A DNA stretch of 64,000 bases from Straminergon stramineum (lineage: Eukaryota; Streptophyta; Bryopsida; Hypnales; Calliergonaceae). Under the pieces are notes generated by a model. It saw nothing but the letters and a program-made list of their open reading frames with translations. It had not been told where the DNA came from and did no database searches. Positions 1 to 64,000 of the stretch are shown here, piece by piece (within the stretch, counting starts at the first letter, position 1; every line of letters starts with the position of its first letter). Made by a program: the position numbers and the translations under genes. Where the stretch lies: contig OY987263.1 of the NCBI GenBank assembly GCA_963920665.1, positions 26,152,547-26,216,546 on the forward strand, written 5' to 3'.

Positions 1-133
1 AAAGGATGTTTTTTTCAAGTTACAGATAGTTTTAGGCAACCATGATAGAAAAGGCCCATGTTCTAAAAATATTTATACATACTCTCAACAACCTTGTTAA
101 AATAACACCAAAAGTTGGAAGGCATATGATCAC

Positions 134-229
134 ATGATTTTGACTTACAAGCATTTGAAATAAGTTTTCCTCATTCAAGCAATGTTCAAAACTCAAAAAG
201 CCCAAGTTAGGCTTGTAAGTCAAAATCAT
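134..229. repeat. Small inverted repeat (19 bp arms)
   Basis: Positions 134-152 and 211-229 are exact reverse complements (arm ATGATTTTGACTTACAAGC) separated by about 58 bases. It could fold into a hairpin or be the core of a small foldback element. No target duplication was found and no gene is nearby. Confidence 0.7.
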
Positions 230-238
230 ATGCAAAAT

Positions 239-620
239 GAACCAAATGGCTGGGATATTACTCACAACTTTAGTAATATTAGGAATTCATTTCGATGAAC
301 TTACACTTCCAAGTTTGGGAAGTATTTTGAGTTTTATAGGCTATTTTTCTTCAATCGCCAAATTGAACCTTTTTTTTAAGCATAGAGTCTAGTTACTTTC
401 TCTATTTTTCACTCAAAATTGAAATTTTATAGATTTGTACATTGAATTTTTGCCAATGTTTCCTTATTGCAACTAATTATTTTTCCAACTCCACCAGCTA
501 ACTTTGAACTAGCTACCACTTCTTCCTAGACATTGGTATACTCTATACAATAATAGTAATTTTTAGAAATAGGAATCATATGTTGCTAAAGGCGAGGCAG
601 GCCTATGGTCTATAGACTAA
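239..620. repeat. Diverged repeat shared with 14.2-14.8 kb
   Basis: Several blocks recur in the same order near 14,203-14,800: ACCAAATGGCTGGG, the stretch around TTTCGATGAAC, CAATAATAGTAAT and the GAGGCAGG...CTATGGTC block. The copy at 14.2 kb is interrupted by a 389 bp MITE and a LINE tail exactly where this copy reads tattactcac, so this copy acts as the empty site. No coding capacity is visible. Confidence 0.55.
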
Positions 621-1272
621 GTTGACATCAGGGGAGATTCAAATAATTATGGTACTCCCTCTGTCTTAAGATGATCTTCCTATTGTGACATAGAAGAAAA
701 GTCCGCAAAATGAAGTTATGACTTTGCATAGTGGAGCCACAAAAATCCCCTCCATAATGGATAGTTGGATGGATATTTTCTATATTAAAAAAAAGAGGGT
801 CCATGATGACTAGAAGTAGGTAGGTTGACATGATGCTAGAGAATTCATGTAATGTTCATAATTTAATGAGTACTAGGAGACATACTTGTTCATCCCATCC
901 TAATCAACCAACAAATTGAATTCATATCCCCAAATTTTGAAAGGATATCAAGGTGAAGGAATAATGAAATATCTTACTAGGGCACCCACAAGAACAATAT
1001 GGGAGCAACAATACATGGCGTGGAAACGCACAAGTAAAAACTTACAAGGTGGGAAGTTCCTAAATGATTGGTAACAATGCTCCATTGAAATGGCCCCAAT
1101 CAAACACTTTTTGAAGTGTTCCAATTACATTTTGTCAACTTTTTTGAAATTGAATTTTTTAGGACAATAGGAGTGTATCACACTCTACCAACAATTCAAA
1201 TCACATATTAAATTTTTTTACTTTCAACCTTAATCCATAACATTTTCTGTAACAAGAAGATCATTTGGAGAC
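621..1272. other. No recognisable gene
   Basis: AT-rich DNA with only short frames interrupted by stops. I see no domain, RNA gene or element boundary here. Confidence 0.6.
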
Positions 1273-2140
1273 GAAGGGAGTAACTAGCAACCCATATTTG
1301 TCATGAAGACGCCAAATTTCCAAATTTGTCAAATCATCAAATTTCAGTTTCAAATTGGATTCATCAAAAAAAAGAAATGAGTTACTCAATCATCGAAAGA
1401 GTTACAATATGTCCTTTCCTCAAAGATTGGGGATTATGTTGTATGGACCCTAGACTAGTTGGCGATTGGGCAATGAAAATAGCATCATCCATAACCATCA
1501 CCGTGTGTATACTTTGATTGTAGAGTTTCCTTAAAGTGTCTCCATGAATACCTTGAAACCATCCCCACGCTTAATTGTGGTTGGTGGACTTTGATTTTTT
1601 TTAGATTTTCGTTCTAGAACCAAGGCAATTTTATTAGAGTGCGGATTAGGGAGCCCTAGGGAGTTCTACTTTGAGAATTCATAGAAATGAGATACTTTAT
1701 CCAATTTTATTTTTTTAAAATTTTGAAAGTTCATGATTTTCAATTGCTATTATTGAAAACTTTTTCTTTCCTAGAAATGGTTGCCTCCACCTATGTTGAA
1801 TTGCTTAAATGGATAGTTATAAGTGTTGCTACCTTAGGCCAAGTATGCGCAGTGGATGAATGGAAGCTTTCACTTCAATTGCTACTACAAGTGCCCCTTC
1901 AATTTCTACCAGGAGGAAGTGCTGTAACTACATGTCCGGATTAGGAAACAATTCTCTGTACTTGGGAAAAAAATGGCCACCTTTCGCATTCACTCCTTGG
2001 TCAGTCGTTATTGTTATTGGACAAAAAATAAGATGCAGTTTTTTTAATCTAGTCAAACATAAACTAATAACCCCTAGCCACTCTAGACTGCTAGGAAAGG
2101 AGAGAGCTATAAACAATATACGTAATCCCGTTTGTAGCTG
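1273..2140. repeat. Repeat paralogous to 18,283-18,790
   Basis: The block from CATGAAGACGCCAAATTTCC to the region ending near TTTGTAGCTGA is shared with 18.28-18.79 kb, including the short frame encoding MDEWK...VPLQFLPGG in both copies. This copy has about 350 extra bases (about 1,490-1,840) absent from the other. The shared frame is short and ends differently in the two copies, so I treat it as non-coding repeat. Confidence 0.65.
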
Positions 2141-2865
2141 ATGACACAATCATGACCAATAATGAAAGTTAGTATAAACTACACTAATTGATTAATAAAT
2201 GCTATAAGTTTCTCCTTTTGATGAATATTTGTATCAACTATGCTTACAAAGATTCCCTTCTTCAAGTAATATAACTTAGATATTTATCCTCTTGGTAATA
2301 ATCAAGATTCATCAAAAGTAAAACTTATAACTTAACTTATAGCATTTTCAAATCAACTACAGTGTCGTTAACTTATACTAGATTTTATGATTAGTGTAGT
2401 GGTCCCTGTTTCAAATGAGCCTACCATGCAAATCCGGATCCATCCCCTTCAAACGCCAGCTTCACTCTAGATTTGGACTCCGAAGAAACAGACAACAAAA
2501 TGAGGATAAGTTCACTGAACATGTTCCTTTCACTTCGATTTTTTTCCTTCGAAAACTGGATTTAAGAAAGGAAAAGAATGCTGTTCATCACTTCATCTTG
2601 AGGAGCCTGCGACTTGCTTTGGAAGTGAGGATGGCACGCATGTCGGTCGATAGGGCTGTTCGCTCAATACTCCGTAGTAAAGCCCAAAGAAAGAACAAGA
2701 AGTTAAATAATGCATGTGATTTGATTTTTATTACAACATTGTTGATGAGTTACTTTACACGACACACGTGCTCGGGTTTCGAACCAGTCTTGATTCTTAA
2801 CCTCTTCTCGTAGGGCTTACAGACATTGACCCCCAAATTGGGCACGCCCATAACTTAATCGACGC

Positions 2866-3043
2866 ACCTGTAGGGTAGTAGGCAGGCCGCTTGGCCGAAT
2901 GGATAAGGCGCTCGCCTCCGGAGCGGGAGATTGTGGGTTCGAGTCCCACAGTGGTCGATATGAAAGTCGAACTAGCAACTGTTGCTCTTTAGTGTAAATT
3001 CACAACCTTTTGGAAATTGTCCATGTGTTTCAAAAAAAAAAAA
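2866..3043 (+). mobile_element. tRNA-Arg-derived SINE with 15 bp target duplication
   Basis: A 178 bp insertion is flanked by the direct repeat TAACTTAATCGACGC at 2,851-2,865 and 3,044-3,058. The paralogous copy at 46,966-46,980 has this 15-mer once and no insert, a clean empty site. The insert has a 19 bp leader, a complete tRNA-like head with A box and a perfect B box (GGTTCGAGTCC), about 74 bp of unrelated body, and a 12-base A tail at 3,032-3,043. This is the structure of an RNA polymerase III-transcribed retroposon copied by LINE machinery. It inserted after the segmental duplication. Confidence 0.88.
2885..2957 (+). tRNA. tRNA-Arg(CCG)-like head of the SINE
   Basis: The 73 nt fold into a full cloverleaf. 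The acceptor is GGCCGCT with AGTGGTC (two G-U pairs) and discriminator G. The D stem is GCC/GGC, the anticodon stem CTCGC/GCGGG with loop CTCCGGA and anticodon CCG, the variable loop AGATT, and the T arm GTGGG-TTCGAGT-CCCAC. There is no intron and no encoded CCA. A TTTT run occurs only at 3,008-3,011. Because it sits inside a poly-A-tailed insertion with target duplications, I read it as a SINE head and not a conserved tRNA locus, although it could still be transcribed. Confidence 0.8.
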
Positions 3044-4559
3044 TAACTTAATCGACGCTACGGCAGTAGCAACCAAGCATATTCAATATTATAAAATAAT
3101 TATACAAATTATTTTTATTTGCTCTCACTGAAAAATCCTGAAAGAGGATTCCAACACACTTGGACATGTCCTATTTGGACCAACATATGAATAAGTTATG
3201 ATTTTTTAAAGTACATAGTCTAGTTGTACTAAAAATCAATAACAAATTCTTATAGACTTTCATGTTTTGATTGTGTACATCTTGTATAATCAATATCTAG
3301 ATTCTTGTAAAGCTTTTTGGTACAAATGTTGGTGTCGATTTTTAAACTATCTTGATAACCAATGTACAGACTTTAGTAAGTTCACTGATTTTTTTTCTTG
3401 CAAAAATGGGGGCCAAACACTTTCTATCAAACCTTTTGATTGGTAAGGACCATGACAAGGAAATTAAGAATCCTTTTTGATATTTTCTCTTTCCATGAAC
3501 TCTCCCAAATTCCTCAAATAGAAATCCAATTGGTAGATTTTAGAGCACATTTGACACATTATATAATTCAATGTTGTTTCCATATAAAAACTTTGTTGGA
3601 TTTTATGGTCCAACATCGATGGTGAAGGTTACTATGAAATTGGACAAATGAGAGTGTTAGTGTAAAATGTTTAGGTGTTCAAATCTATTCACAAAATTAG
3701 ACAAATTCTAGAATCTATAGTTTCTAAAAGTCTATGAAGTCGAAAAGCTTTTTAAACTTTAGGAATCTACATTGTACAAAGATTTGGACTTCATAAGATT
3801 TTTGACACATTCCTACAGTAGTCTAAGTGATTTTTACAATTGATTTTTTTTTTAAATTCCATTTTATTCTTGCTTTCCTAAAAATTGATAGTTTTTGATC
3901 ATTTATGCCCCAAATGTATATAGTCTAGTCCCTTAGTGGTTATGCTAAGAGGATTCAAAGTCTTATAATGTAGTTTCAAGATTTTAAATAATAAATCTCA
4001 TAATCTAATTTGCCATAATACAGGAATTTCATGTTATCTTAACTTTGAACACAAACATCTTGCAATCTAATTGGTTAAATATCTAAAAACTTGTTCCACA
4101 CATTTGTATACTAGTCTATTGCAAGATGCTATGATCATATAAGCTAAAATAATCATTTTTACAATTATTTGCTATTTGCACTAGAAATAATTGTTTTGAA
4201 CATTTTTTGAGAAAAAAATGGCCTAGGCCTAAGTTGTTTGTTAATTATTTGACAAATTGACAAGGAATGTTGAACTTGACCATTACGTGATATAGTTGAC
4301 TTATACAATGAGGTGGGCAGAGTCATTATTGAAACCCTTCCAACTATTAAGACCTCTTGTCCGTGACCCAATTTTACTCTCTTGCATCCTAATGCAATAT
4401 AAATAGCATACATTCTACAATTGGACTCACAAGGTTGGAATTAGATTAAATTCAATGAACACTACCATGCATCTTCTACACTTGGCAAAATATTCATTCA
4501 ATATTCCAAGGTTTCTAGGGACACTTTTGGATTGCCCATGGAATTGTATAGGAAATTAA

Positions 4560-5293
4560 TCCCTAAATTCTCCATCAAACATTTTGTCATCACTACCCAA
4601 CTTCCAAGGGTGCCCAAATACAAATCAATATTGCTTTTGAAATTTTATTTTTTCCACATGCAATTTGTCATATTATCTTTCCACAACCAAAAAAGAGATT
4701 TTGATTTGAATAGAAAATTGGTCAACTTGGGTGATTTTCAAAGTAATACACTCCAAGAAATGTTTGCTTTAGATTGTCTTGAAAAAGCAGAAACCTAGCC
4801 AATCAAAGGCCATCCGTAGAAGGCTAGAACAAAATTCATCATGTGTACAATTGGTAGGGAGATGATTGGTTGGAGCATATAGTGAATAGGCACAATCAAG
4901 TGAATTTTTTGTTTTTCCAACATACTTCATTTGATGGCAAGGCTTTAAAACAAACATTTCAATACTACAATCTTTGTGAAAATTAGCATGTGTGTTCATA
5001 AATATTCATAATTGCATTTGGTCCCAAATGGAAAAATCTTCTTTTGTAAAAATTTGAGATATGCAACCTTGAAATCATTTTGCCCCAAGAAAATTGAACT
5101 TTGATTGATGATATCTTAAAATCCGCATGGTCAAAGTTTTAAAACTTCAAGTATGTAGTAATTTGATGGTGATGAAAAATATTTTGCAATTAGATTATTC
5201 ATAAATTCATTCTACGAATATATATACTTTCATTATAGAAACAATAATTTGAAGGTGATTTTGGAGGGAAAACTCTCCTTGGGCACTTAGGGG
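4560..5293. mobile_element. Possible old TTAA-flanked element
   Basis: TTAA at 4,556-4,559 is followed by TCCCTAAATT, and TTAA at 5,294-5,297 is preceded by the inverted form CACTTAGGGG. The corresponding left end in copy B reads TTAACCCCTAAATT. Only about 10-13 bp of the ends match, so this is the weakest member of the TTAA family in the window. The inside has no gene. Confidence 0.35.
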
Positions 5294-6517
5294 TTAAGAA
5301 GGTCACATTAGCATCCAAAAGAACAATAATAGTCTCCCTTAGGGTCCACATTGGAGCTATGTGATTTTCCATTGACCATTTCTAGTGTATATAAGTGTGT
5401 TTGTTTGTTTTAAATAAATTGACCAAAGTACTTGTAAAATATCCCTTAATTTGCTATTCTAAGAGGATTGTATAAGTTATATGTGGAACTATGCACACTA
5501 AAGAAAGGGTCTACAATGGAAGTCCTAACTTAGGTCTTATGATTGTGGCCATGCCACTTTTATTACAATCATATTGGGTGGTGTTGGCTACAGTGATTTC
5601 TTCCTATTAGTAAGCAAAGATTACTACTATCTAAAAAATTAATATCACCTATAAAAATAAAATTGGAAATTGATAAATAAAAACATATTTCAACTTGGAC
5701 TATTAAAAGAAGTATGACTTTAGTAAATCAATGTTACACACAAATGAAGAAATAATTCCAATCTATATTAAAGATTGGTGAGAAAGAACCTCTAAAGGAT
5801 CTGGATACATTTGGAGCATAAACTGTCAAAAAATGCCACATTTTAGGGCAATGGAAAATTATGCAAGAAAATTATAAAATTGACTTTACAGGAACCTATC
5901 CAAGTTTTCATTGGTTGTTCAACTACCAATTGATCTTGGCATCTTGGACTAAGAGTTTGTTCCCCATGGGTCCTACTTGCAATTCAAATGAATTGTAAGA
6001 CTAGCAACATGACTATGTACCTTTATTAGAAGGAAGACTTTGTACACCTAAAAGGACATCATTAATTTCCTAAAAGAATAAAACCCCAAGTAGATTTTGA
6101 TTGCATTAGAAAAGGAATGGGGCCTCTATAAGACCGCCAAAATTGGACATGTAGACTGAATTAAAGAATAATATTTTTTTTTCTTCAACCACTTCATATT
6201 GTTGGTCCTGAGTTTGGCATCCATTTAGATGACCCATTATTTCTCCAATAACTAATTGAAAAGTTTGAAAGGTCCCTACAAAGTCAAATTTGAATGGATA
6301 TTTGGATCAATTACGATTTCAATACCAAATGTAGACATGTATTGCCTTGAAAAAAATTCCATCCATTTGCACAATAATCTATTATAAGTTTGTAGAGTTG
6401 AATTTTATTAAAGAAGTTTTTTCTTCAATTTTCTCCTAATGCCCTAAAAAGTGGCAACTTTTGAAAATTTATGCCCCAAATGTGCTCGAATCATGTTCCT
6501 TTGTTCAAAGTTGATGA

Positions 6518-7072
6518 TAATGTATTTAGTTTTTGTTTTGGATGTATGTTATACACACTAATAAAACTAATCAACGTAGCTAACAATTTCAACCTTGAAA
6601 GGACAATACTTATCAAAATACTTTTTCCAAAAATGAAAATTATGATTTTTCCATTTTACTCCAGTGAAAGAGAATTCATTGCAAAAAAACTAATTTGATT
6701 TTTACCCAATAGATACATTCTTCATTTTGAGACACTTGTAATAATGGTGACCTTGGTTTGTTGGTTGTCATTACTAGAAGAATGGCTGGGTGCGTGCCTT
6801 TCCGAGTTCCCACCATGTCCCTTTGTTGAGAGAATGAAGGATATCCAATCTACCTACCTACCCAATGTTAAACATTTTTTTTATAAATTTTATAAAAGTA
6901 AAAAAACCAAGTCAATATTGGAGGTTATCCCTTCATACTCACCCTACATGGCACTATGATGCTTTGCTACAAGCCTAAATCCTACTCACTCCTCTACTTA
7001 GGGTTTAGGTGCTACATTGCCTTGTCCGCTGCCCTCTCAGTTACCCCAATGAAATACATATGGCCAGGTAGG
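6518..7072 (+). repeat. Tract identical to 53,978-54,532
   Basis: About 555 bases are identical between the two duplication copies by direct reading, and similarity stays near 99 percent over about 6,345-7,245. Flanking parts of the duplication are clearly less similar. The tract contains matching 71- and 75-residue frames, but neither shows a recognisable domain. Recent gene conversion or a later exchange explains the pattern better than selection on a protein. Confidence 0.7.
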
Positions 7073-7284
7073 GATTGCCCAACGATTCTTTAGGCGCCAT
7101 CGCCAAGGTCGCCTTTGCTACAGCCTACCGCTTCATTTCTACAGTGATCCTCGCAAGTCATCTATCGGCTTTTGGGCCTCCACACTGTCCCCGGTTTACT
7201 GCCAGGTATTGAGTTCGTCCGTCCCAAATTAACTGAAGCTTTACTATGTGAAATAAGGGGAATCGAATGTTGAATCTGTCAGTA

Positions 7285-7525
7285 TGCTTTACATTGACCT
7301 TTTTCATACTAGAGAACGCGCCCTTTATGACGCATTTTGCCCTGCAAGCAGGCTCACTGGCAAGCCTTGGTCCGCGAGCAGGTCAAAATACGACTTAGAG
7401 AGCGCTTTCAGTGGCATTAAGAGTAGGTTCCCATGGATGTTTCCACGCAGATTCGTCTCCTTGGTGGTATTTTGTGAGGCACTACAGATCCTGCAGAATG
7501 ATTCTGCTACAAAACTACCCAAATT
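7285..7525. other. GC-rich block, possibly captured gene fragment
   Basis: The block has a higher GC content than its surroundings and is absent from copy B, where the flanks meet near 54,757-54,780. Open frames run on both strands over it. The minus-strand frame (about 7,550 to 7,325, ending LLAGQNAS) looks the more protein-like, but I recognise no family. It may be captured genic DNA or a spacer with low stop density. Confidence 0.3.
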
Positions 7526-7542
7526 GCTCACACTTGATTTTA

Positions 7543-7640
7543 TTTTTTTTTGACACAAATGAAACGAAATTTCATTGCAAGGGAGAAAAGGTTATAAACA
7601 AGCCAGCCACAAGTGGCCTGGCCCGGGACAACACGAGAGA
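7543..7640 (-). mobile_element. 5'-truncated LINE 3' tail
   Basis: A 98 bp insertion is flanked by 17 bp repeats, GCTCACACTTGATTTTA at 7,526-7,542 and GCTCACACTTGATCTTA at 7,641-7,657 (one mismatch). Read on the minus strand it ends in CAATGAAATTTCGTTTCAT then a T-rich stretch and a run of nine A, the usual look of a plant LINE 3' end. No reverse transcriptase sequence is present. Confidence 0.7.
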
Positions 7641-7770
7641 GCTCACACTTGATCTTAACGGGACGTAGTCGTGCAATTACAAAGTGGGACCTACGTGTAT
7701 GACTCATAACTACATCCGTTTGTTGGAAATAATGAGCCAAATTAATCCATAACCCCTAAACGACGATGCA

Positions 7771-8184
7771 GATGTTTTTTGTCCAAGGAATGACAAGGAA
7801 TTCTCTTGTATAGGACAAAATTGAAATTATTCATCCTCGGAATTAGGAGTGGAAAAGGAAGATCTCCTATAGTAGTTTGACTCCCAATGAGTATTTTTTA
7901 TTTTTCTTAAAGTGGATGATGTCACACAGTTCCAAAATGGAGGATTTCCATAGTCACCAACCTGGAGTTGAAGGGTTAAAGGACAAACTAGTGACTATGG
8001 AAATCCTCCCTTTTGGAATTGTCTAACATCATCTACTTTATAAAGTCCAAAAATATTCATTGGAGGTCAAACTAATGTGCAAGATCTCTCCTTTTTTCAC
8101 AAAATTCCAAGGATGAACAATTGTACTTCTATAGTTTTGTCCTACATAGGAAGATTCTTTGTCATCCATCGGATACTAAACGTC
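7771..8184. mobile_element. Foldback MITE with about 190 bp arms
   Basis: Positions about 7,771-7,962 and 7,985-8,184 are imperfect reverse complements over nearly their whole length, with a short loop near 7,963-7,984. Examples are GAGGATTTCCATAGTCAC near 7,940 and its complement GTGACTATGGAAATCCTC near 7,991. Copy B lacks the element: its flanks join at about 54,860 (AAATTATGCAAGATTGG). No coding sequence is present. The target duplication could not be set with confidence. Confidence 0.75.
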
Positions 8185-8619
8185 CATGTTAATATTTATG
8201 GGTTAAGCAAGATTGGTGAGAATGAAGATAGATGGTTAAGCTTATAGTTGTATGATGAACCTCTTGCAGAGGTGGTTTTGCCTCCATGTTTTATCCTTGG
8301 GGAAAATGTAGGAAACTTTTATTTGTTGTGCAATTTGTTTTGGAAAATTTGGACTTCATATTTGCAATCAGAGGCCCCAAATTAGCTAGGAGAGATGTTA
8401 ACAATTAAATTATTATGGGACAAAATAGTGGACTTTTTCTTTACATTCACCCTTGAGTGGACCTCCACAAGAGGCTCGTTGTACAACTATAAGCTTGTCC
8501 AGGATAGACCATTATAGTGTTCTTGTACTCTAGCTTGTTCAATGTCTAGACCCAATTACATGCCGAAACTTTGAACTTCTCCCTTTGGTAGATAAATTTT
8601 AAAATGTGGACCAACTTAG

Positions 8620-9534
8620 CCCTAAAGGATTCTCCCTTTGGTAAACAAATAGAATTTCAACAAATATCTGCGGGCTTAATTTTTGTCCTAATTTTCTGAA
8701 ACTTTTTTGAAGATAGAAAAATTGATTAGTTGTGTGGAAATATAATTTTTTTTCATTCAGTGCCTTGGAATAAAAGTTATGCCCAAATAAGTTCAAAACA
8801 AGGGAGAAGGGGCAATTAAAAAAAATTAAAAAATTTCAACTTTATTTTTTGTATTTTTTTCCTCATAGATTATATTTTTGTCTACTTGGAAAGCTTTGAT
8901 TCGTTCCAATTGGATTTGTTGTGAGAAAGTTATGGACAATCTTGTTTTTTGGGCAAATAGAGCATCTTCTTGAAAAAATAACTTGTAGGATTGAGTTCTA
9001 AATGCAATTTTTCCAATTTTCAAAAAGAAAAGATCTACATGGTCTAGTTTTCTTGCTAGAATAATTTGCCTATTGGGATTAGTACATTTGAATTCCATCT
9101 CAAGGATATTCATAATTTAGATTTTCCTTTTGTCTTGTACCTACTTCTACTTAACGGTTTTTGAAAGGATAAAAATTCAAATTTTTTTTGTATTTTATTT
9201 TTTTTCCTAGACTCTCAACTCAAATCTACACCATAAAGATTTAAAACTCAAAAATTTATAGTGCAAAAAATTAAAGTTAAGAAGGTTCATTGTCAAATAC
9301 TCTAGTCCCACAATGTACTGGAAAACTTGTTTTCTTCACTTTAAACGCAGATATCTTGCAATTTGTGTGGTCAAAATTTCTGAAACTTCTTCCAAATATT
9401 CTCATACTGATTAGGTGTAAGATCCTATGGTTAGATGTGCAAAAATAAAATTTTCAAATGTTTTTTTCTCTTTGCTATAGAAATGGCAGTTTTGAGTATT
9501 TTTTCGCAGAACAAAGGCCTTGGTCCTTTAGGGG
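8620..9534. mobile_element. TTAA-flanked MITE, 915 bp
   Basis: The left end CCCTAAAGGA follows TTAG (8,616-8,619, a mutated TTAA) and the right end TCCTTTAGGGG precedes TTAA (9,535-9,538). The right subterminal sequence (CAAAGGCCTTGGTCCTTTAGGGG) is the inverse of the left end of the element at 59,269. The internal frames have no transposase similarity. TTAA targets with C-rich ends fit piggyBac-type or Kolobok-type transposons; which one is not decidable here. Confidence 0.65.
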
Positions 9535-10098
9535 TTAAGTTTGTACTTGGTCACCTCTGTAAACTATAGAGTAAACTTGCCATTTACCACACACATCCAA
9601 AAAACACACAACAACCATTGCCATTTTCCGTATACTAACCACACAATGCACCTACTAATTTAATTGCCATGGAAATAAAAGTTTGTATCACCACCCAATA
9701 GGTTGCAAGGAATTTTTAACTAGATTTTAGCTTCTTTGCCTTTAGATTGCAATAAAATTTGTAGGAAGAAATCTTTTTGCATTTTGGTTTTTGAAGGCAA
9801 ATCTTAACATGACATTTAATGATCACACCAAATTTCAAAACATGCAAGTCTTTGTATGTATGTGGAGAAGGATTTGCATTTTGCTTATGCAGTGATTGGC
9901 AAGTTTACTATATATTTCTCCTCCTTTCCTCCCCTCAAAGATTTGGAGTCTCTGGTTCCTAATATAGATATGAATTTCCATTTTCTAAATTGGATCATTC
10001 CTAATATATATTTAAATAGTCCGTGCACTTCTGCCATTGGAGGGGGGTTGGGGGGAATTTGGAACGGACTTCACAAGACCAAGTGAATTCCTTGTTAA

Positions 10099-10325
10099 CC
10101 CTTGAAAGGCCCTTGAGGTCCCTCTATACGACTCATATTTTGCTTTATAACTCTTCAATCGTGGTTTAATATGTGAATTATGATACATTTTTATTTACGT
10201 AGTATCATGATTATGAATTTAATTTGTACTAATTAAAAAGTATTTGGTCAATGTTTTCCTGATCAAATACCACCAAATACATAATATACTATATGGCCAC
10301 AAAGGGCTTTCAGGCCCTTCTAGGG
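10099..10325. mobile_element. TTAA-flanked MITE, 227 bp
   Basis: TTAA at 10,095-10,098 is followed by CCCTTGAAAGGCCC, and the right end GGCCCTTCTAGGG is followed by TTAA at 10,326-10,329. The ends are imperfect inverted repeats. The right TTAA is shared with the next element, so two elements of the family sit head to tail at one TTAA. Confidence 0.65.
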
Positions 10326-10329
10326 TTAA

Positions 10330-10927
10330 CCCCTGAATGGCTTGAAGGCCCTTTGTGGCTGTATCTCTAGGTTTTTCACGTATTCCGGTATGTGGTTGCC
10401 TGGTCTAGGGTTTTGAATGTACAACAAAGTTCGAGCAACTGCAAAGGCGTGTTGAATGCTGGGTGCCACTTCTCGTAATACACGGTAGGACGCCCGCAGA
10501 TGAAGTGAATACGCGATTAGACCTACAGAACAACGGCGACTGGGCTCTTGTGCATACGACGATCAGAACAACAGACCGAAGACTTCCTCCAGCAATTTCG
10601 ACTCATAATTTTTTGCTGGTGGTCCCCGCACCATAGCAAGGCCATCCACCGAAGCGATTGCCCAACTCCTGAGAAGAGAATTTATCATAAATCAAGAACT
10701 CGGCGCAGAAGCTAGCGTTGTCTACAGTCCGACACATTTTCATAATATTCTGCGCATCGTTTCAGTCCGAAGCCTCACGAAAATTTCTGCAAGACCTCAA
10801 GCTTACATATCAGCAATCGGAACAGCTAGAATCCCAACTTGCTGTCGAGAAAGCACTTCTTGAAATTCGGGGGTGACCGTATTCCCTGGATATGGTGCCA
10901 TAGAAGAGCCCGCGGGCCGTTCAGGGG
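10330..10927. mobile_element. TTAA-flanked element, 598 bp, with GC-rich cargo
   Basis: CCCCTGAATGGCTTGAAGG follows TTAA 10,326-10,329, and the inverted CCGTTCAGGGG precedes TTAA 10,928-10,931. The flank after the element (about 10,932-11,160) is collinear with 56,492-56,680 in copy B. Unlike other members, the inside (about 10,410-10,880) is GC-rich and coding-like; see the next entry. Confidence 0.65.
10420..10876 (+). pseudogene. Captured gene fragment (unidentified, partly coiled coil)
   Basis: From about 10,420 a frame reads roughly 70 codons (TTKFEQLQRRVECWVP... to FLLVVPAP) before a TAG. A second stretch near 10,755-10,876 reads ASFQSEASRKFLQDLKLTYQ and continues QQSEQLESQLAVEKALLEIR, with heptad-like spacing. 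Base composition and residue usage look genic and differ from the AT-rich surroundings. I do not recognise the parent gene. Its position entirely between the ends of a TTAA element suggests transduplication of host exons. Confidence 0.45.
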
Positions 10928-11179
10928 TTAACTTATGTTCAAGCGCTGGCCTGGTCTCAAAGCCAGAACGATGGCTTCAATCAGCCCGAGTCAGGGTTCT
11001 TCATCTGTACTGTAGCTGAAGTGAGGCTGGGTGCCAGGCGGGGCCGCGCCAATTTCTTGGAAAACCATGGAAACAAGAATGATACTTTCAAACGGGTCAG
11101 TTGTATTGAGATGGACTCAGTATTTACCAGCCAGGGTAACCAGGCTCATGACGGACCGATAAGTAGGTACTCCTGCCCT

Positions 11180-11403
11180 GGCCGGGGTGGATTGACCCCC
11201 TCGCTCGTCCCCAAGGGAAAACCCTGAAATTTTTTATTTATCACGCATGATAAAAATTTGCAAATTTTGAATTCATATTTGCAATCATAGGCCCCAAATT
11301 AGCAAGGACAGGTACAGAAGATAAAATAGGAGATCTTTTTTTTTGACATGCACCCCTGGATTAACTTGGGTTGGATGAGCGACGGGGTCAATCCACCCCG
11401 GCC
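11180..11403. mobile_element. MULE-type MITE with 9 bp target duplication
   Basis: The ends are inverted: GGCCGGGGTGGATTGACCCC at the left and its near-complement GGGGTCAATCCACCCCGGCC at the right. The direct repeat CTCCTGCCC flanks it at 11,170-11,178 and 11,404-11,412. The unfilled site survives as GGGCAGGAG inside the inverted copy of this locus near 12,287-12,294. A 9 bp duplication fits the Mutator superfamily. The element is 224 bp with no coding capacity. Confidence 0.75.
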
Positions 11404-12291
11404 CTCCTGCCCCCCCTCACTCATCTGGTAAGTTAAGCTGAAAGCTGTTCCGTATCGCATCATCTCACACAATATACAACTACAGTGCACTGCTGCTCCG
11501 GAGCTACTTCTGATCCTAGTCTGCTGCACAGGACCTCATATTAACCTGTAAAGCACGAAGTCCTCTTTCTTTTGCCAAATAACACTCAGAACAACCATTT
11601 CTATTGCAAAGAGTAAAATTTTTTTGAAAATTGTATTTTTTTTGGACATCTACTTGTGGGATCTTTTTTCTAAATTGTAAAAATTACATTCGAAAATGAA
11701 TTCCAGAAGCTTTATTTTGCTTGCTAGAAAAATCTCAACATTGGGATTAGTGCATTTTAATTCCATCGTAGAGAGTTAGAGGTATTATTAATTTAGATTT
11801 TTCCTTCTATCTTGTACCTACTTCTACTTAATAATTTTTTTAAGAGTGAAAATGAAGTTTCTTTGAAAAACTTTCAGTTAAGAAGGTTCAAAGTCAAATA
11901 ATTTAACCCTGCAATGTGCAAAAAAAAAAATTTCTTCGCTTGAATCACAAATATATCTTACATCTCACCAATCTATGCAGTCAAAATTTCTGAAATTTAT
12001 CTCACACATTGTCATACTAATTAGGTGTACTAAGATCCCACAAGTAGATGTCCAAAAAAAATACAATTTTCAAAAAAATTTTACTCTTTGCAATAGAAAT
12101 GGTTGTTCTGAGTGTTATTTGGCAAAAGAGAGAGGACTTCGTGCTTTACAGGTTAATATGAGGTCCTGTGCAGTAGACTAGGATCAGAAGTAGCTCCGGA
12201 GCAGCAGTGCACTGTAGTTGTATATTGTGTGAGATGATGCGATACGGAACAGCTTTCAGCTTAACTTACCAGATGAGTGAGGGGGGGCAGG
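11404..12291. repeat. Large inverted repeat (about 260 bp arms)
   Basis: About 11,406-11,672 and 12,022-12,291 are close reverse complements, including GCACTGCTGCTCCGGAGCTA and its complement. Further out, 11,019-11,170 is inverted at 12,290-12,450. Copy B has the outer sequence only once, so an inverted duplication occurred in copy A. A transcript through it would form long double-stranded RNA. Confidence 0.75.
11545..12152. mobile_element. TTAA-flanked MITE inside the palindrome
   Basis: TTAA (11,541-11,544) is followed by CCTGTAAAGCACGAAG, and the exact inverse CTTCGTGCTTTACAGG precedes TTAA (12,153-12,156). Element ends and flanks are both inverted, so the boundary is less certain than for other members. 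The interior resembles 59,269-60,227 (CTATTGCAAAGAGTAAAA motif). Confidence 0.55.
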
Positions 12292-12461
12292 AGTACCTAC
12301 TCATCGGTCCGTCATGAGCCTGGTTACCCTGGCTGGTAAATACTGAGAACCCATCTCAAGCGGGATCTCAAGACAACTGACCCGTTAGAAAGTATCAGTC
12401 TTGTTTCCATGGTTTTCCACGAAATTGGCACGGCCCCACCTCGCACTCAGCCTCACTGCAG

Positions 12462-12715
12462 GGCTGGGGTGGATTGACCCCCTCGCTCGTCCCAAGTAAA
12501 AACCCTGAATTTTTTTATTTTTCAGACATGCTAAAATTTGAAAAATTTTGAATTTATATTTGCAATAAGAGGCCCCAAATTAGCTAGGAGAGGTAGAGAA
12601 GATAAATTAATGAAGCACAAAATAGGAGGTCTTTTTTTTACATGCATTCTTGGAATGACTTGGGGGGGGGAGGGGGGGGGACGACTGAGGGGGTCAATCC
12701 ACCCCGGCCCCCTTG
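12462..12715. mobile_element. Second copy of the GGCCGGGG MITE
   Basis: The start GGCTGGGGTGGATTGACCCC and the end GGGGTCAATCCACCCCGGCC match the ends of the element at 11,180. The interior has the same GCAATAAGAGGCCCCAAATTAGC block found at 8.37, 11.28 and 17.18 kb. A G run at 12,661-12,680 is unique to this copy. The target duplication is not clear. Confidence 0.6.
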
Positions 12716-13060
12716 ATCGTTAGATTTCCCTTTCACGTAAGTTGTTGGGTGCCACTTTTTGTGAATACTTGACATTTCTCAATGCTTCATCGCCAAGGTT
12801 TTATACATTTGGGTTGCTCCTTTTGCCTACTTCTCTTCTAACTTTGTACTATTAATGCTAGTTTGCTTTCAATGTGAGTGGGTTGAATTCACCAACTTTT
12901 TTTGTGTGACTTCAAATATCATTGTTTAATAACCATTCAATTGTTGTGTCTTGAATATAGTTTTGTAAATTTACTAAATTTTTTTGACTTTTGTTTCCCA
13001 CATATTTATTTATTTTTTTCTATATTTCATTTGTATGCTAGTTATGTTACATTAGGGGAC

Positions 13061-13380
13061 ATTTGAGGCCTCAAAGAGCCCGTTTCAGGGGTGTTCCTTG
13101 CACTGTTCCCTGTGCTGTCAGAAATTGGGAACCAGCCCATAAATGGGCTTAATTTCCGAATTTAAAAAAAAAAAAATTAAAAAATTTTTCCCCAAAATTT
13201 CTAAAAGGTACTGATAAACTTAAAAATGAATTAAAAAAACATTTTTTTTCAAAAAAAATAATTTTAAAAATATATTATTTTCTGACGTGGCAGTGACTGT
13301 GCCACGTCATACTGCTGCTCTGTCGAGTTCCCACAGCTTGGGAATTGAAGATAACTCGCAGGCTCTTGGAGGCCTCAAAT
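13061..13380. mobile_element. MITE with ATTTGAGGCCTC ends and internal hairpin
   Basis: ATTTGAGGCCTCAAAGAGCC at the left and GGCTCTTGGAGGCCTCAAAT at the right are near-exact inverted repeats. The inside is A/T runs plus a perfect hairpin at about 13,283-13,309 (TGACGTGGCA, five-base loop region, TGCCACGTCA). Length is 320 bp and there is no open frame of note. Confidence 0.65.
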
Positions 13381-13826
13381 TTCATTTAATGTTCATGAAT
13401 TATCCTCAACAATTGACAAATTGTCACAGTTTGTGACTTGCAAGTTTTAGTATCATTGACTTCAATTGGCAATTCTTTAGTTTAGGGTTTGGAGAGCTTG
13501 TAGTTCTTGCACTTGCAATAGTTTCCTAGGAAAAAAAAATTTTGCCCACTTTTGTTTGTCGCAAATTTGCAATGCTTATAATACATTTTGAAGCCAGATA
13601 TTTGCTTCTCAATTCAACATTGTTACCAGATGAATTTGTCCCCCTATTTTCAAATTTTGCCAAAAAATTGGTGCAATAAATAATTCTGAAGCCACCTTGG
13701 CTTTGGGACAAGGAAGATCAGAAAAATCACTGCCCGTGTGCTGCGCAAGCCAAGAATGATACAGAAACCCCACCAAATAAATAAAGGGAGACGTCTTTCC
13801 CCCGAAAAGCTTCGCACACCAAAGAT

Positions 13827-14102
13827 TTGAATCATGCCTCTTTTCTATCCCCGAGGCAACCCAATTCCTTATCCACCATCGCCACTCTAGGTCTCTTGTG
13901 CCGCAATTCGCAAGCAGTGGGAGTTTCCATGAACATGCACAGCGACTTAGCGAGTCGTCGTTCGGGATCAGGTACGTGCGACAGACTGACAGCCGCTGAT
14001 CTTCGGGGAATCTTCGTTGAGTTTTTCTTGAAACACATGAACGATATCTTCATGGAGTTTGGTTCGTTCACCTTGATGAAGAAAATTTCTAGAATAACTT
14101 AA
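13827..14102 (+). other. Short GC-rich frame, weakly like an organellar alanyl-tRNA synthetase N-terminus
   Basis: A frame of 91 codons starts with a Ser/Arg-rich stretch like a transit peptide, then reads DRLTAADLRGIFVEFFLKHM. The pattern T-x-x-LR-x-x-F-x-x-FF-x-x-H resembles the start of class II alanyl-tRNA synthetases, but the diagnostic motif that should follow is absent. It could be a truncated exon or a captured fragment. A competing minus-strand frame covers the same bases. Confidence 0.2.
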
Positions 14103-14221
14103 CTTAGCCTAGAAATAATTGTAATTGGTCATAGTCGCGGACGCCCGCAGACTCTACGATTTTGTGCGCACTGGCTCCAGTAACTCCTCGTTCGCGAAAC
14201 GAACCAAATGGCTGGGGTATT

Positions 14222-14610
14222 ATGGTAGAACCGCCCATTACTAGCCAGAACCCATGGTCAAGACATAGGCAATGGGAAAATCAATAGAGAGAGGACTGAC
14301 AGATAATCATTAAATTTTCAGTTTCCAACCATCGTGTAGCCATTACTGTAATGACAGATACGCTTTGATTTGAGAGCCCAGTTAGTCTCTAGATGAGCAA
14401 TGATGGAAGAATCTATGTATTGGGGATGGGAGCAGGTCAACTTTTGGCTTCTAAAATTCATAACAATTTTATTTTGAAGAAAAAAATTACGAAACTTTGG
14501 CAATGCCCATGATTTCTATCTGTCCACAGGGCTGTAAATTAAAATTGCCTTGAACAGCTCCAGAGCATGCACAGATTCCTTAAGTGGTTGGTCATGGGCG
14601 GTTCTACTAT
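14222..14610. mobile_element. MITE with ATGGTAGAACCGCCCAT ends
   Basis: The left end ATGGTAGAACCGCCCAT and right end ATGGGCGGTTCTACTAT are inverted repeats. The related locus at 239-265 reads gctgggatattactcac without the insert, giving an approximate empty site. No coding sequence lies within the 389 bp. Confidence 0.65.
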
Positions 14611-14621
14611 ACTCACGTTTT

Positions 14622-14693
14622 TTGTTTTGTTTTTTTTGTTTTTTTGTTTTTTGAACAACTGGGGAGACCCCATTGCATTAAAACGGAACGAGT
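14622..14693 (-). mobile_element. LINE 3' tail, strongly truncated
   Basis: The direct repeat TACTCACGTTTT flanks about 72 bp at 14,610-14,621 and 14,694-14,705. On the minus strand the insert reads TTTTAATGCAATGGGGTCTC, CCCAGTTGTTC and then an A-rich tail. This small hairpin followed by poly-A is typical of plant L1-type LINE 3' ends. Confidence 0.7.
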
Positions 14694-14830
14694 TACTCAC
14701 GTTTTCAGGAGTCAGTTTCGATGAACGTGCACTCTGTGCAATAATAGTAATTATTAGGAATAGGAACCATTAGTTACTCAAGGAGAGGCAGGACTATGGT
14801 CAATGGACCCAGTCGTCATTGGGTCAAGCT

Positions 14831-15160
14831 TAAGGTAGGAGGTTCATAAAGCGCCCATCTAAGAGCTGAAACTGAATTTTGGGGAGGTGAAACTTATTGA
14901 AATATTTTTCAGTAAATTTTTCTTGAAAGGCAAGAGGAATTGACATCTAATCCAAGTCGTTTCATATTTTTTGGAGTTTTGTAGAATTAGTTATGAATTT
15001 TTGAAGTCGAAATGGCAAAGGGCTCTAAAACCGCACACCTCCTCAAATGTACACTGTTGGTACATCCCTGTAAAGATGAAAAAACCCCATGTACACACAG
15101 TGTACATTTGAGGAGGTGTGCGGTTTTAAAGCCTGTGCGGATTTTGAGCCTCCTACCTTA
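14831..15160. mobile_element. MITE with TAAGGTAGGAGG ends
   Basis: TAAGGTAGGAGGTTCA at the left and TGAGCCTCCTACCTTA at the right are inverted repeats. A TTA is present at both borders and may be the target duplication, which would fit the PIF/Harbinger group. The inside holds a perfect hairpin, listed next. Confidence 0.6.
15026..15128. repeat. Perfect 32 bp-arm hairpin
   Basis: Positions 15,026-15,057 and 15,097-15,128 are exact reverse complements without a single mismatch, around a 39-base loop. The stem starts TAAAACCGCACACCTCC. Weak pairing continues outside (GGCTC/T). A transcript would form an inverted-repeat precursor of the type that gives rise to small RNAs. Confidence 0.85.
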
Positions 15161-15865
15161 TAAGGTAAAACAGCCCATTACAAAGCAAATGGGGGGTTGG
15201 CCCTCTTGTCATTTCTGAAATTTTCTACTTTTTTTTTTCAAAGAAAGTCAAGTGATAGAAATGGCAAGAGCAATTGAAACTATATTTTTTTTGACAAAGT
15301 GAGAATTTGTTATGAATTTTTGAAGTGTTCAACCTATCACAGCCTATAGACTATCCCCAAAACCAACAGAAACTGATCTTTAACACTCATCTCACTCACC
15401 TATTGCGGTCATAATATTTTCTAACATAGAAGACCTAAAAAAGCACTACCTACAATGAACTAACACTAAAAAATTGAAAGTTCCTATTGCGGTCACTAAT
15501 TACTACATTCCAGTTAGCTAAGACATTGAATTTGGCCCAAATCTCAAAAACTAAAAGAAAACTTTAATGGACTCATTCATAGGAGTCCAAAATGGGTAAA
15601 AGGTCCGTAATGGGTTGTTTACCTTAACAGTAGTTGTACATAACATTGCTAACCAGCTAACTCCTCACGCTACAAGTGGAGGTATAATGATCCTCTTGAT
15701 GCTTGCAAGGGAATTTAGTTATAATGCCAAGCATGACACTGGCTCTCTCAAGGTAACTTTTGGTTGGGCTGACGAATGTGTTTGCAAATTGGAGGTGAGC
15801 TGGCCCATTGCCGGGCACTCAAGTCTATAGACCTAACAATGTAGGTGGGCTATTACAATAGGTTT
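15161..15865. other. No recognisable gene
   Basis: AT-rich sequence with short frames only. A 71-codon plus-strand frame at 15,615-15,830 has no domain I can name. Confidence 0.5.
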
Positions 15866-15869
15866 CCAT

Positions 15870-17033
15870 GTTGAGGGCTCCCTCTTTCTGGGGGTGCAAA
15901 AGGGCTGTCGCGCCCCTTAGTGGCACTTACCACCTTAAGCTCACTTTCCAAACACTTAACACCTCAATGCCACCAAGGTTCACGCTCTCCTAACACTGCA
16001 CATGCCATGCACCCACAATGTTAGGTTCCAACTCAAGTCACGGGGTTCCCCATTCCTTCGTGACTCCCAATCCTTTCCTTCCAATACTTAACTCCCACAA
16101 GACACCGGGCATGTCATTTGATGACATGGGGCGGAACTTCCATTGATGTCCAAGCACTCGGTGAGGCACTACTCCCACCGGTGCTAACCGCCCTTGAATG
16201 GGACCCAACTCCCCACTAGGCCCAACTCAACTCATTTCGGGACTCACTAATCGGGACTTACCAAATGGGACTCACACCATGGCCTAGTGTGGAGTGGGAC
16301 ACCATCCAACCGGTATCAAGGAGTGCACAAGCACTCCATGGTAACACACAAGTGGTGGTGAGGCTCCAACACTAACCTCACCATCCGGGGCCACTTAGGC
16401 TCACCATGGCACCATCCGGGAGTGAGGAGGGAGACCACCTCTCCTCATAGTACTCTCTGCGGGATTCGGCAGCCCTCCCCATACTAGAGGTCACCGGGAA
16501 CCCCCAAGATGCACCCCATCTTGGAAGACCACCCATTTCTCCCGATTCGCGCTAGTTTGGGACTCCCGAACTTCCACCCGGCATAACTTTGCGGTCCGGG
16601 ATCCAAATCGCACATGCGACCCCATTTTCGACATCTACGCAACGCATAGATGACGATGAACTACTCACTTGCTCCATTCGGACCAGTACTCGCAAAGATA
16701 TCGCCCTCCAAAGATTCGGGACACTCCTGGTGCGACCAGGGCGCTCCCAGCGCGACCGGGACACCCCCAACTTTGAACGCCCATAACTTTTGACTCGCAA
16801 GTCCAAATCACGCGTTCTTTGGACGGCTAGAAGCGTCTTCTCAAGACCTTTCCAAGCATGTATCACACGCCCCCAAATTCGTCCGGATCGGAGCGCTACA
16901 TCGCTTTGATCGCTCGGGACTCCTAGTCCCCCTCACCTCATCTCTTGCAAGGCTTGGGGAGTCACCCCCAATGTCCCCCTTGCTCACCAAGGTGGCACGG
17001 GCACGCCTTGTGATGAGGGTCGTGACACTCACC
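15870..17033 (-). mobile_element. LTR-like GC-rich insertion
   Basis: A GC-rich block interrupts a repeat that is continuous at 8,230-8,380. It resembles a retrotransposon LTR on the minus strand: it would begin TGTCACGACCCTCATCAC at 17,031, and it contains phrases such as AAAAGTTATGGGCG. The other boundary and the target duplication were not found, and no gag or pol sequence is present. A solo LTR is my best guess. The 104-codon minus-strand frame here (16,866-16,552) looks incidental. Confidence 0.35.
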
Positions 17034-17212
17034 CCCAAGTGTTGGTGAACAATGTTATGTATGACGACTCTTGTGCGGAGGCGGTTTTTCCCCCATCTTT
17101 TTCCCCAAGAGAAAACATAGGAACCTTTTATTTGCTACACAACTTTATTTTTGTAAATTTTGAGTTCATATTTGCAATGAGAGACCACAAATTTGCCAAG
17201 CGAGGTTTTTAA

Positions 17213-18171
17213 TCCCTCACTGCCCAAGGCCTAAATAGGTTCAAAAACAACATTGCTTTTGAAGTGTTATAGATATAATTTTCATTGAGTTATGGAGATC
17301 TCAACCATACAATCTTGTAGTGCACTTGTTGTAGATGATGTGCATCAAATTTTGTGTCATTTGACCACATAGATTGCAAGATTTTAATGTTTTAGTGTTG
17401 AAAAAGGATGCTGAAATTTTCCTAAAAATACATTTGGAGGTGAAATTTGGATTCTAAATCTACTCGCATGAAGAAACTTTAAACTATAAAGTGATTCAAA
17501 ATCAGCATAAAAACACATTGATGAAAAAAAATATCCTTCAATTGACTCATTGTGTTTGCAAAATGGCTTTGATATGTCAAAAAATAGCAAGAAAAGTTGC
17601 AAAAAATACATCAACAATTGAACCTCCTTCTACTAAAATACTTCTCAGTCACTCATAACTTCTTAGATTGATATGAAATTTTATACACACAAATTAGACT
17701 CTTATGCAAAACTTTTCCAAAAAAATTATTGGAAACGCATATTGTATGAAGAAGAAATAAGCTACCAAAGTTCATTGTAATCCAAAAATGTTGGGATTTT
17801 GAACTCCGAATTGCTCCTACACATTTAAAACAATCTGGATTGAAATGAAAATTCTACCACAATAACTAGACTTCAAGGGAAACATAACCCAAATTTTTTT
17901 ATTGAAAAGAAACTTTGGATGAAGGAGATACAAGCCCTTGAAGTTGCAACCATCAAATGCAGTTTGGTGAACTCCAATTGAACTTGTGAATTTTGATTGG
18001 CTTCCAAAAATTCAATAAATCTTGGATTGATTTGAAAATTTTACCACAAAAACTAGGAAAGAGGGTGCAAATTTTTCAACAAGTTTTATTGAATTCGGAC
18101 ATCGGATGCAAAAGTTACAACACTTTGAATTTGACCTAAGGACACTTTTGGTCCCCTTGGGTGGCGAGGAG
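17213..18171. mobile_element. TTAA-flanked MITE, 959 bp, with empty site
   Basis: TTAA at 17,209-17,212 is followed by TCCCTCACTGCCCAAGG, and CCTTGGGTGGCGAGGAG precedes TTAA at 18,172-18,175. The flanking repeat continues TAATTAAATAATTACGG. The related uninterrupted sequence at 8,391-8,430 (agagatgTTAAcaattaaattattatggg) has a single TTAA. No coding potential is evident inside. Confidence 0.7.
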
Positions 18172-18282
18172 TTAATAATTAAATAATTACGGCACAAAAT
18201 AGGGGTCTTTTTTTTACATTCACCCTGCAAAAGGCTTGTCATACAACTGTACGCTCAACCTCGTCGTGGGGGGAGGTACCAA

Positions 18283-18790
18283 ATAACCCATGTTTGTCAT
18301 GAAGACGCCAAATTTCCGAATTTGTCAAATCATCAAATTGCGGCTTCGGGTCTGCTTCATCAAAAATAACGAAAAGAGTCATTCAATCTTCGAAAGAGTT
18401 AGCTTACAGTATGGCCGTTCCTCAAAGACTGGGGATTATGTTGTCTGAACCATACACTGGTTGGCCACTGGGCAATTAGGCTAAGCCAGTGTGAGCAGTG
18501 GATGAATGGAAGCATTTACTTCAGTTGCTACCACAAGTGCCCCTTCAATTTCTACCAGGAGGGGGAGGAAGTGTCTTAAAGTCAACCTCATGTGCCAATT
18601 ACGAAACAATGCTCAGTACATTGGAAAAAAAGGGCCACCTGTCACGTTCGCTCCATGGTCAGTCGTTATTGTTATTGGACAAAAAATAAGATGCAATTTT
18701 TCTAATCTATTCAAACAAAAAACTAATGCCCCCTAGCCACTCTAAACTGCTGGGAAAACAATGCTCGCAATCCTGTTTGTAGCTGAAGAC
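18283..18790. repeat. Repeat paralogous to 1,273-2,140
   Basis: This is the shorter of the two copies. It holds the MDEWK...VPLQFLPGG frame and the CAGTCGTTATTGTTATTGGA block. It lacks the extra 350 bases of the first copy. Confidence 0.65.
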
Positions 18791-18799
18791 ATAATCATG

Positions 18800-20270
18800 G
18801 GAATAAGGTAGCCGACCCATTTCCAACTACTTAAGGAATTGGGCATAGCTACTGGCTGCATTTGGCGAGGGAAAAAATTTCCCCATGCGGGGAAATAGAT
18901 TTCAGACAGATTTGAAAAAAAAATTACATTTTTTTCGTCAAAAATGAAATTACTATGAATATTTTTCTTGAAGATTCTATAAAACCTATTCTTGTCATAT
19001 AGGTCAATCTATTTCCAATCATAGGCTTGTTACAAAATTGATGAGAGTAGCATTCTATGTACATACTATGATCAATCGAGGCTTTCAATGTACACTTCTT
19101 GAACATTTATGTTGCTCCAGCTAATATGTGTTAGTTGTGAGGAAAAATGTAAACCACAACTATTTGGAAAAAATCAGCCTAAGGTGAAAACACCTAAAAA
19201 CGTCAGAATAAGCAAATCAACTTAGTTGCACACTGTCTGCAGTGGGGGGAAAATTTTCCTCGTATTAGCAAATGAAAATCATGAATTTACCAAAAACAAA
19301 ATGTTTTTTTGGACCACCCATGTGATCACCATAATTTTTTGAAGTCGAAAATCTGTAGACCACTGGAATCCACCTTAGAGTTGTGCAGTGACGACCTCGA
19401 GAAGTGCATGTCATTCCCTGTCAGAAGCCAAAAAAGGACACGTTGTGGCCCCTAAACTGTGCTAAATTTGATGACAATTCATCTTGATGTCAGGCTAAAG
19501 CAGCTTTAAAGTAAGCAAAGGTCGAAAATGTTGTCTTCATAATGAGTGAGTATTGTGTGGCCAGCCTGTCTCAATTTGAATGTATTTCGCGCCCTCGCAA
19601 GGCTGAGTTAGTACCCTTGTGTCCTTTTGTAAACATGCTCAACGTCTCTCACTCCCGCCCGTTGGCTCATCGTTGTGTCCAGACCATTATGAAGCTATTC
19701 CTCCCCTTGAATCATTTCTTCTACGCGTAAGCTTAACTTACCTTATCAACGGTGATTACTTAGGGTTTTGATGTTGGTTATTGTAGCATGTCCGTGAACC
19801 TCAATGTTGCTTTGCTGCTTTAAAGGTGTCTTTTCTAGGGTTCAGCCTCTATAATTCTAGTGATTTTGGACTGATTCCTTGGTGAGTAATCAAGGACTAA
19901 TTTGATCGTTAATTTAGAGATCAGTATTACATAATTGATTAGTAATAAAATGTGAAGTAATTGGAAGGTCTTACACTGGATGAAGCAACTAGGGATTCGA
20001 GTTTGCAAATTGGGGATCTAAGTTTGCAAACTGGGGCTGGTAATGCAAAGAAGCCTCATTGGTCGAGCTAGGGTTTTGTTCGAGTGGAGGGTTGGTAAGG
20101 GAGTGGTTGTTGTGCATTAGTTTCTAATTTTTGCAATTGAAGCTTAGGGTGGATTCCACCTCAATGGGATATGAAAGTTATATTCCAAGAATGTATGTAG
20201 GTTATGTAGGATTATGGAGAAGTATCTTCAGCTTTTGACTCGTAAGCAAAATCAAGTAGGTAGTTGATTT
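18800..20270. other. No recognisable gene
   Basis: Mixed AT-rich sequence. A 62-codon frame at 19,542-19,730 and repeated short blocks are visible, but nothing that I can assign. Confidence 0.5.
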
Positions 20271-21400
20271 TTGGACACTATTTGTCGTTCTTGCTCGCAC
20301 ACAGTTTCTAGTCGTGATTCAAGCTGCTATGTAGGTCAATCGGATATTGATTCTTTGGTAAAGGAAGTAGATAGCCTTCTCATTGTCGGTGATTTGGATC
20401 ATTGCGGCAATATTGCACATTTTAAAAAATTGCTCGTAATCCATAATTTGTACAGTTGGATTGTTAGTATTGCCTATTTGCCGCTTTGAACAAGTCTCAG
20501 AAGATGCGTGAGCTTGTGCAGCTTTTCTGCTATACCAATCGACTGGATCTTGTCAAATTGAGATTTATAAATTTGTCTGTAGGAATTGAGAAAATCATGT
20601 CAACATGTATCCATGAAACTTCTATGAAAGCTTTCAAAATGGAATTACATGTTCATGAATTGATGTGATGCTAGTGATTGTTTCCAGCGCTGCAGAATGT
20701 AGCTGCAAAAGTTGAGCGAGTACTCATAGAAATTAAGGCTGACATCAAAGCAGACTTTGGTCAACCTCCTTCTCCGGATGACATCGCCTAATGAAATGGG
20801 AGACATAATCACGGTGAGCATGTTTAACTCGCTAATTTCTACATTGATAATTTTACATACCTAAATCGTCTCTTTTAAATGCCAATTAGTCGTATGACAA
20901 ATTGCCGAGTCAGGACACGTTCCAATGATTTCTTCATCAGTGCTTGAAAGGTGCCTCACGTAGTTGTTCATGTCCATGTTCATTTATAATTCAGTTCGTT
21001 CGAGCATTCTTAATGAAGGTCTTGAGGTTTAAGATGAGGTTTTTGCTCGAATGTTTCAATGGTATATCAATTTAGATCGTGCATTCTCACTAGTAGGTAC
21101 ACCTAGGTTTCCGCAATTTGTGTTTGCTGCTGAGTTTGTCATTAATGGATCTACCATTCATTGAATATCGAACCAATATTGCAACAGTCACGCCTTTACT
21201 TAGAGACAAGTGCTAGTGTAGTGGATCGCAAGAAGTTTCAGTTTCTTGTATCCATTGCAGTGGCCAAAGGCACCTTGTGAATCATCAATCCTGAGACTTT
21301 ATTTAAAACGATGAAGTTATGAATCTGCATAATTTACTGTGATTAAAGTCCTGGACAAACGCTATTGGTAGCTTGTCTTATTGATCTTTGCTCATGGATT
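20271..21400 (+). pseudogene. Possible exon remnants of an unidentified gene
   Basis: Three stretches look protein-like with splice-like borders. They are about 20,271-20,489 (VGQSDIDSLVKEVDSLLIVG), 20,690-20,790 after a CTGCAG acceptor (VERVLIEIKADIKADFGQPP), and about 21,170-21,280 (LQQSRLYLETSASVVDRKKF). Stops and frame breaks separate them. They precede the DnaJ pseudogene on the same strand but do not match its expected N-terminal TPR repeats. I cannot name the family. Confidence 0.3.
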
Positions 21401-22467
21401 TTCTCTATGTAGGCATGACTTTTGAGAGCTAAATTGGCTTTACAGAAGAAAGAATATAGTGATGCAGTTTCTGAGGCTGGTCGTGTGCTGAAACTGGATG
21501 AGAGTGACTTGGATGCTTTACTTGTTCGTCGGAATGCATATCTCTATCTTATTGATCATGAAGTCATCCTCAGGTGCTATCCCGTCCTCTATATTTCTCG
21601 AATCTTTTATAAGTTAGTAAATTGTAGTTCAGCAGAGGTGAGAATATTTTTCTTTACAGGTTCTTTTGCTGTCAATGACCCTGGAAGGCTTGGATCTTTG
21701 TGCAGGCATTACCATTCAGGGCTCCAATTGGACCCCGAACACGGAGAGCTCAAGAAGTAGTATCTTAAATTGAAAATGTTGCTAAGAAAGACCAAGGCCG
21801 TATGTCAAATTTCCCTCACTTTGCAGGATCATATTTAGTTGATCTCCGCTCTGTTTCCATCTGTTCCTTATTGCAATTCTTCTCCTGACTCCTGTGGAGC
21901 TTAGGGGATTAATACTCCTATGGAGCTTGACACGTTCCGATGATTTCTTCATCAGTGCTCGGAAGCTGCCTCACGTAGTTGTTCTGATGAGATCTTTCAG
22001 TTCATGGAGTTTCAGAGAAGCCCTCATAACTAATCGAATAGTTGTGATACTTGTAGGCTGATGACACATTGGAAAAGAGAAAGTTCCGCACTACAGTCAA
22101 AGCTTACCTTGCAGCTCTGGATGTTATCCCAGACCATGATCTTCACAACATCAAGTTGAATATGGGTCTTTGCAAGGCACTTGTGCAACTTGGACGCGGG
22201 AAGGATGCTTTGACGCATTGTTCTCTTGTTCTTGAAATGGATGATTCTTCTCTCGAGGCATTAAAGCAGGTGCTGACTCTACATACACCAACTTTTTGTA
22301 CGACATATAGATGTTCAATGTCCTCTTTGTCAACGATACGATCATTGTGCTCTTTGAAACAAATATGATATGTTCATGGCTCATGATGGAGTCATAATCT
22401 ATAGAATCAACTCTGTTTAAGCTATGCAAGAAGAATTTTCCCTGCATTCCTCTCTATGTTGTACTGG

Positions 22468-22550
22468 CAACGATGCTAGCATGCGAGCTTGGAGCAAGGA
22501 GCCTGTGAGCTGCGAGCGTGGAGCTTGTGAGCATGGAGCCCTGAAAAACT
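22468..22550 (+). repeat. Left terminal inverted repeat of the giant MULE
   Basis: It begins CAACGATGCTAGCATG, then has short repeats of the form GGAGC(C/T)TGTGAGC (22,490-22,540). It ends in an A-rich stretch (GAAAAACTTTTCTAGCC) that has a counterpart at the other end (GGGAAAAAATTTCCAAG on the complementary strand). Confidence 0.75.
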
Positions 22551-23082
22551 TTTCTAGCCAAAAAATCCCAAAATATAATTTTTTGCCTATTTATAGTAAA
22601 TTTTGTGACCTATAACCGTTTATCCTATAACCGTGGATTGTGATATGAGGCATTTTCCATTGTCTTGAACTTCTTAATTACTATGTAAAAAGACCTTCAA
22701 ACCTTGTTGAAAAGTTTGAGCACTTGATTCAATGACTAGAACAAAAAAATATGGCAAACGTTGTGATTATGCTACACAAATGTCATTTGGGAGTTACTCT
22801 ATTGCGATGTTTTGACTAGCTACATTGAATACATAGAATAAAGACTTATGTATATCCCATTACGGTTATGATTTCCAACATGCGCTAGTATGAGTGGACA
22901 TGTATGAGATGAGTTGCCAACCTAAAGGTTAGGGTGAGATGATGCCCATAAGCCATTGGGGATTTGTAATAGGCATTTCAGCCTAATCTTGAGGTGTTCT
23001 ACTATATGTAATTTTCAAATCTAAAATTGATTTTTCTTCATGGTTGTAAGGATTGCCAAATGTTGGCATCTTCAAACAAATA

Positions 23083-23345
23083 CTAAAAAATGACCTACTA
23101 AAGTCAAAAAGCAACAAGATGGGAAAAAAATAAGACATTGGATAAAGAAAAAATATAGGGAAAGAAAAAAAAAAGGGAAAAGGAAAAAAAATGGGAAAAG
23201 GAAAAAAAAATGGGAAAGAAAAAAATGGAAAAAGAAAAAAAATAGAAAAAGAAATGGGTTTAGGGAAAGAAAAAAATTGGAAAAGAAACAACAAGAAAGA
23301 AAGGAGAATGAAAAAACCTAGAAAGAAATGAAAAAACTAATTGAA
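23083..23345. repeat. Purine-rich tract
   Basis: Nearly pure A/G on the plus strand with many GGGAAA(A)GAAAAAAA units; the Phe/Pro-rich minus-strand frame here is an artefact of this composition. It lies between the left end of the MULE and the 3' end of the transposase gene. It could form triplex DNA or be a simple expansion. Confidence 0.7.
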
Positions 23346-23636
23346 AAATGATGGAATTCAAAAGGTAATTGAGAAGTTTACAAATGGGTTTAGTTCTGGA
23401 AAAAAAATCAAGAATTTCGTTTTATATCATATAAACCTTACTGAAATAGGGTATAGGGCTTAGGGTAATTATAGTCATTTACATGAATTAACTTCAAAAC
23501 AATTGACTAATTAGATTTACTTCCATATTCCAAGAATGCATTCACCAAAAAATTCTAGAAGCTTCAAATCATTTCAATCATAATATATATGAATGAATGT
23601 AATATGAGTAAGGTACACGGATAAATGTAGCCATGC

Positions 23637-26600
23637 CTATTCTGAAACTGTAATGATTCCCGCTCGAACTAGAAGTACCTTCAATTCACTGAAGCTATAA
23701 CTTGGAGCATGAATGAATTTGTCATCATGGATGTCCATTTTGCAGAAGTATCGGTACAAGTAGTATAAGTGCTTACAATTCACATACTATTGTCGACCTC
23801 CAATGGCAGAAACAGCCATATTCACGAAGTTTGGGCATGTGCATGTGGGAAACATTCCCATAGTAATTCGATAGACGTTTCTATTAGGATCTACCCTAGT
23901 TTCTAAGGAAACTATTGCACCTAGGCCTGGAAAGGGGAGCAAAGTTACTGCCAATATTTGGCCTCTAATGTTGCCAGTACTCTCCCACTTATTCCTTTGC
24001 TCTATTGTTGGTGCATTTGCTATTCGTCGTATGGGTCGGTTGTTTCTTACCATTGGATACATATCTGCATTTGCTGGAGGTGGTTGATTGTACAAGACGC
24101 TCCTGAATATATTGGACATGTTAAAGAGGCGACGAGGTGACAACGTCGGGCGCTCTTGAAGACGGAAGCTAGCATGTTGCAACAATAATGTCTCTTCTCG
24201 ATTGAGATTGGTTCCAGTCAAAACAGGCCATACCTTTGGTACCTCGGGCCAATCTATTACCCACTTATGCTTTGTTCCTTTCATACATCATTCTATATCA
24301 TCTCCACAGAACCAGAAGTCTGCTACAACCTCTCGTTTACTTCCGTACTCTTCCTTTCTCCCGCGATAGGTTGGAGCTGGGGTTCCCTTCTTTCCCCTTG
24401 CAATTTTGGCAGTGCACTTGAGATTTGATCCTCGTTGTTGAGCAAAACACTTAGCATTTGATTTGTGGCTGATCCTTGCAATGTGCCACTTCGATGTATC
24501 ACAATCGATTTCAAATGCAATCATAACATGATGAGAAGGGTCCACCTCGGGCTGCTTTCCTTTATCTTCAAATGACTCAATAGAAGTTGTTGTAGACCTT
24601 GTTCGAACACGTGGTTGAGAGAAATTCACTTTGTCCGGTCTATGTGAGTCCCCTGCATCGCCAATGGGTACATCTAACTTCCTCTTAGTGCTTCCAAAGA
24701 TTTCTTCTCCTTCCAAATGTGGTATGCGAGTTCCAACACCTTTTGCTCTAGGTAATGTATTCATTGCCTCTGCTATCTTCTTAGGGTCTTCGCTTCGTCT
24801 CGCAGCTCTCAACTTCAACTCCCCCTTCGATGGACCAGATTTCGAGGTATGTCCTCTCAAGTAAGCACAATAGTTTGTCATTTGCATCCATGCACAAATA
24901 CTATCATCGCAAGTAGCGTCAAACAAGTTGTTCCCTTGGTTTCCAGACATTTGAAGCCACTTGTTATGAACTGTTTCTGACAAGTTGCATGAAGGCAAGT
25001 CCATCATCTCCTCCAAAGTCAAACCCTAGAAATCCATCCATAGAAATGTGACGTTATAAATTCAAGTTCATGCCTCATAACAATCAACATTTTAGAACTT
25101 AAACTTTCTCTATATGGATTTAAAATGAAAGGACTAAATGAGGGATCTTCCATTAAAATAAAATGCACATTTTTTTGCGTCCTATGCAAACAAACATTGC
25201 AATAATTAGGCAGGGTTACTTTGATAGTGAGAAGAGTATATATCCTGTTTGCATGCTTATAATTTTTCTTAAAAAATTTTAATTTTAATTTTTTCTTCCC
25301 AAAACCTAAAACATCGGTACTGCAAGGGTGTACAAAAATAACCGTCGGATCCAATGGATGTTTCCATGCTACCTTCCAATACCCACATTTTGGGTAAAAA
25401 TGTATAATCCCCAAAACAAATTAAAACTCAAGGGTATTTGGAAATTTGTACTTAACTCACACATGCTTCCTTGAAACCAAATATTATCACATATCTCTCA
25501 CATCTAACAATATTGACATAAAAATGTAAAAGAAGAAATTAGAAAACATGGTTCACTTACCATGTCCATGCAAGCTCTCCATTGATGGTACCTAAATGCC
25601 AAAATGCAAGCCAATGGTCCAAGTGATGAAGACCATCCTCAGTAGCAGTTGTAGATGATAACCACCATGAACGAATGGCAAGGTAACATGTCTCCGCCTC
25701 ATCCATATTCTTCGACTCTTTGTATTGTTTACATAGCCATATATGTTGTTGTTGGAATGTTTCCTTGATGTACTTCTGTGTGTGTTTATGAAGAGAAGTA
25801 CTCTAGTGCAATAAGCATGTCCTCTCACGATTCTCCATTTTGTCATTAGATGAACCATTGCCGTAGACAATACAAACCGCATTCCAATTGGCCATAGCGC
25901 TATCTACCATGAACCCCTTGAAATTTGGATGGTCGATTCCATGTCTTGCCATGACTGCATTCAACGACCTCCAAAATTGTACCTGTACCTCAGTATCTTC
26001 AGATTGCATGTCACATGTTGAAATGGTCATGACCTTCTTGTATCCAGAATCATACACGTGGCAAGCCATTGTGGTCCACTCCTTCATGCGCTTAACGTGG
26101 TCAAACATCATCCACGCATTTTGAAGATCACCTCCAGGTTGCATGCGCCTCACCAAGTCTACTCCGCTTCCCGGTCCCTCGGTGAGCATCTTGAAAATGT
26201 ACACCTTCTCTTTGCCTTGGCCAGGGAAGACACTGTCGTGTATGAATTCAAACTTGGACTCTTTCTTCATAGTCATAATATTGTCGATTACGCCTCCTCG
26301 GTTGTTTGAACGAAATGAAGAAATCACATTTTGTATGTTTGGACTGCTCAAATACTGGAAGCGATCCATGACCTCCTCCATTTCCTCCCCCTTCAACATC
26401 TCCTTCTCTCCCTCTCCGTTATGAAATAGATAGCATGTAAGAAAGTCCTTGCTAGCAGAGAGAGCAATTGCGGAGTTGTTGGTTGTTGGTGTCTTTGCCA
26501 CCTGTTCTGCAATGAGCCCACAAATCTTTTTTGTAGAATCTCTATACATACCCATTGCAACAGGATGACCATGATTTCCTAAGTGGATTGCGGCCCGAGT

Positions 26601-27719
26601 TAGTTTAGGATTCTCACTATAGGAGTAGTACATCCTAGCATTGCAAGTGTCTAGACATGTAGGTGATATTTTGCAAACTTTGCAAACTAGAGTACAATCT
26701 TTGGGAGGACTAGCCCCTATTGCAAAAGGAAAGGTTGTGGATCCATTCCATTCAGTTTCATTGCGTTTTGAAGCCCTCTTCAAATAATCACAGTCTGAAT
26801 TTTCGCAAACAAGGTGACCAGCACAATATGACTTACGAAACTTCAGACTGTTAGAGTTGTGAATGTTTGTTGTCACCAACTTGCACCAGGGGTGTCCATC
26901 GTATCGCTTGTCCATTCCTTCTAAATTCCTTGCTAATGACGAAGACAAAGATGAGCGACATGGAGGCAATTCGAAGATGACATCCCCATCAAAGACAGGT
27001 GGAAGAAAGTTCACACGATGGTGCTTCATATTGTTGAAATCCATTGTTGACAATTCGTTCCTAGACCGGTGCATAGTACTTCGTCTCTTCAAACAATCCA
27101 TTATGCTCACTAGGTCAACTGTAGTGGGATGCAACGGAGGACAGGACAACAGAGATTGTGCTGGACTACTTGGCAGAGTGCTTAGCACGGAGTTCAGTGA
27201 ACCCTTCTCTTCCAATACAGATTGTTTACAACATGTTTGCTTTTGAAGCATTGAGTTGGACAACTCTCCTTCCAACTCGCTAGACAATTCTATAATAGGA
27301 TCTACTCTCTCTACTTTCATTTCTCAGAGCACTGTAGTATTGGGATGGACAGGAAACATTTCACGAGGTGGAGTACATGATATAGTCTGACTGATATATG
27401 GCATATCTACAGTGGATGTAGCTGAATGACGACTTAAGATCTCAGTTGACACACTTAGCATAGATAGAGGAAGTCCAAAAGCTCTATAATTTCCACATGC
27501 AAGGTACCAACACTGTTCAGCTTCTTCCATAGACATAACAACAGGGACAAACTGTTGTACTCCTCCTAATTCTGACTTCCTCTCTTCTTCAACATAGATA
27601 GAGGATTCCACAAATCTAAAGCGGACATGAAGTAGATGTCTCAGTACTCTAGCATGTCCTCCCTCCTCTATAGGAAAAGCAAGTGGAACATTATAACCAT
27701 CTACACGAATACAAGCCAT
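23637..27719 (-). pseudogene. MULE transposase with SWIM zinc finger (pseudogene)
   Basis: Two exons, 27,719-25,561 and 25,025-23,637, are joined across a GTAAGTG...TTTCTAG intron in phase. The start is ATG at 27,719 (MACIRVDGYNVP). The catalytic region has D in ISTCDMQSED and D in KGFMVDSAMANW, followed by the MULE CxxH as RTCLLH. The second exon contains a SWIM finger: CTCP near 23,850 and NCKH near 23,770. The frame is broken by TGA 27,324-27,326, TAG 25,803-25,805, TGA 24,288-24,290 and TAG 23,787-23,789, plus a one-base frameshift near 25,615. Reading through each break continues the same protein. Natural stop is TAG at 23,637. This is the mobility gene of the enclosing element, now inactive. 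Confidence 0.85.
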
Positions 27720-28425
27720 AGTAAGAAGAAAAGTGCTTAGACAATGATGGAAATGAAAGAATTATCTTCATTAAGTACTTCACGCACCATAGTCCCTCCG
27801 CCGTCTAGGAAGCAATTAGCAATAAAGGAATAGGTAGTTCCACAATTATTCTCCATTAAGAGAATAGTGGCCAAGCCGCCTTGAGAGAAAACTTTTATCA
27901 CTACTATTTACGAAAACATTAAGTGTGTGGAGGCGGGTGCGTCAGGGAAATTTCAAGTTCATGCACATGACAAACATATGTACTATTTCATACAAGTTAT
28001 CACATCTTCATTAATTGGATACCAAGAGGGACAGAGCCGTCATTGTTAGAGAATTAAATACAACTACATTGGTGTAGAATCTTTAGAATTGGCCACACAT
28101 TGAACAACTTGTCAGTCATTAGGGCTAACAATTTGAAAATGGGGGCGTCTATCATCAATCCATTGTAGGATGTAGACGTCTAAGCTACTTGTTGATGGCT
28201 TCTTTAGTGCATATAAGTATTCTTCACTTCTCCAGACCGCTATGTGTTTCATGCTGTGCAAGATGGAGAGTACATTCGTTCTATAGTGATAGTTGCGTTG
28301 TGCTTTTCTCTCACTTCATGCTCTTAGACAGTCATAGTTTTTCAATTGTTCAGGGTGAGACAAAGAAGCGTAAGAGGCAGATCTCTCTATATTTCTCATC
28401 TAGTAAGGTATTTAGAAGATCTAGG
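27720..28425. promoter_or_regulatory. Divergent intergenic region (putative bidirectional promoter)
   Basis: The 706 bp lie between the start codon of the minus-strand transposase and the first ATG I assign to the plus-strand methyltransferase-like gene. No other gene fits. A plus-strand frame (28,189-28,632) begins inside it and runs into exon 1, so the true start could be further upstream and the promoter shorter. I did not find an unambiguous TATA box. Confidence 0.45.
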
Positions 28426-28617
28426 ATGACTCGTGGAAAGAAAGTTGTGTCGAAGACTAATCAAGCGACGCCCAGAAACCTTCGGAAGGTCCTTTCTTTT
28501 GGAGGAGTTATGGGTGAAGAAGAGGCTCTTGGAGTGCAAAAGAATGATTCAGCAAATGCGATGACACAAGATACAAGTCCTGCACCAAATGTTGCAGGAG
28601 GAGATGGAGTCTCAAAC

Positions 28618-31020
28618 GTAAGCATCTTTTGATCCTATACATCTATTTTGAACTAGTTGGCAATCAATGAATTTTTTCAGTTCAGGGTTTAGGATGTCTA
28701 ATATGAGATTCTGTTTTTATTTTGCACTTTCAGGTGTGCACTGCATTTGTACTTTAGGGACATGTTCAATGACATTGCAATGCTAGGAACATACAAACAA
28801 AAGGCTAGAAAGTTTTTGTGAGGCACATGCAAAAATGACATTTTGAGATGTTAGATTATTGTTTGTCCACGTCCTGCTATGAAGTTCATAGTGTACACCA
28901 CAGACATAAAGACATAAAATTTTAAGCACTTTGATTGCTGACTTTAGTGACATCTATGTCTGAAGTATGTTATATTCAAAAATGAAAACTCAAATCTGTG
29001 TTCATTTTTGGTTTAGTTGTCCACTTAGTCAATCCACTCATTTCAGAAATTAATCAAGTTGTAGCTTTCTACACACTAATCCCATTTCATCCTAATGGAA
29101 AGTATTCAAACTCTATTTTCTTTCTTATTTCAAAAACACTTCTTTGCTAAAACCACATAAAGTCTTGAAGTGCTTCAAATTGTATGTTTCCTTCTAAAAA
29201 CGTTTAAATGAATTTCAAAATATCGTTGTGCATTTAATGTATGTTTGGGGCCACAAGTTAAAGTATTTGTTAGGCAAAAGTACAAAAGGAGAAAATATTT
29301 GACAAAAAAATTTAATAAAACAAGTGCACATATAACACATGATATCCTAAATGTGACTACGGAGTAGTAAAAAGCAAGCTCAATTGAATCAATATTTCTT
29401 TAGCCTAATTTGAGAATTTACATGTAATTACTTGATGAAAGATTCATTGTGACCAATCCAATTTTGTTACTCTAAATTCTAAATTCTACAAGCATAAAAA
29501 ATTCAAGAATTTATGTTGCTAGAGGAAATGGAATGAAATGAGGGTATCATAGGCTATCCAAGAGTATAAATAAGCTTATCAAAAAAATTCGGAAGGGTTC
29601 AATTGTTCTTTTCTATTGATAGAGGGTACCGAAATGATTATAGTTGGTTAATCTCTTAGAACTTGTAGTTTTCTTCAATATATGTGGAATACATTATAGT
29701 TGACAGTGAATTCAAGAATAGTCTACTCCTCAATGAACATTTGTATTCTTAGACATTCTCTTTCTTAGCAGCCAAGTTCGCACTTAATGTAGTTACATAA
29801 TAATAATGTAGAATTCTATAGCAAAGCAATATGCAATGTAAAGAACAGAACTAAAACTTCAATATCAATTGCTCCATTAAGTTCTTATAAACAATAGATA
29901 AAATATCCAAATTCAAATTGACATCCATTTCATTCTAAAATGGGGGAAGATATGTAAATTAATTGAAGACAATTGATTCCAAGGATGAGCTAATATGACA
30001 GGTGAGGCTCCAGTAATGAAAGACAAGTATCAGCAGCTTTCAAAATCCGATCAGAGTTTCATACTTATAAGTATATTTAGTCCAAAAAAACCATGGGAGC
30101 TAAGCCACTCCTTAAATAGATCCTTGTGCCACTAATAACAGTTGCAAAGTAGCTTAACATAGGTCATGGAATTTTAAATCCAACATTCCACAATTTATCC
30201 TCTTAAGAATAGCTAATGCATTAGATTCCTTGAAATAATGCACCTGAACTCAATTCTTACAGTAACCGCAGGATCTAGTCCTCATCTGAGCTATATTAAG
30301 CCCGGATTCCCAGAATGAGTTGGGTATGGTGGCAGTTACTTCAGGAGCCTAACTTCAGGAGCCTGAACTTGAATTGAGTCACCAGTTGCCATATAACTCG
30401 GAGGAGCAGTAATGCTGAGTCAACGTTCCAGAGCCTGTGTGGTTCACCGTAAACAAGGCAATGGAAGCTCAAATTCAACTGCAGTATCCTTATCTTCTCG
30501 CAAAAGTGATTGCAAACTCCAGCCGAAATTCGAACTCTCTACCAGTTCTTTGCATCTAAAGCGTACCTCACCTCCTTGCAGGAAGAAGAAGATCGAGGCG
30601 CCATGAAGAGGACGACAAGAAGTAAAGCTCGTGAAATTGGGATCATGCCACGCATTGCAGAAGTTGAGGAAATGAAACTTCTTGGAGAACACCAACAAGA
30701 AGTTTGATTTTGTCACCTTCCTCTATCGTCTTTGTCTGCAATGGAGATCTTTCCCTTCACTACTTGAAGCAGTAACGTATTCCTTGAGTAGGTGATTGCT
30801 ACGAAATCAATAGACATGAACAAGTGACATCATCACCGTTAGAAGTTTACAACAAGGATACCTGTAGTGTTCAGTTCTTGACCTCTCCTCTCTGTCTTGG
30901 TCCAATGTATCTCAATCTTCTCACCCTAAACCCAAGATTTCTCCTACGTAAGCATGACTAAGAATCCATCTCATTTGTATTCATTCCGTTTTGGAATGGT
31001 CTTAGCTATACTGAAGAGTA
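28618..31020. other. First part of the long intron of the cargo gene
   Basis: AT-rich sequence from the GTAAGC donor at 28,618 to the start of the repeat array. Between about 30,400 and 30,720 a GC-richer stretch has frames on both strands (for example HRKQGNGSSNSTAVSLSSRK on the plus strand). I cannot assign it. Nothing else is recognised. Confidence 0.45.
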
Positions 31021-33885
31021 TGTAGGGTTCGCTACAGAGTCTTCCTTGCCGTGATGGTTAAACTCGTTGACTATCTTCCTCGCCGTGATGGTTAAACTCG
31101 TTGACTGTCTTCCTTGCCGTGATGGTTAAACTCGTTCACTGTCTTCCTGTGCTTCGAGGCCCGCGTTGCTCTCACAGTCTCTCTCTGCTCTAGAGCCCTT
31201 GATCTACCCTGGAGCCCGTGTTCGAGCTGACAGGGTGACTGAGGCCCTTGTTGACAGTTCTTGGGGTTTAGGGTCCTCAGGGGCATCTCACCGCGGACTG
31301 CCTTCCAGTGAGATCGAAACCCTCGTTGCTCCATACACACTTTCTGTACTCTGGAGCCCCTATCCGAGCTCACAGTGTTATTGAGGTCCCAGTTTGCCTT
31401 CATTGACTATCGGAGAGAGTCACTAATTGTTGGAGATAAACATTTTGTGACTCAAATTTTAAAAACAATGAGAATCATCGATTGTCATTTGTAAATGATG
31501 ACCAGTTTTGGGGGTACTGTGAGGTCCCCCCCAAACCACCGTCGGATCCGACGGTGGTTTGAGGGGGACCTCACAGTACCCCCAAAATTGGTCATTTACG
31601 AATGAATCTTCATTGCAAAATTTAGGAGCAAGTGAGTTTAGGAAAACACCTTGGCAATGCTCCCGAATTCTCGACCTCCGATGTCGCCTGCATCCCTTGT
31701 CAACAGTTGTTGTCTTCCTCGCCGTGATGGTTAAACTCGTTCATTGTCTTCCTCACCGTGATGGTTAAACTCGTTCACTGGCTTCCTCGCCATGATGGTT
31801 AAACTCGTTCATTAGCTTCCTCGCCGTGATGGTTAAACTCATTCATTGGCTTCCTTTGCTTCGAGGCCCGCGTTGCTCCTCACGGTCTCTCTCTGCTCTG
31901 GAGCCCGTGTTCGAGCTGACGGGGTGACTGAGGCCCTTGTCGACAGTTCCTGAGGTTCAGGGTCCTCACGAGTATCTCACCGCGGACTGCCTTCCAGTGA
32001 GATCAAAACCCTCGTTGCTCCATACACACTTTCTGTACTCTGGAGCCCCTGTCCGAGCTCACAGTGTTATTGAGGTCCCAGTTTGCCTTCATTGACTATC
32101 GGAGAGAGTCACTAATTGTTGGAGATAAACATTTTGTGACTCAAATTTTAAAAACAATGAGAATCATCGATTGTCATTTGTAAATGACCAATTTCTGGGG
32201 TACTGTGAGGTCCCCCCCAAACCACCATCAGATCCGACGGTGGTTTGAGGGGGACCTCACAGTACCCCAGAAATTGGTCATTTACAAATGAATCTTCATT
32301 GCAAAATTTAGGAGCAAGTGAGTTTAGGAAAACACCTTGGCAATGCTCTCAAACTCTCGACCTTCGATGTCGCCTGCATCCCTTGCCGATAGTTGCTGTC
32401 TTCCTCGCCATGATGGTTAAATTCGCTGACTGTGTTCTTGTGCTTCGAGGCCCTCGTTGCTCCTCACGGTCTCTCAGTGCTCTGGAGCCCCTCATCTTCC
32501 TTGGATCCCCTGTTCGAGCTCACAAGGTGACTGAGGTCCTTTGTCGACAGTTACAAGGAACCCTAAACCGCCGTGATGGTTAAACTCATTCACTATCTTC
32601 TTGTGCTTCGAGGCCCTCATTGCTCCTCACGGTCTCTCTCTGCTTTGGAGCCCCTGATCTACCCTGGAGCCCGTGTTCGAGCTGACAGGGTGACTGAGGC
32701 CCTTGTCGACAGTTCCTGGGGTTCAGGGTCCTCACGGGCATCTCACCGCGGACTGCCTTCCAGTGAGATCGAAACCCTCGTTGCTCCATACACACTTTCT
32801 GTACTCTGGAGCCCCTGTCCGAGCTCACAGTGTTATTGAGGTCCCAATTTGCCTTCATTGACTATCGGAAAGAGTCACTAATTGTTGGAGATAAACATTT
32901 TGTGACTCAAATTTTAAAAACAATGAGAATCATCGATTGTCATTTGTAAATGACCAATTTTGGGGGTACTGTGAGGTCCCCCCCAAACCACCGTCGGATC
33001 CGACGATGGTTTGAGGGGGACCTCACAGTACCCCCAAAATTGGTCATTTACAAATGAATCTTCATTGCAAAATTTAGGAGCAAGTAGGATTGAGATTATG
33101 TATTCACCTTGGCAATGCTCCCGAATTCTTGACCTTCGATGTCGCCTGCATCCCTTGCCGACAATTGCTGTCTTCCTCGCCGTGATGGTTAAAGTCGTTG
33201 ACTGTGTTCCTGTGCTTTGAGGCCCTCATTGCTCCTCACGGTCTCTCTCTGCTCTGGAGCCCCTCGTCTTCCCTGGATCCCCTGTTCGAGCTCACAAGGT
33301 GACCGAGGTCCCTTGTCGACAATTACCAGGGTTCCTCGCCGTGATGGTTAAACTCCCTTACTGTTTTTTGTGCTTCAAAGCCCTCCTTGCTCTTTATGGT
33401 CTTTGATTGCTAAGGAGCCCCTGTTCTGCCCTAGAGCCCCTGTTCGAGCTCATAGGGTGATTGAGGGTGCTTGTCGACAGTTACTGGGGTTCCTCGACTT
33501 AACAGGTATCTCACCAATGACTGTCTTCCTCTGAGATCGAAGCCGTTTCTCCTTATAGTCTTTGTTTGCTTTGGAGCCCCTGTCCGAGCTCATAGTCTTA
33601 CTAAGGTCCCAGTTTGCCTTCATTGACTATCGGAGAGAGTCACTCATTGTCGGAGATAGGAAGTTTGAACTTGAAGATCTTGTTGAAGATTTCAAATTCT
33701 TGCTTTGTCAACTACTATTCGCATACTACTACTTGAATATGAAGTGGTCAGAAGTCGCTCACCTTGAAAACCCTAAAAGAAAATCGTTTTGGTGGGTACT
33801 AGGATGTACCCCCCAAACCACCGTCGGATCCGACGGTGGTTTTTAGGATATCTCCTAGTCCCCCCCAAACTGGTATATCATTTCT
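31021..33885. repeat. Tandem array of about 0.7 kb units joined at GGATCC palindromes
   Basis: Long near-perfect palindromes centred on ACCGTCGGATCCGACGGT occur at about 31,498-31,610, 32,185-32,290 and 32,950-33,055, with a degenerate fourth at 33,795-33,875. Each palindrome is the meeting point of inverted ends of neighbouring units (GACGGTGGTTTGAGGGGGAC reading inwards). Units share the blocks GGAGATAAACATTTTGTGAC, ATCTCACCGCGGACTGCCTT and a 30-35 bp minisatellite around GCCGTGATGGTTAAACTCG, repeated 3-5 times in units 1 and 2. Copies are 80-95 percent alike by eye. The open frames inside are repeats of each other and not genes. Confidence 0.85.
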
Positions 33886-36800
33886 TAAAGTGTTGACAAC
33901 AAGTTCTAGATGTTTAATTCTAATTCTATATTTATGAAATGTCTTTGTGTACTTCAATGGACATGTGCTAGGTAGGATCTTGGTTGTTCACTAATTGCCA
34001 CTGAAAAATCATTGAATATGTAGACATTTATATTCGCTTGCATTGATCTTGGACACGCGCAAGAAGAATAGTTAGAAATTGCCTTACCCCTACTTGTTCT
34101 TGTTGTTAAAGTGACATAGTTTAGAAATGTTTTATTTTCCAATGTCATATTTGTGGAAATAAACATGGAAGATATAAGATCATTGAATTTTAGGGCTAGC
34201 CAAAGATATTGAGAGAACTTAGAATGCTCTTTTGTCTTCTAGGAAAGGGAATAAAGATCCACCTTGAATTTCTTTTAATTTTTATTGAATAATTTTTGAA
34301 GGACTAGAAAATATTGTGTCTAATAACTTATATGAGCACATATTTGGTTTTTGGAAAATGATTTGAATATTGGGTTTGTTTTTCATTTTGGAATAATTGT
34401 CTGGAGTATGACGTCACTATATTTTCTCAATGATATTGACATGTAAGTCTTAACCAAACTATACTAAATCTAGCATGCTAACTAAGTTGTGTAATTGGTG
34501 AGTACCCTCAATGTATTTTATTCTATAACTTCGGTTTTGATGCCACAAGAACAAATGTTGGTGGCATTGTAGGGACAAACAATTACTAATGTTTCATGGT
34601 CATGAGCAAAAAATGCATTGGAATGCCATCTATGTGTTTTATGATTTTTTGCCCTAGTAGCTTGACTTGGAAAATCTATAACTTCAATTCTACCTCATTG
34701 CTTCTAGTATCCAATGAAAGTTATGGTTTAGTGGTTTAAATATTTTGTTTTGAAGAGAAATTATATTTTCATGTAATTATTAGTTGATTTATATTCATTG
34801 ACGCCTATTGTATTGAGATACATATATTTGAAGTTTAGTGTTTACTGTAATTCATTTACACATGACATTTGAAATGCTTACATGTTAGTTCTGACATGTG
34901 TAGATTGTAACGACCAATCAACACATTGGGCAAGCTTCTTCATCAGAGGTGGCAAGTGTGATGGCAGAGGTTCAACATTTTGCAAACGAAATGGTGCCAT
35001 TGACTCCCATGCCCACGAAGGACAATTTGACCATGGAGGTTTTACCAAAGGAGGAGAAAGAGCTGGTAAGCTTCAACGACATTATGGACGCTTGTGATCG
35101 TGCTGCTGATAATTATGAACATCCACACCTCAGTCGCCATAGTGGTCAGCGGAAAAGAAAAAAAATTGTATTTTCACAAGAGAGATCTACCACACAGTAC
35201 AATTCTAAATGCCATTCTTCAGTGTCGGTTTCAAGCCCTCAAATTGAGGAGTATTGTGATTGTGCATGTAGTGCACAATTGATAAACCACAAAGTGGTTA
35301 TCATTCATCTGAGCTCAAACTCAGATGAAAGTGTTGATATTGATTGAATTTTAATCAAATCACTATTTTAGGAGAGTTTCAACTCTCACATCAATGATTG
35401 TGCCGTCATCTTTAGTAGAGTTCTTTTAGATTGTTGTGAAATGAATGCTTTTAACTGAAGAACATGCATTTACTATTTTATTCACTCTCTGCATTGAAGT
35501 TTCAATGAATTTGAAGTTAATTTGTTTGTTTGAAGATGGAGGACTCTACTATTGCTTGTACACAAGAAATTGTGCCTTTACAAACACCGGGTATTGATGA
35601 CATGATGCAACCTGAGATTGGCGGAGAAGAAGAAGAAAACTTTGAGATAGAGGACATTGATGATGGCGAGGAGGAGAAGGAGTTATTGGAAGATGAGCTT
35701 CGCCGATTGCAAAAGGTGGACTCTGTAGCAACCATCACAAGTTTAAGGATGAAGCCTGAAAAGTTCGCGATTCAATATTCCACTGTGCAGATTGGTAGCA
35801 ATGCCAATGGTCAGATCCACCCTTTCTTCTGATGTTGACAAATTGGAGAGGGAGTTTGCTATTGGATATCGTGAAGGAGCAGCGGTCTTCTATGTTTCAA
35901 CAACAAATGAGTCTGGTGAGAGTTCTACATTCACTGAAGAGGAGATCAATTCGTGGGATCCATTGTGGAAGGAGAAAAATGATAGTTTCAATGCCTATGT
36001 TGATTTGGTACCCGAATTGAAGTTCATGAAGAACTTGAAGTTTTTTGTGTGTGACAGAAATCACCGGCTTCAAGCGTGGATGAATCACATCGGAAGGCTA
36101 TACATGTCACATCCAACGTGGCACATAGTAGTTGACTGCATCATTTTGGAAACAAAAGGGAAAATTGAGTTGGTCATGCAAATGATGCATGACATCAACA
36201 AGTGAGTCACTTTGAAGGCTTTGATTATTTTTTCATTTTGTATTTCCTTCTCCATTAAGTTTTGAGATTAATTTGTTATCTAGGATTTCTGTTACTAACC
36301 TTCTTTGAAAAATGTCAGATCTACAGAGGACTCTCATGTGAAGACTAACTTGGTACATACTCTTTATTGCGTGCAAAAGTATGGGCTTCTTCCGTTAGAG
36401 CGATTTATTGACATGTTGAGGCCCTCAGAGAGGAAACGTTGTATTGTCCAGTCAAGACGAAAGCATTGGTATTCAATGCCGATTGAGGTGTTCACGGCTT
36501 TTGTTTTCCGGGTGAGCATTTTTGTTGTACATAATTACTTAATTGTTTTTGTTTTAAATGATTTTGGTTTATACTTCACTCTCTATTGGCAGTATAAGTA
36601 ATTTAAATGCTGTTGGATTTTTGCAGCAAGAGATAGCGCAAGCAACTGATGCTGCAATACGTTTCTACACTGAGGTGACACCTTTTGATGAGAAGAGTGA
36701 CCAAGGGCTTGTAGATGCCATGAGACTTGGAGCAAAAGATAGGGCAACGAAGTTGATTGCAAAAATGGGGAAGTTGCTCACAGTGGCAAATCCAACACAT

Positions 36801-39800
36801 GGTCCAACATTTCTTCAAGAGGTACATTATGTTTTCTAATTATTTATAGATATTTGTTTCAATTGGCCTTTGCATTTTAGAATAGCTGAAAACAACATTG
36901 CATTGCATTACACAGATTGAAAAGCATTGGACTACAAATGAGGTGCCGGAGATGACCCTTGAAAAACTACAACTCATTGCCATATGCAATATGTTAGCCT
37001 TGCAGAAGACGAAGTTCTTGAAGTGGTGGAACTCCTCCATGCCTTCCCGAGATGCTAGGCGGTTCCCTCCCAAGCCTGTTTCTGAAGAGAAGTTGTTGCC
37101 CTTCCTCAAAAAATGTGTTTGGTGGGCAGGGGTGAGTATTTTTTAAATTTATAAATCTTATGAAAAGTACATGCGTTTCTTGTTTTCATTTGCCACATTA
37201 TTTGGTTTTGAAATTTCTTGGCTTTCCAACAATGTAGAATGAATTAATGAAGTCTTTGTATAGATTGAGGAAGCTGCTCTAGAATACTTCGACAATGTGA
37301 TAAAGAAAGACAACATCAACATTAACATGGCCGCCCCACTTGAGCCGGAGACTCTACTAGAATACATTGAAGGGTGGAGGAGGAAGATTTGGGAGCAAGG
37401 TTTTGGCCCAGTTCTTAAAGGAGCCAATGCTTTCAAAAAATCTGACTCCTTCATGAGCTATGATGGATCAAACCTGGCAGTAAAAAGGGTTATTTTTCGG
37501 TGAGTGTTTGATTTCTTTTAATTTCCTTCCTTTCTAGAGTTGATTTTGATGTAAAATGAGCACTACAAAATTGTAAATCATCACTCTTATGATTCATCAA
37601 AGCATAAAGCACTTCTAGAATTTTCTACCTTGAACCGAAAGTTGGGGTAACATTAGGTTCTCCAAAAAGAACCTTCAGATCCAATGGCTCTTTTGGAGTT
37701 ACTTCTTACTACCCCAACTATTGGTTATGCCATCAATTTCAAAATGTTTAACATGTTACATTCATGATTTTGTTGAAATTACTGTACAATGATGTTTCTC
37801 ATTGTTAGGAGGTCCTTCATGAATGTTTACTAGTGTAGCAATATATTTTCATTTGATATATTATGAAATGTAGTTGCCTTGATATTATACTTTCTAACTT
37901 TAGACTTTCTTGTTCTTTTGTAATTGGCAGTTACTTCAAGCATGAGCTTCTAGCAAAAAATGCTATTGCTCGGGAGGATCTTCCTCCATTCTTGTCCACT
38001 TGGTTGGACCGGAGTGCGTCAGAGTGTATGTACACTTCGAGTCAGCTTCGAACATTTACCACGGCCCATTTAACTGGTGGAGGGTGGTACTTGGATTGTC
38101 CACAGACATTTACTCATCCGTTGGAGGTAGAGTTTAGAAAGTCCTTTGATGGACTTGGGGTTATTGATTTGGATGTACCAGAGTTTGCTGACCTCACGGA
38201 CACTCAGAAAAAGAGGGCCATTGCGAGGAGGATTGTTGCTGACAAGAAGAAAGAGGGCAAAGAACAAGAAGTTCAAGCAAACAAGCAAAAGAAAGAAGTA
38301 GAGCGTTTGGCAAAATTGGCAGAGAAAGAGAAAGAGGCAGAGAAGGAGGGGAAGGGCAAAGGGAAGGGCAAGAAGAAGGTAGAAGGTGTAGACCAAGTTC
38401 TAGCGACTTCTATAGTGGACCAAAGCTCTCAATTGCAAGTTGGATCTCAGAGTGGGTTGAAGAGGAAGGTTGTTCTTGTAGAGTTCACAAAGGATATCGT
38501 CACTCAAGGTACACAAGTCATAGTCCTTAATGACGATGAGGAGGTGAATTCGGAGGAGTTGGTCCTCAACATCTCTATTGTGGACGTCATGGACAATGAG
38601 AAAATTGAAGGACCAAATTGTTATACGAAGGTTGTGGACTTCTTTAAGAAGGTACCCTAATTTATTTCATAGTGCTTAAATTCATTATACTATGAAATTA
38701 CATGAATATTTCCTTTTAGAAGTATTTATTATTTGAATGAAAAATTGTTTGCAGATGTCAGATGGGAAGGCTCGTGTGTATGACAATAATGTCACCCATC
38801 ATCCATCAGTGGACCTCATTCTCTTTGACTGTCAAGAAAATCTACCTGTACCGGGGGTGTCTTTTCCGGCAACTCACGTGCCTACATGGAACTGAGACGT
38901 AGAGTATGAGGCCATAGCAATGGCATTTTTTTTTGTAGAGAAGCATTTGCAAGACCATGGTTGCATCATTGTCTTTCATTCATGGAGCGCCGATGAGAAA
39001 GGCGTCATTGCAGGACTATGTGAGTCGTACCCCACATTTGTGAAGAAGAAGGAGTGGATGGGTATGAATCGTGTGCACTTGACCTCGGCTTTGGACAAGA
39101 CCACCACGGTAAATTTTTCACAATTATTCACAATTTATTGGGCACTTGACATTGTCTACTTTTGTTCATTCATATCTAATGTGTATTTTGTTCCTATTCT
39201 TACAGACTTTAAAGTTTGGCATCACCCTCCTGGTGAAAGACCTTGGCAAGAGAGGAAAATCGAATTTCTCTTTCAAGCGCTCACCATCAATGTTGAAGGC
39301 AAAAGTGGACATTAGACGAGACGACATTTTGATCAACTACACCACAGAGGAGACCATGTTGATGAATGAGGCAACATCATTGCCGTGGCGAGGGGCTCGA
39401 GAGAAAGATGCAAGATTTTACCAATTCATCATTGAAGGGACAATTGAAGAAGGCGATTTGGTTCTGGATTGCACAGCATCTACAGATAAGTTTTGAATCC
39501 AAAAATTGTGAGCTTAAATTCAAATATGCATATAAAATCATTCAAGTAATAAATTGTTTGATATTCATCACAGGTGCTTCTATTACGGCATGTCGTGGGA
39601 CGGGGTGCCACATCGTAGCTTTGGAGGAGGATGAAGAAATTTTTGAAGCCCTTCTTTTGCCCATGCAAAAGCCAACTCCTACTGTGGTGGCAGTTGAAGT
39701 CAATGATCCGCCAACTGAGGTTCCAAAATCACAAGATCCAAATGCCATGAATGTGGTACCTCGGAAGTTCATTCAGAGGGATAGACCTAGTAAGTAAGTT

Positions 39801-40339
39801 TAAAGATTTGTGAAAGCTTTGTGTGTATGGGACTTCTAATGTTTAATGAATCTAACAATGAATCATTCTTGTTTGCAATGCCAAGGGGTTGATGTCAACA
39901 GATGCAATGATGAAGAAGCGAAGACTTCTCTTGAGTCCAGAGAAGTCATTTGATCTTCTAATGTATGCCAAGCAAATGGCATCGGCATTTGCGGAGTTTG
40001 GTTGCTCTAAACCTAAACCCCGTAAACATACATATGCTTTCAATGTTCTAGAGTTCATAGACGGATCGGCATCTGAGGGTAGAGAGACATCAGATTCCTC
40101 TATCAATGAGGATTCTGCGACAAAGTCCAGTGCGACCTAAACTTATGAGATTGACATATCTCATGAGTCAAACTATAAACTATTATGTGTTCATTTTTAT
40201 TATGATTGGATTTGTGTGTTTTATGGCTACATTTTGGATAGTTGGATGGATGAGATTTATTTTTCTTTCCATTCTTCCATTGCTTGACATTTCTTTAATT
40301 GTGTGCAAATCACAGGGTCTAAACCATAAATAGAGGGTG

Positions 40340-40935
40340 TAAAATGGGACCAAAAAATCATCCCAACCAAAGTGTCTTCATAAAATTAATATAGGTTTAG
40401 GGTTAGTATGTTCATACCAACCAAACTATCTATCCAAAACAATAGGGTGTCAAAATTAAAAATAAGATCACAACCATCAAAGTGTCTTTTAAATATTATA
40501 TGATGTTAAATAAAAAGGTCCACACCAATCAAATTGTCTTAACCAAAAAAATAGGGTGTGAAAACAAAATTCATGCAAAGTAAAAAGCCCAAGTGTTGGG
40601 ATCCTTGCATACAAAATTAAATTAACATCCACCACCACCGTAAACCCAAAAAAAATAGGGTGTAAAAATGAAAAAACATTCACCCCAAACAAAGTATCTT
40701 CATAAAAATAATAGGGTGTGGAAAGTAGTATATTCACCCCAATTGAAAAGTCTAAATCTTTAAAACAAAATTGGGTGTGAAACACAAAAAATTATTCACA
40801 CCACCAAAAATGTCTTAACCAAAAAATAGGGTGTAAAATGGAGAAATAGATTCACAACCAGCAAAGTGCCTAAACCAATAAAATTGGGTGTCTTATTGTA
40901 ATTACAAGGGTGTGAAATATGACGCATATAGGGGG
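40340..40935. repeat. Degenerate subterminal tandem repeats of the MULE
   Basis: About nine units of 55-75 bp share the core CAAAGTGTCTTAACC then A-rich then TAGGGTGTGAAA. They lie just inside the right end of the MULE, downstream of the cargo gene. Such subterminal repeats often bind transposase in other superfamilies; that role here is a guess. Confidence 0.65.
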
Positions 40936-41084
40936 CACTATAAAATATTCAAACAACAACTCAATCAAATTCAAATGTTGGTACTTTTTTTTTTTTAAAT
41001 ATGTAAGTCACTTCTAATTTGGACAAAATTAACTAATATTTCCCAAAATTTAAAATTTTGTACATCCACGGCCATAGGTCCGTC

Positions 41085-41170
41085 ACACTTTTTTCTTGGA
41101 AATTTTTTCCCGCTCACAGGCTCATAGGCTCATAAGCTCACACTCACAGGCTTGCCTGCTAGCAACCCTG
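41085..41170 (-). repeat. Right terminal inverted repeat of the giant MULE
   Basis: Ending TTGCCTGCTAGCAACCCTG, it is the inverse of the left end, with GCTCACAGGCTCATAGGCTC repeats just inside and a TTTTTTCTTGG stretch further in. The target duplicate GTTGTACTGG follows directly at 41,171. Confidence 0.75.
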
Positions 41171-42938
41171 GTTGTACTGGAGATCTGAAAGGCAGTAGAC
41201 ATTTGCTTTTGGACCTAGTATCGAAATCCTGAAACTTTTTGTTCCCATGCAGAGAGTGGAGGCAAAGTTGCTTGTGAAGGACTGGGAAGGAGCCGTGGCT
41301 GATTTCAAGGCCGCTATTCAGCAAAATCCACAGGTTAGTAGACCGAGTTTACTTCAAAATTTCAAAGAGTCCAGTAGTAGCATAGAAGTTATAACCAGAT
41401 TTGAGTAATTGTGTGTGTTTTCCAATTTATGCACCAAGGACTCCTGATAGTTCGTCTTTTGACATTTGTCGAGATTTATAATGTGAGCTATGCATCAGTT
41501 GGGAGATGTGGAACTCTCGATTGTCCCAAGGAACTAGTTGGGTTAAATTTCTAACAAAAGCACTGCACATACTTGGCATTTTCAGGACGGTGATCTTAGG
41601 GAGGGTCTTCATAGAGCCAAGCATGCTTTGAAACTGAGCAAACACAAGGACTAGTACAAAATACTTGGATTATCAAATACAACATCGGCAATTGAGATTA
41701 AAAAAGCTTATAAAAGACTTGCACTCCAATGGCATTCTGATAAGAATTAGGATAACAAAGAAGCAACTGAAGTTAAGTTCTATGAAGTTATTGAGGCTTA
41801 TGAGGTGATTTTCGATCCCTTAGCCCTCATGCGGTTAACTTAATCCACTTATGTGTATTTACCTACATTGACCCTCTACATACCATATCAGAAATTGGCT
41901 CACTTAATTACGCTTGTTTAATATATTTTATTTGGTGCTTCATTGTTTACCTTTAGGATGTTGATCAACATTCCAATGATTGGACGGCACAATATGTAGT
42001 AGATTTTTGTTATTTGTAGGATCTAGAATATTTGATTTATGCTATGTTGTTGTGCTACCAAGGTATTCTTCATTTATGAGTGCTTCTATTGGATTTATTT
42101 TTGTTCCAGGTGCTTGGGGATGAAAAGAAGAGGGAAAGGTATGATAGGGGGGAGGACTTGGAGGAGGAGCATGGCGATCTGACTTTCTTAATGCTCTTCA
42201 GGTCTGCCATCTTGTTCCATCAGGCTTCCCCAAATTCTAGTTTAAATGCAAAGGAAGCAATCACTGACAAGAGGCGGGTCAAAGAGGATGACAACACTGA
42301 AACGGAAGCTCTGAGAAGTGCATACATATTTCATTTCCTCCTACGATTGGTAAGTTTTTGAAGTTAATAGTTTCTTATACCAATGAAGACGAACCCTATT
42401 TTTTGGGGTTCTGCCGTTTTCTAGCAGATTAACTAGTGATCATTGTCATTTCTATGTAGGCATAATGTGGATTGAATTTATTGTCTTCATTTAGTCTGAA
42501 AGTATAATGTCACTATCTTTCTTCTATGGTGTGTAGGAAACAACTTTTACAGGAAAGGATTTGATGGAGGCATAGAAACATACAAGAACTTGTTTGCCTT
42601 GCAAGTTCAGGAAGTGTTTATTCTTAACTTTTGCTAGCATATATAATGCAGTGCTCATTACATTTTAGATTGTATGGAGTAATAGTTCGAGTTCTAGAAA
42701 TGTGTAGTGATTTTGAACCTTGAGCATATTGAAATAGCCATGATAGAATTGAATGCACACCATGCCATATTGAGGAACAAAATATAATGCTTATACAAAG
42801 CCTGTAACTATACAATATATAAAATGTCTTTTACAAACCTATGTAGGTCATGCTTGGACCCATGTATTGATGAAAACTTTACACAGATTTATAACTATGT
42901 TGGGATCAAGTAAAGAAGGGTACTTAGCTATAGAACCA

Positions 42939-45530
42939 TTAGGAATTGTAATTGTTGGGTGGAGGCATTGCAGAGAAAGGGAAGTTTGTAGAGTTTGCAA
43001 AATCTCTATAAATTACAGGTTGAGAACTACTTGGGTTTGCTAATGTAGAGGGCAGGCAAGATGAGTGCATAATCGGAGGTGTCATTTGTGGAGGAGGGAG
43101 CTAACCTGTTGCTGCAAGGAAGGCTAGGTATGAATCATAGCTAGGAACTTGTGTGTTAAAGGTTGCTTGTCCTAATGTAGGGGGTACAACTCCAATGGGC
43201 GTCAACCATGGCATCCTTGGTTCTATGCCTCCTATGGTGTGTGATATTGGTACCTGCAGTGAATTGAAGGCAGATGGACCAGCAGACAGATTTCTTGATG
43301 ATCCTTCACCATCCCTTGTTGTAGGAGGTAAGTCTCTCATATTCCTTGGTTGACCTCCTCTAGTAGCTGTAGATGATCTTTTTGCCTTCTTTGCTTGTTG
43401 TTGACTTAATTTTTCAGCTCTTGCTTGCTCTCGTTGTCTTCTTCTCTCACACACTTGTAGCTTCTCCTCCTCCTTCCTTTGTTTCCTCTCTTCACGCTCT
43501 TTAGCTTTCTTCTCCTTGTCTTTCCTTTTTTCCTCCATTGCTATATTCCTTTCAAGTGCTTGTTGCTAAAACTCTTTTTCAGTGAGAATAATTGATTTCG
43601 CCCAATCAAAGTGTACTTGTTCACCATTTCGTCTCTGCCTAGCAGCCCTCATTGGTGGCAGGGTCAAAAATTCGGTGATGGAGGGATTGGGGTTGCCTTC
43701 ATCAACTTGCAATATTGAGGGCTGATCCTCATTGTCATCGTCTTCTTCTATACACTCTAGCTGAATGTAGTAGTGAACTGTCTTCTCTTGGAGCTGGGTT
43801 GGGATTCCTTCTTCAAATATGGTGGAACTATCTTTACACAAGTCTTCTTGCACAGTAGCATCTTCTTGTGGAAAAAGCTCAGATGGTGTCATCTTGTCAT
43901 CCATAGCATGCTCATTGAAAGGTACTATCCCTGTACATTGAAAAGCTTTTTGTATGTTGGCTTTAGTCAAAGCTTTTCGGAGCCCTAAAGATGCCCACTA
44001 TGCCAATAGTTGCTTGTTGGCTGCCTTATTCACTTGATTGCGTTGAGTCCACCAGTCACTATATGCCCTAAACGCATTTTTGAACAGTTTGAATATGCAA
44101 ACATCCAAAGGTTGCAATGCGTGACTTGTGTGGGAAGGAAGAGTAATCATGTCCAAGCCCATTTCGTGAGCCTCCTAAACTACATCCAATGTGATGTGTG
44201 AGCTATGGCCGTCCAAGATTAGAAGATGGCGCATCTCAGGTGATATCCCCCCTCTCTCTTGTACACACTTCTTGAAATGGGCTAGCCAAGCATAGAATAT
44301 TGTGGATGTCATCCAGGCTTTTGGCTGCATAGCCATGCATGCTCCATCTTCACACAGCTTAATATAATCTTCCCGAACTCGTTTTCCTTTGAAGATGTAC
44401 AAATTAGGTATAGATGTCCCAGCAACGTTTATACATACCAAGACTTAACACCACTCTCTTTCATCAAGGATAATGGAATGAACAGATGTGCTACTTGTGC
44501 GTGCTATAACTTTGACACCACCATTTCTTCCAGCTTGGCAGCTTGTTTCGTCACAATTCCAAATCCGATTTGGAGCATAGTGATGTTTATCAGTAAGTGT
44601 CTTCAAATTCTCATAGAAACTTCGAACATTTTCTGGACACAGGCCTTTAGCTCGAGTTACTTCAAGGGGTTGAGACACTCTCAGAGAGAATTCGGGATGT
44701 CGTTTTCTAAACCATCGAACCCATCCTCTGCTTGGCATGCCGTTATCATCCCATGGTGTGGAACGATTCTTTGTGATTTCCCTGACCTTAACATGCAAGT
44801 TAAACATAGTGATGGGGTGCCCTAAATCTGTTAATTTGAAGCACCAATTAAGAAGCTCCTCTTCTTCCTCCTTTGATAGAACTAGTGAAGCTCCACGCTT
44901 ACGGCTTTGAGTAGAGCAGTACACATGTCCACGAAGTGATGTATGAGGTATTCCAAAAACTGATGAAGCTGTTTTGGTCTTCATTCCATTTTCTATTGCT
45001 TGGAGAGCTACCTGTAATTGCTGATATGTCCAATTCCCATTCTTTCGTCTCCTATTTCTATGTCTTGGACATCCTCCTTTCTTCTGTAAATTGTTGTGGT
45101 TGATGTTTTCAAGTGGGGTGGGTTGTTCCTGTCCTCTCTCTACAAATTCAATAGGAGCAGGAGTGGAGTTCATGTCAATTGCACCAGAAGTAGGACATGT
45201 ACCTTGGGTTCTGCATGGAGCTTCAACTGGATTCTTTTGCAACAAATTTGGTCGACTCCTGTTGCAGTGCCTTGTTGATCTGGCCCCTTCTTTCTTCTTG
45301 TTCCAATCTTGTTCATTCCTCTTTTTTGTTGGTCTAGTGCGGTTACTTCTGTCTGCTATGGAATGCTTCTGTCCTTGGCACCTGATTTCCTCAGAGTAAC
45401 AAATATTACTTGCATCTTCAAATCCTTCAGCATTGCTATCATCACTATTGTCCACTGTTTCATCTGAGGTGTTTTCCTCATAGTCTGATCCATTGGGAAA
45501 TCCTTGAAGTTCTCCTTTTTCTACTACCAT
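42939..45530 (-). pseudogene. Pogo/Tigger-type (DDE_1) transposase, decayed
   Basis: One long uninterrupted-by-introns frame runs from ATG at 45,530 to TAA at 42,939 (about 864 codons), broken only by in-frame stops: TAA 44,445, TAG 44,175, TAG 43,998, TAG 43,566 and TAG 43,101. Order of regions: acidic and basic N-terminus; a Psq-type helix-turn-helix (NWTYQQLQVALQAIENGMKT); a CENP-B/Tc5-type second HTH ending near RWFRKRHPEF; and a DDE_1 catalytic core with IWNCDET, then LILDGHSSH, then LPSHTSHALQPLD. The C-terminus has a Lys/Glu-rich coil. No shift of frame is needed. Terminal repeats of the parent element were not found. It lies on the opposite strand just 3' of the DnaJ pseudogene. Confidence 0.85.
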
Positions 45531-45799
45531 ATTTTTAGCTGAGAATGCACACGACCTCAAGAAATATTCACAATTGAAAAACTTCGAAATCTCTCAAGAA
45601 AGCCCACTTCTTGCACTATGTCTCTATGGAAACGAATGTAAATACACGATTGCAAGAGCTAATCTTACTTACGAAGAGCCAACTAAAATCACTAAGCTTC
45701 AAATTGAAAATGAAGACTTGAACAAGGAGAAGGAATTGTGCTCAATTGTTGCTAAAAGGCACCTAGAAGCGGCCTCCAGTGATCATAATTGCAAGTGAG

Positions 45800-46280
45800 G
45801 GTGTACTAATATATTGCCGCCACTGTTAATAAAACTATCAATTAGATTTAGCTAATTTGTCCTTTTAAGTACTGTCAAGTAGTTATGTGCCTCTGCATGA
45901 ATCATAGTCCATGAAGTGGAAATTAGTTACCTGAACAACATGTTGTTAAACACATTAGTGTCTCAAATATGGGTTTAATTACCGCCGAATTTGTTTAGTG
46001 ACGGCTCTAACATGTTCACACTATGCATAAAATGTGGATTGCAAGACCCCCATATTTTATAGTAAACACTGAAAGATGGTTTTAAGACCACTCTATTGTT
46101 ACTTTTAAGTGTTTTTCATAGGTGCGAAAAAGGGTACAGGGACGCTTTGGGGTGTTTTCATCTTATACTGTGAAAATGGGGGGGGGGTGTCAAGAATGGA
46201 TCAACTACCTTATCTAAGTTTATCCCTACTTTTCACTTGGTGCGTTGCCCAATAATGAGATTCCTCACTTCACACCTCAT
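45800..46280. other. No recognisable gene; upstream flank of the pogo gene
   Basis: AT-rich, with a G run near 46,180. The outer end of the pogo element probably lies here but I could not find a TA-flanked inverted repeat. Confidence 0.4.
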
Positions 46281-48270
46281 CAATAATGAAAGTTAGTGTA
46301 AACTACACTAATTGATTAATAAATGCTATAAGTCTCTCCTTTTGATGAACATTTGTACCAACTATGCTTACAAAGATTCCCTTCTTCAAGTAGATATGAT
46401 ATTTGTGCTCTTGGTAATAATCAAGATTCATTAAAAGTAAAACTTATAACTTAACTTATAGAATTCCCAAATCAAGCACTGTGGTTACATTAACTAGATT
46501 TTATGATTAGTGTAGTGGTCCCTGTTTCAAATGAGCCTGCCATGCAAATCCGGATCCATCCCCTTCAAACACCAGCTTCACTCTAGATTTGGACTCCAAA
46601 GAAACGGACAACAAAATGAGGATAAGTTCACCGAACGTGTTCCTTTCACTTCGATTTCTTCCTTCGAAAAGTGGATTTAAGAAAGGAAAAGAATGTTGTT
46701 CATCACTTCATCTTGAGGAGCCTATGACTTGCTTTGGAAGTGAGGATGTCACGCATGTCGGTCGATAAGGCTTTTCGCGCAATACTCCGTAGTAAAGCCC
46801 AAAGAAAAAACAAGAAGTTAAATAATGCATGTGATTTGATTTTTATTATGATATTGTTGATGAGTTACTTTACAGGACACACGTGCTCGGGTTTCGAACC
46901 AGTCTTGATTCTTGACCTCTTCTTGTAGGGCTTACAGACATTGACCCCCAAATTGGACACGCCCATAACTTAATCGACGCTACGGCAGTAGAAACCAAGC
47001 ATATTCAATAATATAAAATATACAAATTATTTTTACTGGTTCTCACTGAAAAATCGTGAAAGAGGATTCCAACACACTTCGATATGCCCGAATTGGACAA
47101 CATATGAATAAGTTATGATTTTTTAAAGTACATAGTCTAGTTGTACTAAAAATCAATAACAAATACTTTTAGACTTTCATATTTTGATTGTGTACATCTT
47201 GTATAATCAATATCTAGATTCTTGTAAAAAAATTTAGTACAAATGTCGGTGTTGGTTTTTAAGCAATCTCGTTAGTGGTTGTACATACTTTAGTAAGTTA
47301 ATAGATTTTTTCTTGCAAAAATGGGGGCCAAACACTTTCTATCCAACCTTTTGATTGGCGAGGACCATGACAAGGAAATTAAGAATCCTTTTTGATATTT
47401 TCTCTTTCCATGAACTCTCCCAAATCCCTTAGGTGGAAATCCAATTGGTAGGTTTCAGAGCACATTGACACATTATATAATTCAATGTTATTTCTATACA
47501 AAAACTTTGGTGGATTTCATAGTCCAACATCAATGGTCAAGGTTACTATTAAATTGGAAAAATGAGAATGTTAATGTAAAATGTTTAGGTGCTCAAATCT
47601 ATTCTCAAAATTAGACAAATTCTAGAATCTATAGTTTCTAATAGTCTATGAAGTCAAAAAGCTTTTAAAACTTTAGGAATCTACATTGTACAAAGATTTG
47701 GATTTCATAAGATTTTTGACACATTCCTATAGTAGTCTAATTGATTTTTACAATTGATTTTTTTTTAAATTCCATTTTATTCTCGCTTTCCTAAAAATTG
47801 ATAGTTTTTGATCATTTATGCCCAAAATATACATAGTCTAATCCTTTAGGAGTTATGGTAAGAGGATTCAAAGTCTTATAATGTAGTTTCAAGATTTTAA
47901 ATAATAAATCTCGTAATCTAATTTGCCATGATACAAGAATTTCATGCTTTCTTAACTTTGAACACAAATATCTTGCAATCTAATTGGTTAAATTTCTAAA
48001 AACTTCCACACATTTGTATACTAGTCTATTGTAAGATGCTATGATCATATAAGCTAAAATAATAATTTTTAAAATTATTTACTATTTGCACTAGAAATAA
48101 TTGTTTTGAACATTTTTTGAAGAAAAAATGGCCTAGGCTCTAAGTTGTTTGTTAATTGTTTGACAAATTGAGAAGGAATGTTGAATTTGAGCACTAGGTG
48201 ATGTGGTTGAGTACAATGAGGTGGGTAGACTCATTATCGACACTCATCCAACTATTAAGACCTTTTCTCC

Positions 48271-48653
48271 CATTAGAGAAAGTTTGGACTCTCTAGAGGG
48301 TTGGCAGGGTTTGACAAGCCAATCTATTTCTGAAGCCTATTGAAGCTACTCAAAAGAGGGAATTTTTTGACAAAAAAAAGATTCACCTTGTGTAAATATC
48401 AAGAGTTCAAAAAGTATATTTCAGTTTTTTATTCCACAATTGTTAGAGGGAGGTGCTTTTGGGGTGCTTTCAAATATCAAAACAACACTTGTCACAACCC
48501 TAACTAATAGTACTTGAGAGTGAATGCTCTAACATTTGGAAGTGATGAAGTGCAGAAATAGGAGAAAAGTTCAAGAAAAATAAATGTAATACAATGAGGG
48601 TCCCTACTGGCACTTCCTGGCAACCCTTTGGAGAGTCCAAACTTTCTCTAATG
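48271..48653. mobile_element. MITE with about 38 bp terminal inverted repeats
   Basis: The left end CATTAGAGAAAGTTTGGACT and the right end AGTCCAAACTTTCTCTAATG are exact inverses over 20 bp and remain similar for about 38 bp. Copy A reads straight through at about 4,355-4,375 without the element. The target duplication is unclear, so the superfamily is not assigned. No coding sequence. Confidence 0.75.
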
Positions 48654-49268
48654 CATGACCAAATTTTACTCTCTTGCATCCTAATGCAATATAAATAGTA
48701 TACATTGTGCAATTGGACTCAAAAGGTTGGAATTAGATAAAATTCAATGAACACTACCATGCATCTTCTACACATGGTAAAATATTCATTCAATATTCCA
48801 AGGTTTCTAGGAACACTTTTGGATTGTCCATGGAATTGTACGGGAAATTAACCCCTAAATTTCCCATTGAACATTTTGTTGTCACTACCCAACTTCAAGG
48901 GGTGCCTAGATACAAATCAATATTGCTTTTGAAATTTTATTTTTTCCTCATGCAATTTGTCATATTATCTTTCCACAACCAAAAAATATATTTTGATTTG
49001 AATAGAAAACTAGTCTACTTGTGTGATTTTCAAAATAAAACACTCCAAGAAATGTTCGCTTTAGATTGTCTTGAAAAAGCGGAAACCTAGCCAATCAAAG
49101 GCCATCCCTAGAAGGCTAGAACAAAATTCCTCACATGTACAATTGGTAGGGAGATGATTGGTTGGAGCATCTAGTGAATAGACACAATCAAGTGAATTTT
49201 TTGTTTTTCCAATGTACTTCATTTGATTGCAAGGCTTTAAAACAAACATTTCAATACTACAATCTTTG

Positions 49269-52192
49269 CACTAGAAGAAACCCCCTTATTTTTGGACATT
49301 AGCAAAAACATGGAAATACATTTTTTGTAACATCAAGCATGCCCCCGTGGATGTCCAACAAAATCCATCTGAATTGACATGGCAAAAACATGCTAAAATC
49401 TTAGAAAACATGTCCTATTTGGGGTGTGACGCCTACTTAGACATGGTCAAATGAATTGCCAAATTTAACCATGTAATCCCCACATAGGCACATAATGCCA
49501 TGTTAGCAAATTTTTCATCTAAACCCTTGCTGACATCAAAGATGTACAATGTCCTTGGTCATGTCTATTTAGACATGTGTTGTGATGCACACATGGTTTT
49601 TGAGACATCAACTGTGACATGAAGTTAATTCTTTGAAATGCATTATATTAATTTTTGAAATAAAATCTTATCTTTATGGTATCTTATGTTTATGGTTTTG
49701 TGACATTAACTTAGACATCTGAACATTTTTTGAGACTCTAACTTAGATGTACACCATATACATTACACCATACAAAATAGGCCATACACAATACATTGCA
49801 CACAATATGCCATACATTGTACACTATATACAATATGCCATATAGAGTATATTATACAAAATACACCATATTTAGATATTATGACACATGACTTGAAAAG
49901 CCATGTATGGTGAGTATGTTAATATGTGAAGACATGCTATTTATACCAATTAGGGGGTGGAGGGAAGACTAACTATATGGGATATGGGAAACTTAAGAAT
50001 TGTGTTAAAAGTTGACGTTCAAAAAAACATGTAGACATCTTAGTTGACGTCCCAGTTGAAGTCTCAGTTGACGTCTAAAAAAGCATTTGAACATGGTTTC
50101 TTGATAGTTCCACATTCAATGATTACAACAATTAAAGAACTTATGTTTATTTTGGAATTTTCATACATATGTGGAAAAAAATTGAAAATATAGGAAAAAA
50201 AATGAAATCTTTGATGATTGCAAAAAGTCGACCCCCAATAACAAATGAAAAAAGTGTGAACTAAAATTTAGAAATTAGAAAAATGAAATAACTTCTAAGA
50301 AATGCAAAATACGGAAAAGAAAAGTAATAGTGTGTAGCATAATACCATCTTCAAATGCAATATCAATGAATTTGAATTACAAGAGTGTTGGATAGAATTG
50401 TGAAACTAAAGTTAATTTTGAATAACATAATGTAAGGTAATTGCTAAACAATTTTGTATAATTACTAGATTTTAATGTATTTCATAGAACAAATGTCTTT
50501 CAATTCAATGCAAATATTCTATTCACATCGTTCAAAAACATTCCTGAATTAAAATTCACAAGAACAATTCACCCCCCCTGGAAAAAAAAATGAAGCCTTC
50601 CCTTCAATTTTCTTGAATTTGATATAATTTGAACAAAACCCCAAAACTTTTATCACTTTCATCTAGAAGTTAACAATCATAACCATACAAAGTCAAACTA
50701 GACATGTTGTACTATCTCTGGGAAAATGAAGCAAAAGAAGAGCATTCATGCATTGATATTGTATGATCATGAGGGTGTTCAAAGTTTTGTGCAAGTCATT
50801 AGTAGTCTTTCAATCATTTTTCTTATTCCATGCCAAATCCAAAATGCTAGTCCCCAATGAAAAATATGTGCTTCAAGAAATCCCTCAGTTTCTTCATATG
50901 CATTCCATTTCTTGAGAAAAAGATTTTTTATTATCATTTTCCTTCAAGATGTAGTGTAGTTTACACTCATTGATAAAAACTCTCAAAAATAGAAAACTAA
51001 AGTTTACAACAAACAAGGTAGCTCTAAATCTTGAATTGGAAAATCACAATCATTCATCATCTAAATCGAATGTCCAATGTTGAACCTATACTTCAAGAAG
51101 ACACCTTAAATAAAAAACACTAATGACAACAAGGAGCAATTCAGAAATCTTTTAACTTTAAAGTTTAGTCAGTACTAGAAGTTGGTGCCTTCTTCATTTA
51201 GGGTTGAAATGTCATTGAAATAATAGTAGAAGGTAAACCCTTGCTCCTATAGTTTCATTACAAGACTACACTATCAAAATAATTTTAGATTCACAAAATT
51301 ATGAAATTGGAATGAATCTCAATTTATGAAAGAAAAATTCCCTCTTACAATTCTAAGATCATAGCATAATTGTTGGTGAACATGCAAAGAAAAATGAATG
51401 TGAGACATTTGGAACCTAGCTATAATACAAAGAATGCAATGTCTTTTAATCTATTTGCAATCCAATTATTTAGAACCCCTCAATGGAGAATGGATTAAGT
51501 TTGCAGCACACAATGTAAGCTAATGCTAAATCATGGTCTTATTTTCAATATTTCTTTTTTTTTGAGAGAAAATCAAGAAAATACCTCAAGTGAAACAACA
51601 ATTTCATTTGCTACGCAATTGGAAAATGATTTCTTAGAAAGTTACAACGAAATATGTCATAATGTAAAGTATATGAGAGCATGGAAACACATATTTAGTT
51701 ATTTATGGAAATTAAATGCTAGAATGCATTACACTAATTTTTTTAGGAATTGTTAATAAATTTGTGCTATATTGGAAATACAATGGAATATGAAATTATT
51801 CACAGCTTTCCCATCCATCTATGCAAGGTTTTTAGGAAAAGATGCTAAGGAGATGCCCCTTCTTTGTGTTTTTTACATGTGGCTAACTTTCTACTTGAGC
51901 CCACAATAACTTTTAGTGACTTACCTACAATCAAACCAAAAGCCCTTGTCAACGTGGCAGGTCCGTGTTTTCTTAGACGTTGTAGAAAACACACCTCTAT
52001 TTTTTTCAATGTCTGGCAAAACATTCCCGTCACATAGGACATGAGCTTGTTGTGCTTGTGACATCTTCACGTTTTCTAAAATATCCAACTGAATTTTGCC
52101 TCCCATGGCAGCAATTGCATCTTCATGCTTTTGTTTTCAAAAATATACTTGTTTGATCCTAACATTCAAAAAAACAAGGATTTCTTATAGTG
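49269..52192. mobile_element. Non-autonomous CACTA (En/Spm) transposon, 2,924 bp
   Basis: The ends are CACTAGAAGAAA and TTTCTTATAGTG (inverted CACTATAAGAAA). The 3 bp target duplication TTG lies at 49,266-49,268 and 52,193-52,195. Copy A at 4,971-4,985 reads aatctTTGtgaaaa, the exact empty site. The left subterminal 800 bp is packed with GACATG/CATGTC motifs in both orientations. No transposase of useful length remains; minus-strand frames at 51,845-52,106 may be a relic of the C-terminal end of a transposon protein. Confidence 0.88.
49290..50090. repeat. CACTA subterminal GACAT(G) motif array
   Basis: GACATG, ACATGT and GACATC/GACGTC motifs occur dozens of times on both strands, for example ATGTCTATTTAGACATGTG near 49,562. 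Also present are a diverged CCATACA/ATACAC repeat at 49,745-49,865 and a GTTGACGTC/GTTGAAGTC triple at 50,010-50,075. Subterminal arrays like this bind the En/Spm TnpA-type protein in known elements. Confidence 0.65.
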
Positions 52193-54981
52193 TTGTGAAA
52201 ATTAGTATGTGTGTTCATAAATATTCAGAATTGCATTTGGTCCAAAATGGAAAAATCTTCTTTTGTAAAAATTTGAGATATGCAACCTTGAAATCATTTT
52301 GCCTGAGAAAATTGAACTTTGATTGATGATATCTTAAAATCTGTATGGTTAAAGTCTTAAAACTTCAAGTATATTGTAATTTGATGGTAATGAAAAATAT
52401 TTTGCAATTAGATTCCTCAAAAATTCATTCTACAAATATATATATACTTTCATTATAGAAACAACAATTTGAAGGTGATTTTGGAGGGAAAACCCTCTTT
52501 GGGCACTTGGTCATTAAGAAAGTCACATTAGCATCCAGAAGAACAATAATAGTCTCCCTTAGGATCCACATTGGAGCTATATGATTTTGCATTGACCATT
52601 TCCAATGTTAATAAGTGTGTTTGTTTGTTTTAAATGAATTGACCAAAGTACTTGTAAAATATCCCTTGATTAACTATTCTAAGAGAATTGTATAAGTTAT
52701 AAGTGGAACTATGCACACTAAAGAAAGGGTCTACAATAGAAGTCCTAACTTAGGTCTTATGAATGTGGCCATGCCGCTTTTACTGCAATCATATTGTGTG
52801 GTGTGGCTATAGTGATTTCTTCCTATTAGGTAAGCAAAGATTAGCATTGCCTAGAAAATTAGTGTCACCTACAAAAATAAAATTGATAAATAAAAACATA
52901 TTTCAACTTGGACTATTTAAAAAAATTATGACTCTAGTAAATCAATGTTACTCACAAAACAAGAAATAATTCCGATCTATATTATAGATTGTTGAGAAAT
53001 AACCTCTAAGGATTGGGATACATTCGGAGTATAAATTGTCAAAAAAATGCCACATTTTAGGGCAATGGAAATTTATGAAAGAAAATGATAAAATTGACTT
53101 TAGAGGAACCTACCTAAGTTTTCATTGGTTGTTCAACTACCAATTGATCTTGGCATCTTGAACTAAGATTTTGTTCCCCATAGGTCCTACTTACAATTCA
53201 AATGAATTGTAAAACTAGCAATATGACTATGTACCTTTACTAGGAGGAAGACTTTGTACTCCTAAAGGACATCGTTAACCTCCTAAAAGAGTAAAAGACC
53301 AAGAGGATGTTGATTGCATTAGAGAAGGAATGGGGCCTCTATGTCAAACTGCTAGAATTGGACATATTGTTGGTCCTGAGTTTGGTGTCCATTTAGATGC
53401 CCCATTCTTTCTCCTATAGCTAATTGAAAAGTTCAAAAGGTCTCTACAAAGTCAAATTTGAATGGATCAACTGAAATTTCAATACAAGATGTGAACATAT
53501 ATTGCCTTGTTGAAAGTAAAAATTTGTTAATTGAGTACTTAGATCTAAAGGTGTATTGTCGAAAGCTTTTTAGGCAAGGTGGATAGCTTTGGATGGCATG
53601 TGCAAAATTTCTATACTAACTTTGAAATTTGGTAGGTATATACAAATACACCTAATATAATATTGGATGCAACTATTAGTGAAAAAATACCATTTGTGGT
53701 GTAAAAATCCCACTCTAGGAGAAGTCAAGCAAGGTTGGAAAAAGAACTCCCTTTTTTTTAACTTCAAATGCTTTAATCTTTCAATCCAAGTCATAGTTTG
53801 AAAAAAATTCCATCCATTTGCACAATAATCTATTATAAGTTTGTAGAGTTGAATTTTATTAAAGAAGTTTTTTCTTCAATTTTCTCTTAATGCCCTAAAA
53901 AGTGGCAACTTTTGAAAATTTATGCTCCAAATGTGCTCGAATCATGTTCCTTTGTTCAAAGTTGATGATAATTACATCAATGTATTTAGTTTTTGTTTTG
54001 GATGTATGTTATACACACTAATAAAACTAATCAACGTAGCTAACAATTTCAACCTTGAAAGGACAATACTTATCAAAATACTTTTTCCAAAAATGAAAAT
54101 TATGATTTTTCCATTTTACTCCAGTGAAAGAGAATTCATTGCAAAAAAACTAATTTGATTTTTACCCAATAGATACATTCTTCATTTTGAGACACTTGTA
54201 ATAATGGTGACCTTGGTTTGTTGGTTGTCATTACTAGAAGAATGGCTGGGTGCGTGCCTTTCCGAGTTCCCACCATGTCCCTTTGTTGAGAGAATGAAGG
54301 ATATCCAATCTACCTACCTACCCAATGTTAAACATTTTTTTTATAAATTTTATAAAAGTAAAAAAACCAAGTCAATATTGGAGGTTATCCCTTCATACTC
54401 ACCCTACATGGCACTATGATGCTTTGCTACAAGCCTAAATCCTACTCACTCCTCTACTTAGGGTTTAGGTGCTACATTGCCTTGTCCGCTGCCCTCTCAG
54501 TTACCCCAATGAAATACATATGGCCAGGTAGGAATTGCCCTACGATTCTTTAGGCGCCATCACCAAGGTCGCCTTTGCTACAGCCTACCGCTTCATTTCT
54601 ACAGTGATCCTCGCAAGTCATCTATCGGCTTTTGGGCCTCCACACTGTCCCCGGTTTACTGCCAGGTATTGAGTTCGTCCGTCCCAAATTAACTGAAGCT
54701 TTACTAAAGTACGTGAAATAACGGAACCGAATGCAGAATCTGTCAGTATGCTTCACTCCGACCTTCTTCGGATCGGAGTCGTGCAATCGCTAAGCTAAGT
54801 TGGACTTGCGTGCATGACTCATGGCTGCGTCCGTTTGTCGCAAATGATTTGCCAAATTATGCAAGATTGGTGAGAAAGGGGATAGACCATGATAGTGGTC
54901 TAAAACTCTAGCTCGCTCACTGCCTGGACCCAATTAAATGCGGAAACTCTAAATTTCTCACGTGGGCAGAATTTTTCTTAA

Positions 54982-55618
54982 CCCCTAAATGCCCAAGGCA
55001 CCAAATTCTGGTGTTTTGAAAACTTTGAAATTAAGTAAAACCCAACCAAATTGCTATTTTTAGTAGTTTATATTTTGAGAGAATTCTTTTTGAAGTCTAG
55101 TTTTAGGATCAAAAAGTTGATCTGAAAAATAAAGGATTATGATTTTTCTATTGAAGATTTAGTGCAAGGATGCCCATTGCAATCTTGGCTTCCCGTAGTG
55201 TTGAGGGCTCTTGAAAATGAGCCTCAAATACACTAGATCTTGGAGGCAAAAGCACATTAGAAATTCATTTAAAAAAATTGTAGAATAGATTTTGAAAAAC
55301 CGTAAATTGATTAGGGTTGTATATGATAGGCCCTATAACTTCATATTTTTTTAGTGACCAAATTTTTAGAGTTGACATGCAAAAAGTGAATTGAAAAATT
55401 TTCACAGTTTTTACACCCTCATGATCAAACATTATAATCTTTCAATCTATAAGTGATATTGTTATGTTTGTTTTTCCTATATGATCTCTAACATGTCTAG
55501 TTTGAATTTGTAAGGTTAGAATTCAAAAGAAATTGGTACAACTTATGAAAATGTTGACTTTTTGTTCAATTTAGAGCAAGTTTCAAGGAGCTCCAAACAG
55601 GCCTTGGGCATTTAGGGG
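54982..55618. mobile_element. TTAA-flanked MITE, 637 bp, copy 1
   Basis: TTAA (54,978-54,981) precedes CCCCTAAATGCCCAAGGC, and GCCTTGGGCATTTAGGGG precedes TTAA (55,619-55,622). The ends are perfect inverted repeats of about 18 bp. It is nearly identical to the copy at 55,852. No coding sequence of note. Confidence 0.82.
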
Positions 55619-55851
55619 TTAAATGTAGCTGGCTCAAATTAAGTTTGTACTTGGTCACCTCTGTAAAGTATATATTTCTCTTCCTTTCCTCTCCTCAAGG
55701 ATTTGGAGTCTCTAGTTCCTAATAAAGATATGAATTCCCATTTTCCAAATTTGATCATTCCAAATATATTGAAATAGTTCCTACCATTGGAGGGGTGGGG
55801 TGGGGTTGGATTTGGAGCGGGCTTCACAAGGCCACGTGAGATCCATGTGAA

Positions 55852-56487
55852 CCCCTAAATGCCCAAGGCACCAGATTCTGGTGTTTCAAAAACTTTGAAA
55901 TTAAGTAAAACCCAATCAAATTGTTATTTTTAGTAGTTTATATTTTTGGAGAATTCTTTTGAAGTCTAGTTTTAGGATCAAAAAGTTGATCTGAAAAATA
56001 AAGGATTATGATTTTTCTATTGAAGATTTAGTGCAAGGATGCCCATTGCAATCTTGACTTCCTGTAGTGTTGAGGGCTCTTGAAAATGAGCCTCAAATAC
56101 ACTAGATCTTGGAGGCAAAAGCACATTAGAAATTCATTTAAAAAAATTGTAGAATAGATTTTGAATAACCGTAAATTGATTGGGGTTGAGCATGCTAGGT
56201 CCTATAACCTCATATTTTTTTAGTGACCAAATTTTTAGAGTTGACATGCAAAAAGTGAATTGAAAAATTTTCACAGTTTTTACACCCTCATGATCAAACA
56301 TTATAATCTTTCAATTTGTAAGAGATATTGTTATGTTTTCTTTTCCTATGTGACCTCTAACATCTCTAGTTTGAATTTGTAAGGTTAGAATTCAAAAGAA
56401 ATTGGTACAACTTATGAAAATGTTGACTTTTTGTTCAATTTAGAGCAAGTTTCAAGGAGCTCCAAACAGGCCTTGGGCATTTAGGGG
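55852..56487. mobile_element. TTAA-flanked MITE, 636 bp, copy 2
   Basis: Same ends as copy 1. The left target reads TGAA (55,848-55,851), one base from TTAA, and the right is TTAA (56,488-56,491). By eye the two copies differ at only a few percent of positions, so both inserted recently from the same source or one is a duplicate of the other. About 230 bp of host repeat separates them. Confidence 0.82.
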
Positions 56488-57063
56488 TTAAACTGGCCTG
56501 TTCTCAAAGGAACACAGAGCCTGTTCTCATTTCTCAAAGCCAGACCAATGGGTTCAGCCAAGGGCAGGGTTATTTACTTCTAGCTGCAGTAAGGCTGAGT
56601 GTCAGGTGGGGCCATGCCAATTTCGTGGAAAACCATGGAAACAAGACTGATGCTTTCAAATGGGTTGCACTCAAACAGGTTCTTAAAGTAACTACACCCA
56701 AAAGTGCCCAAATAAGCTATCCATCATAGTTCCCATTATTATATTAGAAAAATTCTTGTGTAGTCTTGTTGGTATTTAAAAGAAGATTGTAGATTCTTTT
56801 AGAATGTATTTTTTGGACATTGTATGAATAAACTATGAATTTTCAAAGTGCTAAAAATAGGTGCTTCTAAAATCGACCCTAGATTCTCATGACTAGTGGG
56901 AGTACATTTTAGGCAAGGATTTGTAGAGGTCGGTTCTAGAAAGAGGTTGCTTTTAGGTGTAGTTACCAAGGTAACTAGATTCATGACCTATGCGTATTGC
57001 TACCCCCCTCACTCACGTAGCTGGTAAGTTGAAAGTTGTCCTGGATCTCATCATCCCACTCTC

Positions 57064-59225
57064 GTAATGTAAATATATACATTGTATAAAATGTGTATTT
57101 ATTTTGTATATTTAATTAATAGATTCTATGATTTTGTAGACAAACTTATTGTTGACGATTCCACTGGCTTCAAGGCGACTCTTATTGCCTATGGAGTTGT
57201 TTAAAAGACGAAAGCCCTCGACAAGTTTTACTAGTTTGGGAAATTCTTTTAAGTTTTATAGAATCTGTGAGTGAGTTTGAAGTTCGAATCTAGAATGTCG
57301 AACTAGAGGGGTTTTATAGAGTCGTAAGACCTAGAGTCTCAAATAGAGGCTAAGTTAGAGCTTTTCTTGTCACAATTGCCAATTTAACTATCTTAGCCGG
57401 CGATTTTTCACCATTGCAAATCCATTTGTAAGATGAAGCTAGACCTTTTCATTTGTTGAAGAAACCTCGCGTAGAATAACATTGGCATGAAAATCTTCAA
57501 AAAGATGCTCATGCTTTGATGATTCTATTTCAAGTTGGATGTATTGAACCCGACATCCAAGATGTGACATTTGAAGCAAGTTATGAGGGCCTGAATGTCG
57601 ACCAATACTATTGTATGGTTAAACTAGTTAAAGGAAGCCCTAGTCACCAACGTTGGTTGAAAGAGTTAGTGAATCCTTTAATAAAGGCCGAATGTACAGA
57701 TTACTTCGTAAACACGGTCAAGTGCATCTATAAATTCTTGTAGATGGAGTAGCACTCTTCTTCGATTTTAGTTTTTACCTCCATTCGATTTTGGTTAGAG
57801 GTTTTTAGCTAATTCAAGTTTTTTGTATCCTATTTATGTTTTAAGAATTAAAAGTTAAGAAATAGAAGTAGTTTACCTTTTAGGTTTGATCTTTGAGATT
57901 CTTTAGCCTTGAAAGATGAATAGGAATTTACCTTTTGGTGTTTCATTTGGGCCAATAGTTATTTAGAGGCCCTTGTAATGTGTACATGGGTTGATTCCAC
58001 CTACTATAAGGAAAAAAGTAGGTAGGTATCTTTTCTTTTCTTCTAGTGTACGTAAGTTTGGTGTGTGTGTTGGATTTAAAAGACCAAGAATTTGAATGGC
58101 GATATCTTTTGATGTATAAGGAATTTTTGAATGAAAATTTTGGATTATGATCTTTTTCTCATTGCTGTTTCAAAGAGACCTTTCTTATATGATTTGAAGT
58201 TGGGAGCAAAAAGTTAAAAGCGTGTGAGTGCAAGAGGGTCTATTGCCTTCCAACAAAAAAGAGTTGAGATTCGAGCGGCTATTAAACTTTGTATTTTTTT
58301 CTTATCTCTTTGAAATTTTGGTGTAATAGAGAAGTTTTTTTTTATCTTTCCAAAGACTCATCATTTGAAAAAATTGGAGTTTTGAGGTGAAAGATATGGG
58401 TGTTTGAGTAGTAAAGGGTCTAATGTCCTTATTGTTTGAAACCAAAGACTTTGTAAGGCTATAGATTTTATTTCAAAGATTACTTGCAAGTGAAAATTTT
58501 ATTGAAAATAAGAGAACTTCTTATCTTTTTGAAAAGCTATTAATCTCTTAGTTTGAAGAAAAATTGCAAAAATTATAGGTAGTGAAGCAAAGGAAGGTCT
58601 GTCACCTTTTCATTTTGAGTAGAATGTAGTTAGATTGGATTTAGATTGGGTTTAGATTTGTGTTTTATTTAAAGACTTGAAGACTTGAAGATATGAAAAT
58701 TGAAGAGTTGAAGACATGAAGACTCATGTGTAGTAGCTTGTGATTTATTATTCCTAGTTAGTTTTGGAAGCTTGTTGTTTTCATTTTTGCATTGTAAACA
58801 TTGTTGCAGGTTGTGTGGATATTGAATAATAATTCCATTTTGTGTTCATGGCAACAAAGTGAGATTGATCACCTACAAGGTTGTTATTTTTGTTGTTTCT
58901 ATTGGTGAAGCATGATTGTTGCTCACCGTGAGTTTGAAATTTAAGAGCCAATTTTTCGAACGGCTCAGCCCGTAGACTGGCCATTCTATTTTACTTGTCT
59001 AAAGCTTATGGTTTGTTATCACCTATCCTAACCTTTAAACCCATTTATAGCCATTTCAAGATAAGCCAATAAACAATAGTTTGAAGATTTGAAGACTCGA
59101 AGACTTGATTCAACTTTCTAGCAAATTATTCTCAATCACAACCAAATACTTTGTGTATTTCTAAAGCATTCTCTTCTCTACATGACACTGCATAATATTC
59201 ATCTATTAACAATGGATTGTTGGTC
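57064..59225. other. About 2.2 kb insertion of unknown type in copy B
   Basis: Flanking sequence corresponds to adjacent sequence near 11,475-11,500 in copy A, so the block is extra in B. It contains a 75-codon plus-strand frame (57,516-57,743, FQVGCIEPDIQDVTFEASYE) that looks protein-like but matches no domain I know. Several GAAGA(C/T)TTGAAGA(C/T) repeats occur near 58,670-58,720. No clear terminal repeats, so it may be part of an old retroelement. Confidence 0.4.
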
Positions 59226-59268
59226 CACAGCTATTTCTAATCCTAGCATGCATAGGACCTCATATTAA

Positions 59269-60227
59269 CCCCTAAAGGACCAAGGTTTTTTTCTCTACCA
59301 AATAACACTTATAAGTATCATTTCTATTGCAAAGAGTAAAAGAATTTGGAAATTATATTTTTTTTAGACATCTAATTATAGGATCTTACACCTAATTTAT
59401 ATGGAATGTGTGAGATATATTTCAAAAATTTTGAGTACAAAAATTACAAGATATTTGCATTTAAAGTGAAAAAAAAAATATTTTCTACACATTGCAAGAA
59501 TAAAGTTTTTTTATTTTGAACCTTCTTAACTTAAATTTTTTGCATTACAAAGTTTAGAAGTTTAAATCTTTGTAGTGGAAAATTGAGTTGAAAGTCTAGG
59601 AAAAAAAATATTTCAAAAAACTTAATTTTCATTCTTAAAAGAAATTGGTAAGTGGAAGTAGGTAAGAGATAGAAGGAAAATCTAAATTATTAATATCTCT
59701 AAGATGGAATTAGAATGCACTAATTCCCATGGTGAGATTTTTCTAGCAAGCTAAATAAAGTATGCGAATTTTTTTTAAATTGTAAAAATTGCATTAAAAA
59801 ATGAATCTTTAAGTTATTTTTTCAAGAGGATGCTTAGACTACTTGAAAAACAAGATATCTATAACTTTCACATCACTTATCCAAATGAAATGAATCAAAG
59901 CTTTTGATGTAGACAAAAATATAATTTATAAGAAAAAAAATACACACACACACACACACAAATATATATATATAATTTATTTTTACTTATAAATTCAAAT
60001 TTTTCAATAATTTTTTGTTGCTTGGGCGCCCTTCTTTTGATCTTATTTGAGCATAACTTTTGTTCTTAACACCAATTAAAAGAAAATTACATTCCCACAA
60101 AGCTAATCAATTTTTCTATCTTCAAAAAATGTTTAAAAAAATCATGGAAAAAATTGAGACTGTAAACACCTACCCGAAAGGGCCGAAATCCAATTTGTTT
60201 CCCAGGGGAACAATGGTCCTTTAGGGA
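59269..60227. mobile_element. TTAA-flanked MITE, 959 bp
   Basis: TTAA (59,265-59,268) is followed by CCCCTAAAGGACCAAGG, and TGGTCCTTTAGGGA precedes TTAA (60,228-60,231). The interior shares the CTATTGCAAAGAGTAAAA block with 11,545-12,152, and in inverse with 8,620-9,534. It includes a CA/TA microsatellite at 59,940-59,975. Confidence 0.7.
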
Positions 60228-60231
60228 TTAA

Positions 60232-60854
60232 TCCCAAGTGTCCATAGGGTAGATCCGTAGATGGTCTCACACCAGTTGCATTGTATATTGTCATCCTCCG
60301 ACTCCAACATAAGGCACACAGGGACAAATCATGAGAGTGCTATTTCAAGTCATAACTTAGGGCTTCAGAAACTTACAATTGCAAGATCCTCCCACAGCTG
60401 TAGTGAATTCTCACAGTACTCTTAATTGCAACACCTCTGTAAGTTAGTAAAGTTACATGTTCTATTCTGTTCATCGTCACAAACTCTCTCACACACAACA
60501 AGCACATAGAAAACGATGCAGATTTTCCCAATTCAAGAAAATTAATAGAAGAGCTCCGTCAGTTCCTTCATGAAGACAAACACAGCCCAAAGCCAGCGAG
60601 AAACCGGCCCTCGACGGAAGCTAAGTAGTTAACTCATGCTAAGCTGTGGTACGTGAGGGAAACTTGTGGGTGGGTCGAACCCTGCGTCACTAATGAACTG
60701 TGATCACTTAGAAAACCACGAAGCAAGTCACGAAGTCAAAAAGCAATTCAGACGTAAATATATATATAAGCTATTCTCTTCGACTCCACACTGCGCGCGG
60801 CGCTGCATGCTGTGAGTCAGAGAGGAAGCGCTGTCGATCGATCGAACTCGCTCT
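60232..60854. other. 3' flank of the gene at 60.86 kb; no gene seen
   Basis: Composition becomes more balanced and CpG-richer towards 60,600. An ATATATATATAA stretch at 60,757-60,770 lies just past the stop codon of the minus-strand gene and may be part of its 3' end signal. Confidence 0.4.
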
Positions 60855-61799
60855 TCATTTCTCAACTGCGTCGAGCCGTCGATCAGCAATCTCGGCAGCC
60901 AAGGCTCTCAGAAATGCAGAGTAGGGCGATGCGGTGAGCACATACACGCCAGAGTTCCCAATCAATGAAGGGAAACTCTCAGCCACGGTCTTCATTTCCT
61001 GGACGAGTGCCCACAAAGAAGCTTTCCAAAGAGTCATGTTCAAGATATCCCTTGGTAACAGCTCATTAGCTGGTGGAAGGACTTGAACAATGTCAGCCGT
61101 GTTCAGTAACACGCTGCAAACCTTCTCTTTGTCTTTGAGATTTTTGATCAGAAGACTAGGCCCTTTCGTGCACAGAAACTCAAGGCACAGCGAGTGGGAA
61201 AGATCACCATCAGTCTTACTGAAATATTCTTCTCCGGATCTCGTAGTGGATGTGTCTCCTTTTGAACCTAACAACCATAATTGCAGTTCAAAAATATATA
61301 ATGTTCATCAGTTTCTTTTGAGGGAGCACTGAGCTTTAATTATCTGTACACAGAATTAAATTTGGGTCGAGTTTCTCAACAACGGATAATTATAAGTTTC
61401 TGAAAATTTGACAAAGACAGTAATTGTGTGTTCAAGCACCGTGAATAGAAATAACTACGGAGTGATACCTTGTGCCAGAATCTTCATGGCAGCGTGGTCA
61501 GAGCCCCAGTCCCTCGCAGTCTGCTGATACCCTAGCTCTTCGTCCTGGTCTGGCTCGGTGATTTCCAAAGAGCTCCCGTGCATGCTCTTTCCTAGAACGA
61601 AGTTCTTGTTGTCCTTCCCAACGTCATAGCCACCGTCTAGACCGCTTTCAAGGCGTGGAAGACCGGTCTTCAAATAATCGTGGGTAATCTCATCAGGAAG
61701 AGCCTCTGACTTGACAACAGTCGGGGGTAGAGACCTTCTCACCGACACTTTCGGCTGTGTCTGGCGCCGCGTAGCTGCATCTTCTGCAGTGCTCGCCAT
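60855..61799 (-). CDS. Intact two-exon gene of unknown function (247 residues)
   Basis: Exon 1 is 61,799-61,469, starting MASTAEDAATRRQTQPKVSV. Exon 2 is 61,267-60,855, ending RRLDAVEK and TGA. The intron begins GTATCAC and ends TTAG; phases match (331 and 413 nt, together 248 codons). The protein has no signal peptide or membrane segment that I can see. The N-terminal third is polar and probably disordered, and the C-terminal half has hydrophobic helices (KVCSVLLNTADIVQVLPPAN; ALVQEMKTVAESFPSLIGNS). I do not recognise the family. Codon use and CpG content set it apart from the transposon DNA, and it has no internal stops, which makes it the best candidate for a working host gene in the window. 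Confidence 0.65.
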
Positions 61800-62197
61800 T
61801 TCCACTCAAAAAGCCACTGCAAAATATCAGGAACCTCGCGCTATCGGAAGCAAAAGATACAGTCAAAATCAAGAACCTTGCGCAATGGGACGCGAAAAGA
61901 TACAGTCAGAATCAGGAACCTGCTTGCGGATCGGAAGCAGCTTCGTTCAAACGTTCCAGGCAAGCTACGCGAACGAGGTAGCTCTGGAGCGAGAACGGTG
62001 GGGGCTACGTCCCGAGAGCAGAGAAATGCGCAAGAACTAGAGAGAGTGAGAGAGCGAGCGAGGAGAGCGCTCGATATTTTGAGGTGAATGTCTGGATTGT
62101 AACGCTTTCGTATAGAGAAAATGCGAGCACACAGCCGGACTAACGGATGGCCGATTGCTCCAGAATACATGCAGAGGTTACCTGAATTCCGTGTGCA
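61800..62197 (-). promoter_or_regulatory. CpG-richer 5' region of the unknown gene
   Basis: GC-rich DNA directly upstream of the minus-strand ATG at 61,799, with GAGAGCGAGCGAGG-type repeats near 62,045-62,065. A direct repeat (AGATACAGTCA(A/G)AATCA(A/G)GAACC) occurs at 61,856 and 61,900. It probably holds the 5' untranslated region and promoter; no TATA box is obvious. Confidence 0.4.
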
Positions 62198-62893
62198 TCA
62201 ACGAATCCCCTGAAACTTACTTGACCCTTCTACAAAAACCACTGTACAAAACCACTGGCTGCTCTGATCCAATCCGACTGATTCCTGTAAGTTCTTAATA
62301 TAAGAGAACGGATTCTCCAGGACTTTCGCACTCACCTCCAGGTCACATATTCTAAAGTAAAACGTACGTAAGTGCTGGTGCTGTGTGACTTTCTCGAGCA
62401 CCATCCACAAGTCGAGAACTTCCTGCATTCAATATTATGGGGTGACCGCGAGGCTGGAGAGAGCTGAGCCCCGTCGTCAGCAACATTGAATTGAACTCCA
62501 GGAAGCGGAGTCTCCAAAAGTTCCATCAGGAATTGGTCCCTCCGGCCTGGACGGACCAGCACGGCTGCACCCGAGCCCGTTGCATCAAATTCAAGCCAGA
62601 TCGACATTTGGATGTGAGTATACGACCTTCACTCATGCTATATATCTGTGCTCACAATTAAAGCAGTCCTGACAAGCCATGAAATCATAATCTGGATGAA
62701 ATGTAACGTAAGCGAAGATCGCAATTCTCTGTGCTTCGAGAATAAATTCTAAGCGAAGGTCACAGTGAATCGAATTCCAGGTAGCTAGCCTGCTAACGTA
62801 CTCCATCATGACACGGACGAAAGCATTCCACACTTGGTCTCTGAAATGCAAGTGAGTGAGAGCGAGAAAATCAATGCTCGTCCATGCCAGCAC
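62198..62893 (-). other. Possible exons of another unknown gene
   Basis: Three protein-like stretches lie on the minus strand. One follows a TTGCATTTCAG acceptor at about 62,841 (DQVWNAFVRVMMEYVSRLAT). One begins at ATG 62,607 (MSIWLEFDATGSGAAVLVRP). One follows an AATGCAG acceptor at about 62,428 (EVLDLWMVLEKVTQHQHLRT) and ends at a GTGAGT donor near 62,335. Frames between them do not join without introns, one of which would have to be very short. I cannot name a family, and it may be a decayed gene. Confidence 0.35.
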
Positions 62894-62899
62894 AGTATG

Positions 62900-64000
62900 T
62901 GTGAACAGCGATTTGTGTGTGCTCCATCAATCTTGAAGGAAACATGTATGTGCGTTGGATTGATAGCCACTAAAAAACTGCAGAATTGTGGGGTTTTTCA
63001 ACGCAGTTTTGTGCTTTCTAACAAAAACACATCATATTGGTGAACGAGAATTTCTTCTAGTGGAGTCTATGTAAAAATTAGGCTATGTAAAAACATTATG
63101 TAATAGGAAATTTTATTAATAAGTTAGCCTTGACAAATAGAGGCTATATAAATTTTCCATTGTACGATGAGTACAGATGTGGTCAAATAATTTCATATTG
63201 ATGATGAAATGAACACAGTCAAAAAATATTCAATGAAGGGTAGTTGATCACTCTATGATAGTTCTACATATTATATAAAATTTCCCCCCTTTGAATTAAA
63301 TGGACCCTATCTTTTAATTCACCTAGTTTTTTAAAAATCAATAGTAATCTCCTTTAGAAGTGATGATCAATCCCTTAATAAATGTCCTTTTATATTTATT
63401 TTGTATTCTTTAAATTATTTGTGTTACTAATGTTTAATATCAAGTGTAACATGTGATATCAATTTTTGCATTATTATATTTTTTCTAAAATTAGTTTGGA
63501 TTACAAAAATAATATGCCAATTTTTTTTTAATTATATAAAATTATAAACAAAAGTGAAAGGTGAAAGTGAAAGCTTTTTAAGCATCATGCCACTTATTTC
63601 ACCACCATCATAAACAAGGTCATTAGGGCTTCCTTCCATGCTTGGGTCGGTCTGACAGTAAATAGTCAGTGACTTCATTACCACTGAAATTTGCAAAGCA
63701 CTTCCATGTGCACCGGTAGAGACGGACCCCCATCAATTTGTATATTCAAATATACCTTTCTCCTAATCCATACACCTAAATTTAGACGCAACAAAGAAAG
63801 AAGCCAACGAAAGGTGCCACCAATGAATAGTGGAACTCAATGTCCTACTTCTCTGCTCACCCTCTTCCGGTGAAGTTTGGGACCTCAATCCTTGTCATTT
63901 TTCTAATTTCACTAGAACCAATCATACATGGAAGCCCACCCTTATTTGTTGGACAAATGATACATTCTTTCTCAGTTGACCAAAGCATTTGGAAATCAAT
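62900..64000. other. No recognisable gene
   Basis: AT-rich sequence to the end of the window with short frames only; no element boundaries identified. Confidence 0.5.

What the first reader, a model, noticed from the sequence alone, without database searches (positions are those of the whole stretch)
28426..39953. Transposon-borne ParB-like/beta-class amino-methyltransferase-like protein in a plant
Seen: about 12 exons in phase; a CDxNHRLQAW motif resembling ParB/sulfiredoxin, then a C-terminal domain with a motif IV position before GDLVLDCTASTG (motif I). Known: ParB-type domains are fused to N6/N4 DNA methylases in phages and bacterial mobile elements, with that permuted motif order. Inference: this MULE family carries a gene of prokaryotic-like architecture, perhaps for modifying its own DNA or for counter-silencing. 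The DPPY motif is replaced by DCQE, so catalysis is uncertain.
Basis: partly seen in the sequence, partly recalled or inferred. Interest (0 to 1): 0.87.

Follow-up and report, generated by a model that had tools for sequence, protein, structure and literature searches.

The report
Transposon-borne ParB/methyltransferase-like helper protein
A large jumping gene in this plant-like genome carries, beside its own transposase, a gene for a protein built from two bacterial-type modules (a ParB-like DNA clamp and a remodelled DNA methyltransferase), kept by selection in at least 150 places, so the jumping gene probably uses it to handle or unsilence its own DNA.

Summary
The gene (about 12 exons, 28426-40140) lies inside one 18.7-kb DNA transposon (22468-41170) with imperfect terminal inverted repeats and a 10-bp target-site duplication, divergent from a transposase with a SWIM-like motif. 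Six of 7 copies tried had both ends located; all 6 have exact 10-bp duplications. Of 150 scored ParB-region hits, 93 have a scored transposase hit within 20 kb, 89 divergent upstream (random mean 2.7).

The C-terminus is a permuted beta-class amino-methyltransferase: PF01555 above cut-off in one divergent copy, PHROG methylases to E 7e-8, a phage adenine methylase aligned over 91%. The N-terminus has the ParB/sulfiredoxin fold by weak but consistent structure comparison (12 of 13 rows there); no ParB sequence profile matched.

Catalytic motifs are replaced in all 30 rows aligned (DPPY to D[VCIM]xE or K), while dN/dS is 0.09-0.33 where measurable: a conserved, altered or inactive methylase. The window copy is decayed.

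ParB-methyltransferase accessory genes are reported in brown, green and red algal transposons (PMC12477816), so this is a new variant. Likely role (inferred): binding the element's noncoding tandem arrays to counter silencing or aid transposition.

The parts
22458..22467 (.). left copy of the 10-bp target-site duplication GTTGTACTGG
   Evidence: identical word at 41171-41180
22468..41170 (+). whole transposon, 18,703 bp, ends CAACGATGCTAGCA ... TGCTAGCAACCCTG
   Evidence: copy on C9, colinear apart from the intron-1 array and an insertion, with its own 10-bp TSD; 6 of 7 copies tried have both ends located, all 6 with 10-bp TSDs
22468..22510 (+). left terminal inverted repeat (imperfect, limits approximate)
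   Evidence: inverse of the right end over the GCTAGCA block; found in L050, L051, L052, L054, L056
23630..27900 (-). transposase gene (decayed here, limits approximate): CxC..CxH SWIM-like motif near 23760-23850, DDE-like region 25803-26400 (by eye)
   Evidence: ORFs and sequence, five main pieces 89-94% identical in C9, PF04434 SWIM E 0.62 at the expected place, 150 scored relatives in the genome
28426..40140 (+). ParB/methyltransferase-like accessory gene, about 12 exons, divergent from the transposase; this copy decayed
28426..28617 (+). exon 1
   Evidence: GT donor follows; 89% match in C9
28618..34957 (+). intron 1, with a complex repeat and palindrome array at about 31.0-33.9 kb
34958..35065 (+). 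exon 2 (acceptor uncertain)
35536..36201 (+). exon 3: acidic N-part and ParB/sulfiredoxin-like core; 2-nt deletion near 35764
36050..36079 (+). Box II-like motif CDRNHRLQAW (CDGNHR in the other copies read)
36319..36511 (+). exon 4: continuation after the ParB core (TEDSHVKTNLVH)
36627..37499 (+). exons 5-7 (36627-36821, 36916-37131, 37264-37499): conserved middle region
37931..38651 (+). exon 8: conserved part and Lys/Glu-rich linker
38755..39108 (+). exon 9: methyltransferase-like half with DCQEN at the motif IV position; in-frame TGA at 38893
39206..39485 (+). exon 10: motif X region and start of motif I (GDLVLDCTAST); splice donor lost
39574..39793 (+). exon 11: rest of motif I and following region (GASITACRGT..HIVALEED)
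39879..40140 (+). exon 12, ends with TAA; acceptor lost in this copy
40334..40913 (+). sub-terminal noncoding tandem array, about 56-bp unit, AATAGGGTGT at 5 unit starts
   Evidence: AATAGGGTGT occurs 5 times here and nowhere else in the 64 kb on either strand; related arrays in C9, C8 and C5
41128..41170 (-). right terminal inverted repeat (imperfect, limits approximate)
41171..41180 (.). right copy of the target-site duplication

Best explanation
An 18.7-kb DNA transposon of MULE type encodes its transposase on one strand and, divergently, an accessory protein of about 1,000 residues: acidic N-terminus, ParB/sulfiredoxin-fold domain, conserved middle region, Lys/Glu-rich linker, and a C-terminal domain derived from permuted beta-class amino-methyltransferases whose catalytic and SAM motifs were replaced early and then conserved. 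Shown: architecture, transposon membership, high copy number, purifying selection, and sub-terminal tandem arrays that differ between subfamilies. Inferred: the protein binds the element's own noncoding DNA (the arrays are the best candidate site), with the ParB domain as a nucleotide-switched clamp and the methylase-derived domain as a DNA-binding or reading module rather than a normal methylase; the complex keeps the element unsilenced (as VANC does for VANDAL MULEs) or helps its transposase. Identity part about 0.9 likely; this functional step about 0.4.
For: Methyltransferase: PF01555 in 6 of 6 members at E <= 1, best E 2.2e-6, 28.2 bits against a cut-off of 26.7 for the L047 member, the only one whose score was shown; PHROG DNA methyltransferases in 6 of 6, best 6.8e-8; PDB adenine methylase 5hfj E 3.1e-4; phage Stau2 methylase E 4e-4 over 91% of the query. 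ParB/Srx fold: 13 of 50 listed VIA rows cover residues 82-246, and 12 of these are ParB, Noc, PadC, SerK, SbnI or sulfiredoxin. DGNHR in 105 of 120 listed homologues. Transposon: TSDs in 6 of 6 located, co-localisation 93 of 150. Selection: 15 of 30 comparisons outside the recent pair are not saturated and give dN/dS 0.09-0.33. Arrays. Footprint of host methylation: transitions between two copies at 124 of 563 CG and 132 of 626 CHG sites against 251 of 4791 CHH. VANC binds motifs in tandem repeats of noncoding regions (passages of PMC5735166).
Confidence: 0.5

Rival explanations
1. The protein is an active amino-methyltransferase that writes 6mA or 4mC on the element's own DNA, as suggested for the algal ParB-methyltransferase transposon proteins; the altered motif IV still works.
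For: Motif IV Asp in 30 of 30 aligned rows; the permuted domain is kept under purifying selection; the Ectocarpus paper suggests binding and modifying the own transposon sequence (passage of PMC12477816).
Against: None of the 30 rows has (D/N/S)PP(Y/F/W): they read DVPE 11, DCQE 9, DCPE 5 and five single variants. FxGxG is replaced by a TxST-type motif I in the genome loci. The motif rule is recalled knowledge.
Confidence: 0.2
2. A transposition accessory factor: it binds sub-terminal repeats to assemble or position transposase, without any epigenetic role.
For: Recurrent pairing and divergent arrangement with the transposase; the array ends about 260 bp from the right end.
Against: Does not by itself explain a methylase-derived domain; at the left end only an A-rich repeat at 23144-23288 was seen.
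Confidence: 0.25
3. A host or bacterial gene captured once and carried passively (Pack-MULE-like hitchhiker).
For: MULEs tend to acquire host gene fragments (abstract and passages of PMC6446971).
Against: Purifying selection between diverged copies and many divergent copies beside the transposase.
Confidence: 0.04
4. The transposon belongs to a superfamily other than MULE, so the MULE/VANC comparison is analogy only.
For: No PF10551 or other transposase Pfam hit for the window or C9 pieces; no tblastn similarity to the 8 fetched of 26 PF10551 loci of this genome.
Against: 10-bp TSDs, terminal repeats, SWIM-like CxC..CxH at the C-terminus.
Confidence: 0.15

Closest known systems
ParB + N4/N6 DNA methyltransferase accessory protein of Sola1-1_Ec32 (Ectocarpus), and similar proteins of green and red algal transposons (PMC12477816, passages seen; its references 50 and 51 not read)
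   Same: 1104-aa protein with a ParB-like and an N4/N6 methyltransferase domain, encoded opposite to the transposase in a giant (21.5 kb) eukaryotic DNA transposon
Phage and bacterial ParB-methyltransferase fusions (PMC12704722 and PMC5512222, passages seen)
   Same: Same two kinds of domain, linked to mobile elements
   Different: Longer eukaryotic protein with introns and a conserved middle region; catalytic motifs replaced; the ParB part gave no tblastn match in phages
VANC anti-silencing proteins of VANDAL MULEs (PMC10398659 abstract; PMC5735166 passages)
   Same: Accessory protein of a plant MULE-type element; noncoding tandem arrays that differ between subfamilies
   Different: No ParB or methylase domain is mentioned for VANC in the passages seen; function shown for VANC, only inferred here
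CcrM, M1.HpyAVI (5hfj) and phage Stau2 adenine methylases
   Same: Motif IV before motif I; alignable
   Different: DPPY and FxGxG replaced

Membership tests
ParB/sulfiredoxin fold | fold of the core domain | tested here: met
ParB/sulfiredoxin fold | Box II with conserved Arg (G..R) | tested here: met
   DGNHR in 105 of 120 listed homologues; 6 variants; 9 not matched by my pattern
ParB/sulfiredoxin fold | match to PF02195 | tested here: not met
   no hit; weak DUF1015 in 7 of 77 (best 0.002), DndB and DUF6551 in 1 each, but unrelated KMP11 also in 7 of 77
ParB/sulfiredoxin fold | nucleotide binding | not testable with these tools
   -
beta-class amino-methyltransferase (PF01555) | profile match above cut-off | tested here: met
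   28.2 bits against 26.7 for the L047 member, the only one of 6 whose score was shown; the window copy itself 14.7 bits, below the cut-off; exon by exon no place of the genome is above it
beta-class amino-methyltransferase (PF01555) | motif IV before motif I | tested here: met
beta-class amino-methyltransferase (PF01555) | (D/N/S)PP(Y/F/W) and FxGxG | tested here: not met
   0 of 30 aligned rows and 0 of 32 genome rows (29 distinct copies) have DPPY-type motif IV; motif I reads DCTAST, DCTTST or near variants. So: derived from this class, not shown to be a working member
MULE superfamily | TSD of 8-11 bp (recalled rule) | tested here: met
   10 bp in 6 of 6 located; a 7th copy had one end not located
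MULE superfamily | MULE transposase domain (PF10551) | tested here: not met
   no hit for window or C9 transposase pieces
MULE superfamily | SWIM zinc finger in the transposase | tested here: inconclusive
   CxC..CxH seen by eye; PF04434 E 0.62
algal transposon ParB-methyltransferase accessory proteins | both domains in one protein, opposite strand to the transposase | tested here: met
   description in the passage of PMC12477816
algal transposon ParB-methyltransferase accessory proteins | sequence homology to them | not tested
   their sequences were not at hand
VANC anti-silencing factors | binding to element arrays and loss of methylation | not testable with these tools
   only the arrays were seen

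The most novel reading that the evidence does not exclude
Plant MULE-type transposons took over a prokaryotic-type ParB-methylase and turned it into a catalytically dead, self-specific DNA clamp that recognises fast-evolving arrays in each subfamily and blocks host methylation: a second, independently evolved anti-silencing system beside VANC.
Probability: 0.25. Interest if true: 0.88.

Novelty: new variant of a known kind. Interest (0 to 1): 0.72.

Why it matters
It extends the thinly documented class of transposon-borne ParB-methyltransferase proteins from algae to a plant-like genome and a MULE-type element, shows it in at least 150 places under purifying selection, and shows that the catalytic motifs were replaced and then conserved. 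That makes a concrete question testable: does a methylase fold serve a transposon as a reader or clamp against host DNA methylation?

Tried and rejected
Ordinary host gene: rejected, because copies sit inside repeated elements with TSDs beside the transposase. Chance ORFs: rejected by dN/dS and copy number. A sequence search with the whole read-through protein in the 5.8-billion set found nothing; alignments A1 and A2 found 29 and 546 proteins, whose organisms are not named; of the 546 only 120 were listed. No ParB profile or PDB sequence was hit. The transposase was not similar to the 8 PF10551 loci fetched of 26 found. A ParB-region search in phages gave no match. Both predicted models are of low confidence and no fold E-value reached 0.001. 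An intact full-length copy was not found; only 7 copies were read over most exons. BLASTP of the phage methylase pair puts the phage PPY against a PPGP 12 residues downstream of the DVPE site, while the HMMER alignment puts DPPY against the D..E site without a gap, at a low score; I follow the latter. My first motif tally used a pattern that could not match DPPY; it was replaced by column counts. In the random control the length of contig C10 was my guess. The first count of transition sites used unmatched denominators and was replaced.
Full report
What was checked. Reading the window gives a gene on the + strand with about 12 exons from the ATG at 28426 to the TAA at 40138-40140. The reported motifs are there: CDRNHRLQAW from 36050, DCQEN at 38827 and DCTAST at 39467. 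This copy is decayed: a 2-nt deletion near 35764 relative to the C9, C8 and C5 copies, Arg instead of Gly in the CDGNHR motif, an in-frame TGA at 38893, a lost donor after the exon that holds DCTAST and a lost acceptor before the last exon. Each of the 7 copies read over most exons has a stop or frameshift somewhere.

The element. BLAST of the window against a copy on contig C9 shows similarity in the same order from 22468 to 41170, apart from the intron-1 array and an insertion: two blocks of 7.6-7.9 kb at 94-95% identity and the left end at 92%. It holds both the transposase on the minus strand and this gene on the plus strand. The ends are CAACGATGCTAGCA... and ...TGCTAGCAACCCTG, flanked by GTTGTACTGG on both sides. 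Of 7 copies for which I tried to see both ends, 6 were located, and all 6 have an exact 10-bp duplication, each with another sequence. One of them (C3, L045) is only 45-73% identical to the window's exons. A still more divergent group (L046-L049) has a GCTCAC-rich right end after which the four copies diverge.

The transposase. The minus-strand gene has five main pieces 89-94% identical in the C9 copy and ends with a CTCPNF...CKHLYYL SWIM-like motif (PF04434 E 0.62); it has no PF10551 hit. A 187-residue piece finds 150 scored relatives of 819 candidates. Comparing these coordinates with the 150 scored ParB-region hits of 799 candidates, 93 of 150 ParB hits have a listed transposase hit within 20 kb and 89 have one upstream on the other strand at 5.1-18 kb; random placement gave a mean of 2.7 and at most 8 in 200 trials (the C10 length in the control was a guess). 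Both lists are capped at 150, so 93 is a lower bound; for the other 57 nothing is known.

ParB domain. No ParB profile or PDB sequence matches. An alignment of 77 homologues (A3) gave a model of mean pLDDT 64.5 with residues 141-220 at 85-95. Of the 50 listed VIA rows, 37 match only a C-terminal helix; the 13 that cover residues 82-246 are Noc (2), ParB (2), sulfiredoxin (4), SbnI (2), SerK, PadC, and Atu1540, whose title does not name a fold. In Foldseek the first row is an unrelated TCTP (E 0.23), then sulfiredoxin (E 0.26); in the viral library the first row is a phage ParB (E 0.21), and 6 of the 50 listed are named ParB, Spo0J, partitioning, sulfiredoxin or sulfur-modification proteins. 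This is consistent but weak in score. DGNHR is found in 105 of 120 listed homologues; in ParB-fold proteins the Box II Arg is needed for nucleotide binding (passages of PMC12704722).

Selection and motif replacement. Outside the recent pair C8/C5, 15 of 30 comparisons are not saturated and give dN/dS 0.09-0.33; the other 15 gave no value; the recent pair gives 0.37-0.69, as expected for decay after insertion. In the 30-row alignment A4 the motif IV columns read DVPE 11, DCQE 9, DCPE 5, and DVLE, DVPK, DIPE, DMPE and DCHE once each; none is DPPY-like, and the Asp is in all 30. In 32 rows from the genome (29 distinct copies) DCQE is commonest (16), and decayed copies vary. So the replacement is old and conserved, not the decay of one copy.

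Arrays and silencing. Between the gene and the right end lies a tandem array of about 56-bp units; AATAGGGTGT occurs 5 times in it and nowhere else in the window. The C9, C8 and C5 copies have related arrays. The divergent L046-L049 group has another array (23/46/55-bp units) at the same place, and L036 a 48-bp one of 1.9 units; TRF found none in six other loci with 470-490 bp available, one of which (L010, the C9 copy) has the degenerate array. Intron 1 also carries arrays, unrelated between the window and L044. Between the window and C9 copies, transitions hit 124 of 563 CG, 132 of 626 CHG and 251 of 4791 CHH sites, the footprint of CG and CHG cytosine methylation. This resembles VANDAL MULEs, whose VANC proteins bind motifs in tandem repeats of noncoding regions and cause loss of methylation (passages of PMC5735166; abstract of PMC10398659). 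The link to function here is inference.

Novelty. Nine paper searches were run. [quoted passage not shown] I did not see a land-plant or MULE case in these searches, which cover open-licence papers only. I therefore call this a new variant of a known kind.

Noticed in passing
window 41200-42350 (+): Flanking host sequence encodes TPR- and DnaJ-like pieces resembling P58IPK/DNAJC3 (name recalled; only weak TPR Pfam hits, E about 0.1, and none for DnaJ), so the element seems to sit in or beside that gene.
   Followed up: partly
window 43998-44174 (-): DDE_1 (pogo/CENP-B type) transposase piece (PF03184 E 7.2e-7), a different transposon.
   Followed up: no
window 31498-31605, 32174-32291, 32940-33057, 33788-33874: Four long palindromes (arms of 41-59 nt without spacer) inside the intron-1 repeat array.
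   Followed up: no
L044 6052-9000: Satellite of 344 bp x 8.5 upstream of exon 3 in a divergent copy, without BLAST similarity to the window's intron array.
   Followed up: no
L042 about 8384 on; L048 about 3031-3108: Nested insertions: the C5 element sits inside another copy of the same gene, and the L048 element beside or inside a related transposase gene.
   Followed up: partly
window 2885-2957 (+): tRNA-Arg (CCG).
   Followed up: no
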